Origin: Dysidea avara | Taxonomy: Eukaryota; Porifera; Demospongiae; Dictyoceratida; Dysideidae | NCBI RefSeq assembly: GCF_963678975.1 | Contig: NC_089274.1 | Span: forward strand, 3,894,001-3,958,000 | Length of the DNA: 64,000 nucleotides | Reading direction: 5' to 3' | Shown here: one piece after another, positions 1-64,000 of the stretch | Layout: every line of letters starts with the position of its first letter | Position numbering within the stretch: position 1 is the first letter of the stretch | Notes under the pieces: model-generated | What the model was told of the DNA's origin: nothing | Databases searched by the model: none | Seen by the model: only the letters and a program-made list of their open reading frames with translations | Translations under genes and position numbers: made by a program

Positions 1-1734
1 TTAAACTGGATGGACTGGACTGTCACATGATAAAGAATCACATTGTCACTTGCTTAACTAGCTGGATCAGCCACTCAGAATCTAATAACAATCATGCAGG
101 TAAGAACAGATATTTATCCATGAAAGGAGCTAGAATGAAATTATCAACACACCCCCAATAGCAGTTTCCTTTAGAGTGAAACCTGTGTATTAAGGACATC
201 TTGGGACAGACCAAGTGTCAAGGTGTCCAGGTCAGTTTAATAGTTTCCATACTGAGGGATACATTGGGACCATTACCTAGTGTCCATTATGGAGGTGTCC
301 CTCATTTTCAAGTGTCCTGATTAACAGGTTCCACTGTATATTTATGTATGCAGCACCTGGTGACCTGTCAAAATTGTTGTTGCCAACTGTTACGTGTAAC
401 TTAGTCACTCTGCACCATCTAAACTGGCTTTTGCACATTTTGTATACAAAATGTGCTTATGTTAAAGTCTGAAACTGACAGGTCTCATTTTTGTAGATCT
501 ATTGTCACTCAATTAGTCATGTACATTATTGACTTGTTCTATCTCATCACATTTAACAGATTTAGTAATCATTAACAACATGATAGGATGGCTACAAGTG
601 AATGGAACAGTGGATGATGAACTACTGGAAAAGGAGGTGTGTCTTGTGCATAGTGTACTTCCAGTTGACAGGAAATTGTGACGAAAAGGAAAAGTTGACG
701 AATACGCACATATGAATAAGATATCGCATACTTTTAAGGGCGCTTATGGACGTTCGACAAATTTAATTGGTATCAACCTTTTCTTTCGTCAAAATCTCCT
801 GTCGTACAGTAACATTTGAATTGTGAGCAAAATTATGTCAAGGTTGACATTTATGGTTTGTTGATCTATTGTTTTGCTATTAATCCCAAGTCTCAAAATC
901 ATTCAGATACTGTATAGCCTAAATATTTTGAGGGGGAAATTTTTTGCTGATTTTGCGGTTTTGGAGCTTATCAGTGTAAATTTTATCCTTGAAACATTTA
1001 GACCTCCATATACCATATAGCCAAAATATTTCGAGGGACAAAATTTTTGATGTTAAAATAAAATTTTTGTGCATTTGCAAACAATCCCATATCTTCCATT
1101 ATTTACTCTTAGTAATATATGAAGGTAAAAAAACTTTCAAGGATTAAATTTTCACTGTTAACTACAAAAAGCAACCCCCTCGGCTATATGGTAGTGTAAT
1201 ACATTTTGGGAGTGTTTGCAAATCCATTGAAAAAATTTTTTTAGCAACATTGCTCAACCTCAAAAAATTTGGCCCTTGAAATATTTAGGCTATACAGTAA
1301 GCCCTTGACTATCTCTTAAGGATGTTGATATTATTTATCCTCCTAGGTGGTGACTAGATTAAACAGTTTACAATGTACAGTTTCTCGTCAACAATGTCCT
1401 GTCTGTGGGGACCAGTTAACATGGCAATCACACAACTCTTTACAATGCTCCAACAAGCACTCATGGAGTAAGAGAATACATTACCTTGCTTTAACAATTT
1501 TTGATTTCTCATTTAGACAGTTGTATGTTCACTTGCACAGCATTGCACGATCCTACTGGTAACCGCTGTACGCAATGTGGCGCCAGCGCGATAAATATTA
1601 GAAGCCAAGGTAGTAAATAATTTTGTATGCGTGAAAGAAAGTTTCTTCCTGCAGGCTTCCAGGAGTCAACACTAGTAAGTCTAACAGAGCGACACGACTG
1701 TATTCTGTGCGGCGGATCACTATCAAGTTTATGA
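1..1734 (+). CDS. TFIIIC90/GTF3C4-like, C-terminal exons (partial)
   Basis: Five exons can be read in one frame: 1-99 (open from base 3), 560-636, 1347-1467, 1517-1609 and 1655-1734, ending in TGA. All have GT/AG borders and matching phases. The last three encode about 100 residues with CPVCGDQLTW, a CSNKHSW pair, CTALHDPTGNRCTQCG and a final CILCGGSL. This order of cysteine/histidine knuckles is that of the zinc-finger domain ending the TFIIIC 90-kDa subunit (zf-TFIIIC family), which helps load TFIIIB at Pol III genes. The 5' part lies outside the window. The large third intron holds two MITEs. The family call rests on the zinc-knuckle pattern remembered from GTF3C4 homologues; another protein with this finger is possible but less likely. 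Confidence 0.72.
172..340. repeat. MITE with GTGGAACCTGT ends
   Basis: The left end GTGAAACCTGTGTATTAAGG and the reverse complement of the right end (AGTGGAACCTGTTAATCAGG) match over about 20 bp. It lies in an intron of the TFIIIC-like gene. A relative with the same ends lies at 53158-53342. The ends resemble mariner/Tc1-type MITEs (inference). Confidence 0.55.
655..812. repeat. Short inverted-repeat element (MITE)
   Basis: The left arm GTTGACAGGAAATTGTGACG and the reverse complement of the right arm (TGTACGACAGGAGATTTTG) pair with a few mismatches, around a core of roughly 80 bp. It sits in an intron of the TFIIIC-like gene. Confidence 0.5.
909..1298. repeat. MITE with ACTGTATAGCCTAAATATTT ends
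   Basis: The left end ACTGTATAGCCTAAATATTT is the reverse complement of the right end. A second inner motif (CATATAGCCAAAATATTTCG) repeats the same theme. About 390 bp, non-coding, in the intron before the zinc-finger exons. Confidence 0.6.
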
Positions 1735-2288
1735 TAAATATGTCAATATATTATATATTTTACTTTTAAAAATTTTTATACGATAAATTACATAGATAAT
1801 GAACATGAACAATCTGTAATATACAAATCTCATTTTATCATACATGTAATCATGGTATAGCGGGGTATCATCAGTCTTAGATTTATCTCGTCACTTCTTC
1901 GTCCTGTACGACTCGGCGTCTCCTGCTTCCGTTTACTTCTCCGCATCACTAAAAAACGATAAAGCATGCGATTCTTTGTAAAAACAAGCTGTTAGTGTAT
2001 CGTGCAACTTATTTCACATGTATACAACCTTGATGGCTAACTCTTCATACCGTCTGCTTAACAAAAAAAAAAGAAAGCCTAAGCATCGGTCAAAGCACAG
2101 CACCCTGCCTCACAAAAAAAAATTTCCATACTTATTGACTAATTATTTTTTAACAATCATAATTACACAATATAATTTATTTACATTCAAAGTGTTGAAG
2201 TCTTACCAGAGTGAGAGAGCAGCTTGTCAAGCGAAATGCGTTTCGTTACCATGCATGTTACTGTGCATGTGTTTGTGTATGTAATAAG
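1735..2288. other. Convergent 3' intergenic region
   Basis: AT-rich sequence between the stop codons of two convergent genes. An 88-codon + strand ORF here has low-complexity lysine/tyrosine content and no family signature, so I do not call it. No repeat was recognised. Confidence 0.5.
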
Positions 2289-5200
2289 TTAAGGATGCCA
2301 TCCATCGTACCTATCATTGTGTTGTCTTCTCGGATAGTCTAAAGGTTGCTGTTGTGGTGGATGTGCTCCATGATGTTTCTCCCAGTCCAACTGCTCGACA
2401 GCGACACGTTCAAACTCTTTATTGCTCTGGTTGCCATAATCAAAAGTTTGCATGTTCGGCAACACTGGGGGTGGCACTTGGTTGTCATAGTCGTATGCAT
2501 GTCTTCCCATAATGGGGCTAGATTTAGTTTCTTGTTTCTCTAACAAACTTGGTGGTTTGGTAGATGAAGATGCTGCATCTGGCTTTACTAGATTAAGAAA
2601 TTGCTGTAGTGTGTTTTTAACACCTTTTTGTTCAGATTGGCTGGTGATGGCCATTGATAGTGTCTGAGCTATTTTCGTCTGCTGGGCTACGGTTAGTTGA
2701 GATAGAATGGCTAACTGCTTCTGTTTGGCCTTGTATATCGCCTGCTGAATATCCTTGTTAGTTTTATCATTTGATTGAAGTTGTTGAATCTGAGCTGTAA
2801 TCTGTGTCAACTCATCTAAATGAGAGTTCTTCATTAGCAAGCTTATTGATGACAAATTTGATTGTCTGTTAGTCGTACTTGGAGCATTGCCAGGTAGCGA
2901 CTCTAGGATGCTGGTATTCAGGGCAGGAGCAGTAGGAAGAGGAACTGACAAAGAACCAAGGGTAGGCCTTCCTGGGGGAACGTCTTTCGGAATTTGTTGC
3001 TGTGGAAACAATGGTGGTGTTCCCTTTGGTTCTTCCTGTAAGCGGTTCTCACTAATTGGGTTGACGCTGTTGTTGTTGTTGCCAGCTACTTCGTTGCGTT
3101 GCTTCTGAGCTTCACGTTCCTTCTTCCGCTTCTGTTTACACCACATCTCGTGGCAGTCTTGATCCCTTGGCAGACTGCAAGAAAATGTAGCAAGTGCTTT
3201 AGAGGCAAAGCACTCACTCACATCACACACATACAGTCACACTATACATACAGCTTTCTGGACACCAACAGAAAAACATTACAAAGATACTATCCCTTCT
3301 GTGCTACATTTAGTCAAGTCTTGCCAGCCAAGGACTGTATGTGAGTAGAATGAATAAAGCATTCCAGTAACATTACAAATGATGGATTGCCAGTATCTTG
3401 GCATGTGGATTTTACACATCTTCACCTACTAAAGCCTTCAAAGCATGTACCAGTTTATATTGCAAATCTCCTATAGTAGTTTACCACTTACCTTTCATGA
3501 GGTAACCAGCTTAGCTCAACTACTAACACAATTCACCAATTGCAGTGTTAACCAGAGTGCTATTTCTCCCCACTCACATACAAGGGACACACTCTGGCTG
3601 GTAAGACCAACACTTACTCTGGTGGAGAAATATCGTCAGGATTAATGTCTAGAAAAGGGTGCTTCAAGGATTCCTCAGCACTAATCCTCTTAGTGGGATC
3701 TAAGGCTAACATTTTGTCCATCAACTCTAGTGCTGGCTCTGGGATGACCCTACAGTGGAACATGGCAACAATTAAATAAGTTACCAAAATTATAAAATAA
3801 CAATAATAAATGCCAAGTGTTTGCAGACAAGTTTCATACCTGGAAAATTCTTCTATTAATCGCCTCCGGTAGTTTTTCTTCAGTTTCATTGTTTTAAAGA
3901 GAGGAAGGGCAATCACGTCTGGCCATTCTGCTGGTGTTGGTGCACCACATACTCGACTGATAACATCTAACTGGAGAATCTCATTGTGGGCTTGGAATAT
4001 TGGCTTCTTTGTAAACATTTCTCCAAGAATGCACCTTTTCAAAACAAAGCACCCAAAAACACAAGAATTACACACAGCATACAATAAAAACACACATATC
4101 TCTACCTGTAGCTGGTTGTAAAATATTTATAAATACAAGCAAACTTGCAGCAATATATACATACAAAACAAATTTATTTACAATTCAAATCTACTCACCC
4201 ACAAGACCACATATCTATAGCAGGCCCATAATGTTCTTGACCAAGTAGCAATTCTGGTGGGCGGTACCACAACGTTATCACATGATTAGTGTAGAGACGA
4301 GTGGGATCATCAGCATGGTAACGCCTTGCAAGCCCAAAATCCCCCAACTTGAGTTTTCCCCTAATGATAATAGCACTGACTAAAAATATTTTCACACAAC
4401 ACACTTACATATTGTTCAACATAATGTTGGAGCATTTTAAATCTCTATGAAGAAATTTCTTGGAGTGACAGTATTCTAGAGCCTCTACTAGCTGTCTGCA
4501 AAGAGATTGGATGTGCTCAAGTGTTAATGTCACCATGCCTGAGTCTAACAAGCCCATCAAATCGTGATCACAATACTCAAATACTAAAAAGAAGGCACCT
4601 GAAATACAGACATAAATAAAATTAATATGCAACAGATACTATGAAATACACTGCATACCCTTGTCCCCACGGAAATCCAGTGCATTTTGTTTGTCCGTTA
4701 CGATCTCTTTCAAGTTGATAATATTGGGATGAGACAACTGACGAAGAATCTTAATTTCTCTGATGGCTGTGATAGGAAATCCTTCTCTCTCACGTTCATT
4801 GTCTGTGCGTACTTTCTTCAATGCTACCATTTCACCTGTGTCAATTTCACGAGCTTTGTACACCTGGAAAGTGTACATATAAACACAAGTACAAAGAAAA
4901 TCCATTCTTACTTGGCCAAAAGCTCCTTCTCCCACCTGAGAGATTATCTCAAAAGCATCCACACATCTTGCTATAGAGTTCTGGACAGTTAGCAGGTTAT
5001 GGGAAGGCTGTGGGGGAGCAACAACCTTTGGTGGTGCAACTACTTTAGGTGGCAGTGTAGCAACTGGTGTGTTAGCTGGCTGTGGAGTACTTGGTGTCAC
5101 TGGAACTGGTGTAGCAGGTGTAGCAGGTTTAGGAGTACTTTCACTTGGTGTAGTCACGACAGCTACTTTAGAAGGAGCCTTGGTATCCAGACTCAACGGC

Positions 5201-6993
5201 ATTACAATTGATGGCACAAACGATGCGGGGACAGTAGGAGCAGGTGACACCATTTGAGGCGTTGATGATGGTACAGGGTTTACAGCTGGCAATGACGGCG
5301 GCGGGACCATAAATGATGGTGGTGGCGGCACAATTCCACCAGGTAATGGTAATATATTGGTGGGAATAGGAGGAATAATAGCACTCGGAATTGGCATAGT
5401 TGTTCTACTTCCTGGCAGTGGTGGAGGAGCAGTAGATGACACAGCTGGTGGCAAGGGTGGCTGAACAACCATCTCGGTGGGGGGTGGAGGAGGAATGTCA
5501 GATGGTAAAGGAGGGGGAGGTATTTCAACTACTGGCGGCGGAGGTGGTGGTACTCTCTCTTCGTGTTTTACCTCGCCATATTTCTGCTCTTCTTGAGTGT
5601 CCATTGATTCCCTCTGCTCACTAACTCTTGATGGTCTTTTATCTTTGAACCTGCCTTCCTCAAATTTGCTAGTTGATCTATTGTTTCTTCTAGGACTGGG
5701 TGATCTTCTAGGGCTGGGTGATCTTCTTCTAGGACTGGGTGATCTTCTTCTAGGACTGGGTGATCTTCTTCTAGGACTGGGTGATCTTCTTCTAGGACTG
5801 GGTGATCTTCTTCTAGGACTAGGTGATCGATCTCTGCCATGATGAGCAGGTGAGTACCTGCCTTTACGGCGGTTGAAATTACTCCTAGGGGGGCTTGGTG
5901 GTGGTGAACGTCGTGAAAATCGCCTTCTAAACTCGGGACTTGGTGATCGAAACCTTCTCCTTGAGTAACCATAATCAGAGTCTGGTGATCTTTCTCTGGA
6001 TTGATATGTTCGGTAATTTCTACTTTCCCTGTATTCTGCTGTGTGTCCATAATAAGCTGGTGATCGAGATTTTCTTCGGTGTACAACTGGAGGTTCTGGA
6101 GTTCGTGGTGAAAAGAAACTTGAGTCTGATGAAATCTCATCATATTTATTGTGCTTGTGACGAGAATGTTTCTTTTTTGAATGACGTTCTGTTGAGCTAT
6201 CATCACTTGGGCTAGCTGATCGATAGCGCTTCGGCTTTGTCTTCCCGTCTGGACTAGGACTGCGATAACGTTTTGGTACCACCTTTGATTTAGATGACTT
6301 TGAGTCCTTACGCTTTGGGCTTGTTTCCTTACGTAGCTTGGGACTTGTGGTTCTTTTGTGGTGTTTTGAACCGGACTCCTTTGGACTAATGTCCCGCTTA
6401 GGACTTACATCTTTGTGCTTTGAACTGGATTCTTTCTTGGGACTTGTGTCTCTTTTCTTGGGACTAGATTCCCTCCTTTTGGGACTAGAATCTGTTCTCT
6501 TTGGACTGGAATCCTTTTTGTGGTGTTTTTTCTTCCTCTTGGGAGATGAAGAATGTTTCCTACCTCTCTCGTGGCTTTCACTCCTGTCTCTTTTCCTACT
6601 TTTTCGCTTCTTTGGGCTCCTTGATTCATGTTTATCCTTTCGTTTCTTCTTTTTGCTAGTACTAGTTCGTGACGTCGATACTGCCGCAGTTGGCTGAGAT
6701 CGGGGCGAGTTCTGCACAGGTGGCGAAGTATCCTTTATTTCACCCGTTTCTTCTTCATCATCACTTATCGGGTCTGTCTTCATTCCAAGATACGGTAACA
6801 ACCTCGTGTCGTCAGCTACCGGTGACTGTCTTTCACGTGAGTCGTTACTGATTGCCTCCACTTCAGGCGTTGGTGTTTTGTACAGCGAGCGGATGCTGGC
6901 CAAGGCGCGATTATCACTTTGCTTTGAGCCGGCATTGTCAGATGGTTCGCTCATCATGTTGTTCAGCCGCAGTTTTGGGCACTGGTATTGCAA
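2289..6993 (-). CDS. CDK12: CDK12/CDK13-type cyclin-dependent kinase
   Basis: Seven exons join in phase to 1,283 codons plus stop: 6993-4912, 4863-4659, 4598-4409, 4360-4199, 4034-3840, 3749-3618 and 3174-2289. CDK12/13 with cyclin K phosphorylates the Pol II CTD at Ser2 in the nucleus and supports long and DNA-repair gene expression. Visible order: an RS/K-rich N terminus, a proline-rich linker, then the kinase with glycine loop [14 protein letters not shown] lysine, the PITAIRE helix diagnostic for this subgroup, [15 protein letters not shown] and [14 protein letters not shown]. The post-kinase [18 protein letters not shown] equals the CDK12/13 extension that contacts nucleotide and cyclin K. 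Human homologues are about 1,500 residues. A sponge has probably one gene for both vertebrate paralogues. The start could be 6993 or the paired ATGs at 6957/6954. Confidence 0.95.
5688..5830 (-). repeat. 21-bp coding minisatellite in the CDK12 RS domain
   Basis: Tandem units of about 21 bp (CTTCTAGGACTGGGTGATCT on the + strand) encode about seven in-frame SPSPRRR repeats. Some units differ by 3-bp steps. Such SR heptads are targets of SR-protein kinases in splicing-associated proteins. All unit changes keep the frame, which suggests selection on the protein (inference). Confidence 0.85.
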
Positions 6994-7141
6994 AAGATCT
7001 TAACAGGATGGCATGAATTCACAGTTCTTAAGTTGGACGGGCACAAAACGCCACATAACAGGCGGATTAACATGGATACTCTTCCATCGCCATTTTGACA
7101 TGACAATGAAAATTAGGATCATGTGACCTTAGGTTTTTAAA
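6994..7141. promoter_or_regulatory. Bidirectional promoter, CDK12/13 and YAE1
   Basis: Only 148 bp separate the outermost CDK12/13 ATG (-) from the YAE1 ATG (+). CGCCATTTT near 7090 is a perfect YY1-type site on the - strand (AAAATGGCG), and the YAE1 start codon lies in a second AAAATGGC. No TATA box is seen. A shared promoter is inferred from spacing. Confidence 0.55.
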
Positions 7142-7712
7142 ATGGCAGGATGCTTAGAAGATTTGTCAACCACGAATAGTGGCGATAGCGGTGAATCCGA
7201 GCGTTTATTATCCGACAATGAATGGGAAAAGATTCAGACAGTTCACCAACAGGTAGCGTTATTTAAAAACTGGGTACAAGTTTTTAATAAACGTATGCGC
7301 TTGTATTCAGTCCGGTTATCGTGAGGGTGTTTCTCTATCACGTGATTCACATGTTCAGGAAGGATTTAGGGATGGATTCCAGTCAGCCCTACAACACAGT
7401 GTTAACATTGGTTATCTGAAGGGACTTATTAGGTAGGCATTTATCTTTTAATCTAATCAACTTGTTCACACATTTCACAGCCCTTGTCAAAACAATTCTT
7501 TACCACACACTGAAGTTGACCAGTTTTGTGGCCAGCTACAAGAATTTTCAAAGGCAAAACAGTGTCCAGAAAGGAACCAACATGTAAATTTCGATGGAAT
7601 GAGAACAGTTGAAGATTTCATCGATATGCATAACAATGATCAAACAACAAATTTGTACAAACTATGCACTATCTTACGCGAATCTGTTTCTAAAACTATA
7701 CAATCAACTTGA
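7142..7712 (+). CDS. YAE1: YAE1 domain-containing protein (Fe-S assembly adaptor)
   Basis: Three exons, 7142-7252, 7311-7432 and 7481-7712, give 154 residues. The centre holds the deca-GX3-type repeat of the Yae1/Lto1 family: GYREGVSLSRDSHVQEGFRD, then GFQSALQHSVNIGYLKGLIR. The N terminus has the acidic SDNEWEK typical before the repeat. YAE1 with LTO1 recruits the cytosolic Fe-S assembly machinery to apo-ABCE1 (Rli1). Human YAE1 is somewhat longer (about 226 residues) with a poorly conserved tail, as here. The first intron is 58 bp and the second 48 bp, in line with the compact introns of sponges. The stop lies 21 bp from the stop of the convergent membrane-protein gene. Alternative: LTO1, which is similar in repeat and size. 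Confidence 0.85.
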
Positions 7713-7733
7713 TTACACTTAATAGTTATCGTT

Positions 7734-10030
7734 CTACATGGAGGGGATTTGCTCATAGCTGACTGTTTTCTTTTTCTTCCATACAAGGTAGACAACAACA
7801 CCCACAATGCATCCAACAACAATAGCACCGACTATTGATAGGACGATACCCAGGACAACTTTCCTGTCTTTGTCATCCTTGTTCTCTGCTGGCTTCTTGG
7901 TAGTGGTTGGTGTTGGAGTACCAGTGGAATGAATACCAGGTGTGACAGTATGTGTCATGGCATGACTGGTCTTGATTGCGGATGTCTTTGGTGTCTCAGT
8001 ACTGGTTGGCTTTGGTGTCTCGGTACTGGTTGGCATGGCAGATGTAGCCGAAGGAGGGACACAATAATTTGCATCATAAAGACGGAAGGTCTATAAACAA
8101 TCATTACAAATATATAAACATGTAATAATTTTACAGTAGAAAAGTCTCTAAACTCACATAGATATTCCCATCTTGATTGTCATACACAAAGGTTGTATTA
8201 TCAACTGTATCATTACATGTCACCACTACAACTGCTCTGAGTCTATACAGTAATTCAAATACAGTGTAAATCCAATAAAAACAAACACATACAAGGTCAC
8301 TGCAAGTTGATTTCCTGTTTATGGTCATGGCCAAACACACTTGCCTGTGCCATGCGTTCCAGCAATGAGCCTTATCCGAAACTACGTCACAAACATAAAA
8401 TGGCTGCTGTAGTGTGGGGACGTTCGTAAAATTTGTATGGGCGACTATGGGAAGAAAATTTTTGAAAGGAGATATCTCAGCTAAGACGGAAGATATCGAG
8501 CTCTAACCAGTAGGTATGGTTATAAATTAGCTGAAAGAATAGGAATCTAGCATTGTTTTGAAAATCAACCGAAAATCGCTTTTACGCACTTATTGTAATG
8601 TCTTATAGTCATACCTGCTAGTTAGAGTTTGATATCTTCCTTCTTGGCTGAGATATTGCCGTTCAAAAATTTTCTTCCCATAGTCGCCCATACAAATTTT
8701 ACGAATGTCCCCACACTACAGCGGCCATTTTTATGTCTGTGACATAATTTCGGATAAAGCTCATCGTGTCTGATAAGAATCAGACTAAAACAATCACCTG
8801 ATACTTTGAATACGTCGGTTTATAGAATAATGGACTATTCTGGCTTGGCTATAAACCATGCTGGCAGTGGAGGGGAAACAGGAAATCAAGTTGGAGTGGC
8901 CCAAAATACACTCAGCATGGTATAACATGTTTTCTTGGTCTTTCCAGTGCTGAAGACACTATCATTGCCAAACACTAGCACAGGGCAATGGGTTGGTCAT
9001 TATTATAATTAACACTACACATCCCAGGCATCATACCCAAGTGGATTGTAATGATGATACCAGTCACTTCATAGATTTGCAGTGAACACAATAGGCAGCT
9101 GAAGAGCAATGGCATGCATGTAGTCACCACAAGATGAGTAAATCCATTCGTAGCAATAATTTTGTTACAATGTCAGACAATGAAGCAACTATAATTCATC
9201 TTGTTCATAAGAAACCCAGATAAACACCAAAAGTACATTTAGTAACAAATAATTTTATACTAAAATGTGATCCCCAGAAATCTAATGTGGGAAACCACTG
9301 TTATGACTTCAAAATAATATTATGCACTTTGTTACATCATAAACAGTGACCTCAGTATCAAAGGTAAGAACACAGTAGACATTGCACTACAAAGTGTGTT
9401 GTTACATGATCAATACACAACAAAAATGTTTTATACAGGTTAATGGACTCACCCTTGGTCATCTACATACACTACTGACATACTCAGTGGTTCAATCTCC
9501 TCCACATTGTACGTAACATTGTCCAAGTTGCCAATACTGAGTGTAACATTACCAGTTGTGTCCACTACACAAATCTGTAAACGTAGTAAACACAACACTC
9601 ATTAAAGCATGCACCCATCTGTGATAAAACATAACAAAGGAGTCGATGGCTAACAAATGTCTAAATTTATTCCCAGTATACACTCAAGGTATCAATGTAC
9701 ATGTGTGCGTCGTCTTTCCATACCGCTGCGTCCATGTCGCAGTCTTCAAAGCCTGTACCATCGCAGCTGCCATAGTAGTACTCAACACCATTTTCATCTT
9801 CCGCAACTCTGTGGTAAAAAAATAATTACTGGTAAAGGCTAAATGTTTTCCTACACATCACACATTACAACTTACAGTGTGTCGTTCAATGTTAGGTCAA
9901 CGAGAAATGGCTCTGGGGTATTTAGTATACAGCCACACGAATCCAAATCGTCCGGGTTGGGCTCACACACGAAGGCGGCTTGGCATGACAACGCCAATAC
10001 AAGAAAAAGAGACACGAGCAAGACCCTCAT
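7734..10030 (-). CDS. Type I membrane protein with MRH-like domain (gene A)
   Basis: Five exons (10030-9876, 9808-9682, 9574-9453, 8242-8158, 8090-7734) join in phase to 281 residues. Residues 1-18 are a signal peptide (LLVSLFLVLALSCQA). Residues 19-173 hold eight cysteines and motifs of a mannose-6-phosphate-receptor-homology fold: CGC, YYYGSC, GLRAVVVVTC and IYTFRLYDANYC. Residues about 174-240 are a Thr/Pro stalk (STETPK repeats), 241-267 one membrane helix, then a KKKK stop-transfer and a tail ending SYEQIPSM, whose YEQI fits the YxxPhi sorting signal. I infer a lysosomal/Golgi sorting or ATG27-like receptor. The glutamine of the QREY sugar-binding set is not evident, so phosphomannose binding is doubtful. 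Two paralogues follow in the window. Confidence 0.68.
8365..8764. repeat. Long palindromic MITE in an intron of gene A
   Basis: Nearly 400 bp of two arms of about 150 bp in inverted orientation, from ATGAGCCTTATCCGAAAC to the complementary GTTTCGG-like end and GCTCAT. The arms differ by only scattered changes and surround a short core (around 8530-8600). It should form a strong hairpin in nuclear RNA of gene A. Confidence 0.8.
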
Positions 10031-10341
10031 ATTTCTACTTCGAGCAGAGACAAAAAAAAGTTTCTACAAATAGACAAAACTCTCGTAAAAACCGAGCGGC
10101 AAAAAACACGTTGTCAACCTACTGGTCACGGGGTAAAACCGGAAGGGGATAGGGAACGGAAGATGGCTCGGGAACCGGGAGCTGAGAAATCACGTGTGTT
10201 CAGTATTTTAGCATAGATACAATAAAAACCTGCAGTATGACCTGCGTGACCTGCAGTATACCTCCCTCTCACTGTAAAAGAAGTCAGGGTGTAAAAATGG
10301 TGTGACTCAAAGACGGCAGCCAAGAAATGGCTATGAATCCC

Positions 10342-10701
10342 TTCACGTTGAGCTGAATCCTGAAAAACAGCTAAAAATTAAAAGTGGATTTTTTCTCAGA
10401 GTTAACATTTCAGCCAACCAGATGATTATTGGTAACAGCAAAGATGTCAACAACAGACAAGTACGGTTTGGCTCCATTACAAGTTCGGGAAAGGGCTGTA
10501 ATGGACACTGTACTTATATGGCTTCCACATATGAAATGTATTGTGAAAAATTTTGATTGGCTGTAAACATTATGTCAAACATTTGAACAAAAAGATTTTG
10601 AAATATTTTTAGGCAGTACTACAAATGAGCCAAATTTCAAGATTGTGTGTAATTGCATCCATGAGTTATTAAATGTTTTTGAGGATTCAGCTCAACGTGA
10701 A
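10342..10701. repeat. MITE with TTCACGTTGAGCTGAATCC ends
   Basis: TTCACGTTGAGCTGAATCCT at the left is repeated inverted at the right (AGGATTCAGCTCAACGTGAA), with looser similarity inward. About 360 bp. An 84-codon ORF across it is fortuitous. Confidence 0.7.
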
Positions 10702-10789
10702 CATACTATAGGTAGGGAATATATAATAATTAGGATCACTGATCACATCAGTTATGCTTTGAACTGCAAAAAGAAAATAATAATTATGT

Positions 10790-11012
10790 GCCGGGTCTGT
10801 GCAGCCATGCAAGACTACTAAAACAGTTTATGGGTGGAGAACAGTACTCCAAAGTGGGGGTGACTCGAGGCAGCAAATGTCATCAACACATTTAAATCGT
10901 TGTTAGATATATGTTTATTAGATTTTAGATTTAATTTTGTATAATGTTTTAATGCATTGATCGGATATACAGGCTTTGCCTTTACCCGTATCTAATCATA
11001 ATCATAATCAAA
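10790..11012 (+). mobile_element. LINE 3' end fragment
   Basis: A short stretch reads AANVINTFKSLLDI, like the VNxFKxxLD motif that ends many non-LTR reverse transcriptases. It is followed by an AT-rich 3' UTR with a tail of TCATAA-like short repeats (near 10993-11010). Only the last part is present, as expected of 5'-truncated insertion. Confidence 0.4.
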
Positions 11013-11115
11013 CTGAAAAGATAGCACCGGCATTTCAGCAGCACAGAGCGTTGGGGCGCGCGTCGCCCCATGGATTACGGATTTTGTCTTTCGCTACCTT
11101 AAGTATCCGAGAAAG

Positions 11116-14100
11116 ATGGAAGTGAAGTTTATTCTGAGTTATTTGCTAGTGACGAGTTTTAGTAATAGACCGAGTGTTAGTGTGCTACCTGAATTATTGC
11201 CTATATACTGTGCTAACTGTACCTGTGTTTCCAGTAATGGCGCCAAGTTACCGTTCAGCACATTCAGTTCACCAATACAGTTGAGTAGACTTGCGTGTGG
11301 GGGCATAGGATCTATGGTGGGGGTGTGCACGCGGGTGTGTACGTAGCCTGGTTCAGTTTGTAGAGTTGTACATTATATTTTGTTTCACTACTGTGCAGAG
11401 TAATCCATGGCAAATCAGTTTACCAGTTCCCAGCTTGTGTTTACGAGTCAGTGTGCATTAATAATAATACCACATCTTTGGTAAGTAAAATTTGTATGTA
11501 TGCGTGAATGGCAATGGGTTCTAACTTCTATGTGGCTTTTAGGTGTGTACCAATGATACTAGTAACAGCGTTTATAACTCTGAAGGCGTCATGTTGAAGA
11601 GTTGGTTAGATCCGATGGCCCACAGCTTAGTGTTGCAATTTAATGCCAAACAATTGAGGTGTGTTTTTATAGGCATTATGTTTGCCAACTTTCATTATAT
11701 TATATATCACAGTGGTAGTATGCATTGTCAATGTGTCATGTATTACATAAAGGTTAAAAATGAAATTGTAAAGCCTTCTCATTACAGAACTGTCATTGTA
11801 AGTTGCCAACCCAAGCAGCAGTCAACGGATGATGATGATACAATTGTATGTATGGTTGTATTATAGAATGCATTGTATGAATTGCTAGCCTTATAGGGGC
11901 ATAAATACAGAGCTTAACACCTGGTACCATGCTTCATTGTATAATGGCACATGTCGTAGGGTTATTACATGACCTGTCTCATGCAACACTCACTATTTGT
12001 ACTTTGCAGGAGTTTATTGTGACTGACAGCACAGTTTGTAAGTATTTGGAAGATTTCATCTCAGCTGCATCACTGCATTCCTCTCCAGTTCTTTTACTAG
12101 GTGATTCTAAGTGGTGTAATGTCTTCATCTGTGTCGGTGTTGTGTAGTTTAGTATGATAATTTCGTATAAAATTTCATGCTACAATTTTGTATGGTTTTT
12201 TGAGCTACCAAAATTTATTTCATGATTTTTTTGGTTGGTATGTGATGCAATCTAATCACAATACATCAGACACACTTTTTATGGTTAGTATAATAACAGC
12301 ATGTGTATGTTGAACGACTTGCGTGTTTACCATGCGGTCTACAAAAAACCTTTTGCTCTACACCATTTGATTCAATGCACCACAAATGGTAAACAACAGT
12401 GGTTAGAAACTTCAACTTTGGTGAAGCCCTTGCAGACGATGAGTACTTTGTGAAACACAAAAACTGCTTCAATGCATGGAAGTAGGCTGACTGACCCAAA
12501 AGGAATGGAGACAGACGACTTTTCAGCTTTATCATACAATATGCTAGTAGTGTATAGTAGGGACAAGGAAGCTTGATCATTGACCACGATAAAATATCGT
12601 CCAAAAGCCTGTCTCGATTTCTCCTTACAATGATATGGCAGTATTGGTTAGGTCAAATCAAGCTGAAAAGTGTCTTCAGATCAAACAAAACACTTTCATC
12701 AGTTGCTACAGAATTTATTGAATGAAAGTTTCTTCCCGTTACTACTTTATAATTTTATGAACTCTTGGTAAAGAATAAGCTATTTACACACCACTGAGGG
12801 TGCAAATACCAGAAATGAAAGCAGTTTTCTTACTGGTAGGCTTATAAAATTATGCAACTGTTCAAAGTGTTGCTCGGTTGCACAAGATACCACGGGTCAA
12901 TTGGTCACCTTTAAGTATCAAAACATGTACAGGTATTACACTCTCAAGTAGAACAGTAATTAGCCCAATTGTCGCTATGCTCGGGCTAAAATTCTTTAAA
13001 GGGAGGATTGCATGAAATTTTTGATGTTATTTTTTTACATCAATGTGTAGTGTATCTGGTGTGTTTAATGTTTGTAAGATATGTTTTTGAAATAAAAATT
13101 AATTTACTGGTGAAAAAGCAAGCAAAAAAACAAGATTCCAAGCCCGTTTATGGCTTCTTCCATTTTGCAGTCCTGCTATTCATGACGTCACAAGTGTAAG
13201 TGTATAAAGATATGATCATTGGAATACTGTGTAAGTTAGTTGTATATTAGCATCTGTGAAGATAATGTCAAAGTGATGCGTGGCTTATGACTTCTAACGT
13301 ACCTGGCGAAATATTAGCTGCTTTCAATTCCCTAAGGATCCAACTTTGTGAGCAATTTGGACGAGAAAAATTGCAAAGTACTAGAGCTGACTGGATAGGT
13401 CCATCTGAAAACTCTTGTTTATGCAGCAAGCATTTCACAAAAGACTGCTTCGAAAAAGATACTGAATTAGCAGCAGGTTTTGGAATAAAGAAAAGTAGAA
13501 GGAGCCATTTCAACGATTTTTAAAAGGCCGGCGACTCCCTCCTCTGCTCCATCCCAGTCATTAGAAGGTTGTTCCTCGTCACTAAAACAAGCTGTTTCAT
13601 CACACCATGAATGGAATGAGCCACAAAGAAAAGGCAAGCCTTTGAAAAAAGAGAGATCTCGAGTAAGTGTAGTCATGCACAGTGCAAGTTCACTTAGCCA
13701 GCTATAGATTATAGCTATACATGTAGCCATAGCTATGTAGTCCATGCATATTGCAATAACGATGCCTTATGATATACTATTAAGCATACAGATTGTCGAG
13801 GAGGCACTACTTGCAGCTGCATCTTGAAGCATCCAGTTAGAATCAATAAGTGATCCACAGACAGGTGAATCAGATACCCAATCAGGACTTAGCGATTCAC
13901 AGCAGATACTAACTCATCAAACAGGTTATGCCTGAAATGATATCTATATGTAAGTGCTATATGAGGTACCGATAGCTATAGCCCATGGCTATTTTAAATT
14001 GATGTACTGCATTCTATGTATGCAACCAGAAACTCAAGCTAAACCTGAAGTCCACGACTGGAGTACAATGCGACTTGTTGAGTCCAATACCTATGTCATC

Positions 14101-17100
14101 TCACCCCTACCATTAACCTTCACTCCTATTAAGGATGCTGCTGATTTCTACGAGACAGATACTACCACTACTGAAGAGGGAATTGATACATATGCTCCAT
14201 CTGTGATGTCGTAAGTACTCCACAATCGACAAATTTAGTAATATAATTTAAAACCAATACACTCTAGATCTTAAGATTGCTCTGATCAGTCTGGTTCACA
14301 TGCCAAGTACCTATGCTACTTGGCGTTTGATTCAGCTCTATTGCTGCTTTTTTCACTCTGTACTGCTTGTGAGAGTTCTTCCACTAGTTTAATTGTGGGT
14401 CACTACTCTGCATTCGACAAATCTGTCATGAATGCAATCATGTATTTGTGTGGAGGAGTCAACCACATTTTGGTAGAACACCATCTTGACTTCTGCTGCC
14501 ATTCTTTACACTGGTGCACAACCTGCAAAGGCACTGAGATTATTTTCAATATTCAATTGTCCGACTATCACTACATCAACCTTTTTTCGTCATCAAAGAA
14601 CCTACTTACAGCCCAGTATAGACTTTATTTGGGAGAAACATCTGCAAAGGCTACTGAGGGAATTGAAAGAAAACAATAACCAACTGATTATTGGAGGTGA
14701 TAGAAGGGCTGACAGTCCTGGACACAGTGCCAAATTTGGATCATATTCAATGGTTGAGTTAATGAAGAATAAGGTGATAGACATTAAATTAGTTTAGGTA
14801 TATTACATGTGCAAAATATTATGATACTATACTAGAGCAATGAAGTTAAAGGGAGCCATCACATGGAAAAAGAAGGCCGTTTGCAGTGCATAAAATATTT
14901 AGGAGATAATGGTTTTCAGGTGGATACACTGATTACAGATTGTCATAAGCAAATAAACAAATGGCTCTGTGAAACATGTCCATCTGTAAAACACCGTTAT
15001 GATGTGTGGCATGTAGCCAAAGGTAATTCACTGATGTACAGGATTGTCTGAACAAACATGCAGGAAGTTGGAGAAACTAGCTAAGCAGAAGAGCTGTGAG
15101 CTAGTTGGAGAGCATCATTAACCACCTGTACTGGTGTGTCTCCTCAGCAGCAGAAAGCAATGAAGATGTCATTAGGACAAAGTAGTTATCATTAGATAAT
15201 AATGTGCATAGAAACCATAGAAACCATGGAACCAGACATTTTCATAAATGTGATCATGGCAGCGTGATAGAAAGAAGTGGTTTAAGAGACATGAGTTTAA
15301 AGCATTTTCTTAATTGCTTAGCTATATGCATGCTGTTTAATATTGTTGTAGATACCAAAGCAAGCAAGAAATTGGGTGCACTATTGACAAATACCCATCT
15401 TTGTAATGACATGGTCAAGCTGTCCCCGAAATATCAAAAATCACCTGTGGAATCCTTCCATAATGTCATACATTTTGCACCCAAGTCTGTAGCATTTTCA
15501 TATCTAGGAATGCAATGCAGGTAGGCATAAAATGTTTCATCAAAGGGATTCTGTTATACCTAGAACTATGCGGTTGTGGTATCTGATTTTAAGATATGTA
15601 GGATACACTGTGAGATACACAGGACATGAAAACATATAGTTGTCCAGTAACAGAGTCCCTTTTGTGAACCTGTCAAAGTATATTATGATGACTTACATTG
15701 TTTTTATTTAACTAATTAAATTTCCTCACATACAGGTTAAAACTAGCTGCATTTCATTTCAATGAAAATGCTAACAGACCTCAAGCTGTTACCAAGGAAG
15801 GTGATGAATGCTATGACATTATATTCCCTAAGTATAAGAAGGGTGGGTACATTGTAAGAAAAGCTTTGGTAAAGCCAACATATGGTAAGGAATAGATGCA
15901 TGTGTATTCAGTGACGTATGCAAGCACATTTTGGCAGATTACATTGAGGAGCTGATGGCAGAAACAGCAAAACACTGTACAGTTGGAGAAAAATGGGACA
16001 ATTCCAATGCACCAAAGACTCCAGAGGCCCTTGCATCTGCATACGAAAGGCCAGATAAAGCTAAGGCCATTCAAGAACACAAAAGTAGATTTAAAACATG
16101 ATATATTATAGTTATTATATTATGTAATTAGATAACATTAAGAAGGTACAGTTGTAGGATACTTAAATCCTGTACGTGTTGATGAAGGAAACTTATTTCG
16201 TATCTTCGTTACAGCACAGGCAGGCAACACTACTCTCACTGATCTGCCAAGCCTCCCCAACACCATCTTGTCAGTTGTCGATATGCTATAAATTGATATT
16301 GCCTGCAAGATAATTATTGTAACAAGTTCAATTTATTTTAACTTACTCATTGGCTGATTTTACTAGAAAATCACCATACAGCTGATAATATTGAAAACAA
16401 GCAGTTTGCAGGACCCACACATTCAAGCAGATGGCTTCAAAGCCTTCATGTTGAGTGATACACAGTGCACCTGTCTCAGTCATTTTATCTACTGTCTGAT
16501 AAATTTCACAACAGCACGCACACACTCAACCGCAGGTGGCATAATTTCACAATTCTCACATCTGCACCTTGTATGAATACGTATAATACATGAATAGTTA
16601 GCTGTAGCATAATAGAGTAACTATCTAGATTATTTATGCTATGTAGCTAGTGGCTCCTGACTTACTAGTCTATTCATCTACCGAGTACGAATTTTCATTG
16701 CTATCACTGGCTACTGGTTTGAATTGATAAGGGTCAACCGTGTGCTCCATCTCTTCCTCCATGTCGCTAGCTTGCTCACTGACTTCAGATGACTCGGTGA
16801 TTGTACTGGTATCTGAGCTACTGATGCTTGCTGTATCGCTCAAATCGTCATCAAGGATTCTGAAGGCCATGTCATTACAAAACGTGGCAGAGGATGTACG
16901 AAAACAGTCTTTAAAGTCTTACTACACATGAGACAACACTATGCAAGAAGCCCCATGATTTATCATACGCTTACACTTGTGACATCATGAGTAACAGGAC
17001 CGCAAAATGGGGAAGAATCCATAAATGAAATGGAAAAGAAGCCATAAATGAGCTTGGAATCCTGTTTTCCTGCTTGCTTTTTCACCACTAAATTATTTTT

Positions 17101-20100
17101 ATTTTCAAAAATAAATCTTACAAACACTAAACACATTACATACACTACATTGATGTAAAAAAATGGCATTAAAATTTCATGCGATCCTCACTTTAACAAC
17201 TTATTGAAAGTGTCTTCTGATGAAATTTTGCTGTATGGTGACAGCCACTCATGCTCAAGATACAGATGGTAATTCACGTCTATTGTGTATGACATATAGG
17301 GAATTTCTACGTAATTATGTGACCAGATCTGCGATAACCTGGCATAATGGTGCAAGCCTAAATTTTCAGTATAAGCCATTGATTGCAGTGGATAACATAT
17401 TTACATAATTGAAAAAAAATCATAAAATTTTTAAATACTTTGTTCTTTGTGAAGAAAGGGTCTAATGATAAAAACCTGGATATCATCTTATTCGCCTACT
17501 CAAGGGGAGTTCAAAAACCTTCGTTTTATTGCAGTAGACTACAGGATACATGAGTTATGGGCCTTTGTTTACATCACGTTGAAGTGATCATACGTGATTG
17601 ATCTTTCTTCACTGATTCGTCTCTGTATGTAGTGAAGAAAGATGATAGAAGGAGAAACTTACCCAGTAATGGACTCCATTGTTCATGGCAAACACGTTGG
17701 TACAAATTGTAACTCTGTACTGCTTTGTGTTTGTAAGATACAGCCGTTTTTGTAGGTGCCTGTAATTTATTTTTGCAAACTTGCTGTACAAATTGACCTT
17801 TTTGTTGCTACTTTGTAGGGCTGTAACTCCAAAAGCTGTTGGCATACAAGGCTGAAACTTGGCCAAAGCATACACTTGGCTAAGTAGATTATAAATATTC
17901 AATAGTAAAGAATTAGAAAAATGTACTATTATACTGGGTTTTTGCAGATCCAGTCAGATATGACGCGAGTTACTGTATCTATGACTAGTATTCAATAAAA
18001 AGTAATGAAACAAGAGATGAATGATGGTATTATAGCATCAGTGGTGCTCAGATATATGACCTGTGTCAGTACGATGGTCCGCATTCTATTCACCCGGGTC
18101 AGAAGTTGCTCGAAAGAACAGGCCCTTTCAGTTGTCTGGAGCTTAGTCTCGGCTAACAGGATGAAGTAGCTAATACAATTTCCACTTGAGTACTATCCAA
18201 TCACTCACCGATCTCGCCATCCGGCTGAGTCAGTGTGTTCAGAGGAACAAGCCGTCGAGTATCATTCCGTCTATTAAGAAACAAATCTCTTCGTTGATTG
18301 CAGTCCAGGCGTTGGCAAAAGTCAAAGTGATCACCATAGATATCACGTGCAACACTTGAAATTATAAGCGCCCTGCTCTTTCAGCATCATAAGTGCTTTC
18401 TGAAATAATTTTGTGGTGACTACAGAAAAGCGTTGATACAGAAAATTAATGCCTCAGTATGGTTTCGATGCTTGAAGAAGACAACTAACCTGATTGAAGA
18501 TAAAAGGAAAGATAAGGCGCACAGGGCGTACACTAATCGGAACCCCAAAAGGCACATCCCTGGATACTTCACTTTTCAGATGAATAGCTGGGGCGCGCGG
18601 CACCATTTCAGATGCAGTATGCATGGGTTCACCAGTCATAATAATATTTACAAAAAAAAAGTTTACAAACAAGTACACAGAAAAATTTGGAATTTTCAAC
18701 TATAGAGTAGGGAATTTTGGAATTTTCAACTATAGAGTAGGGAATTTTGGATTTTCAACCAGTGAGTTTGTTGTTGTGGCGTAAAATAGTGACCATACAC
18801 TGCTTTGTTTGCGCTCTAAGCTTGCGACTGTGGTCAGTGAGTGAGTGCGACGAAATTTCAAGTTTTTGAAGGTTTTAAAAATATTCTGTATCCAGTCACC
18901 GGTAAGTGTTTTCTTGTTTTTAATGTTGTATTTCATGTTAGATGGACTAATATTATTCCGTAAAGGTGATTTTCGTGTTCACTTACTTTTTCCTGTTGGC
19001 CAATTTGGATTGGTTCGTAAGATCCGGTCACATTTATAATTACTATAGTATATTAATTTTAAAATGAAGTAGGGATCCAAGTGATAAAAAGTAGTGAAAC
19101 AAGAGATGAGTGATGGTATTACAGCACAGCTCAGTGGGAAAATCCCTACATTAGCATGTTATAACTATTATTTTCTTCACTGCCAAAGTAGGGATTTTCC
19201 CACAGAGCTACACTGTAATAATTATTATCATTCATCTCTGTTTCACAACTTTTTATTGCTTGGGTCCCTTAAAATTATTTTTAGTAATTTGTTAATATAA
19301 AGCTGTGACTGTTCTATTAGAGTATCTTGAGTCAGCCTTCACCTACCAGGGGCATGTCACTATTTCATATTTGCCAGTATTATGAATACAGCTACATAAT
19401 AGGGTAGGTGGTCATCGTGATCGAGTAAATAGATTGTTAAGCGGTGTGGTCTCTGTGTTCAATCGTTATTAATCAACCAAGATCGTTGATGGGCTTGGTC
19501 TTGAACTTATCATGAAGTTACAGGTATCTACTGAGCATAAATAAATTTGTAACGTCTACATATGCTGCTCAAGGAAAGTGTTGATAGGGATATGGTTTCG
19601 TTGCATGAAGAAGATGACAAGCAGCCTGATTGAAGATAAAAGGAAAGACAAGGTGCAAAGGGCACACACTCATTGGAACCCCAAAGGCACATGCCACTGG
19701 TGAGTTTGTTATTGTGGTAGTTGGCTGTGTATCGCTTTGTTTGGCCTCCAGCCTTGCGACTGTGGTCAGGCAGCAGGCTGGCAGACAAAAATTAAGAATT
19801 TTGGTGATTTTTAAAGTTATATCCAGCCGCCTGTAAGTGTTTCTTGTATTTTTATGCTGTATTTGATGTTAGATGGACTAATGTTATTCCGTAAAGGTGA
19901 TTTCCAATGTATAAGATGTCTCTAGGATGATTTTAAAGGCAGCATTTTAGGCGGTGTGCGTCAATTTTGGGGGGATCCCTACTTAAGCAGTACTACCGTA
20001 CTGTTTGATAATAGAATATTCAACTGACAAATTTATCTGTTTGTTATTGTAGAGAATTTATATCACTTGTGCTCAAGTTCCACTGTGTAATATTTGTATA

Positions 20101-20478
20101 TCCTGTACACATGTGTATATTGTGCATCTGGCTTTCCTCCTCACAGGTAGCAGCTTAACACCGCTGAAGACAAGGACACCTTCACTGTCATCAACCACCA
20201 CATCAGTGGCATCAACAGCACATTCAGCAATTACAAATACTACTATCACACCATCTAACACTTCTACTCCAGAATCACCTGAAGACAATGGCGGTTACAA
20301 ACTATTGTACATAGTTGTACCAATTGCAGCCCCAGTAGCTTTCATAATTGCTTTCATTACTGTGTTCTGTTTAATGCACTGGTATCACCAGCGAACGAAA
20401 AAGAAGCTCTACATTAAACTAACGCCAACAATTTACACCGATGAAGATGATGGTCAAGACAGCGATGATTCTGACTGA
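11116..20478 (+). CDS. Type I membrane protein with MRH-like domain (gene B)
   Basis: Six exons: 11116-about 11342, 11399-11480, 11543-11658, 11788-11845, 12010-12100 and 20147-20478. Phases match at each visible junction; the first donor is uncertain. The N terminus is a signal peptide (KFILSYLLVTSF). The ectodomain shows YCANCTC, VYQFPACVYESVC, LVCTND and RTVIVSC, parallel to gene A (RAVVVVTC). The last exon encodes a Ser/Thr stalk, a membrane helix (LLYIVVPIAAPVAFIIAFI) and a tail with YIKL and the acidic DEDDGQDSDDSD. A tyrosine motif plus acidic serine cluster is the sorting pattern of mannose-6-phosphate receptors and furin, so a Golgi-endosome role is inferred. The 8,046-bp last intron contains the Kolobok element. 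That the last exon belongs here rests on phase and architecture. Confidence 0.6.
13273..16101 (+). pseudogene. Kolobok transposase with THAP domain
   Basis: Segments in order: THAP finger (13270-13523; CVAYDF and FPKDPTL in one frame, then RADWIGPSENSCLCSKHF in the next), an acidic linker (14041-14213), a core segment TFFRHQRTYLQP with GDRRADSPGHSAKFGSYSM (14486-14797), LITDCHKQINKWL and HRYDVWHVAKG (14863-15021), SPKYQKSPVESFHN with HFAPKSVAFSYLGM (15360-15520), and LKLAAFHFNENANR with FPKYKKGGYIVRKA (15736-15885), ending at TGA 16101. These are hallmarks of Kolobok transposases with a DDE catalytic core. The THAP domain is split between two frames and several linkers contain stops, so the copy is inactive. 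Confidence 0.85.
16138..16870 (-). pseudogene. P2X7 C-terminal ballast-like protein inside the Kolobok element
   Basis: First exon (16870 to about 16673): an acidic Ser-rich leader ending VDPYQFKPVASDSNENS. Second (about 16567-16347): CRCENCEIMPPAVEC, then CCCEIYQTVDK, ALCITQHEGFEAICLN and VLQTACFQYYQLYGDF. Third (about 16286-16138): AYRQLTRWCWG, then VRVVLPACAVTKIRNKFPSS and GFKYP. The cysteine spacing and ILP/VLPxC...IRxxFP...GFKxP order match the zinc-binding ballast domain that ends vertebrate P2X7 receptors. One frameshift lies between VEC and CCCEI and one after CWG. The stop is 36 bp from the transposase stop, in convergent orientation and inside the inverted repeats, so it looks like element cargo. 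Confidence 0.8.
17319..17956. repeat. MITE with GTGACCxGATCTGC ends
   Basis: The left end GTGACCAGATCTGCGATA and the inverted right end TGACTGGATCTGCAAAAA define about 640 bp of non-coding DNA next to the Kolobok right end. The inner text (GGCTGAAACTTGGCC) recurs in relatives nested in the MULE copies. Confidence 0.6.
18450..19915. repeat. Two direct copies of a dispersed repeat
   Basis: About 18450-18995 and 19575-19915 share long blocks in the same order: GAAGACAACTAACCTGATTG versus GAAGATGACAAGCAGCCTGA, AACCCCAAAAGGCACAT, GCGACTGTGGTCAG, then GATGGACTAATATTATTCCG. The first copy is interrupted by hairpin-type DNA with a 30-bp tandem (TTTGGAATTTTCAACTATAG) at 18688-18760. The family was not recognised. 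An ORF in each is fortuitous. Confidence 0.65.
19071..19269. repeat. Hairpin MITE
   Basis: Inverted arms: AGGGATCCAAGTGATAAAAA... and ...TTTTTATTGCTTGGGTCCCT, with the inner pair GTGGGAAAATCCCTAC/GTAGGGATTTTCCCAC. About 200 bp, no coding potential. Confidence 0.7.
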
Positions 20479-21445
20479 AAAGTATCATTGACTTGCATTT
20501 TTTATATATTTGCGATAATTGTATGTACCAGTTTTTAGTCAGGTTCAGTTTACAAAGATTGTGTTTTTAGCCATTTACAGTAACTTTGGTTTGCACTTGT
20601 ATTCCCAGTAGAATCCTTCCTGTATGCATTATTCCTATGCTGTTATGTAGACCCTTGAAATAGCATGATGCACACACTACAGTGCTTTAGTTGCTCAAGA
20701 GTTGGAAAATCTAACCATGTTAGTAACAGCAAGAGTTTATAATGGTGCAGGTAACACATTATAACACATTATAAACTCTTGGTAACAGCTTACTTTATGA
20801 TGGGTGTATTGTTAATTGAGGAGTGGGGTGAAATAAATGCTTGCATTATCTATGAGTGAGTGTATTAACTGGTCTAGCTGGTCCGACTTTGGTTGGAACA
20901 TTTTCACTCTTTTTGCCAAGACAAGATACTAGTACGTTAGTGATTTCACTTCCAAAAACAATTTTCTCTTTTCGGAGTGTGCTTCACGTATTTTGCAGTG
21001 TGTCCCTCACCACCATCAAAGCCAGACTAGCTTCCCTACACCTCTGCCTGTGGCTAGTGATCCCCCACTGTGTTGTATGAGTGATTCTTAGCAGGTGCTG
21101 GTAGTGGGCAATTTCTAATCATGCTGACGTTTCACCATGAAGTTCATACCAGACAATATTTCATCACAATTATAGCATCACATTATGTAGTGGTCATGAC
21201 CTTGCTTTCCTTGTTCTGGTGGCCAGGCCAAGGTCATTCTGTGGTCCTAAAGGTGACCTTATTAACATTCTCAAGTTGAGCATGAAAGTTTCTAATAGAA
21301 CAGTCAGAAATGGATCACAGAGCAAACAATACAAACATACTAAACTGTTTTTAAAATTACACACAAATGGACAACAGTTAAATATTGTCAATACACAACA
21401 CAAAGTCTTATGTACATACACTGTCGTAAATTGTGTAGTGTTGAC
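20479..21445. other. Intergenic region between tail-to-tail genes B and C
   Basis: 3' flank of two convergent paralogues. It contains two TTCTAATAGAACAGTCA-like palindrome motifs (near 21290) and a short direct repeat ATAACACATTATAA near 20757. No gene was recognised. Confidence 0.4.
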
Positions 21446-21768
21446 CTACAAGGAAGTGACCTTATAGTGCACATGTGCACCATGATTTGTCTTCTTCCAC
21501 ACAAAGTACACAGTGATGGTGACAATGCAGCCAATAATAATAACAGTGACTATCAATAGAGCAATACCCAGGGGAATATTCCTGCCTTTATCATTGCTTT
21601 CTGGCAAACTCTTGGGAGATGCAGTGACTCTACTCACAGTGGATGGTCCTGTTGGTGAGGCATCCATACTTGTTGTCATGGTACCGGCTGTGGTTGCCAT
21701 GGTATCAGTCACTGTAGTGGTACAAGTAGCAGTGTTGGTAGGTTTAACAGGTGAGATACAGAAGTAGG
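21446..21768 (-). CDS. 3' exon of an MRH-like type I membrane protein (gene C)
   Basis: A 107-codon terminal exon after an acceptor TTTAAG, starting in phase 1. It reads YFCISPVKPTN, a Thr/Ser-rich stalk, a membrane helix (PLGIALLIVTVIIIGCIVTI) and a short tail KKTNHGAHVHYKVTSL. The order Cys-Pro, stalk, GIALLIV helix and lysine stop matches gene A (YCVPPS..., GIVLSIVGAIVVGCIV, KKKK), so this is a paralogue. The tail lacks a clear YxxPhi signal. Upstream exons are not adjacent; the only sure candidate of this family on the strand is 53812-53930, 32 kb away. Confidence 0.65.
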
Positions 21769-22175
21769 CTTAAAGACTAGAGAGGAAATTTTACATGATC
21801 AATAGCATTATGTATCTGTTGCATTCACCTGAGCCCTCATTACTGTTACAATGTAATGCACTGTAAACCATGGCCAGAACAAGAGACAATGCTTTGTTTA
21901 GAATATCAGTGCAAGTTTGTACATAGTCAACATGCTTGTATTAATATGATTCCATTACAAATCCATTGTTGCTGATTGTGAAATATCCTAATAGAACAGT
22001 CACACTTGATTTTGAGCTACAGTAAATGTTTATTAATGCTGAGCAATATAGATAACACTTAACAAAATATTGAGTACAATAAGATGAAGTGAAAAATATA
22101 GCAGACTCCTAACTATTGTCTGAAAAGTTTGATTTAAAACTATAAGTAGTTAAAGTCTAAGTAGCTAAAGTCTTT

Positions 22176-22262
22176 GAGCAGGCTGTAGGACCAGGTGCCC
22201 TACAGACCTTCAGCACTTGTGCTGTAAAGCATTAATAAATAAAAAATAAATAAATAAATAAA
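22176..22262 (+). repeat. SINE tail (family 1)
   Basis: GCAGGCTGTAGGACCAGGTG, ACCTTCAGCACTTGTGCTGT and a (TAAA)n end. The same tail ends repeats at 25200-25435, 42281-42516, 51590-51710 and 54110-54318, in the same order. Confidence 0.65.
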
Positions 22263-22825
22263 AAATATACTGTGTGTATTTGTGCATGGTTGTGATGAGT
22301 CACCCTTGAGCCCTAGGTACATCTGATCAGCAATTACTGTTGTACAAATTGATTTAAACCCATCAAATTTATGTTCTTACTTCAGGGCTGTAGCCAGACT
22401 TTATCTGGGTAGGCTCTTTTAGAAGAAAAGTGGACCTTTTTATATGACATGTTTCAGATTATATTATGGTGTGCGTTGCATGCTGAAACTAGGGGGGTCT
22501 GGCCTCCCCCCAGGAAATTTTTGAAAATAGATACTAAAAGGTTGAATTTAGTGGAATTTCAGTCAATAAAAATAACAATTTTTTAGGTAAGCTGAAGACC
22601 AGCTGTATGGATGATATCTGGAAAAATATCTCTAGTCTCTACTGCTACTGTAATTATACCATCTGCACATGTATGTGTCTAAATGTAATATATTGGAATG
22701 TCACAGTGAATAAGAATGGAAAAGATTGAGCACTCCGCCATGATCAACAGGGGCAGTGGAGCAGAACAAGGGTGTCTTAAACAATGAAATTTACACATTA
22801 CATGGTGTTGAAGCATGGATGCTAT

Positions 22826-23166
22826 CAGGGCCGCCAAGAGAAATTAAGGGGCCCTGGGCAAAGAGTTAAAGTGGGGCCCTATGAATCACAACTTCACCCA
22901 AGCTGTAAGTTGAGGACCAAAAAAAAGGTAATTACATGCTGACAATGACAATAGCTACCCCTCACCAACCATATCTCCTTATTTATAAGCTTGCTACACT
23001 GCTCCTCTGAAGAATACTGTGACTGCTCTATTAGAGTATTTAGATCTGACTGCTCTATTAGAGTATATCGATCTTTTAAACAGGTGTTCAATGGGGCCTC
23101 CTGAGGCCCCTTTCAGGCTGGGGCCCGGGGCAAAATGCCCCAGTTTCCCCCCCATGGGCGGCCCTG
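22826..23166. mobile_element. hAT-type MITE with 8-bp TSD
   Basis: 341 bp beginning CAGGGCCGCC and ending GGCGGCCCTG, flanked on both sides by GATGCTAT (22818-22825 and 23167-23174). Eight-base duplications and CAG...CTG ends are hAT hallmarks. It has no ORF and contains two CTCTATTAGAG palindromes. Confidence 0.85.
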
Positions 23167-25199
23167 GATGCTATTCGTGGGCTCTGCATGAAGGGGCTTG
23201 TCCACATATTTTAATGAAAGCTCGGTTTAGACAATCTACATGTAAATTGAGTAGCTTTCTATTAGAGTGATTGCTCTATTAGAGTGGTTGGCTGTTCTAT
23301 TACAGTATTAGAGTATCTCGATCTTGTATTGCATTTAATACAAGCACTGAATGAGTTACTCGGAGCACTTAATTTAGCTACACCCAGCAATCTTTCAATT
23401 AATGACATATAAAGATAACGGTGTTTCTAGAGCTCCGGCAGCCGGAGGTGGTTTGCCAATGCTACAGCTCCGTCACTCCATCACGTGATGTGATACTTCG
23501 ATACTTCAACACGCGGTATTTCAGTTGAACTATAGACTGGGCCGCCTGTCGCCTGTACCTGTATCGTGCTGTATGGTTTAAATGGAAGAAAGTGACTCTG
23601 AGCGGGAGGGAGTGTTAGGGACTGTTGAAGAGGAGTGTGACAGCGTAAACTTTGTTCTTGGTGAGAAGTTTTCGTCTTACGAGCAGCTGAAGGAGAAGAT
23701 TACTGCGTACCAACAAGGGAATAATGTCCAGTTAGCCTACACTGACTCGCGGACGCTGGATGCTGCTCGGAAAAGAGCACCGAAAAGAATACAGAAAGCA
23801 AATGAAAAATTACATTATTATTCTTTGCACCTTACGTGCAATCTTGGTGGAAAGCCGTTCCACAGCAAAGGATCTGGCCAGAGACCTTGTCACAGGTATA
23901 GCAACTAAGTGGTCGAAACTTATTTAGCTGATGATGCTACGTATAATACTATGTGCAGCACGATTAAGCAGAATTGCAAAGCTTGTATAAAGCTTAACTT
24001 AAGTGAAGATGGCCAGTACCTGGAGGTCACAGACGTCTGCAATACTCACAATCATGAAGTCAGCAAGGTACAGTATGCTAGAAATTAATTACATCATGCA
24101 TTGGGCTATTTCTATTACGTGTGTACATGTAATTTTTTTTTCTAACAGGCTATTTATGATCATTTACCCCGACAACGAAAGTTGACACCATCTGAACGGA
24201 ATGAAGCTGCTGAATTGTTAAAATTAAGGGTGAACAATAAGCTACTTCAGCAGCACCTATCACAATCAACTGGGAAGATTGTTACCCTAAAAGATATCAG
24301 CAATATAAAGCACTCAATACGGAAAATGGATGGAAATGATTTGGAAAAATTGTCTTCTTATCTGAAGGCAATAGAAGGTAAAACATTTTGTGTAACTGAG
24401 CAATGTACATCACCAAATATTTTATTTATTGTGCATTGCAACTATTCCACATTTTCGCACAAACCTAATTTTACAGTATTAAATCGATACAATGGGTGAA
24501 ATATTTATGAACAATAAAAATTGTGTAAATTTATTGAACACTTGTTTTCATGATGAAGAAAGGTGCTAAGTGCAAAAACATATTTCCCAAAGTTTAAAAA
24601 TCTTTGTTTACTATCATCAATGTTCCAAAAGATATGAAAAATATGAGCATTAGTATGCTCCATGTTTAATAAGCCATTCACTCTCACTTTTTTTCAAATT
24701 TTACCCTTGTAGTGCTGAAAGGCATAAATTACTTATTAATTTTATGAGAAAGTAACAGTGAAAGTCATGTTGATTGTACTTGTAAGTTGTGACTGTTGAA
24801 CTAGGCACATGTAATTTATTTTCAAGTTCCATTTTGTCACTGTACAAATCAATCTTTCTGTTTTTACCAGTTTTCTTTGAACGTTCTTAGTTTATAGGCT
24901 GAAACTTTGGTTGACCATTCCTATGTAGATAAATATGTAATTAAAATGGAGTTAAAAATGCAGATCCGGTCTTATATAGCAGCAGTACTTCTTTGAGCAC
25001 ATAACATAGTTATCTCATATGTACTTGCATAATATATATTATGTACATGCATACTTGAATGCAGAAGTAATAGAGGGGTGTGTAAGCACCCTTCTATATC
25101 TCCTCTAACAGACTGGAAACTGACTTACTAATGGACTAGAAACTTGCCTTAAATATGTATATATGCACTACTTAACTGCATGTGTAGTTGTCTTAAAAC

Positions 25200-25435
25200 A
25201 ATATCAATTGCAGTTATGCTAACCTCTGAACACAATCTTGAAGAGTGCTTGAACTGATATAGGATGCAGATTCAAGGCTTCCAGGCTTCCGAGGTACAGT
25301 CATGGATTTTTCTCCTTTCTGCAACTTTTCAAATACACTTAATTAATATAACATCTTAAACAGGCTGTAGGACCAGGTGTCCTACAAACCTTCAGTTGCA
25401 CTTGTGCTGTAAAGCCTTAAAAGAAATAAATAACC
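25200..25435 (+). repeat. SINE (family 1) nested in MULE copy 1
   Basis: A box-B-like GATTCAAGGCTTCCAGG, a middle part GTCATGGATTTTTCTCC and the diagnostic tail CAGGCTGTAGGACCAGGTGT with an A-rich end. The same insertion is present in copy 2 at 42281-42516, so it predates the duplication. Confidence 0.65.
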
Positions 25436-25644
25436 CCTGCACTTGAAACTAGTTTGAAATCCAGTGGTTAGAAGTAGTATACTCATCATGTTATGGCTGT
25501 AAACCTGTTGCAGTGACGTGTAATCCAAGAAACAAGCTTGGAAGATACCATCAATTATATGCTATAGTATGTATTTTTTGGATTTTTATTCAAATTAACT
25601 GCTGCAATTATTGCTTTTGCAAGTCCCACACACCTGCACATGCC

Positions 25645-25649
25645 TACAC

Positions 25650-25717
<68 letters not shown>
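25645..25717. repeat. (CA)n microsatellite
   Basis: About 70 bp of CA dinucleotides in a MULE intron. It is 2 bp longer than in copy 2 (42726-42796). ORFs across it are artefacts. Confidence 0.95.
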
Positions 25718-25719
<2 letters not shown>

Positions 25720-25964
25720 AACGCCACAGGTGTGAGTGCTTTTTGCATGCCATATGTACAGCGCTGTATATAGCAGGGTTAAAAATCAAGAGTTATTTGG
25801 ATTTTCCAAGTCAACTGAGCCATAATGTTTGTGTCACATTTACAAAATATCGGATAACATGAATGACGTATCAATCAAGTTTTATCACTGCATTGGTTTA
25901 GGTGGATGGCAATGTAAGTGTGCCACTGGTGGGGTTTCATGCAGAATGAATGATTAGTAAAAAT

Positions 25965-26616
25965 GTGACCGAATTTTGGAAAACCGTCGATATACGCACA
26001 ACAGCACTTTTGTAATAAAACGCATTTAAAAACTATGGGTAAAAAATGCAAGCTCCAGAAAAAAAATTATGCAAGTTTTTATCATCTCATCGTCTCGCTG
26101 GTGGGTGAATTAAGCCGCCAATGGATAAATCCTGGGAATCATCGTGTCCGCCTGTCCATAGGGAGTACAAAAATCTTTGTTTCATCTACATACACGAAAG
26201 GATTCCAAAGTTACAGACGTTTGTTTACGTTGCGGTGACGAAAGAATTTACTGACGATCGTTTTTCAGTGAATTTGCCTTCCTTCTCGAACAAAGAAGCA
26301 TGCCTGGGGAAAAAAACTATACCTTGGTGGATGCACGAATTCATGGCGAACACAATGAGCCAAGATTAAATTCCGTACGTCGTTGTATCAGTAAGTTATG
26401 ATGGTTTATGTAAGTGCCTGTAGATTCTTTTCTCGATAGCTTCTGTACATATCAAATTATTTGCTCGTCCGGCTGTCTAGTGCTGTATTTCCAACGCTGC
26501 TTAACTTAGGAAGCTGAAACTTGGCTAGTACATTCCCCTGTCCCTGTAGAAAACAAAGAACAAATAAAATGCATTTAATTTGTGCGGATATCGACGGTTT
26601 TCTAAAATTAGGTCAC
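25965..26616. mobile_element. GTGACC-ended MITE nested in MULE copy 1
   Basis: The left end GTGACCGAATTTTGGAAAAC and the inverted right end GTGACCTAATTTTAGAAAAC, with CCGTCGATATxCGCACAA continuing both. About 650 bp. Related ends occur at 17319, 36560 and 60575. Confidence 0.75.
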
Positions 26617-29259
26617 AAATAATGACTGTATGCAAGCAGCCTATTGCTCCACCCCTTTTCACAGGGTAGTGCTGACAAATTAGTCATTATAGGTGCCTTG
26701 TATGTAGGGGGAACATAACATTTGTAATCAATAACTCAAGAATGGGACTGTGTGATGAAACACGGAATTAGTTTCTAATAAGTTTTGGATGATATCTCGA
26801 ACAGCAAGATTTACATGCTGCTCTCTGTAGGCCTTGGAGCCACACCCACTTATTGCGATTATATTGTTGAAGTAGTTCATCAATAAAAACTTATCTGGTT
26901 TGGAATAATGTACTATTTATGGCAACATTGAAATCAGGTCACTATACTACCAATTCAGATGACCTGGAAGTAACCCAAGGTGTTCATGTTCACTATTTAT
27001 ATCTAAAACTTCTAGCTATATTTTGGGCACCCCACTAGTATAAGTATTAAAATTTCTAGCTATATAGTGTGAGCTATAATAATGATCAGTCAGTAAAATA
27101 ATTGGTATTGGTTTGGCTAAATAAGTAGGTTCATCACCTATGGGCAATATCACACATTTCCAATAAGTGGGCATGACCCACAAAAAAAAGCTGGCAAAGA
27201 ATTATACAATCACTGTGTTTCCCATTGAGTTGTATGATATATAATGGATTAGTGGGGCATGGCTCCACGTATGCCTACAGACATGCAGTAATAGAAAAAT
27301 ATTATCTATGCTACATAGTGAATATGACTCAATAAAGAGCTCAGACCATGATACACCATGATGCATCGATTCCCATGTCACCAAACTAAATGATTAATGT
27401 CACCAATTTGGGTCAGACGTGGATATTCTGTAAACCAGCTCAGAATGTGACCCGGGTGACTCGACCCTGATTCAACGCTGATTTGTACAAGTGTATAATG
27501 TTTTGTTCAATATTTGATATTAGATATAACTGCTGCTATGTATCATAAAATGTAGCTCTTGATCCATACCTTGGTTTTAGGGTTAGTTCCAAAATTACTA
27601 TAGGGGTCAGTGGGTCATCAAGATCAGTTTCAACCCTAATATGTAGAACATATGTACCCGTGTACATACTTGAAGTGCTCTTTAGAGCTATTTCTTCCAG
27701 GATCAACAGTTGAATTTCTGTGTGATGAAGACAAGAATCTTGTTGGTATTGTTTTTCAAGACGGCATTATGAAATCAACCTTTTCTGCTTTCCCAGAAGT
27801 TTTACTGGTGGATGCAACATATAAATTAACAGAATTGAGGATGCCCGTGTACTTGATGATGGTGGTTGACGGAAATGGTCAAAGTGAAATTGTGTGTGCC
27901 TTTGTTACAGTTTTGGAAACTGAGGAGTCAATGGGAAAAATGATACAAGTTTTCAAGTCTCACAATCCAGCTTGGGCCTCCTCAAGAGTTTTAATCTCAG
28001 ACAAAGATTGCAGTGAGAGAGCTGTTTTTGCAAAAGAGTTTCCTGGTATTTGTTTACAGCTTTGTTTATTTCATGTGTTACGAAGTTTTAGACGAGAGAT
28101 TACTTGTGACAAAATGGGAATCAGAGCTGGAGAAAGAGATCATGCTTTGGAAATTTTGTTAAAACTTGCATATTCTAGGTCTGAGTCAGACTACAATCAG
28201 CACTATGAAGTAAGCAAGAATGTGTGATGCATAAGTTGTTACCACTTCATCAGTGTAAATAGCTGATGTGCTTATTGTAGTCATGCATCTGTATTAAAAC
28301 CATACTCACTGTACACATGGCTCAATCATGTATATGTGACCTGCTGAGTGAAAACCCGACTTGCTTGATTTTACAACTACTTTGTTGTTTAGAGAGAATA
28401 AACAATGGGGTGTTAAAGTTGCAGTCTTTTCTGGTCAGTACTATGTACTTTTGGAGCTACAGCACTAGAAAGCAAAATTTGCAACATTGCCGTGAATTGA
28501 GGTATTCATCAAGGTACGATAAACTTACATTTTACAACATAACTTACGTTTTCTTTGTGGTACAAAAATGAAGCAAGGATATTCTCCATGAAAAGGCAAA
28601 TCTAGTGATGTATTACGCATTTCAGTTTATGACATTTTTCACTGATTTGTGAATGCTTTATTAAATATCATCTGGCTACTTACACTGAGTGAGCTACACA
28701 ATAGCTTATTAAGAGGCGTGGTTACCATTTCTTGATTTCTACGGCAATTAAGAGAAGACAATAAGTATCTGCTTAATAGTTGGCTTAAAAGGGTTCCAGC
28801 TAGATAAAAAGAGCTAGTTAACTACACATGTACAACTCACCTATAAGCGAGTTTTAAAAAGGGTTAGGCTAACGTATTTCAAAATGGGCCTATCTAAATT
28901 TGTAGTATTAAATCTGGGTGGCGCATTTCAAAATAGGTTGACCAATTTTAAATCAGTCAAATTTCGAAGAGGTTCATAACACTATTGTATCATGTGTATT
29001 ATGCATGTAGGTATGTTATGTGACTTCATGGTGTTGTTATTATAGGATTTACGGCTTGCTGGTCTCACCACAGTTTTTACTTACTACAATGATAATTGGC
29101 ATCCCATTCGAGAGGAATGGGTAGAATGTTTTAAGAACACAGCCTTCACCCTGGGCGAGAGGACAAACAACAGATTAGAGAGTATCAATGCTAAAGTGAA
29201 GAGTGTTTGTGCAAGGTATCTGCATGCTTAAATGCATACCTAGACAAGTATAAGGGAAA

Positions 29260-29470
29260 ATTAAGAATTGTAAATTCAATTAGGGATCATAGAAAATAGT
29301 AGGAGGTCACCTACACTTGCAGATAAACTAGTGGACATTTAATCCATAATTCAGTCATGGATACAAGGATAAATGTTCACTAACATATTTGCAGGTGTAG
29401 GCAACCTCCCTTGTTCCCTACTTTTTTACTACTGTATGATCCCTAGTCAAACTTTAAAACTCTTATATAT
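29260..29470. repeat. Degenerate hairpin MITE in MULE copy 1
   Basis: Relative of the 37796-38079 hairpin: TTAGGGATCATAG, CTAGTGGACATTTAATCC, then the inverted GCAGGTGTAGGCAACCTCCC and TATGATCCCTA. The arms are more diverged than at 37.8 kb. The same copy lies at 46339-46549. Confidence 0.65.
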
Positions 29471-31092
29471 GTACTTGTTTGTTTACATTTTCGCCAGAGG
29501 TAATGTTTATGACTGAAAATGTGTCCCAACTATAAATTATTGTCTTGAAACCATTACACTTTTCTTTCAGCTATTTTCAGCTCATTTCACAGTGCTACAA
29601 ACAAAAAACAGTAGAAGTGCCTCTGCAATCAATCCAGTAACCATGGAAAATACGGATGATTCCTGTTTACAATTGTATGGAAGCCATTGCGCTACCGCAA
29701 TCAACACCTTGTTATCACAAATTGATACCTTCGGCTGTTAACAAAAAGAAATGGGACACAAAGGAGGACAAAGGTAAGTCCATGATGTGTACATTGTACA
29801 TACTGTGGTGCATCTGTCAAGCTAAAGCAACATTGAATAAAATAGCTAGCTATTATCGAGTTGCACTTGTCTGAAGGCATCAGGCAGGCAGTAGAAAATT
29901 GCATTAAACAAAAATTTTTAAAAATCTATTGGAAACATTCTGAAGGCACTTTTGGGCTTGGTTATACCTAACCAATACTGCCAAGGCGACAGGATGGTAT
30001 TGTGAAGATGATTTTTGGATGATATTTTTGGCCAACTCTCCATGTTCCCTAATATAAAGCACAGTATACCGCATAATGTATGATACACAATTCATATTCA
30101 AGGACTAAACATTAAAACATATCTATTGTGATTATACGTGTGGATCATTTACTGTATGAGTAACTACCATGGCTCACCATGTTATAGGGACTTTTCTAGA
30201 CGGTTTCACTCTGTTGTAATTATTATCCAAGTTAGGGAAAGAATGATAACTAAGAAATATTATATAAGTGTACTTGCTTATTACCATGTACTGTATACTG
30301 TACTAGTGCAAATCGTTGCACGGTAGTATGATTGCAATGATTTCAACATTTCTCATCAATGTATGTACCATGATCACTTATACCTATTCTTATACTGTTT
30401 AATTACTCAGTTTGCATGCCTCAACCAGCACATCCTTAATATATACCTCTTGTGTTCTGCTCGTGGATAGATGAATACAAAATTATATATGTATATTTTA
30501 TGTAATATCCTAATTTAAATTATAAATCATTGTACAGGTACAGCACACTCATGCATTTTTTTGAACACTTTTGTGCCCTGCTGTCAACTTTACGGAATGA
30601 GAGGGATCACTGCACATTGATGGCTATGGTCAAGAAAAGGATTGATATGAAAGATCCTGTAGAAATTGAATACTCCTCAGTTCTCACACCTTATGCATTA
30701 AATTATGTATCCAAGCAGCTTTCATTGCGGAGGAAGGTCACCATAGTCTCAGAACATGATCGAGAATGCCATATTACATCATCGGAAGGGATTTTGAAGG
30801 TGACAGTCAACGGATGCCACTGTGCATTTTGGAACACCACCAACCTCCCTTGTCGTCATATTTTTGCTGTGCGAGAAAGAAAGAAACACCCTTTATTTAC
30901 TCCCTTACTTCTTGCGGAACGTTGGACAAAGGATTATATGAGAGATGCTTACTATAAAAAATCAGAATTAACAGTTGAGGCTTCAAGCAGTGTGAGTAGT
31001 ATATGATTATACAGCTATAAAATTCACTATAATTGTATGTACAGATTTCAAGTATTGGGCATGGACCACAACGGTCATGTTTAACACAGCAC

Positions 31093-31292
31093 NNNNNNNN
31101 NNNNNNNNNNNNNNNNNNNNNNNNNNNNNNNNNNNNNNNNNNNNNNNNNNNNNNNNNNNNNNNNNNNNNNNNNNNNNNNNNNNNNNNNNNNNNNNNNNNN
31201 NNNNNNNNNNNNNNNNNNNNNNNNNNNNNNNNNNNNNNNNNNNNNNNNNNNNNNNNNNNNNNNNNNNNNNNNNNNNNNNNNNNNNNNNNNNN
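31093..31292. other. Assembly gap (200 N)
   Basis: A run of 200 undetermined bases. It interrupts MULE copy 1 within the exon after the SWIM finger. What follows is not MULE sequence as seen in copy 2. Confidence 0.99.
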
Positions 31293-31680
31293 ACTCTAAT
31301 AGAGCAATCAGTAACTCTAATAGAACAATCATCAAACTGACTGTTCTATTAGAGTATATCGATCTTTTCTCTTACATGCAGGCATGCAGCAAGAATTTAT
31401 TATTTGTGTTCCATGCAGTCACTCAATTTTTTCTTTCTATAGTCTAAAGTGTTAAACTATAGTAGCAAAGCATATGAACTAAAGCATGAACATTAAGCAT
31501 AATCGAGCATAATAGGTAAATATTGAGCATTAATTTAAGCATAATAGGTGAATTTTTTAGCATGCAGTGCAGCATAGCATAATAGGTAAAATAATGAGTA
31601 TAATCGGCGGGTCCCTATGCACAGGTGTTCCAGTGCCGGTTCACTGCGTGCATGTGTGTGTGTATGTATGTGCGTTAGAG
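31293..31680. other. Gap-flanking non-coding DNA
   Basis: Begins with three copies of the CTCTAATAGAG palindrome (31293-31358), then AT-rich sequence with reiterated GCATAATAGGT and GAGCATAAT words. No gene seen. Confidence 0.5.
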
Positions 31681-31940
31681 AGAGAGGCAGAATAGCCAAG
31701 TGGCTAGAGCACATCCTGTTAATCAGAAGGGTCATGCCCGGTTATGCTAAGTTGGTGTTGTTGTTGTTGCTTCCTTAAACAAAAATCTTTACCCATATTG
31801 CTCCAGAGTACTCGGCTGTAAAATGAAGACCTGGTGACCTTGTGTCAACTGGGGAAGCAGCTGTAACATTAATGGGTACCAGAAAACAAGTTAACACCCA
31901 ACTGTCCTTGTCTCGCTTAGGGTGTAGGGGTCGTTGTGGA
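31640..31940 (+). repeat. tRNA-derived SINE (family 2)
   Basis: A TG-rich head, then TAGCCAAGTGGCTAGAGCAC (box A-like) and a weak box B near CCCGGTTATGC, followed by GTTGTTGTTGCTTCC and ACCTGGTGACCTTG. A close relative with the same order lies at 48872-49030 inside MULE copy 2. Confidence 0.6.
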
Positions 31941-32242
31941 ACTTCGGGTTCCGTTACTTCTCTCTGTGAGACTTGGGCAATCCTTGTGTGGCTTACGAGT
32001 GCTGCCCCAAGAGGATTTGCCTGCACCAAACTCAAGTAACTGAGGAATCTCAGTGCTAATTCGCTGGGGAGCAGTAGCCGTGTTTTGCTTGGCAGCTGTG
32101 TTTTGCTTGGCTGCTGTGTTTTGCTTGGCTGCTGGTGACTTCGTTTTCTGGTTTTTTTGTTTTTTTTTCTGTAGTGTGTGTGTGTGTATTTGAAGTAAGT
32201 AATTAGAGTAATCAAAGCAATTTATGCATTGTATATATTTAC

Positions 32243-32311
32243 CATCCACAAAGTGCACATTATCCCCATTAGGTCCAGTCCATTGCTTGTCTGATATGCA
32301 CAACAATTGTT
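32243..32311 (-). CDS. Possible internal exon of gene C (weak)
   Basis: A 69-bp segment between a GGCAG acceptor and a GTAAAT donor reads QLLCISDKQWTGPNGDNVHFVD in one frame (phase 1 in, phase 1 out). Its exit phase fits the 21768 exon. The hydrophobic-hydrophobic-Cys start recalls VVTCND of gene A and IVSCQP of gene B. The entry phase does not fit exon 53812-53930 (phase 2), so an intervening exon would be needed, or this is chance. Confidence 0.22.
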
Positions 32312-32344
32312 CTGCCATAGAATAATTATTCATTACATTTTGAG

Positions 32345-33540
32345 ATTTTCTGCTATGGGTTGTTTATGTATGTAGTAGCTGCTTTTTCTTTTGTGTTGGG
32401 GTAGGATTCCTAGTAATGGAGTAAGCCCAATATAATTTTCAAATAAAACTACGATAAGATGCTCAGCTGAGGGGTACACTGGTGACCCCAATCCTCATGC
32501 ATCAGCTGTTGTCACCCTACTCACTCATTCACTTGGTGTGATGTATTTTGCTTACAAACTGGATGGCAGGGCACACAGTTTGAGCTTTACACATAATCCA
32601 TACAGTATCTGCATAGTTCTTGCAATGCATATTATTGTTTCACAATTGTTGCTACTTAATCTTCACAAAGTCATGCATGCATGGAATAATTGATTAGAAA
32701 ATACAGTAATACTGTAGTATTCATTTGTATATCTGGTTTCTTATTACTGCAGCACTTGGTATAATAGTAGATTTTTAGCTTTAGGAATAGCTCCTTTTAG
32801 CTACAAGTGCATTTGTCATGGCTATAGTTCAAATCAATGGCAACTATGTACCTAACTAAGATTTCTAGCATCACCTTTTGAAAATATTAGTGCATATATG
32901 ACTGGCTGAAAACAGTCTCCAACATTTCTTGTTTCAAGCCCTGTCCGTCAGTGAGTCCGTGGAATGCATTATGCTCATTCACTTATCAGTTAATGGTCAG
33001 TTGGTTCATTCATTGTCATTCTCATAGGTGTAGTTTCCCTCTGGCCTTTATTTGAGGCCAGGTATTACCATATGTACGTATAGTTTCAATCGCATGAAGA
33101 TTGGGACAGCTGTGTGATTTGTGTTAGGGGCATAGCCCAAGGGTTGTGGGTGTATATCAACAAATCCCAAGCAGTCGTGGTATAAGTGATGATCATTTGG
33201 GGTGCACTCACCTAATAGGTGAAAGAACTAACTGTGACCAGAAATCATCCCGTTTCTTTTATACAGTAGCATCTGAAGATCGATCATAGTTTTAATAGCG
33301 TGGGCTAATAGCCATCAGAATGTTATCCATACGTTAAAACATCATTAATATGTTACCATGCTTCAACACGCAATGTTAGAAAACTTGCAACTGTGGGATG
33401 GAGTTTATATTATTTATATTGTTGTCATTTTTGTACTAATTTAAGCCAACTAACTTCGTTATTGGGATAGTAAGTAAGTTATTATATTAAGTTAAGTACT
33501 TAGGACTGTAAGTTACTAACCAATTTCAACGTAGCAATAC
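32345..33540. other. Non-coding region
   Basis: No ORF with family features, no RNA gene and no clear repeat recognised. Confidence 0.4.
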
Positions 33541-33544
33541 TGAG

Positions 33545-33866
33545 CAGTGGCGGATTTAGGGGGGTTTCAAGGTTTCCACGGAAACCCCCTTTGAAAAATG
33601 ATTGCATAACAATTAAATGTTTTAATTATCGCGGCGTGCGTCTCGATCGAGATACTCTAATAGAGCAGTCACAGTAGCTACTAAAGTAGTGTGTAGGAAG
33701 TTATTTAATATATTTTATGTACTATTACTAAACTGTGACCTTTTTTTTTTGGTCTCACCTTACCAAACCAGACGATGTAGTGCAAACTTTTGCGTATCTC
33801 ATGTCAATATATATCTCCACCTTCTAAACTGGAAACCCCCTTTATAAATTCCTAGATCCGCCACTG
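33545..33866. mobile_element. hAT-like MITE (CAGTGGCGGAT ends)
   Basis: CAGTGGCGGATTTAGG at the left and CCTAGATCCGCCACTG at the right, with GGAAACCCCCTTT near both ends. The inside carries ATCGAGATACTCTAATAGAG. A clean 8-bp target duplication is not visible. Confidence 0.7.
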
Positions 33867-36555
33867 AATAGTACTGAGCTTTGCTGTTCCGTGGTCTGTT
33901 CAAAGGCTGATACTCGGTGGGTAGAAATACGCATCCACTATTGCCCAAACAATTATTTTGTGCCTTCATTATCCTTTAGGACCAACTAACTAGCTATCTT
34001 AGCAAATATACTCAACTTGGCAATCACTTCAAAAATGAGTCTCACAATACAAAGCTCTATGTCGCTCAATATAACGAGTCAAAGCGCATCGTTTCTTTAC
34101 TGGCTGGGTATCAAAGTCATTGGAAAACCAATTTCCAGAACAATATGCGAGTTAAACCCCGAGCGGCGCCTTTGAATTCCCGCGCTAAAGTGGTATATAT
34201 ATTACATATATAATAGTTCTATAGCCTTAATTTTGTTGAGTACATTACAATAACTGTTTTTTGGTTGCCAGGAAATAATTTGTTGCTAACATGATGCACT
34301 GTAGGATATGAGTATATCAATGCATAATACTATCATTAAATATTTCCCTGTGAATCCCTGTGAAGGTGTAAGTGTAGTTTTGACTTTTTGTCAAAGCCGG
34401 GTTGGTAAAAGACCATTACCCAAAGGAGGTACGGTGTGGTTTATGTGAGCTACAGGGTATATAGAGAGCCTATTTTTGGAGTGTAATGCTAAGAACTATG
34501 TACCAATCACAAGGTTTTCTTATGCTAAATCCAGTGGTGTAATTCAATCCCAATGGTTTGAAGGTGATTTACATGGTCTATTGGAGACTTTGTCACATGA
34601 TGAATAATTTCAAGTATGAAATGGAGGATAAGCAGCCACCAGAGAAGACAGCACTGCTAATAACAAAGTGAGGACTGCCCAGGGAATCTTAATTATAATC
34701 CTTCATATAACATCAAAACATTCTTTCCACAATTTAAAAATTCAAGAATGCAATTAGCATTAATTCTTTGTGATGGTGCTGATTTCATGAGCTATTAGTA
34801 ATACCCTATAATCCATACTGAACTGTAATCACTTACAAGTCCTTTTTGGTGTTTTGTCATAATTGTTTAAGTTGGGTCCTAATACATAGTTAGGGTAAGC
34901 TGTTTGACATGCAGTGATCTATTTAATGGCAGTGTAGCCATATATATATACACTAGTCAGTGTATTATAGCATGTAACATGCTGTGGTTGATGTAGGTGG
35001 ATTGTGGTACTTCAGTGAGTGTGAGTAAGGAAAATGAATGAAGTCAGATATGACATATATAAAATTAACAATGTGTATCAGTCCCCTGTCACTATCCAGC
35101 ATTTTCCTGCAAGCTGTGAAACTTGATCATTGGTTTTCACAAAGTAGTTATCATACATAGCAATAAAATTAATCCCTCTTTAAAATATTTTAAAGTAACT
35201 TTAACCCGATGCACTGTTAAGCTGTAGGCCAGCTGTGGGCATGAACCTGGTTTTCTGAAATTGGATATAGGAAAACCACATGTCTGCGTGTAGTATGATT
35301 GTATGTTTGTCTGTCCACATCATGCTTGTGAACAAGTTTGAAAAGTTTCTATCTTAAAGGACACTTTGTTCAATGAATGAGCACCCGTGTGCATAAAGGT
35401 TAGCTTTCTTACACTTAATCATTCTCATTGTGATAACTTGAATGAGGATGGCTGATCTCTGAGAACATTGAATGGGGCTTTCCCTGTGTGCTGTGAAGCA
35501 TTTTAACTAGAAATGGTGGGTGGACACACCCATCACAACTTGTAATGAACCGTTTACTGGCTAAATAATTTGCTTTAGAAAACAAGTCATGTAGTACACC
35601 TTTGCTGTGTTTGGAAACTACTTGACAATGAGGCGGCCACTATAGAGAAGTGGTTAAGAAGGTGGCCACTACATACCGAGGTGATTAAGGAGGTGGCTGC
35701 TGAGTGAGCCATTCATGTCAATGTCTGTGAATACATCTCAGATCCAGCTGCCAAGTAAATTTAGGCAGTAGGTGCGTGTGTGGTGGCTACAGCTCTTCTA
35801 TGCAAACATGAGTTCACTTTTCGTTGAGATTGTTTTGTTACTACTACACTATTCTGCTTGTCAAATTAATTTAACAGTAAAGGTACTTTGCATTGAAGGA
35901 TTAGATGACTTAATATTTTCAACATTTAAAATTTACTGTTACAGGACTGTGTATTTTGCAACATGCACATTTTACTTTGCATGTACAGTGTATAAGGTCT
36001 GTTTGTATCTACATTAGACGTAAAATTATTCTGATGGGACTGCAAAGACAAGATGCTTATACATATTGAACTAGGTAAGCTACATACATGCAGTGGTTAC
36101 AGATATACGAATATTTCTACTTATAGGAGAAACAGAAAACGGTGATTCAACATTGCTGTATACATCTGAGAACAATTATAGTGCTACTTTGACATTTACA
36201 GTGTGAATGTTGTGTCTGTATTGTGTTATTGTAAACTGTTTACACATCGTGGTTGTTTTTATTCCTCACATTAGTCATAAGTCATTGCATTATGTTTATG
36301 AGTACGCAGTAAGGATCCAAAGGCAGTGTATGTGCTTACTGGAGATCCAGGCCTAAGGCTTGTTTGGAGACCTAGTATGGTGAAGTGTCAACTGATATCA
36401 CTGATGCCCTTTCCACATGTGTCAGCATAAAAGTTCCATGCTCCATGGCCGTGCATGGGTAGTCAGTGGTAGTATGTGGCATTGTTGTGACTATGGAAAG
36501 GTGGAATGACGTGATTGATGCACCACAAAGCTAAGCAATTTACTAGCAACATACC
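33867..36555. other. Non-coding region
   Basis: AT-rich DNA with short ORFs only. A small internal repeat GAAGTGGTTAAGAAGGTGGC occurs near 35640-35700. No gene or RNA was recognised. Confidence 0.4.
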
Positions 36556-36559
36556 AAAT

Positions 36560-36790
36560 GTGACCGGATCTGCAAAAGAGGGTCTTTCACACACATCTAG
36601 TTTGCCAACTTTGGCAATTCAATGGAAAGAGTTATTGACTTGAAATTTGGTCAGAAGTGAGCACCAACGTAGCTGAATATACATGGTGAAAGTTTCAGGA
36701 TAATAATTATGTTACTTGAACACTATGTTATGGTCTCCCAAGTTTACGGAATTGGATGTGTGGAAGACCCTTTTTCCTAAATCCGGTTAC
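36560..36790. mobile_element. MITE with GTGACCGGAT ends
   Basis: GTGACCGGATCTGCAAAAGA followed by GGGTCTTTCACACAC at the left. The right end inverted reads GTAACCGGATTTAGGAAAAA, then GGGTCTTCCACACATCC. About 230 bp. Confidence 0.75.
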
Positions 36791-37795
36791 AAATAGTGTT
36801 TTTTATAACTCTTTCACAAAGCTTTCTGAAATAATGTTGAAGATGTGCACAATTACACATACAACAACTGTTGTAAATTACGCTACTCTTGAAAATTAAA
36901 TACATTATAGCTAACTATATATAACAGATCTAGGTACAGATAAACTCAGGGGAAGTATCATCATTTAAATGCATATAAAAATTTTATATAATACAGATAT
37001 TTACACTATCCGTATCCTGGCCTTTCAGTTTCAGTATAAGGCTGGTAATTTATACAGGAGCATGTATGGATTATTAACCAACTGGTCTAAAGCATTTTTT
37101 TAGTCTTACTTTTTTAGTTAATTTTATCTAATTAAAAGTATACCTTCCCCTAGCAGCATACTCTTTGCATACTTGCATAAAGTTAGGCTGAAAAGATGGA
37201 TGACTCATTGTAGTGCATGAATTACTGATATGTAATTCTATTGTAGCTATATAATAGACCAGTATGTCACCGACCTGTTTACGATAGACTCAAATAAGCA
37301 CACTTCTTCAAGTGTATGACATTTAATGTAACTTTGTTTACTCTTTCTAATATGCATGTTTTGATTTACATACATGGATAGACTCAATCAATATCATACA
37401 TGAAGTGATACAAGCAATCAGTGAAACGATTGTTTTATTAGAAAGTTTAAGTTAAAATACATAATGGCACAGATCCCAGATTATCCCCAGACACGTATGG
37501 ACTCTTCCATAATTATAGCCATTGATTTCTTTAACAGGTATATTATAATAATATTATTGTATATAGACCATCATTATTATAATAGTACAGTTCGTATAAC
37601 AATGCATTATAGTTTGCAACTACTGTAACCGTGCTTGCAACAGCACACGTAAAGAGTTATAGGTTATAAAGCTATATAATTACTATATATATATAGGCAG
37701 TAATAAGCCCATGCATGTGTGGTTACTACAATATACAATTACATACACACTCAGTGTTGCAATGTTGTGTTTAAGATACATAATAATATATATAT
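36791..37795. other. Non-coding AT-rich region
   Basis: Many TATATA tracts and no supported gene. Confidence 0.4.
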
Positions 37796-38079
37796 ACAAG
37801 TAGAAGCAAAAATTTGTAATTTTACATTCGATTAGGGATCATAGTAATAAAAAGTAAAGAAACAAGGTGGTTGCCTATATATGCCTGCAAATGTACTAGT
37901 GGACATTTAATCCGTAATTCAGTCTTCAGAACCTCTGTTGTACAGCTATATACTGAATTAGGGATTAAATGTCCACTAGTACATTTGCAGGCATATATAG
38001 GCAACCACCTTGTTTCTTTACTTTTTATTACTATGATCCCTAATCGAATGTAAAATTACAAATTTTTGCTTCTACTTGT
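37796..38079. mobile_element. Near-perfect long hairpin element
   Basis: Arms of about 127 bp (37796-37922 and 37953-38079) are nearly identical in inverted orientation around a 30-bp loop. Blocks include CGATTAGGGATCATAGTAAT, GGTGGTTGCCTATATATGCC and CTAGTGGACATTTAATCC. Fragments of the family lie at 29260, 46339 and 55830. The arm identity argues for recent arrival. Confidence 0.88.
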
Positions 38080-38634
38080 TTGTTTACTTTTTTTAAAACC
38101 ATAATTAGCTATAATTTGAAATTGCAGAGTATAGGGATATAACACTTGTTATATTGTTTTACTGAAATTTAATATCATGCCTGCACCATGCACTTATTTA
38201 TGTACTATATGCTCCCTACTCCAGTTTAAAATTTCTAATTTTCTTAACATATTTGTTTGAAAACTTTTTTGTAACATAAATTTTATCTCTGCAGGGGGAT
38301 CGAGCTATACAGGCATACAGATTATGGAATGTTACCCTGCGATGCTGTGCATATTACATATGTAGAGATCATCAAGTCAGAACATGCACGTGCATGTGTT
38401 GTGATATTATAGTATGCATTAATGCGTAGCAGTGAAATGCAGCATAAAATAACCACATGCATGCAGTAGCTTTATAGTGGAGGCTTAAGTAATTAAAGCT
38501 ATAAGAAAGTGTTGATAGTGACATTATGTGCAATTATAATAGCTATAGTTTGGCTTCAATCATATATATCAGTCATTATGCATATTTTATCTGATAAGTG
38601 TTAAAAGGACAAAAGCATGTGAACTCAGCAAAAT

Positions 38635-39020
38635 TTATTTAGTACAATAATAATTAATTACAAATGATTGATCTTTTCTATAAAATTCATCATCATATTT
38701 CATCATTGTTTCAGCATGCTCTCTTCTGTCTGTTCTCCCTCTAGTCCCTCCTCTGTAGCCTCTACCTCCTCCTCTATAGCCATCCTGCATATCATTAATT
38801 GGTTTGTATGCTCCTCTTCCTCTAGCGCCACCTCCCTTGCCTCTAAATCTGTCACTTCCCCTGCCTCTGCCACCACCTCGTCTTCCTCTGCCAGTATCTA
38901 TTCTTCCTCTGCCACCACCTCCACTGCCTCTTCCAATATCTACTCTTCCTACATCATCACTGTCTGCTTCTTCACTGTGTTTTCTTTTCAAGCCTTTATA
39001 ATCAAATACTTGCTACGATA
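38635..39020 (-). CDS. RGG-rich protein, 3' exon
   Basis: After a likely acceptor (CGTAG) the frame reads QVFDYKGLKRKHSEEADSDD, then a run of RG/RGG units (GRGRIDTGRGRRGGGRGRGS, GYRGGGRGYRGGTRGR), and ends DDEFYRKDQSFVINYYCTK. RGG boxes bind RNA and are arginine-methylation targets, as in SERBP1/HABP4 or fibrillarin-type proteins. The acidic-basic leader KRKHSEEADSDD suits a nuclear protein. No named family fits well, no upstream exon was found, and the + strand Ser-rich ORFs here are its shadow. Confidence 0.5.
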
Positions 39021-39369
39021 TTTATATCACTCACGCGACTAATAATGTCAAGAGTCGGCCTGACACTCCACTCTAAATCTAGACGCGCGTGCTTATAGAT
39101 TGCACGTGTTACTCGTGTATTCTAACATTTTAGTTCAATAGTGGAAAAGCTTGTCAAAACGCGCGCCTCAGCAGTCGATTAGTTCAAAGATATTTTTAGA
39201 GGCGCGTAAGTACCTTGTACGCGCCTCTGATATCTATGATTAGTGTAAGGCGAATGCACTCTGTTTTCAGCTACCAACGAGGCTAATGGTATGTTAAACA
39301 CCTACATAACATTTCAAGCAAAGAGTAGTGCAAGAAACGCCTGAGTAATTTTAAATCTTGCACTGAAGC

Positions 39370-39994
39370 CATAACGCTCGCACTGAAGCCATTACGCGTA
39401 CCGCAAATCGTCACCCACGTAGTACTGGAGTAAGGAAATGGGTACAAAGGATCTTTTAGGAGGACAAAGGTAGCACCATGACACATGCATTGTAGCTGCT
39501 GCGGTTAGCGAAAAGGCACGTCTCGGGCCGAAGCGACGTTGAACAGTGAAGAAATCAGGCCTGTAGCCTTAGCCGTTATCGAGTTACGCTTGTCTGAAGG
39601 CATTAGTTAGTAAGTCAGTCAGTCAGTCAGCAGAAAATTCTGTTAAATACGAATTTTTTTAAATTTCATAGCAACTTGGCGGAACGTTCTAGCGTTGATC
39701 TGAAGACATTTTTGAGCTTGGCTATGCCTAACCAATACTGCTAATCTGTCAGAAAGTTAATATTAGCTGGTTTTAGGGTGATATTTATTGGGCAAGAAAT
39801 CCCAAACCTTGTGGATCCCTAATATACAGTTACTATCGTACTGTAGATCTGAAGACATTTTTGAGCTTGGCTATGCCTAACCAATACTGCTAATCTGTCA
39901 GAAACTTAATATTAGCTGGTTTTAGGGTGATATTTATTGGGCAAGAAATCCCAAACCTTGTGGATCCCTAATATACAGTTACTATCGTACTGTA
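39370..39994. repeat. Dispersed repeat ending in a 149-bp tandem duplication
   Basis: 39697-39845 and 39846-39994 are two almost identical 149-bp units (TGAAGACATTTTTGAGCTTG ... GGATCCCTAATATACAGTTA). The preceding 300 bp and the unit resemble 29680-30060 in MULE copy 1 (TGAAGGCACTTTTGGGCTTG), in the same order, so this is a repeat family. A CAGT tetramer run lies near 39615. Confidence 0.75.
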
Positions 39995-40024
39995 TGATAT
40001 AATATGAAGTTCACCATTGATAAC

Positions 40025-40365
40025 CATAGGCGGCGGAAAGGGGGGGTAGGGGGCTAAAGCCCCCTTTGGTCTGCTGAGGGGGGGCTTAGCCCCCCCTCAG
40101 AATGATATCACACCGAAATTATCTTTCTTGAAGACCGTGATAAAGATCGAGATACTCTAATAGAACAGTCACTCTAATAAAGTATTCAGTGTGTAGCGAG
40201 CTATGTAAGGATTTTTATGTAGTTTATCAGCTAGAAATGGTAGCTGGTGAGGTGGAAAACTCTTGTCAGTTGGTTGTGATCTTTTTTTTTTTTTTTTTTT
40301 TTGAAATAAGTCTGGGTCAGCCCAGCGGAGCCCCCCCCTCATATCAACTACTTCCTCCGCCGCTG
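40025..40365. mobile_element. hAT-type MITE with 8-bp TSD
   Basis: 341 bp from CATAGGCGGCGGAAAGG to TCCTCCGCCGCTG, flanked by TTGATAAC at 40017-40024 and 40366-40373. Inside are a CTCTAATAGA palindrome and an 18-base T run. No ORF. Confidence 0.85.
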
Positions 40366-42280
40366 TTGATAACAATATAATATATTTAGTTAAGATCTGC
40401 CAACAGCTTCAGAATACATGCATTATAATGCATAATACCTTATGATAAAATACTATATTCACTTAAGTGATTACATTAAGGTTATAAGCATATATATAAC
40501 GGTGTTTCTAGAGCTCCGGCAGCCGGAGGTGGTTTGCCAATGCTACAGCTCCGTCACTCCATCACGTAATGTGATACTTCGATACTTCAACACGCGGTAT
40601 TTCAGTTGAACTATAGACTGGGCCGCCTGTCGCCTGTACCTGTATCGTGCTGTATGGTTTAAATGGAAGAAAGTGACTCTGAGCGGGAGGGAGTGTTAGG
40701 GACTGTTGAAGAGGAGTGTGACAGCGTAAACTTTGTTCTTGGTGAGAAGTTTTCGTCTTACGAGCAGCTGAAGGAGAAGATTACTGCGTACCAACAAGGG
40801 AATAATGTCCAGTTAGCCTACACTGACTCGCGGACGCTGGATGCTGCTCGGAAAAGAGCACCGAAAAGAATACAGAAAGCAAATGAAAAATTACATTATT
40901 ATTCTTTGCACCTTACGTGCAATCTTGGTGGAAAGCCGTTCCACAGCAAAGGATCTGGCCAGAGACCTTGTCACAGGTATAGCAACTAAGTGGTCGAAAC
41001 TTATTTAGCTGATGATGCTACGTATAATACTATGTGCAGCACGATTAAGCAGAATTGCAAAGCTTGTATAAAGCTTAACTTAAGTGAAGATGGCCAGTAC
41101 CTGGAGGTCACAGACGTCTGCAATACTCACAATCATGAAGTCAGCAAGGTACAGTATGCTAGAAATTAATTACATCATGCATTGGGCTATTTCTATTACG
41201 TGTGTACATGTAATTTTTTTTTCTAACAGGCTATTTATGATCATTTACCCCGACAACGAAAGTTGACACCATCTGAACGGAATGAAGCTGCTGAATTGTT
41301 AAAATTAAGGGTGAACAATAAGCTACTTCAGCAGCACCTATCACAATCAACTGGGAAGATTGTTACCCTAAAAGATATCAGCAATATAAAGCACTCAATA
41401 CGGAAAATGGATGGAAATGATTTGGAAAAATTGTCTTCTTATCTGAAGGCAATAGAAGGTAAAACATTTTGTGTAACTGAGCAATGTACATCACCAAATA
41501 TTTTATTTATTGTGCATTGCAACTATTCCACATTTTCGCACAAACCTAATTTTACAGTATTAAATCGATACAATGGGTGAAATATTTATGAACAATAAAA
41601 ATTGTGTAAATTTATTGAACACTTGTTTTCATGATGAAGAAAGGTGCTAAGTGCAAAAACATATTTCCCAAAGTTTAAAAATCTTTGTTTACTATCATCA
41701 ATGTTCCAAAAGATATGAAAAATATGAGCATTAGTATGCTCCATGTTTAATAAGCCATTCACTCTCACTTTTTTTCAAATTTTACCCTTGTAGTGCTGAA
41801 AGGCATAAATTACTTATTAATTTTATGAGAAAGTAACAGTGAAAGTCATGTTGATTGTACTTGTAAGTTGTGACTGTTGAACTAGGCACATGTAATTTAT
41901 TTTCAAGTTCCATTTTGTCACTGTACAAATCAATCTTTCTGTTTTTACCAGTTTTCTTTGAACGTTCTTAGTTTATAGGCTGAAACTTTGGTTGACCATT
42001 CCTATGTAGATAAATATGTAATTAAAATGGAGTTAAAAATGCAGATCCGGTCTTATATAGCAGCAGTACTTCTTTGAGCACATAACATAGTTATCTCATA
42101 TGTACTTGCATAATATATATTATGTACATGCATACTTGAATGCAGAAGTAATAGAGGGGTGTGTAAGCACCCTTCTATATCTCCTCTAACAGACTGGAAA
42201 CTGACTTACTAATGGACTAGAAACTTGCCTTAAATATGTATATATGCACTACTTAACTGCATGTGTAGTTGTCTTAAAAC

Positions 42281-42516
42281 AATATCAATTGCAGTTATGC
42301 TAACCTCTGAACACAATCTTGAAGAGTGCTTGAACTGATATAGGATGCAGATTCAAGGCTTCCAGGCTTCCGAGGTACAGTCATGGATTTTTCTCCTTTC
42401 TGCAACTTTTCAAATACACTTAATTAATATAACATCTTAAACAGGCTGTAGGACCAGGTGTCCTACAAACCTTCAGTTGCACTTGTGCTGTAAAGCCTTA
42501 AAAGAAATAAATAACC
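42281..42516 (+). repeat. SINE (family 1) nested in MULE copy 2
   Basis: Same insertion and sequence as at 25200-25435: GATTCAAGGCTTCCAGG, then CAGGCTGTAGGACCAGGTGT and an A-rich tail. Confidence 0.65.
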
Positions 42517-42725
42517 CCTGCACTTGAAACTAGTTTGAAATCCAGTGGTTAGAAGTAGTATACTCATCATGTTATGGCTGTAAACCTGTTGCAGTGACGT
42601 GTAATCCAAGAAACAAGCTTGGAAGATACCATCAATTATATGCTATAGTATGTATTTTTTGGATTTTTATTCAAATTAACTGCTGCAATTATTGCTTTTG
42701 CAAGTCCCACACACCTGCACATGCC

Positions 42726-42730
42726 TACAC

Positions 42731-42796
<66 letters not shown>
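42726..42796. repeat. (CA)n microsatellite
   Basis: Counterpart of 25645-25717, 2 bp shorter. Confidence 0.95.
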
Positions 42797-42798
<2 letters not shown>

Positions 42799-43043
42799 AA
42801 CGCCACAGGTGTGAGTGCTTTTTGCATGCCATATGTACAGCGTTGTATATAGCAGGGTTAAAAATCAAGAGTTATTTGGATTTTCCAAGTCAACTGAGCC
42901 ATAATGTTTGTGTCACATTTACAAAATATCGGATAACATGAATGACGTATCAATCAAGTTTTATCACTGCATTGGTTTAGGTGGATGGCAATGTAAGTGT
43001 GCCACTGGTGGGGTTTCATGCAGAATGAATGATTAGTAAAAAT

Positions 43044-43695
43044 GTGACCGAATTTTGGAAAACCGTCGATATACGCACAACAGCACTTTTGTAATAAAAC
43101 GCATTTAAAAACTATGGGTAAAAAATGCAAGCTCCAGAAAAAAAATTATGCAAGTTTTTATCATCTCATCGTCTCGCTGGTGGGTGAATTAAGCCGCCAA
43201 TGGATAAATCCTGGGAATCATCGTGTCCGCCTGTCCATAGGGAGTACAAAAATCTTTGTTTCATCTACATACACGAAAGGATTCCAAAGTTACAGACGTT
43301 TGTTTACGTTGCGGTGACGAAAGAATTTACTGACGATCGTTTTTCAGTGAATTTGCCTTCCTTCTCGAACAAAGAAGCATGCCTGGGGAAAAAAGCTATA
43401 CCTTGGTGGATGCACGAATTCATGGCGAACACAATGAGCCAAGATTAAATTCCGTACGTCGTTGTATCAGTAAGTTATGATGGTTTATGTAAGTGCCTGT
43501 AGATTCTTTTCTCGATAGCTTCTGTACATATCAAATTATTTGCTCGTCCGGCTGTCTAGTGCTGTATTTCCAACGCTGCTTAACTTAGGAAGCTGAAACT
43601 TGGCTAGTACATTCCCCTGTCCCTGTAGAAAACAAAGAACAAATAAAATGCATTTAATTTGTGCGGATATCGACAGTTTTCTAAAATTAGGTCAC
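43044..43695. mobile_element. GTGACC-ended MITE nested in MULE copy 2
   Basis: Same nested element as 25965-26616. A few of the rare differences between the two MULE copies fall here (for example CGACGG versus CGACAG near the right end). Confidence 0.75.
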
Positions 43696-46338
43696 AAATA
43701 ATGACTGTATGCAAGCAGCCTATTGCTCCGCCCCTTTTCACAGGGTAGTGCTGACAAATTAGTCATTATAGGTGCCTTGTATGTAGGGGGAACATAACAT
43801 TTGTAATCAATAACTCAAGAATGGGACTGTGTGATGAAACACGGAATTAGTTTCTAATAAGTTTTGGATGATATCTCGAACAGCAAGATTTACATGCTGC
43901 TCTCTGTAGGCCTTGGAGCCACACCCACTTATTGCGATTATATTGTTGAAGTAGTTCATCAATAAAAACTTATCTGGTTTGGAATAATGTACTATTTATG
44001 GCAACATTGAAATCAGGTCACTATACTACCAATTCAGATGACCTGGAAGTAACCCAAGGTGTTCATGTTCACTATTTATATCTAAAACTTCTAGCTATAT
44101 TTTGGGCACCCCACTAGTATAAGTATTAAAATTTCTAGCTATATAGTGTGAGCTATAATAATGATCAGTCAGTAAAATAATTGGTATTGGTTTGGCTAAA
44201 TAAGTAGGTTCATCACCTATGGGCAATATCACACATTTCCAATAAGTGGGCATGACCCACAAAAAAAAGCTGGCAAAGAATTATACAATCACTGTGTTTC
44301 CCATTGAGTTGTATGATATATAATGGATTAGTGGGGCATGGCTCCACGTATGCCTACAGACATGCAGTAATAGAAAAATATTATCTATGCTACATAGTGA
44401 ATATGACTCAATAAAGAGCTCAGACCATGATACACCATGATGCATCGATTCCCATGTCACCAAACTAAATGATTAATGTCACCAATTTGGGTCAGACGTG
44501 GATATTCTGTAAACCAGCTCAGAATGTGACCCGGGTGACTCGACCCTGATTCAACGCTGATTTGTACAAGTGTATAATGTTTTGTTCAATATTTGATATT
44601 AGATATAACTGCTGCTATGTATCATAAAATGTAGCTCTTGATCCATACCTTGGTTTTAGGGTTAGTTCCAAAATTACTATAGGGGTCAGTGGGTCATCAA
44701 GATCAGTTTCAACCCTAATATGTAGAACATATGTACCCGTGTACATACTTGAAGTGCTCTTTAGAGCTATTTCTTCCAGGATCAACAGTTGAATTTCTGT
44801 GTGATGAAGACAAGAATCTTGTTGGTATTGTTTTTCAAGACGGCATTATGAAATCAACCTTTTCTGCTTTCCCAGAAGTTTTACTGGTGGATGCAACATA
44901 TAAATTAACAGAATTGAGGATGCCCGTGTACTTGATGATGGTGGTTGACGGAAATGGTCAAAGTGAAATTGTGTGTGCCTTTGTTACAGTTTTGGAAACT
45001 GAGGAGTCAATGGGAAAAATGATACAAGTTTTCAAGTCTCACAATCCAGCTTGGGCCTCCTCAAGAGTTTTAATCTCAGACAAAGATTGCAGTGAGAGAG
45101 CTGTTTTTGCAAAAGAGTTTCCTGGTATTTGTTTACAGCTTTGTTTATTTCATGTGTTACGAAGTTTTAGACGAGAGATTACTTGTGACAAAATGGGAAT
45201 CAGAGCTGGAGAAAGAGATCATGCTTTGGAAATTTTGTTAAAACTTGCATATTCTAGGTCTGAGTCAGACTACAATCAGCACTATGAAGTAAGCAAGAAT
45301 GTGTGATGCATAAGTTGTTACCACTTCATCAGTGTAAATAGCTGATGTGCTTATTGTAGTCATGCATCTGTATTAAAACCATACTCACTGTACACATGGC
45401 TCAATCATGTATATGTGACCTGCTGAGTGAAAACCCGACTTGCTTGATTTTACAACTACTTTGTTGTTTAGAGAGAATAAACAATGGGGTGTTAAAGTTG
45501 CAGTCTTTTCTGGTCAGTACTATGTACTTTTGGAGCTACAGCACTAGAAAGCAAAATTTGCAACATTGCCGTGAATTGAGGTATTCATCAAGGTACGATA
45601 AACTTACATTTTACAACATAACTTACGTTTTCTTTGTGGTACAAAAATGAAGCAAGGATATTCTCCATGAAAAGGCAAATCTAGTGATGTATTACGCATT
45701 TCAGTTTATGACATTTTTCACTGATTTGTGAATGCTTTATTAAATATCATCTGGCTACTTACACTGAGTGAGCTACACAATAGCTTATTAAGAGGCGTGG
45801 TTACCATTTCTTGATTTCTACGGCAATTAAGAGAAGACAATAAGTATCTGCTTAATAGTTGGCTTAAAAGGGTTCCAGCTAGATAAAAAGAGCTAGTTAA
45901 CTACACATGTACAACTCACCTATAAGCGAGTTTTAAAAAGGGTTAGGCTAACGTATTTCAAAATGGGCCTATCTAAATTTGTAGTATTAAATCTGGGTGG
46001 CGCATTTCAAAATAGGTTGACCAATTTTAAATCAGTCAAATTTCGAAGAGGTTCATAACACTATTGTATCATGTGTATTATGCATGTAGGTATGTTATGT
46101 GACTTCATGGTGTTGTTATTATAGGATTTACGGCTTGCTGGTCTCACCACAGTTTTTACTTACTACAATGATAATTGGCATCCCATTCGAGAGGAATGGG
46201 TAGAATGTTTTAAGAACACAGCCTTCACCCTGGGCGAGAGGACAAACAACAGATTAGAGAGTATCAATGCTAAAGTGAAGAGTGTTTGTGCAAGGTATCT
46301 GCATGCTTAAATGCATACCTAGACAAGTATAAGGGAAA

Positions 46339-46549
46339 ATTAAGAATTGTAAATTCAATTAGGGATCATAGAAAATAGTAGGAGGTCACCTACACTTGCA
46401 GATAAACTAGTGGACATTTAATCCATAATTCAGTCATGGATACAAGGATAAATGTTCACTAACATATTTGCAGGTGTAGGCAACCTCCCTTGTTCCCTAC
46501 TTTTTTACTACTGTATGATCCCTAGTCAAACTTTAAAACTCTTATATAT
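46339..46549. repeat. Degenerate hairpin MITE in MULE copy 2
   Basis: Identical placement to 29260-29470 of copy 1. Confidence 0.65.
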
Positions 46550-48810
46550 GTACTTGTTTGTTTACATTTTCGCCAGAGGTAATGTTTATGACTGAAAATG
46601 TGTCCCAACTATAAATTATTGTCTTGAAACCATTACACTTTTCTTTCAGCTATTTTCAGCTCATTTCACAGTGCTACAAACAAAAAACAGTAGAAGTGCC
46701 TCTGCAATCAATCCAGTAACCATGGAAAATACGGATGATTCCTGTTTACAATTGTATGGAAGCCATTGCGCTACCGCAATCAACACCTTGTTATCACAAA
46801 TTGATACCTTCGGCTGTTAACAAAAAGAAATGGGACACAAAGGAGGACAAAGGTAAGTCCATGATGTGTACATTGTACATACTGTGGTGCATCTGTCAAG
46901 CTAAAGCAACATTGAATAAAATAGCTAGCTATTATCGAGTTGCACTTGTCTGAAGGCATCAGGCAGGCAGTAGAAAATTGCATTAAACAAAAATTTTTAA
47001 AAATCTATTGGAAACATTCTGAAGGCACTTTTGGGCTTGGTTATACCTAACCAATACTGCCAAGGCGACAGGATGGTATTGTGAAGATGATTTTTGGATG
47101 ATATTTTTGGCCAACTCTCCATGTTCCCTAATATAAAGCACAGTATACCGCATAATGTATGATACACAATTCATATTCAAGGACTAAACATTAAAACATA
47201 TCTATTGTGATTATACGTGTGGATCATTTACTGTATGAGTAACTACCATGGCTCACCATGTTATAGGGACTTTTCTAGACGGTTTCACTCTGTTGTAATT
47301 ATTATCCAAGTTAGGGAAAGAATGATAACTAAGAAATATTATATAAGTGTACTTGCTTATTACCATGTACTGTATACTGTACTAGTGCAAATCGTTGCAC
47401 GGTAGTATGATTGCAATGATTTCAACATTTCTCATCAATGTATGTACCATGATCACTTATACCTATTCTTATACTGTTTAATTACTCAGTTTGCATGCCT
47501 CAACCAGCACATCCTTAATATATACCTCTTGTGTTCTGCTCGTGGATAGATGAATACAAAATTATATATGTATATTTTATGTAATATCCTAATTTAAATT
47601 ATAAATCATTGTACAGGTACAGCACACTCATGCATTTTTTTGAACACTTTTGTGCCCTGCTGTCAACTTTACGGAATGAGAGGGATCACTGCACATTGAT
47701 GGCTATGGTCAAGAAAAGGATTGATATGAAAGATCCTGTAGAAATTGAATACTCCTCAGTTCTCACACCTTATGCATTAAATTATGTATCCAAGCAGCTT
47801 TCATTGCGGAGGAAGGTCACCATAGTCTCAGAACATGATCGAGAATGCCATATTACATCATCGGAAGGGATTTTGAAGGTGACAGTCAACGGATGCCACT
47901 GTGCATTTTGGAACACCACCAACCTCCCTTGTCGTCATATTTTTGCTGTGCGAGAAAGAAAGAAACACCCTTTATTTACTCCCTTACTTCTTGCGGAACG
48001 TTGGACAAAGGATTATATGAGAGATGCTTACTATAAAAAATCAGAATTAACAGTTGAGGCTTCAAGCAGTGTGAGTAGTATATGATTATACAGCTATAAA
48101 ATTCACTATAATTGTATGTACAGATTTCAAGTATTGGGCATGGACCACAACGGTCATGTTTAACACAGCACCAGAAATACCATAAAAGCCATATTGTTGC
48201 TGTGGAGTTAGCTTCTCTTTCTTCCGAGGTTGGCATGACTGAATTCACAAGAAGGTACACTTTGCTACAGACCTTGAGAGATATATGGGCATCTGGAAGG
48301 GATGCAATTCTTTGTGCAGGTATGTAATCACCCGTATTTGTTAATATTTTTATGACATTTATGCAGCTCAAGATCAGCACTGCAGTGACCAAAGAGGAAC
48401 TGTTGCTGTTACTGCAAGTCAATCCCTTGTTGGTTGTGTCAGTGAAGGTCACAGTGCTAATCAGAATGCTAGGAATGAAGGCAGTCAAGCTGTTGAGAAT
48501 GCTGGTGAGTGTGGACTGACAAAAATTTTCAGCACTTATGCAATGAACTCTTTTGATAGGTACATGTACGACACAATCTAATGCTGTTTGTAGTAATAGT
48601 AGTGGATCAAGTACCAGCCATGGTGATAATGAAAGTGATGGTACAAGAAATAGTGAAGTAAACACTACAGAAAATCACCTACTTGAAAAGAATGATCATC
48701 ATGATCAAGGTACTTTGTAGTTTAATGACTACTTACTCAAATTTTGCATAGGATATCAGCCACCTGTACCATTGGTAGACACAGTGCAAACTAGAAGCAA
48801 TGATGTAAAT

Positions 48811-48811
48811 G

Positions 48812-48870
<59 letters not shown>

Positions 48871-49030
48871 TGAGCCAAGTGGCTAGAACACCTGTCTGAT
48901 AGTCAAAACATTCTAGGTTCAGTACCTGGTTATGCAGTTACTGTTGTTTCCTTGAGCAAGAAATTTTCTTCACATTACTTAGCTGCTCATGGGGACCTGA
49001 TGACTTTGCATTACTCAGGTGCTAAAAGTC
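48811..49030 (+). repeat. tRNA-derived SINE (family 2) with TG/CGTG head
   Basis: (TG)n then (CGTG)n to 48871, followed by GAGCCAAGTGGCTAGAACAC (box A-like), TAGGTTCAGTACCTGG (box B-like), CTGTTGTTTCCTTGAGC and GGGGACCTGATGACTTTGCA. Same order as 31640-31940. Confidence 0.68.
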
Positions 49031-49168
49031 AAATCCTATTTGGGCAAGACTAATAAAATACAAGAGGTTGTATCATGTCTCACACTTGAAGGTATTGTTA
49101 GCCAACCTTCACCCGGCAAACCTTCACCCGGCAGGAATAGTTGGCATTTGCTTCCTGAGTTAACACCT

Positions 49169-49721
49169 GGTAGCCATTTGATGTTACAACTCCCAGTGTC
49201 CACTAGGTAATTTTGATGTACGTAGTATGGTAGTTGAAGGGTTTGATGGTAGCCATTTGATGTTACAACTCCCAGTGTCCACTAGGTAATTTTGATGTAC
49301 GTAATATGGTAGTTGAAGGGTTTGATGGTAGCCATTTGATGTTACAACTCCCAGTGTCCACTAGGTAATTTTGATGTGTGTAGTATGGTAGTTGAAGGGT
49401 TTGATGGTAGCCATTTGATGTTACAACTCCCAGTGTCCACTAGGTAATTTTGATGTGTGTAGTATGGCAGTTGAAGGGTTTGATGGTAGCCATTTGATGT
49501 TACAACTCCCAGTGTCCACTAGGTAATTTTGATGTGTGTAGTATGGTAGTTGAAGGGTTTGATGGTAGCCATTTGATGTTACAACTCCCAGTGTCCACTA
49601 GGTAATTTTGATGTGTGTAGTATGGTAGTTGAAGGGTTTGATGGTAGCCATTTGATGTTACAACTCCCAGTGTCCACTAGGTAATTTTGATGTGTGTAGT
49701 ATGGTAGTTGAAGGGTTTGAT
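49169..49721. repeat. 79-bp minisatellite in MULE copy 2
   Basis: Seven units of 79 bp, starting at 49169, 49248, 49327, 49406, 49485, 49564 and 49643. Each opens GGTAGCCATTTGATGTTACA and includes CAGTGTCCACTAGGTAATTT. Differences are a few point changes (GTACGTAG versus GTGTGTAG), so the array is young. Confidence 0.95.
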
Positions 49722-50706
49722 TCTTGCATTTGCTTTGTGCAAGTGTACATATACCGTAAATCAGGAAAATTTCAATGCAGAAAATTTTCGTCTATTAAAA
49801 TTTTGATGCTACATATTTTTGTCACTTTTGATGGAATGGCTAGCTATACGTTAATATTTGTATACACGAATTATCCATATAATAGTTAACAATAATTTGT
49901 CGTTTTAATTTTCATCGATACAGCCAGCGATGAAAATCTTTTGACGACAAACTTTTCCTGTTTTACGGTAATACAGTATGTGTTGTGTGTGTGCATGTTT
50001 GTATATAGTATGTGTATTGTGTGTGTGTGTGAAATAGTGCAATCAGTAAATTACCAGGGGTGGTATTAGAACTGTGGTACAAACTTGCAAAACATTTATC
50101 ACAATCTGATTGCATCCACAGAGTTACAAAGTATTAGGTTACCTAGTAAAATGCGAAAGAGAGGAAGACCTAAAGGAGCTGACAAGACTGTTATTGGTCT
50201 CCCTAGAAAGAAGTCCAGAGGAAACAGGCCTGTGTCATTCCTATACAAAGGTGCTAAGCAAAAGGAACTTGGTATGTATGTTAAATAACCTGTGTGGATC
50301 TTGGAAGATGTTTTCATTTTTAGTGATTTTAACCTGGTTTGTTGATCTACAAATTGCAAAGGACGCCATAGATGGGAGCCGAATTATAGAAGAGGATGAT
50401 GTAGAAATGAGACCTGAGATGGTTTCATCATCATGCACTGATGAAAATGTCTGCTTAGATATGTGCAGGAAGTATTGCACCCGGGAAGCATGGGCAGCTA
50501 TTAACAGTGTAGTATCTATAATTCAAGCCAATCCCACATGGTATTGTGGAAGATGCACAAGGGAGATAATTGACGATGAACAGAATTCAATTGTTTGTGA
50601 AAGCTGCTTAGTATGGTACCACTTTAATTGTGTTGGTCTCAAAAGATCACCGAAGAGGAGAGTATGGATATGCCGCTCATGCTTTGAAGAATCTGCTGAC
50701 CAATAG

Positions 50707-51950
50707 GTAGCCCAAGATTATTTCATGAAGTAGTCAAACATTAATTAATTTAAGAAATTTCTTCTTTGCTGTACTGTTATAGTTCAAATGATCAATTCTG
50801 TACTATAAAAGGTGCAGCCAGTAAATGACAACTAAAAATAATAATCACTTTCCTGGTATATAGACAATATACAGAATGACATGGTGTGTGCATACAGTAG
50901 ATATGTGTGTATACAATGGAACTTGTGGACACTTTACAGAATTGGGATGTAAAACTTTGGAGTCGGATCTGTTGACTCCATTTTTCTTGATGTGGAGAAT
51001 TTGTTAAAAAGTTGGTTTCACTATTTCAAATATTGATCTTTTGACTACAGGGGAACTTGAGCAGTACTTGAAATTGTTCCATGTTGGAGAGCTGCAACTT
51101 GATGTTATAATATGTAGATGTAATACCCTTCCCAAAATCTCAGATACACCCCTTAAATTGTGAGTGACAATTACACTGTATGTAGATCAGTTCGATCTGG
51201 AGACAGTCTAGCTAATATGTAAACATTTCCCAGGTTAAAACTGCATGCACCGAACACATTAACTTTCACACTTGTAGTGCTGAACTGACTATTAAGTTTG
51301 ATATCCAAGAGCCCAAGTGTCTTAAATTATGCCTGTTTTTAAAGTAACACATTAACTTTCACTTGTCCTTAAATTCAATTTCAAGCTTTAAAAGTCTCTA
51401 AGGCAGGTTGACCTTTAAAATAGCATGCTCAACCAGCAAAAGTACCCTCAAATTTAATCTTGAAAGGCTTAAAATTCTCCTTGTTTTGAGAATGGTCTTA
51501 TAGCAGCAACACTGATACATCAAACTCTATAGTTACTGTAGTATACTATAATCTGGCTTCACCCAATGATCACGACTCAGCCTAGCTTGATAATTAGTCT
51601 GGAAGCTATTTAACCATGCAAGCTCCCTCTACATTCAGAGGAACATGTTGCTGTAGACCTTCAGTGCTGGTCACTGTAAAGTGTTAATAATAAATAAAAT
51701 AATAAAAGATTTGTTAACCAGACTTTTCAACTTGCACTGCATGAATAGTTACTAATGATGACGATCAGTAGCTAATTTGAAGTGGATCACCACACTTCAT
51801 TGTTCATGAGGAGTACCTATAACACTTAAAACACGGACTTAAAAATCCAGTGGACACTTTCCGGCTCCCCTGTAGAAAACCAGTCACTTTTCAGTCCTCC
51901 GCTTTATTCCGGTACTTTCTTCCACTTCAGTGGATCAAGCTGGCCTCAAG
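50707..51950. other. 3' non-coding part of MULE copy 2
   Basis: AT-rich DNA after the transposase stop with one SINE family 1 tail (51590-51710: GTAGACCTTCAGTGCTGGTC, then TAATAATAAATAAA). No other gene. Confidence 0.5.
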
Positions 51951-52115
51951 TACGAAGTATTGGTGGTCTTCAACTGAAAGTACGCAGCACTATTGGTGCT
52001 AAGGCTACTGATACGGCGCCCCGCTTAATATCTATGGCACGTGATGAACTGACGGAGCTGTAGCATTGGCAAACCACCTCCGGCTGCCGGAGCTCTAGAC
52101 ACATCGTAAAGATAA

Positions 52116-53157
52116 AACAGGGGACATAATAAACAAAAAACAAGTTATCTTAAATATGGGTCTCAGCGACTTGCACAGCAATCGGTGCCTCAGCAATGGG
52201 ACAGTGCAAACTGGACCTGGCACCGAGAATGCACATAATTGCAGACCTCAACAAAGAGAAGCTTAATTTACATCTCAGCCATCCCATCACTATTCCATAA
52301 GAAAGACTGTGCTTTGCACTCAAAAGGTTGGCCAATCTGAAAATTTGGACTTGTATACTAAAATTGTGGACCTTTTTGGTTAAATTATGGACCTTTTTAC
52401 TGAAATTGTGGACCTTTTTTCCAAGAGGGCGCTTCTTCAGAACCCCCCGAACCCCCCTGGCTACGGGCCTGTGCTAACCCTTGGGGTGTATATGCTTACG
52501 TAATTTAATTCACAATAGAGGTACAGTAATTGTACATCTCACGTGCAATGAGGAGGAGGAGGATGCAAAATTCACATACATGCATCAGAATGAGTTGATC
52601 TTTGTGAGTTTAATAAAAAGAATATAGTTTGTTATATAGCATCCATCTGAGCTCCTACAAAGTATATATAGTGACTGTTCTATTAGAGAATAAAATTGTC
52701 AGTGTCAACTTTACAAAGCTCACCTATTCAGCCAGCATTATGCTCATTGCTTTAACCAGCCCATGTTATAAAAAGCAAAATTGGTGCATTCCTATAAGAG
52801 TTGGTAAGTTGCTCCAATCATTGAACTAAAAGTGTTTAACGAACAAAAATCTCAAGAGTACAGGTTCAATGGGTCGGCATATAAATAAAGAAATTAACAC
52901 AAAAGTAGTCCTAATACAATAAGAGGGTGTAGTCTTGATGGAAGAGAACCTGCTTGTTTGCAACCCTATAGTGTATTGCTATTTGCTAGTGAATATATAG
53001 TTGCTAGCTAAATGTATTGGAAAAAAATATGAGGCTCACGCTTAGCTAATGGTGTTTTAACTTGATCTTTTAATTTTTCAATATATGAAAAGGTGGGTTG
53101 GTACAGGCCTATACAACAACTAATCAAGTTGACATGGCCTTAGTCTCATAGCATACA
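52116..53157. other. Non-coding region right of MULE copy 2
   Basis: Contains a tandem of three GTGGACCTTTTT-like words (52368-52420) followed by a GGGGGTTCGGGGGGTTC-type GC-rich hAT-like end (52435-52470, CAGGCCCGTAGCCAG inverted). One palindrome motif lies at 52676. No gene. Confidence 0.45.
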
Positions 53158-53342
53158 TGCAGGGGAACCTGTCTAAGCTGGTCACCTTTGGGTCGAAATT
53201 TCTTGGTCTTAATAGGCAGGTGGCTGCTTTTGACAGGTAGATTAGTGTTATATAAATGTCTCTTTTGGGGAATTTATAGTTGTCCCTTATAGAGAGGTGG
53301 CCTTTCTATACAAATGGCCACTAAGACAGGTTCCACTGTATA
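53158..53342. repeat. MITE with GTGGAACCTGT ends
   Basis: The left end GGGGAACCTGTCTAAGCTGG and the inverted right end CAGTGGAACCTGTCTTAGTG. Second member of the family at 172-340. Confidence 0.6.
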
Positions 53343-53811
53343 CATCTAGCTGAGTCCCTGCAGCATGCACATATTATAATCGGATAATGTTTCTTGTCAT
53401 CCCCCTCTAGCTCCAACATTGCCTGAAACTAGCATCTGTGGATATGTAAAACTCCTTACATATTCCTGGTGGTCTTAACATTGGAGCAGTGTAAAGTATA
53501 TGTGTTGTATATAGGACTGGTTCACACGACTTTACCCCTGAAGCAGAACACACACCCCCTCAGAATTCCATCATGCAGAGAGAACTGGCTGCATTCAGTG
53601 GTTAACGTGTCAGTGGATTGTAGTGCTGCAAATGTATTTTAGTTTTTAACACTATACACTGTGAATGGAAAACAAGTTTAGCAAGCAGTGAAACATTTTT
53701 TTACCACAACTGTTCAATGCACATAAAGTGCTTTAAAGTTAATGTAAAATTAACAATAACAAATTAGTGACTGACATGTCCACGGAATACAATCAAATCA
53801 TTATCACTCAC

Positions 53812-53930
53812 CCTCTTCTACCATAAAGAATTGTCATTTTAAATGGGTACATCTGTTCAATATCATACTTCACATCATCCAGTATACAAATACTATAGGT
53901 AGTGTTCCTTGTCTCACCCACAAGACAAAC
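53812..53930 (-). CDS. Internal exon of an MRH-like membrane protein (gene C or a fourth paralogue)
   Basis: A 119-bp exon between CATTACAG acceptor and GTGAGT donor, phase 0 to 2, reads VCLVGETRNTTYSICILDDV, then KYDIEQMYPFKMTILYGRRG. It aligns along its length with exon 3 of gene A (ICVVDTTGNVTLSIGNLDNV, then TYNVEEIEPLSMSVVYVDDQ), which has the same phases and is one codon longer. The conserved Cys-hydrophobic start, the NT/NV-T-SI core and the acidic I/E run leave little doubt about the family. Whether it is spliced to 21446-21768, across 32 kb of mobile DNA, cannot be seen. No exon 2-like partner was found up to about 57 kb. Confidence 0.7.
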
Positions 53931-54109
53931 CTGTAATGAATCATTGTACCATAGTTTGTTTGATAATCTCAATTGTCTGAACTCTCTATAGCTACATTAA
54001 TATGCAATCATATATAGGTTACTGGATAGGTTACTGGGCGAGTTAAAATAATATTATTCACAATCAAAGTGAAAGTTAGACAAAACAACCATCTCAGAGA
54101 AAACATCCT

Positions 54110-54318
54110 GACCACCTGACAGACTCCTGTAAGCGTTCAAGCATTAATCGGATGGCTGCAGGTTCAAGGCTGCCCAGGTCCAGTCATGGATTTTTTTTCT
54201 CTCTCCTTTCTCCACCTTTTCAAGCACACTTTATGTAACACTTTAAACAGGCTGTAGGACCAGGTGTCCTACAGACCTTCGGCACTTGTGCTGCAAAGTC
54301 TTAATAATAAAAAAAGTT
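54110..54318 (+). repeat. SINE (family 1), fullest copy
   Basis: A tRNA-like part with box B (GCAGGTTCAAGGCTGCC), a middle part CAGTCATGGATTTTTTTTC, then CAGGCTGTAGGACCAGGTGT, ACCTTCGGCACTTGTGCTGC and a TAATAATAAA tail. Confidence 0.7.
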
Positions 54319-55829
54319 TAGACTAAATTAGAAATCTAATAACCTCAGTCTGTTAACTGTCTTGTATATATTCAGAAATTTGGGCCAGATATTTTTAATT
54401 CTGGCCCCAATGGCACCTCATTTTTACTAGAAGTTTAACAAAACCAAGAAAGCCTACACATAAACTAACAAACTACTGCATGGATACCAGAAGTCAGAAC
54501 ACACACCATGATCAGACATAATAGAGGCATTAACAACAAAGCTCTGTGGATTGCAGAAAGTGGGAGTAAGAAGCAGAGTCCAACTCCCACAAAGTATTGC
54601 CAAGCAACAAACTGATATGGTACCAAGACACACTTGGCATTCCACATTTGAAATGTGAGTAAGATTGCCATTATGTATTTGTGAAATACAAGCCCTCAAA
54701 GTTTGGCTTAATTTCTTCTTTTTTTTTCGTTTTTGCACACTTTACAAAAATGCTGTAAATGCAAATGTGTACCTGAATCACCTTGAAAAAAAAATTTGCT
54801 TACTTAAAGGACATATTAAGGCTAGTACAAGTTTGGTGCAAATCTGATCAATGTTCACAGAGTTATGGACAATAATTTGCATTAAATAAAGAATTTTGTG
54901 ACACCTACAGGGTAAACTGCGGTCTGTACATGAGTTAACCATCATAGCTCAAACCTTAAAACAATTGCTGACAACTACAGAGTTACAAGGTGACAACCAA
55001 CTAGGTGTAAAATCATGGGGTCAAAATATTTTAATAGAGCAGTCACTGAGAATCAAGAATGTTTTGTCCAGGGTTCAATTCAAACCAGGGACCTTCATAC
55101 CTATCTTCACCACTGAACCCCTATTGTCTGCTGATCAGTGCACTTAATTTCTATACCTTATAAATGACAACTCTAGTTCAATTAAGAGTAAAGGTTAATA
55201 ATAATCTCATAAATCTACAATAGGAGATCTCAAAAAGTGTGCACTCTATTAGAGTACTGCAAAATAATTAGCAAACATAGTCAAATAAAGTCTACAATAC
55301 AATAATAGTATTGTAACTTTCGTCGTCATTGTATTTGTAGATAAGAAGAAATCGGGTAAAAACAATCCCCAAAGTTGGTTTATGACTGGTATATGGGGCA
55401 TTTAAAATACACAAAAGAAGTGAAATCCATGCAGAAACAGCCAAGTTATAAAAAGGAAGTCATCTTCAAAAGCCTAGATAAAAATAGCTGTGGAATCAAA
55501 GTGGTGGCCAAGAAATGTGCAGTGATGCTAATGCTTATTATAATGGCATTGACAACATCATTGACATTATTTGTTTTCTCAGTGCTGCCTTTTTGCACCT
55601 AGGCTTTTGAAAGCCACACTTTTTTACACCTTGGCTGTTTCTGCATGGGTGTATGTAACAACAACACTATTCCAAGTCATACACAAGTAAAAATTTAATT
55701 AGCAAATTACCAGGTTTGAGTAAATAGTAATACTATGTTACCAAGGAAAGCAAAATCCACTCTTGTTGAATTTTGATTATGATAACTAATATAAACTTGA
55801 ACTATTATTACTCAATGAGTATTTAGGAA
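54319..55829. other. Non-coding region
   Basis: Short ORFs only. A partial inverted pair occurs at 55420-55470 and 55590-55645 (CATGCAGAAACAGCCAAG / CTTGGCTGTTTCTGCATG), enclosing TAATGGCATTGACAACATCA-like text; a related pair is at 61100-61320. These are probably one MITE family. No gene recognised. Confidence 0.45.
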
Positions 55830-55950
55830 TTTTAAGTTTGATTGTGGAAAAAGTAGGGAAACAAGGGAGGCTACCTATATACACCTGCAGATATACTAGT
55901 GGACATTTAATCCCTAATTCAGCTATGGGGTAGATGATTAGTCTACTAGT
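55830..55950. repeat. Half of a hairpin MITE
   Basis: AGTAGGGAAACAAGGGAGGC, CACCTGCAGATATACTAGTG and GACATTTAATCCCTAATTCAG match one arm of the 37.8-kb hairpin. It is cut by the adjoining hAT-like MITE. Confidence 0.6.
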
Positions 55951-55956
55951 ATATGT

Positions 55957-56197
55957 CAGTGGTGGATCCCCGGGGGTTACGGGGAGCACGTCCCCTCCTC
56001 CAAAAAATTGCATACAAGATCAAGATACTCTAATAGTGCAGTCAATCACTCTAATAAAGCAGTCACAATGTTCATGAGGCAGTGAAGCTATAAATAAGGA
56101 TATTTGGTAAAGGATAGCCATTATTGCTGTGACCTTTTTTGCTCTTCATCTTTTCAGCAATGTACACCCCCCTTTCCAAACTCTGGATCCGCCCCTG
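55957..56197. mobile_element. hAT-like MITE (CAGTGGTGGATCC ends)
   Basis: CAGTGGTGGATCCCCGGGGG at the left, CTGGATCCGCCCCTG at the right, with two palindrome motifs inside (56017-56070). The target duplication is not clear. Confidence 0.65.
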
Positions 56198-56351
56198 CAT
56201 GTGTATGTAGTGTTGTAGTAGCCATGCATCCTAAATATAAGTTATAATAGTTATCAAGTCAACTAAATTAAGTGGTGATAGTTAACTGTCTCACTATTCT
56301 ATAGCTGATACATACTTGCAGCTGGGCAATGTTTACAAGTCTGTACCTTTC

Positions 56352-56352
<1 letters not shown>

Positions 56353-56402
<50 letters not shown>

Positions 56403-56450
56403 TACTGTGCGTGTGTGTGCATGTGCGTGCGTGCGTGCGTGAGTGTGTGC
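56353..56450. repeat. (TG)n/(CGTG)n microsatellite
   Basis: About 45 bp of TG, then mixed GTGTGC/GTGCGTGCG repeats. The ORF across it is an artefact. Confidence 0.95.
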
Positions 56451-57125
56451 ATGTATGTGTTCTTCTTTAAGTGGTCTAACTACACATTACCCAAGTATTT
56501 GGTAAAAAGTGAGTCCAGTTCACCAGTCCAGTGATTATATATAATCAAACCAGGTTCTTTAAAATTTTTTTAGTTTTAAGTATAAGTATAATCTTCTAGT
56601 TTCAAGCCAAAAGAGTTCAGCAAGCTAGTAACACTGATGTTGTTCTGATACTTGTTATACACAAACCTAGCAGCTCTTCTCTGAAGCATTTTAATTTTTT
56701 GAATGTCCTGGGTAGTATGCATACAAACAGCCCATATTGTGGAGACATATTCTACAATATGGATTATCTATAGTCAGTTGAGTTGGCACCAGTAAACTCA
56801 CTAAGGGGGTAGCTATGGCAGTGCACCATAACTGACACGTCTGAACTCCCGTAAATCATTCAGGTCTATGGAGTTCAGCGATGATAATGTCATAATTTGA
56901 CAATTTCATGTGCAATATAATTACAAGGGGTAGGAGTCTTTTCTCAGGGTTACCAATATCAGATATATATAGTTGTTAAAGTACACTGACAAAATTCAAT
57001 ATGAGCAAGAGTTCATAATATGAGTATATCTTGGCTTGCAATATGTTTGGCATAGGTGCTAAAGTGTACATAAAGTGATTGTGTACTGATTGTCAACAGT
57101 TGGTTGGTTGACTATGTAGTGGTAT

Positions 57126-57900
57126 GTAGTCCATTAGTTACAAAGTGTTTGCAAAACACCATCAATGTGGAGGGAGTTTGTGTGGCATTATTACCACACT
57201 GGAGATGAAGGTTGCGTGAATAATGTGTTGAAGGTACGTGGACAGCATGGTGAAACAACTATCCTTTCCTCATTATGTGACAGCACCATCAAAGCTATTG
57301 AAGATGCTGAAGGTAGCAATGTGATAGAACTTAGTCAGCAACCAAATTAGACCCTGAGCAACTAGTGACTTGGGCATAGATTATAGAGGGCTGTAATCCA
57401 TGACTTGGGGCATCTACATACACTGAACATTCAGTGGGATATTGGTACCAAGCCACTGCTTGAGATATATAGTTGCTGGAAGTTGTGAACTTAAGGACCT
57501 CACAGTAAAGGTGAACAAACACACCTTGGATGTGGAAAAATTTTAAAGTATATATACAGATTCATGGATGCACTATTGGCTTCCGGCATAGGTTTGTCCT
57601 CAAAAACTGAACATTGTTAATATATCATTTAAGATGGCAATATGGAAATACTGGATTACATCAATCTGTAAATCACCAGCTGGCCACACTGGTCATCATA
57701 ACCAACAATTTTACGAATTTGGTGACTGCTCTATTAGAGTCAGTGAATACTGTCATCATGGAGTTTGTTACTACACAGAACATTTCAAGAATACTTGTAA
57801 GCAGAAACACATAGCACAGACCATAGGGACTAATAAACTTCCTTTAATAATGAATCATGTTTTAGAAGTCAAATACGTCAGACTAGTAGCAGTGTGAATA
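57126..57900 (+). pseudogene. F-box/LRR-like gene remnant, 5' part
   Basis: Conceptual reading gives NVWREFVWHYYHTGDEGCVN with NVLKVRGQH, then (other frame) VKQLSFPHYVTAPSKLLKML, NVIELS, LDPEQLVTWA, HLHTLNIQWDIGTKPLLEI and ELKDLTVKV. W-x-FVW after an F-box-like start, then LRR-type spacing of L residues, resembles large F-box/LRR families of invertebrates. At least two frame changes and several in-frame stops are present, so this is a host pseudogene. The end (57634-57897) has a Cys/His-rich stretch of unknown nature and a CTCTATTAGAG motif. Confidence 0.5.
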
Positions 57901-59039
57901 TAGTATGGATTAGATAAACAGCCATCTAACCACTCAATACATCAGGTTGCTTAGCATGAAAATATAGACACGACTGACAAAAGCACCAGCTTTTTACTGT
58001 GAGTCCCTTTTCATGTTAGATTAAAATTTTTGGTGGGAGCCTCCTCATCCATGCCTTCTAGGAAGCCAGTTTTGAATATTAATTTAAAACTATGTCATCT
58101 AAAGGTAAATTTTTATCTATACAAGGTAATTACAACTACTCTAATACTACTGTCAGGTTTAATGTCATTCTGTTTTCTCACCACAAAAGTGAGTACATCT
58201 TCACCCTGCCTTTTTGCATGCACACCTAGCACCACACCCATTTTGACTCTAGCAGCCACGATTAATTAATTCATTGCATACTTTTGCAACAATTGGTATG
58301 GTGCTCCACACAGGAATCCATGCATTCTCCTCAAGCGTCCATCCCCATCAATAACACAAATAGATTGTTACTCACTGCTCTGTACAAAAGAAACAGGATA
58401 GACACCTGTATGGCTTACCATTTGTTGTTGTTGATGTTGTTGTTTTTTTTTTAATCTTGAATTGGCATTACAAAAAGTGCTTTTATTGACACACCATGAG
58501 ATGGCTCCTATCAAAAATTAAACCTAAGGAAGTAGTACACATCTGGAGAAAATCTGGTGCCTTAGTTGTCAGTTGAGTCCATATTTACCCAAAATTTGGC
58601 CTTAAGCAACCTGACTAAAACTAGTAAAAGCAAATAAAGTGATTATAAGTATAACTGCTGCTGATATATTATTTTGAGGTACTCTAATAAAGCTGTTACC
58701 TGTTTTTTTTTAGATTTATTTTGTTCCAGTGCACAACAACCCTTCAAAGTACAATAATGGGCTAATGAATTCATTGCAACTATGAATCTTAATAGTGGAG
58801 ACATCGGTCAGATACTTCTAACCATATGAATATAATTTGCACTTGTATGGATTTCACTAGTTCACCAATAAAGATGCCTGCACACATCAATTAGCTCTCA
58901 GAACAACTATAATAATTTATGACAAAGCCATTCTAATAGAGCTGTCTTTCATTTTCAAGTATTAAATAGTTGGTAATGTGCGGTTATTAAAGTTTATAGC
59001 AACCAAAAAAATTATTAAATTTGTCTCCTGTTCTACCGG
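57901..59039. other. Non-coding gap between LRR remnants
   Basis: No clear coding signal. A minus-strand ICVIDGDGR-like reading at 58290-58370 lacks splice support. Two palindrome motifs lie near 58680 and 58932. Confidence 0.4.
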
Positions 59040-59943
59040 AATTTTGGTCAAGGAAAGACCCCCCCATGTATGAAGGCCAGTAGAGTTGGAATAGGTCAGA
59101 AAGGCTTGCTACTATGTACCAATTCTGCTTATGGATACATTGATGGACTTTATTCCAAACACTTGGAACAACTTGCTATTATGTGTCCTAACCTTCAGCG
59201 ACTTGATGTGCATACTAACAAATTTTGTTTAAACAATTTAACAGGTCTCCGTGCTATTGCCAAATCCTGTCACAACCTACAAGGACTAAACTTGTTGGGT
59301 ATACCAGTTAGTGAGGTGGAAAATCAGACACAATTGTGGGAAATATTAAGTGATATGAAGTCGACCCATTTAGCAGTGGAGCTGTGTGTTCTGTTACCAT
59401 CTGTAGAAAAATAAATATTTCAGAAATGTATCATTTTTACCCTGCTAACATTTGAAATCTGATTACTGTGATGCATGTAAATTTGTTGGAAATAGTGTAT
59501 CAGTGTTCTCCTACTTACATTCTTTTAATTCACTACACACAATCAAGACTGATTTCTACTTTAACATCATTGCTGGCTTTAGGGAACATACTTACCAGTT
59601 GTAAGCAGCTCCAGTGTTTAAATTATATTGATAATGGGAATGTAAAGAAAACATCAGCACACTGCTTCAACTTACAACAGTTGTGTATTAAGTCAGTTGG
59701 ATTTTAAAGACCTTCCTTTATTGTTTATGTCTACAACATCAGCTCATGGTACATGTAGTGTTGTGTGTGAGATCAGTGACCAGTGAAGGTGTTACTGTAC
59801 TTGTAAGGAACTCTCCTAATCTTTGTGCTCTGTTGCATTATGGTATTATTGATGACAATGGTGACAGACTCAAACCAGAAATATTGGAAACCCAATTGAA
59901 GGAACAACATATCAATAGACATTTGTTTATGATTGGCAGTTAG
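59040..59943 (+). pseudogene. LRR gene remnant, 3' part
   Basis: 59070-59414 reads HLEQLAIMCPNLQRLDVHTN, then LTGLRAIAKSCHNLQGLNLL, two clear cysteine-containing LRRs of the F-box/AMN1 class, ending at a stop. 59560-59706 continues with ILTSCKQLQCLNYID and CFNLQQLCIKS, and 59746-59943 with VTSEGVTVLVRNSPNLCALL. The LRR chain needs frame changes between the pieces, so it is likely a decayed gene. It probably belongs with 57126-57900. A functional short LRR protein from the first ORF is possible but unlikely. Confidence 0.55.
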
Positions 59944-62319
59944 CTACTTAGTAACAATTGGGCCATGAATACTTATAGCTAAGGAACAAGAAAACACTGA
60001 TCTGTTTTCACAGTGGAACTACACTACATAACATGTGTGGCTGTAAGTGTTAGTAGCTATTGTGTTGCATAATGTCATTGTAACTTTATACAATGCATAG
60101 ATTAATCAGCATTTAATTAATTACTGCATGATTAAGGCTGCAACTGTGTTCTTAGTTCAGTGTTCCTACAGGAGTTTAACAAAAAAAAGCTAGCTATAAT
60201 ATACCTAAGTATCAGACTCACAACTTTTAAGGAGATGCACTTTGCATAAATTTCATGGATTTTATTCACAAAGTCTTGATGTTGACATTTATACACATGG
60301 AATTAATGTCTGCAATGTCGGTCATAAGGCCAACATATATATAACCATAATATATGGAACGAGTCTAGCAATGTGTGTTCATGCAGTCTTGCTATGGTTT
60401 GTTGAGTCAATACCTATAAGAGGACTTGTTTTACTTTTAGAAGAGTAGAAAAATCTTACACAAGTATATTATCATATGGTATATATTCCAGCAAAGAGAC
60501 AATAAAATATTATTTGATATGGGACAATACTTAACTTCTCCATTTTATAGACCCTTATTTTTCAAATAACAAATGTGACCGGATTTTGGAAAACCATGCT
60601 TTTGGGCACATGCAAAAGTTGCTGTGATATTTGTTGTGTACATAGGCTATAGCCATCAAACTGGTGCCTTTGGATGGTTTGAAAAACAAAGGAGTAATGG
60701 TCACAGAATTACAAAACAAAACCCAAACAAGTGTAAAATTGCGGAGTTGAGATATATACACAAATCAAAAAGTGCATGAAATTGTTGACTGAAAAAAGAA
60801 ACTTAGGGACTTCCTTATTGAGCACCCAAATCCTTAACCACTGAGCCATTGCTATCATGGCTGTTTATACTATAAACGAAAATTCTAGTAAAAGTATATG
60901 AGCTACTAGTGGAAATTCTTTGTATGTTCTATTTAGAAGTCCTCGATCTATTACAATAACATTAACAAATAGTCATGCAATGCAATGCAATACAGTATAC
61001 AATACATCATTGTTTTTGTTGATAAGAAGAAATGTGCAAACCCTAAAGCTAGCCTATGGCTGCATGCTTGCATGGGGTCATAGAAAGTACGAAAACACAA
61101 AGCTGTGAAAAAGGTGCAGGCTTCAAATTCTTATGTGAAAAAGGTTGTGAAATCAATGGTAGTGGCAAACCAGCTGCACTGATGTTACTAATAATGGCTG
61201 TGTGCATTATTAACATTTAATAGCACTGGCATCATTGCTACCATTTCTTGGCTACTGTCTTTGATTTCACAACTTTCAGTTTCGCCGCTTTTAAAGGCCG
61301 CACCTTTTTTCACTGTTTTTGTGTATACAGGTTAGTTTTTGATGCTCAACATTAAGTTCGAAGTGATTGTTAGCACTTAGCAGTGTAGTGATAGTTCTGA
61401 AGATGTTTATAGGTGGCCCCACTTTCCTTGTTCAATGTTTGTAAGAAAAGACTAGTTGAGCCAATACTCTAATAGAGCAGTCAATCACTCTAATAGAACA
61501 GTCACTTTTACATTTCTCAGTTCAAAGTTATGTAGCTACTCAAATTTTTACTTGTAAACTTCATTGTCAAAGTTGCCTCCCCTACACCCCATCCCTCCAC
61601 TCTTTGACCTGCTCTACTGCCACTGCATCATGTTGTACAAAGTGCTCTTGGTATGAAAAGATTGTATATGCAGCAGACACGCAGGATACACTTTGTAAAT
61701 AAAATGGAAAAAGCATACTGAAATCTGGAGCACTGTGAAATGTGTAAGCACAAAGGTAAGTGCATACAGTGCTATAAGGTTCTCAGTGAATAAACAACCA
61801 AAAAGGAATGATGTGATAATCGCAAAGGTAGATTTTTTATATTTAGATATTAAATGGTTGTGAGACTCAGACTGGAATATTTTTTATTAGGAATACACCC
61901 GACAAAAAAAAATAAAATAAAAAATAAATATCTTTTAATAAAATATCTTTGTTCTGTCTTATCCTTTCCATGTAAAATACCTGTTGTGAATGTCTTATCA
62001 GAACAAAAATCCTATAGCTGTATATTTTGCAAGTATCTACAGCTATACACAGTTATAAGCATCTTCTCTGGAAAGGGTGCATGCAGCTACAAGGTAAAGA
62101 ATGCGTAAATGCTTGCATAGACACGTAGAGTAAAAATCCAGAGATAAATTGGTACCTTGTAGGTCCCTGGTCCTCAGTCTACCGCTGAGTGAGGGAGTTG
62201 AGTTCATCCATGCATAATAGGTAATTTCGTCATTAGCAAGTAAAAAATCACGTGCGATCACAAATGTTCATACTGATCTCCCCGCCGAGAACTAGTCACT
62301 AGTTTCACAACTGAAGGAA
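59944..62319. other. Non-coding region with MITE fragments
   Basis: A GTGACCGGATTTTGGAAAAC end at 60575, an inverted pair around 61100-61320 (AAAACACAAAGCTGTGAAAAAG versus its complement) and palindrome motifs at 61465-61505. No gene recognised. Confidence 0.4.
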
Positions 62320-62923
62320 ATGAACGAAGTTTATCCTGCCACGGTAAAATTTCTTAACGGAAATCTGGCAACTACGCTGAAGGGATGGAAAGAAATATGC
62401 GACCATTTAGAGAAAGTTCTTGGGAAGTGTGAAATTCACAAAGGTCACGACAGTGACGAGTATACACTTATTCAGTACGAAAGTCTTACTATCAAGATCT
62501 ACGGCAAAATAACAGTGAATGACACCTTAACCACATTAAGCATGTGGGAAGTAAGTCTCAGATGCCATCTTTCTGTACATGTACTATGTTCGAGGCTATG
62601 TTGCGAGTGAGTAATGCCGCGTGGCCAGGACTTTCCAAAGCTCTGGCTTAACCAGGCCATAGATTGTAGAGGCTCTAAAATCTATGGTCAGACCCTCGCT
62701 CCCCGCGAGGGTCTGGTCTGTATCAATACTAGCATTTGTGCACTTGTGCAGCTAGAATGTAGTTAGCAGCTGTGCAGCTAGAATGTAGTTAGCAGCTGTG
62801 CACAGCCCTTGTGCTTCTATGAATATAATAGCGGATTATTAGATTCATGATCACCATATCCTGCTACAGGTAGTTAACTCACTCATGAATATGATTAAAA
62901 CTTGGAAGCTGTTGCCAAGAATG
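62320..62923 (+). CDS. Unrecognised gene, first exons (partial)
   Basis: Exon 1 (62320-62550, 77 codons) starts ATG and ends TTLSMWE before a perfect GTAAGT donor. Exon 2 (62870-62923), after TGCTACAG, adds VVNSLMNMIKTWKLLPRM in phase 0 and ends at GTAAGA. The N terminus (MNEVYPATVKFLNGNLATTL) is soluble and mixed-charge, with no signal peptide or motif I know. The next exon would lie beyond 62924 and was not identified in the rest of the window. Open frame, good splice sites and no repeat similarity support a real gene. Exon 2 is less sure than exon 1. Confidence 0.5.
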
Positions 62924-63139
62924 GTAAGAAGCCACAGGCATTGCAGAGAAACCGTATCAATTTTGAAAATGCTGCAATTTGATTGGTATTACCTCTATGC
63001 TTGCAGTTCCACAAGTGCCTGTATTGATACATCGCTAATTATTTTTTCCGTGTGGGACACAGTGTAAAGGATAAGGGGGGCGATACCAGAAATTTTTGCT
63101 TCCAATTCAGTGATGTCATACAGTACAATAGTACTGTAG

Positions 63140-63376
63140 AGTAGGGACCATAGCACATTGATAAAAAAAGTACTGAAACAAGCTGGAGTAGTCCATGATA
63201 TTAAATCACAGTAAAACAACAAGAAGTGTTATATCTCTACTGTGCATTTCCATTATGGTATCTTGAGCACAGTAAGGATATAACACTTCTTATTGTTTTA
63301 CTGTGATTAATATCATGCACTGCTCCAACTTGTTTCAGTATTTTTTTTTTGTCAATGTGCTATGGTCCCTACTCTA
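63140..63376. mobile_element. Long hairpin MITE
   Basis: Arms from AGAGTAGGGACCATAGCACA to TGTGCTATGGTCCCTACTCT, with inner pairs AGAAGTGTTATATC / GATATAACACTTCT. Loop about 40 bp. Partial relatives occur at 38060-38240 and 18688-18760 (CTACTCTAGTTGAAAATTCC). Confidence 0.8.
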
Positions 63377-64000
63377 GTTGAAAATTCCATTTTTTTGTGT
63401 ACTTGTGGTATTATACAGATCACACAAGTACTGTGGTTATTTTGCTTAGTAACCAATTAGTGAACCTTATAGTGCTAAACATCTCTCAATGAAGACTGGT
63501 GGTTTGAACAAAGCTTGAATTATAGTAAGTAACAGCTAAAACATTTCATTTTTTAATCTTTAATTGCATCAGCAACACATGCATGGTAATTGCAAGTTTA
63601 GCATGGAAAATGTAAACAGGTATCGAAATTTCCAATTCTTCATAAAAAGTACTTGATACCAAAATTTCGGGAATTCTGGTATCATGGGGTATCAATATTT
63701 ACTTGTATCACCCACCCCTAGCAAAGGAGATCTGACTAGGTGAGGCTATACCGTATAACCCAGATCTGGTTATATCATGTGTCTGCAGTGACCTTTGAAA
63801 GCCGCTGTCCAAAAAGATCAATACTCCCGACAACACCATGCTGTGTGCATTCAGATGTCATTGTACATATTAACTCAGTGCTATTGCATAGAGAACATGG
63901 GCCATGAGCTATTGTGTGGTAGTGATTTAGAGAGCTAACCTTCGGGATATATGTAGATTACGTTTTCGTGAACTGCTATTGTAGATAGCCCTTTTCTCCT
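63377..64000. other. Non-coding window end
   Basis: No supported gene. A small inverted pair GAAATTTCCAATTCTTC / GGTATCGAAATTTCC-like text lies around 63620-63670. Confidence 0.35.

Follow-up and report, generated by a model that had tools for sequence, protein, structure and literature searches.

The locus described here is very probably a decayed DNA transposon of the Kol0 group of the Kolobok superfamily that carries, beside its transposase gene, a KolX gene whose product would resemble the C-terminal ballast domain of P2X7. The element spans positions 13000-17192 of the window, the whole 64,000-nucleotide stretch of DNA that was analyzed. The Kol0 placement follows from the published description of this group, and the Kolobok call is based on a single copy in which the THAP, Mutator and MULE matches all fall under their cut-offs and the DDE motifs were recognized by visual inspection. 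An initial annotation of this DNA had proposed that Kolobok elements, if the ballast domain is their regular cargo, offer a source for the P2X7 tail and for the many orphan copies of the domain in invertebrates. The locus agrees with this proposal as regards the P2X7 tail, and the interpretation is right but was already in print, having been published by Kojima and Bao in 2022 (PMC9587614).

The TTAA target site duplication that characterizes the Kolobok superfamily is found on both sides of the element. Between these sites lie terminal inverted repeats (12996-13205 against 17196-16965) that are 77.4% identical over 235 columns in a blastn alignment and measure 210 nt and 232 nt with the TTAA included, so that the TTAA-flanked inverted repeats of the initial annotation are borne out. 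The element starts with AG and ends with CT, in keeping with the rule that Kolobok termini are 5'-RR and YY-3', as stated by Kojima and Bao (PMC9587614). When the element was compared with the window by blastn (E up to 1e-3), only the element itself and its own inverted repeats were returned, and thus no second copy was found within the window.

Table. Features of the Kolobok-like element, in window coordinates.
Feature	Position	Strand	Basis
TTAA target site, left	12996..12999	.	direct sequence reading
Left terminal inverted repeat	13000..13205	+	inverted repeats I1, I2, I5, I6 and blastn; inner end approximate
ORF with THAP-like stretch, putative transposase start	13266..13523	+	Pfam THAP 20.7 bits, cut-off 23.9
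Putative transposase core pieces with GGDRRADSPGHSAKFGSY, TDCH, DVWH	14477..15051	+	ORFs; Pfam matches under cut-off; motifs by eye
Putative transposase C-terminal pieces	15186..16101	+	ORFs; stop ends at 16101; motif by eye
KolX-like exon 3, internal frame change, C-terminal signature, stop	16138..16303	-	acceptor by eye
KolX-like exon 2, cysteine-rich, internal frame change	16343..16571	-	approximate ends; splice sites by eye
KolX-like exon 1, acidic leader	16682..16870	-	donor site by eye; no Pfam match
Right terminal inverted repeat	16965..17192	-	inverted-repeat listing and blastn; inner end approximate
TTAA target site, right	17193..17196	.	direct sequence reading

The plus strand of the element holds what appear to be the motifs of a Kolobok transposase: GGDRRADSPGHSAKF, TDCH, DVWH and SPVESFH, all DDE or C/DxxH motifs identified by eye, with SPVESFHNV a possible site of the last catalytic E. 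In Kolobok transposases a zinc finger lies between C/DxxH and this last E (PMC9587614). The core pieces matched Pfam Mutator at 14.1 bits and MULE at 19.2 bits, both under the cut-off, as was the THAP match of the first ORF, and a Pfam scan of three C-terminal pieces gave no match. The sequence FQFPKDPTL, which likely belongs to a more N-terminal part of the transposase, sits in a different frame, such that the THAP-like stretch, this likely N-terminal part and the downstream sequence occupy three reading frames. Judged by eye and against the THAP pattern, the transposase gene therefore appears to be broken in this copy, with small introns or sequence errors as alternatives to true damage.

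On the minus strand lies a gene of one acidic exon and two cysteine-rich exons, with its ATG at 16870 and the end of its stop at 16138. This gene is convergent to the transposase gene, and the two stops are separated by 36 bp, just as the initial annotation had placed them. Both cysteine-rich exons change frame. In exon 2, CRCENCEIMPPAVE and CACCCEIYQ..SANE belong to different minus-strand frames, and in exon 3 AYRQLTRWCWG and LGRSVRVVLPACAVTKIRNKFP..GFKYP are likewise read in separate frames. Because of these changes this copy looks like a pseudogene, the alternative being sequencing or assembly errors at two places. The gene had also been taken for a stand-alone protein, and this claim stands in part: the acidic leader and two cysteine-rich exons are present, but no intact reading joins them. 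Since the gene is broken, the claim would hold for its ancestors rather than for this copy.

A gene of this kind within a Kolobok element has been described. Kol0, the first-described Kolobok group, encodes a transposase together with KolX, and according to Kojima and Bao (PMC9587614) KolX is clearly similar to residues 476-595 of human P2X7, the ballast domain, which binds two zinc ions through seven conserved cysteines. The same authors report Kol0 from diverse animals, including sponges, derive P2X7 from a P2X4-like gene to which KolX became fused, and regard Nanor as a likely domesticated KolX (PMC9587614). Within the literature that was searched, the word KolX was confined to this one paper. 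An independent survey by Rump et al. in 2020 found the ballast domain across animals, including a sponge, with neighbor genes of the ballast copies common to sponge, mollusc, arthropod and echinoderm (PMC7016195); the string "transpos" is absent from its main text. Conservation of neighbors across phyla, as described there, favors some of the ballast copies as host genes.

One could propose that a host ballast gene of the nanor type entered this one Kolobok copy and is not regular cargo of the family. The single copy seen here would fit such an event, as would the description of ballast proteins as genes in many animals, some with neighbors common between phyla (PMC7016195). We nevertheless consider this origin highly improbable, because Kol0 elements are described with such a gene (PMC9587614) and because the gene, in convergent orientation, has the transposase stop on one side and the right inverted repeat on the other. 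Furthermore, no pair of repeats of at least 16 nt brackets the KolX-like gene alone.

Similarity of the gene to the P2X7 tail, including its cysteine-rich exons, was proposed in the initial annotation and is confirmed by several comparisons. A read-through of the gene, made by linking its pieces over both frame changes and one intron and inserting X at each joint, matched Pfam P2RX7_C (PF20478) at 30.5 bits (E 4.1e-7), above the gathering cut-off of 23.5; the exon 3 piece alone scored 16.3 bits, which is under this cut-off. In a search of the PDB to E 10, four of the seven sequences returned were P2X7 chains (E 0.00032 to 0.0042), while the remaining three carried unrelated names (E 0.34, 0.72 and 1.2). 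Additionally, when P2X7 segment 504-595 was searched by tblastn against the 64 kb of the window without any joining, 16230-16156 ranked first at E 5.7e-4, ahead of the next place at E 0.28. Local alignment of the joined form with the P2X7 segment scored 94, a score that none of 2000 shuffles of this segment reached (maximum 50). Two of the zinc-binding cysteines, C506 and C572, were aligned computationally, whereas the places of CxCxxC and CC relative to the P2X7 cysteines were assigned by visual comparison over a frame change. Chance similarity, by which the gene would hold no ballast domain at all, has next to no probability: the joined match does use pieces picked from several frames and exon 2 appears in the unjoined tblastn search only at E 8.1, but the unbroken piece at 16230-16156 is the best place for the P2X7 tail in the window and the joined form exceeds the Pfam cut-off.

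The same alignment bears on the guanine-nucleotide site of P2X7. In rat P2X7 the residues concerned are R546, H547, R574, R578 and K583, of which R546 and R578 are the sole ones reported as conserved outside the deuterostomes (PMC7016195). In the KolX-like gene only R578 is conserved among the five; R574 is replaced by V and K583 by S in the alignment, and R546 by Q and H547 by F as judged by eye. The loss of R546 says little, because this copy is decayed. It is conceivable, though we hold it to be rather unlikely, that KolX is an ancient accessory of transposition and that the ballast domain originally served through its zinc-cysteine core and not through a guanine-nucleotide site; rat P2X7 would then have acquired its full nucleotide site after capture.

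Relatives of either gene were also sought in the window and in collections of viral, phage and prokaryote sequences. Searches of the window by tblastn with exon 2, exon 3 and the transposase pieces gave nothing further better than E 0.15. A DNA pattern for the motif DSPGHSAKFG matched the window once, at 14711-14739, and had zero matches in viral_contigs. In the collection scans, which use a single sequence, detect close relatives only and possibly leave out records of the window's own genome, a transposase piece gave 11 pattern stretches in viral_contigs, none of them confirmed. With the KolX read-through, the same type of scan gave 11 stretches in viral_contigs and 204 in genome_contigs, again with none confirmed, and no relative in phages.

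Several other features were observed in the window. Two copies of about 7.7 kb (23409-31092 and 40490-48171) are 99.88% identical, and the first stops where a stretch of 200 N begins (31093-31292); this pair is either an assembly artefact or a recent duplication. The same ZSWIM/MULE-like ORF occurs in both (27640-28227 and 44719-45306), the Pfam scan having been applied to the first only. A 79 bp tandem array lies at 49168-49721, with self-matches at offsets of 79, 158, 237, 316, 395 and 474 that are 96.9-98.7% identical. Four stretches match their own reverse complement (8365-8764 at 80.5%, 37796-38079 at 92.7%, 63137-63376 at 85.0% and 19071-19269 at 76.1%) and are perhaps small hairpin-like transposons. 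A CDK12/13-like kinase ORF, arginine-serine-rich in its N-terminal part, is located at 4639-6999, and its best PDB match is cyclin-dependent kinase 13 (E 1.1e-28, ORF residues 678-782); the window also contains a PHD-finger ORF. Together with the ZSWIM-like ORF, these genes make an animal the most likely host of the element. A search of the window against Rfam gave no match at the gathering score.

Based on what is known of the superfamily, an intact form of the plus-strand gene would encode a THAP/DDE transposase that uses the inverted repeats to move the element from one TTAA site to another. An intact form of the convergent gene would encode the small protein KolX, composed of an acidic leader and a ballast domain that binds zinc, and its likeliest role would be that of an accessory factor in transposition or in the control of transposition. 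With two frame changes in the KolX gene and a transposase that appears broken as well, the present copy should yield neither protein. The locus adds another case to the published association of Kolobok elements with the P2X7 tail, reached without knowledge of that association. It also cautions that genes annotated in invertebrates as orphan ballast genes may belong to transposons.

Compared by description with the Kol0 elements of Kolobok-1_XT type (PMC9587614), the element has the same TTAA target sites and 5'-RR/YY-3' ends and apparently the same pair of genes, one for a transposase and one for a protein that resembles the ballast domain of P2X7; it differs in being a broken copy. Its second gene is of KolX type by the P2RX7_C match of the read-through, although the gene itself is broken. 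With the C-terminal ballast domain of P2X7 (PF20478) this gene shares the C-terminal signature and what appears to be the cysteine pattern, and its read-through scores above the Pfam cut-off, but it has no visible channel part and retains just one (R578) of the five guanine-nucleotide residues. Nanor and further ballast (ZCD) proteins of the stand-alone kind, which are known from a sponge too, likewise have the ballast domain at their C-terminus (PMC7016195). They differ in being described as genes in that study.
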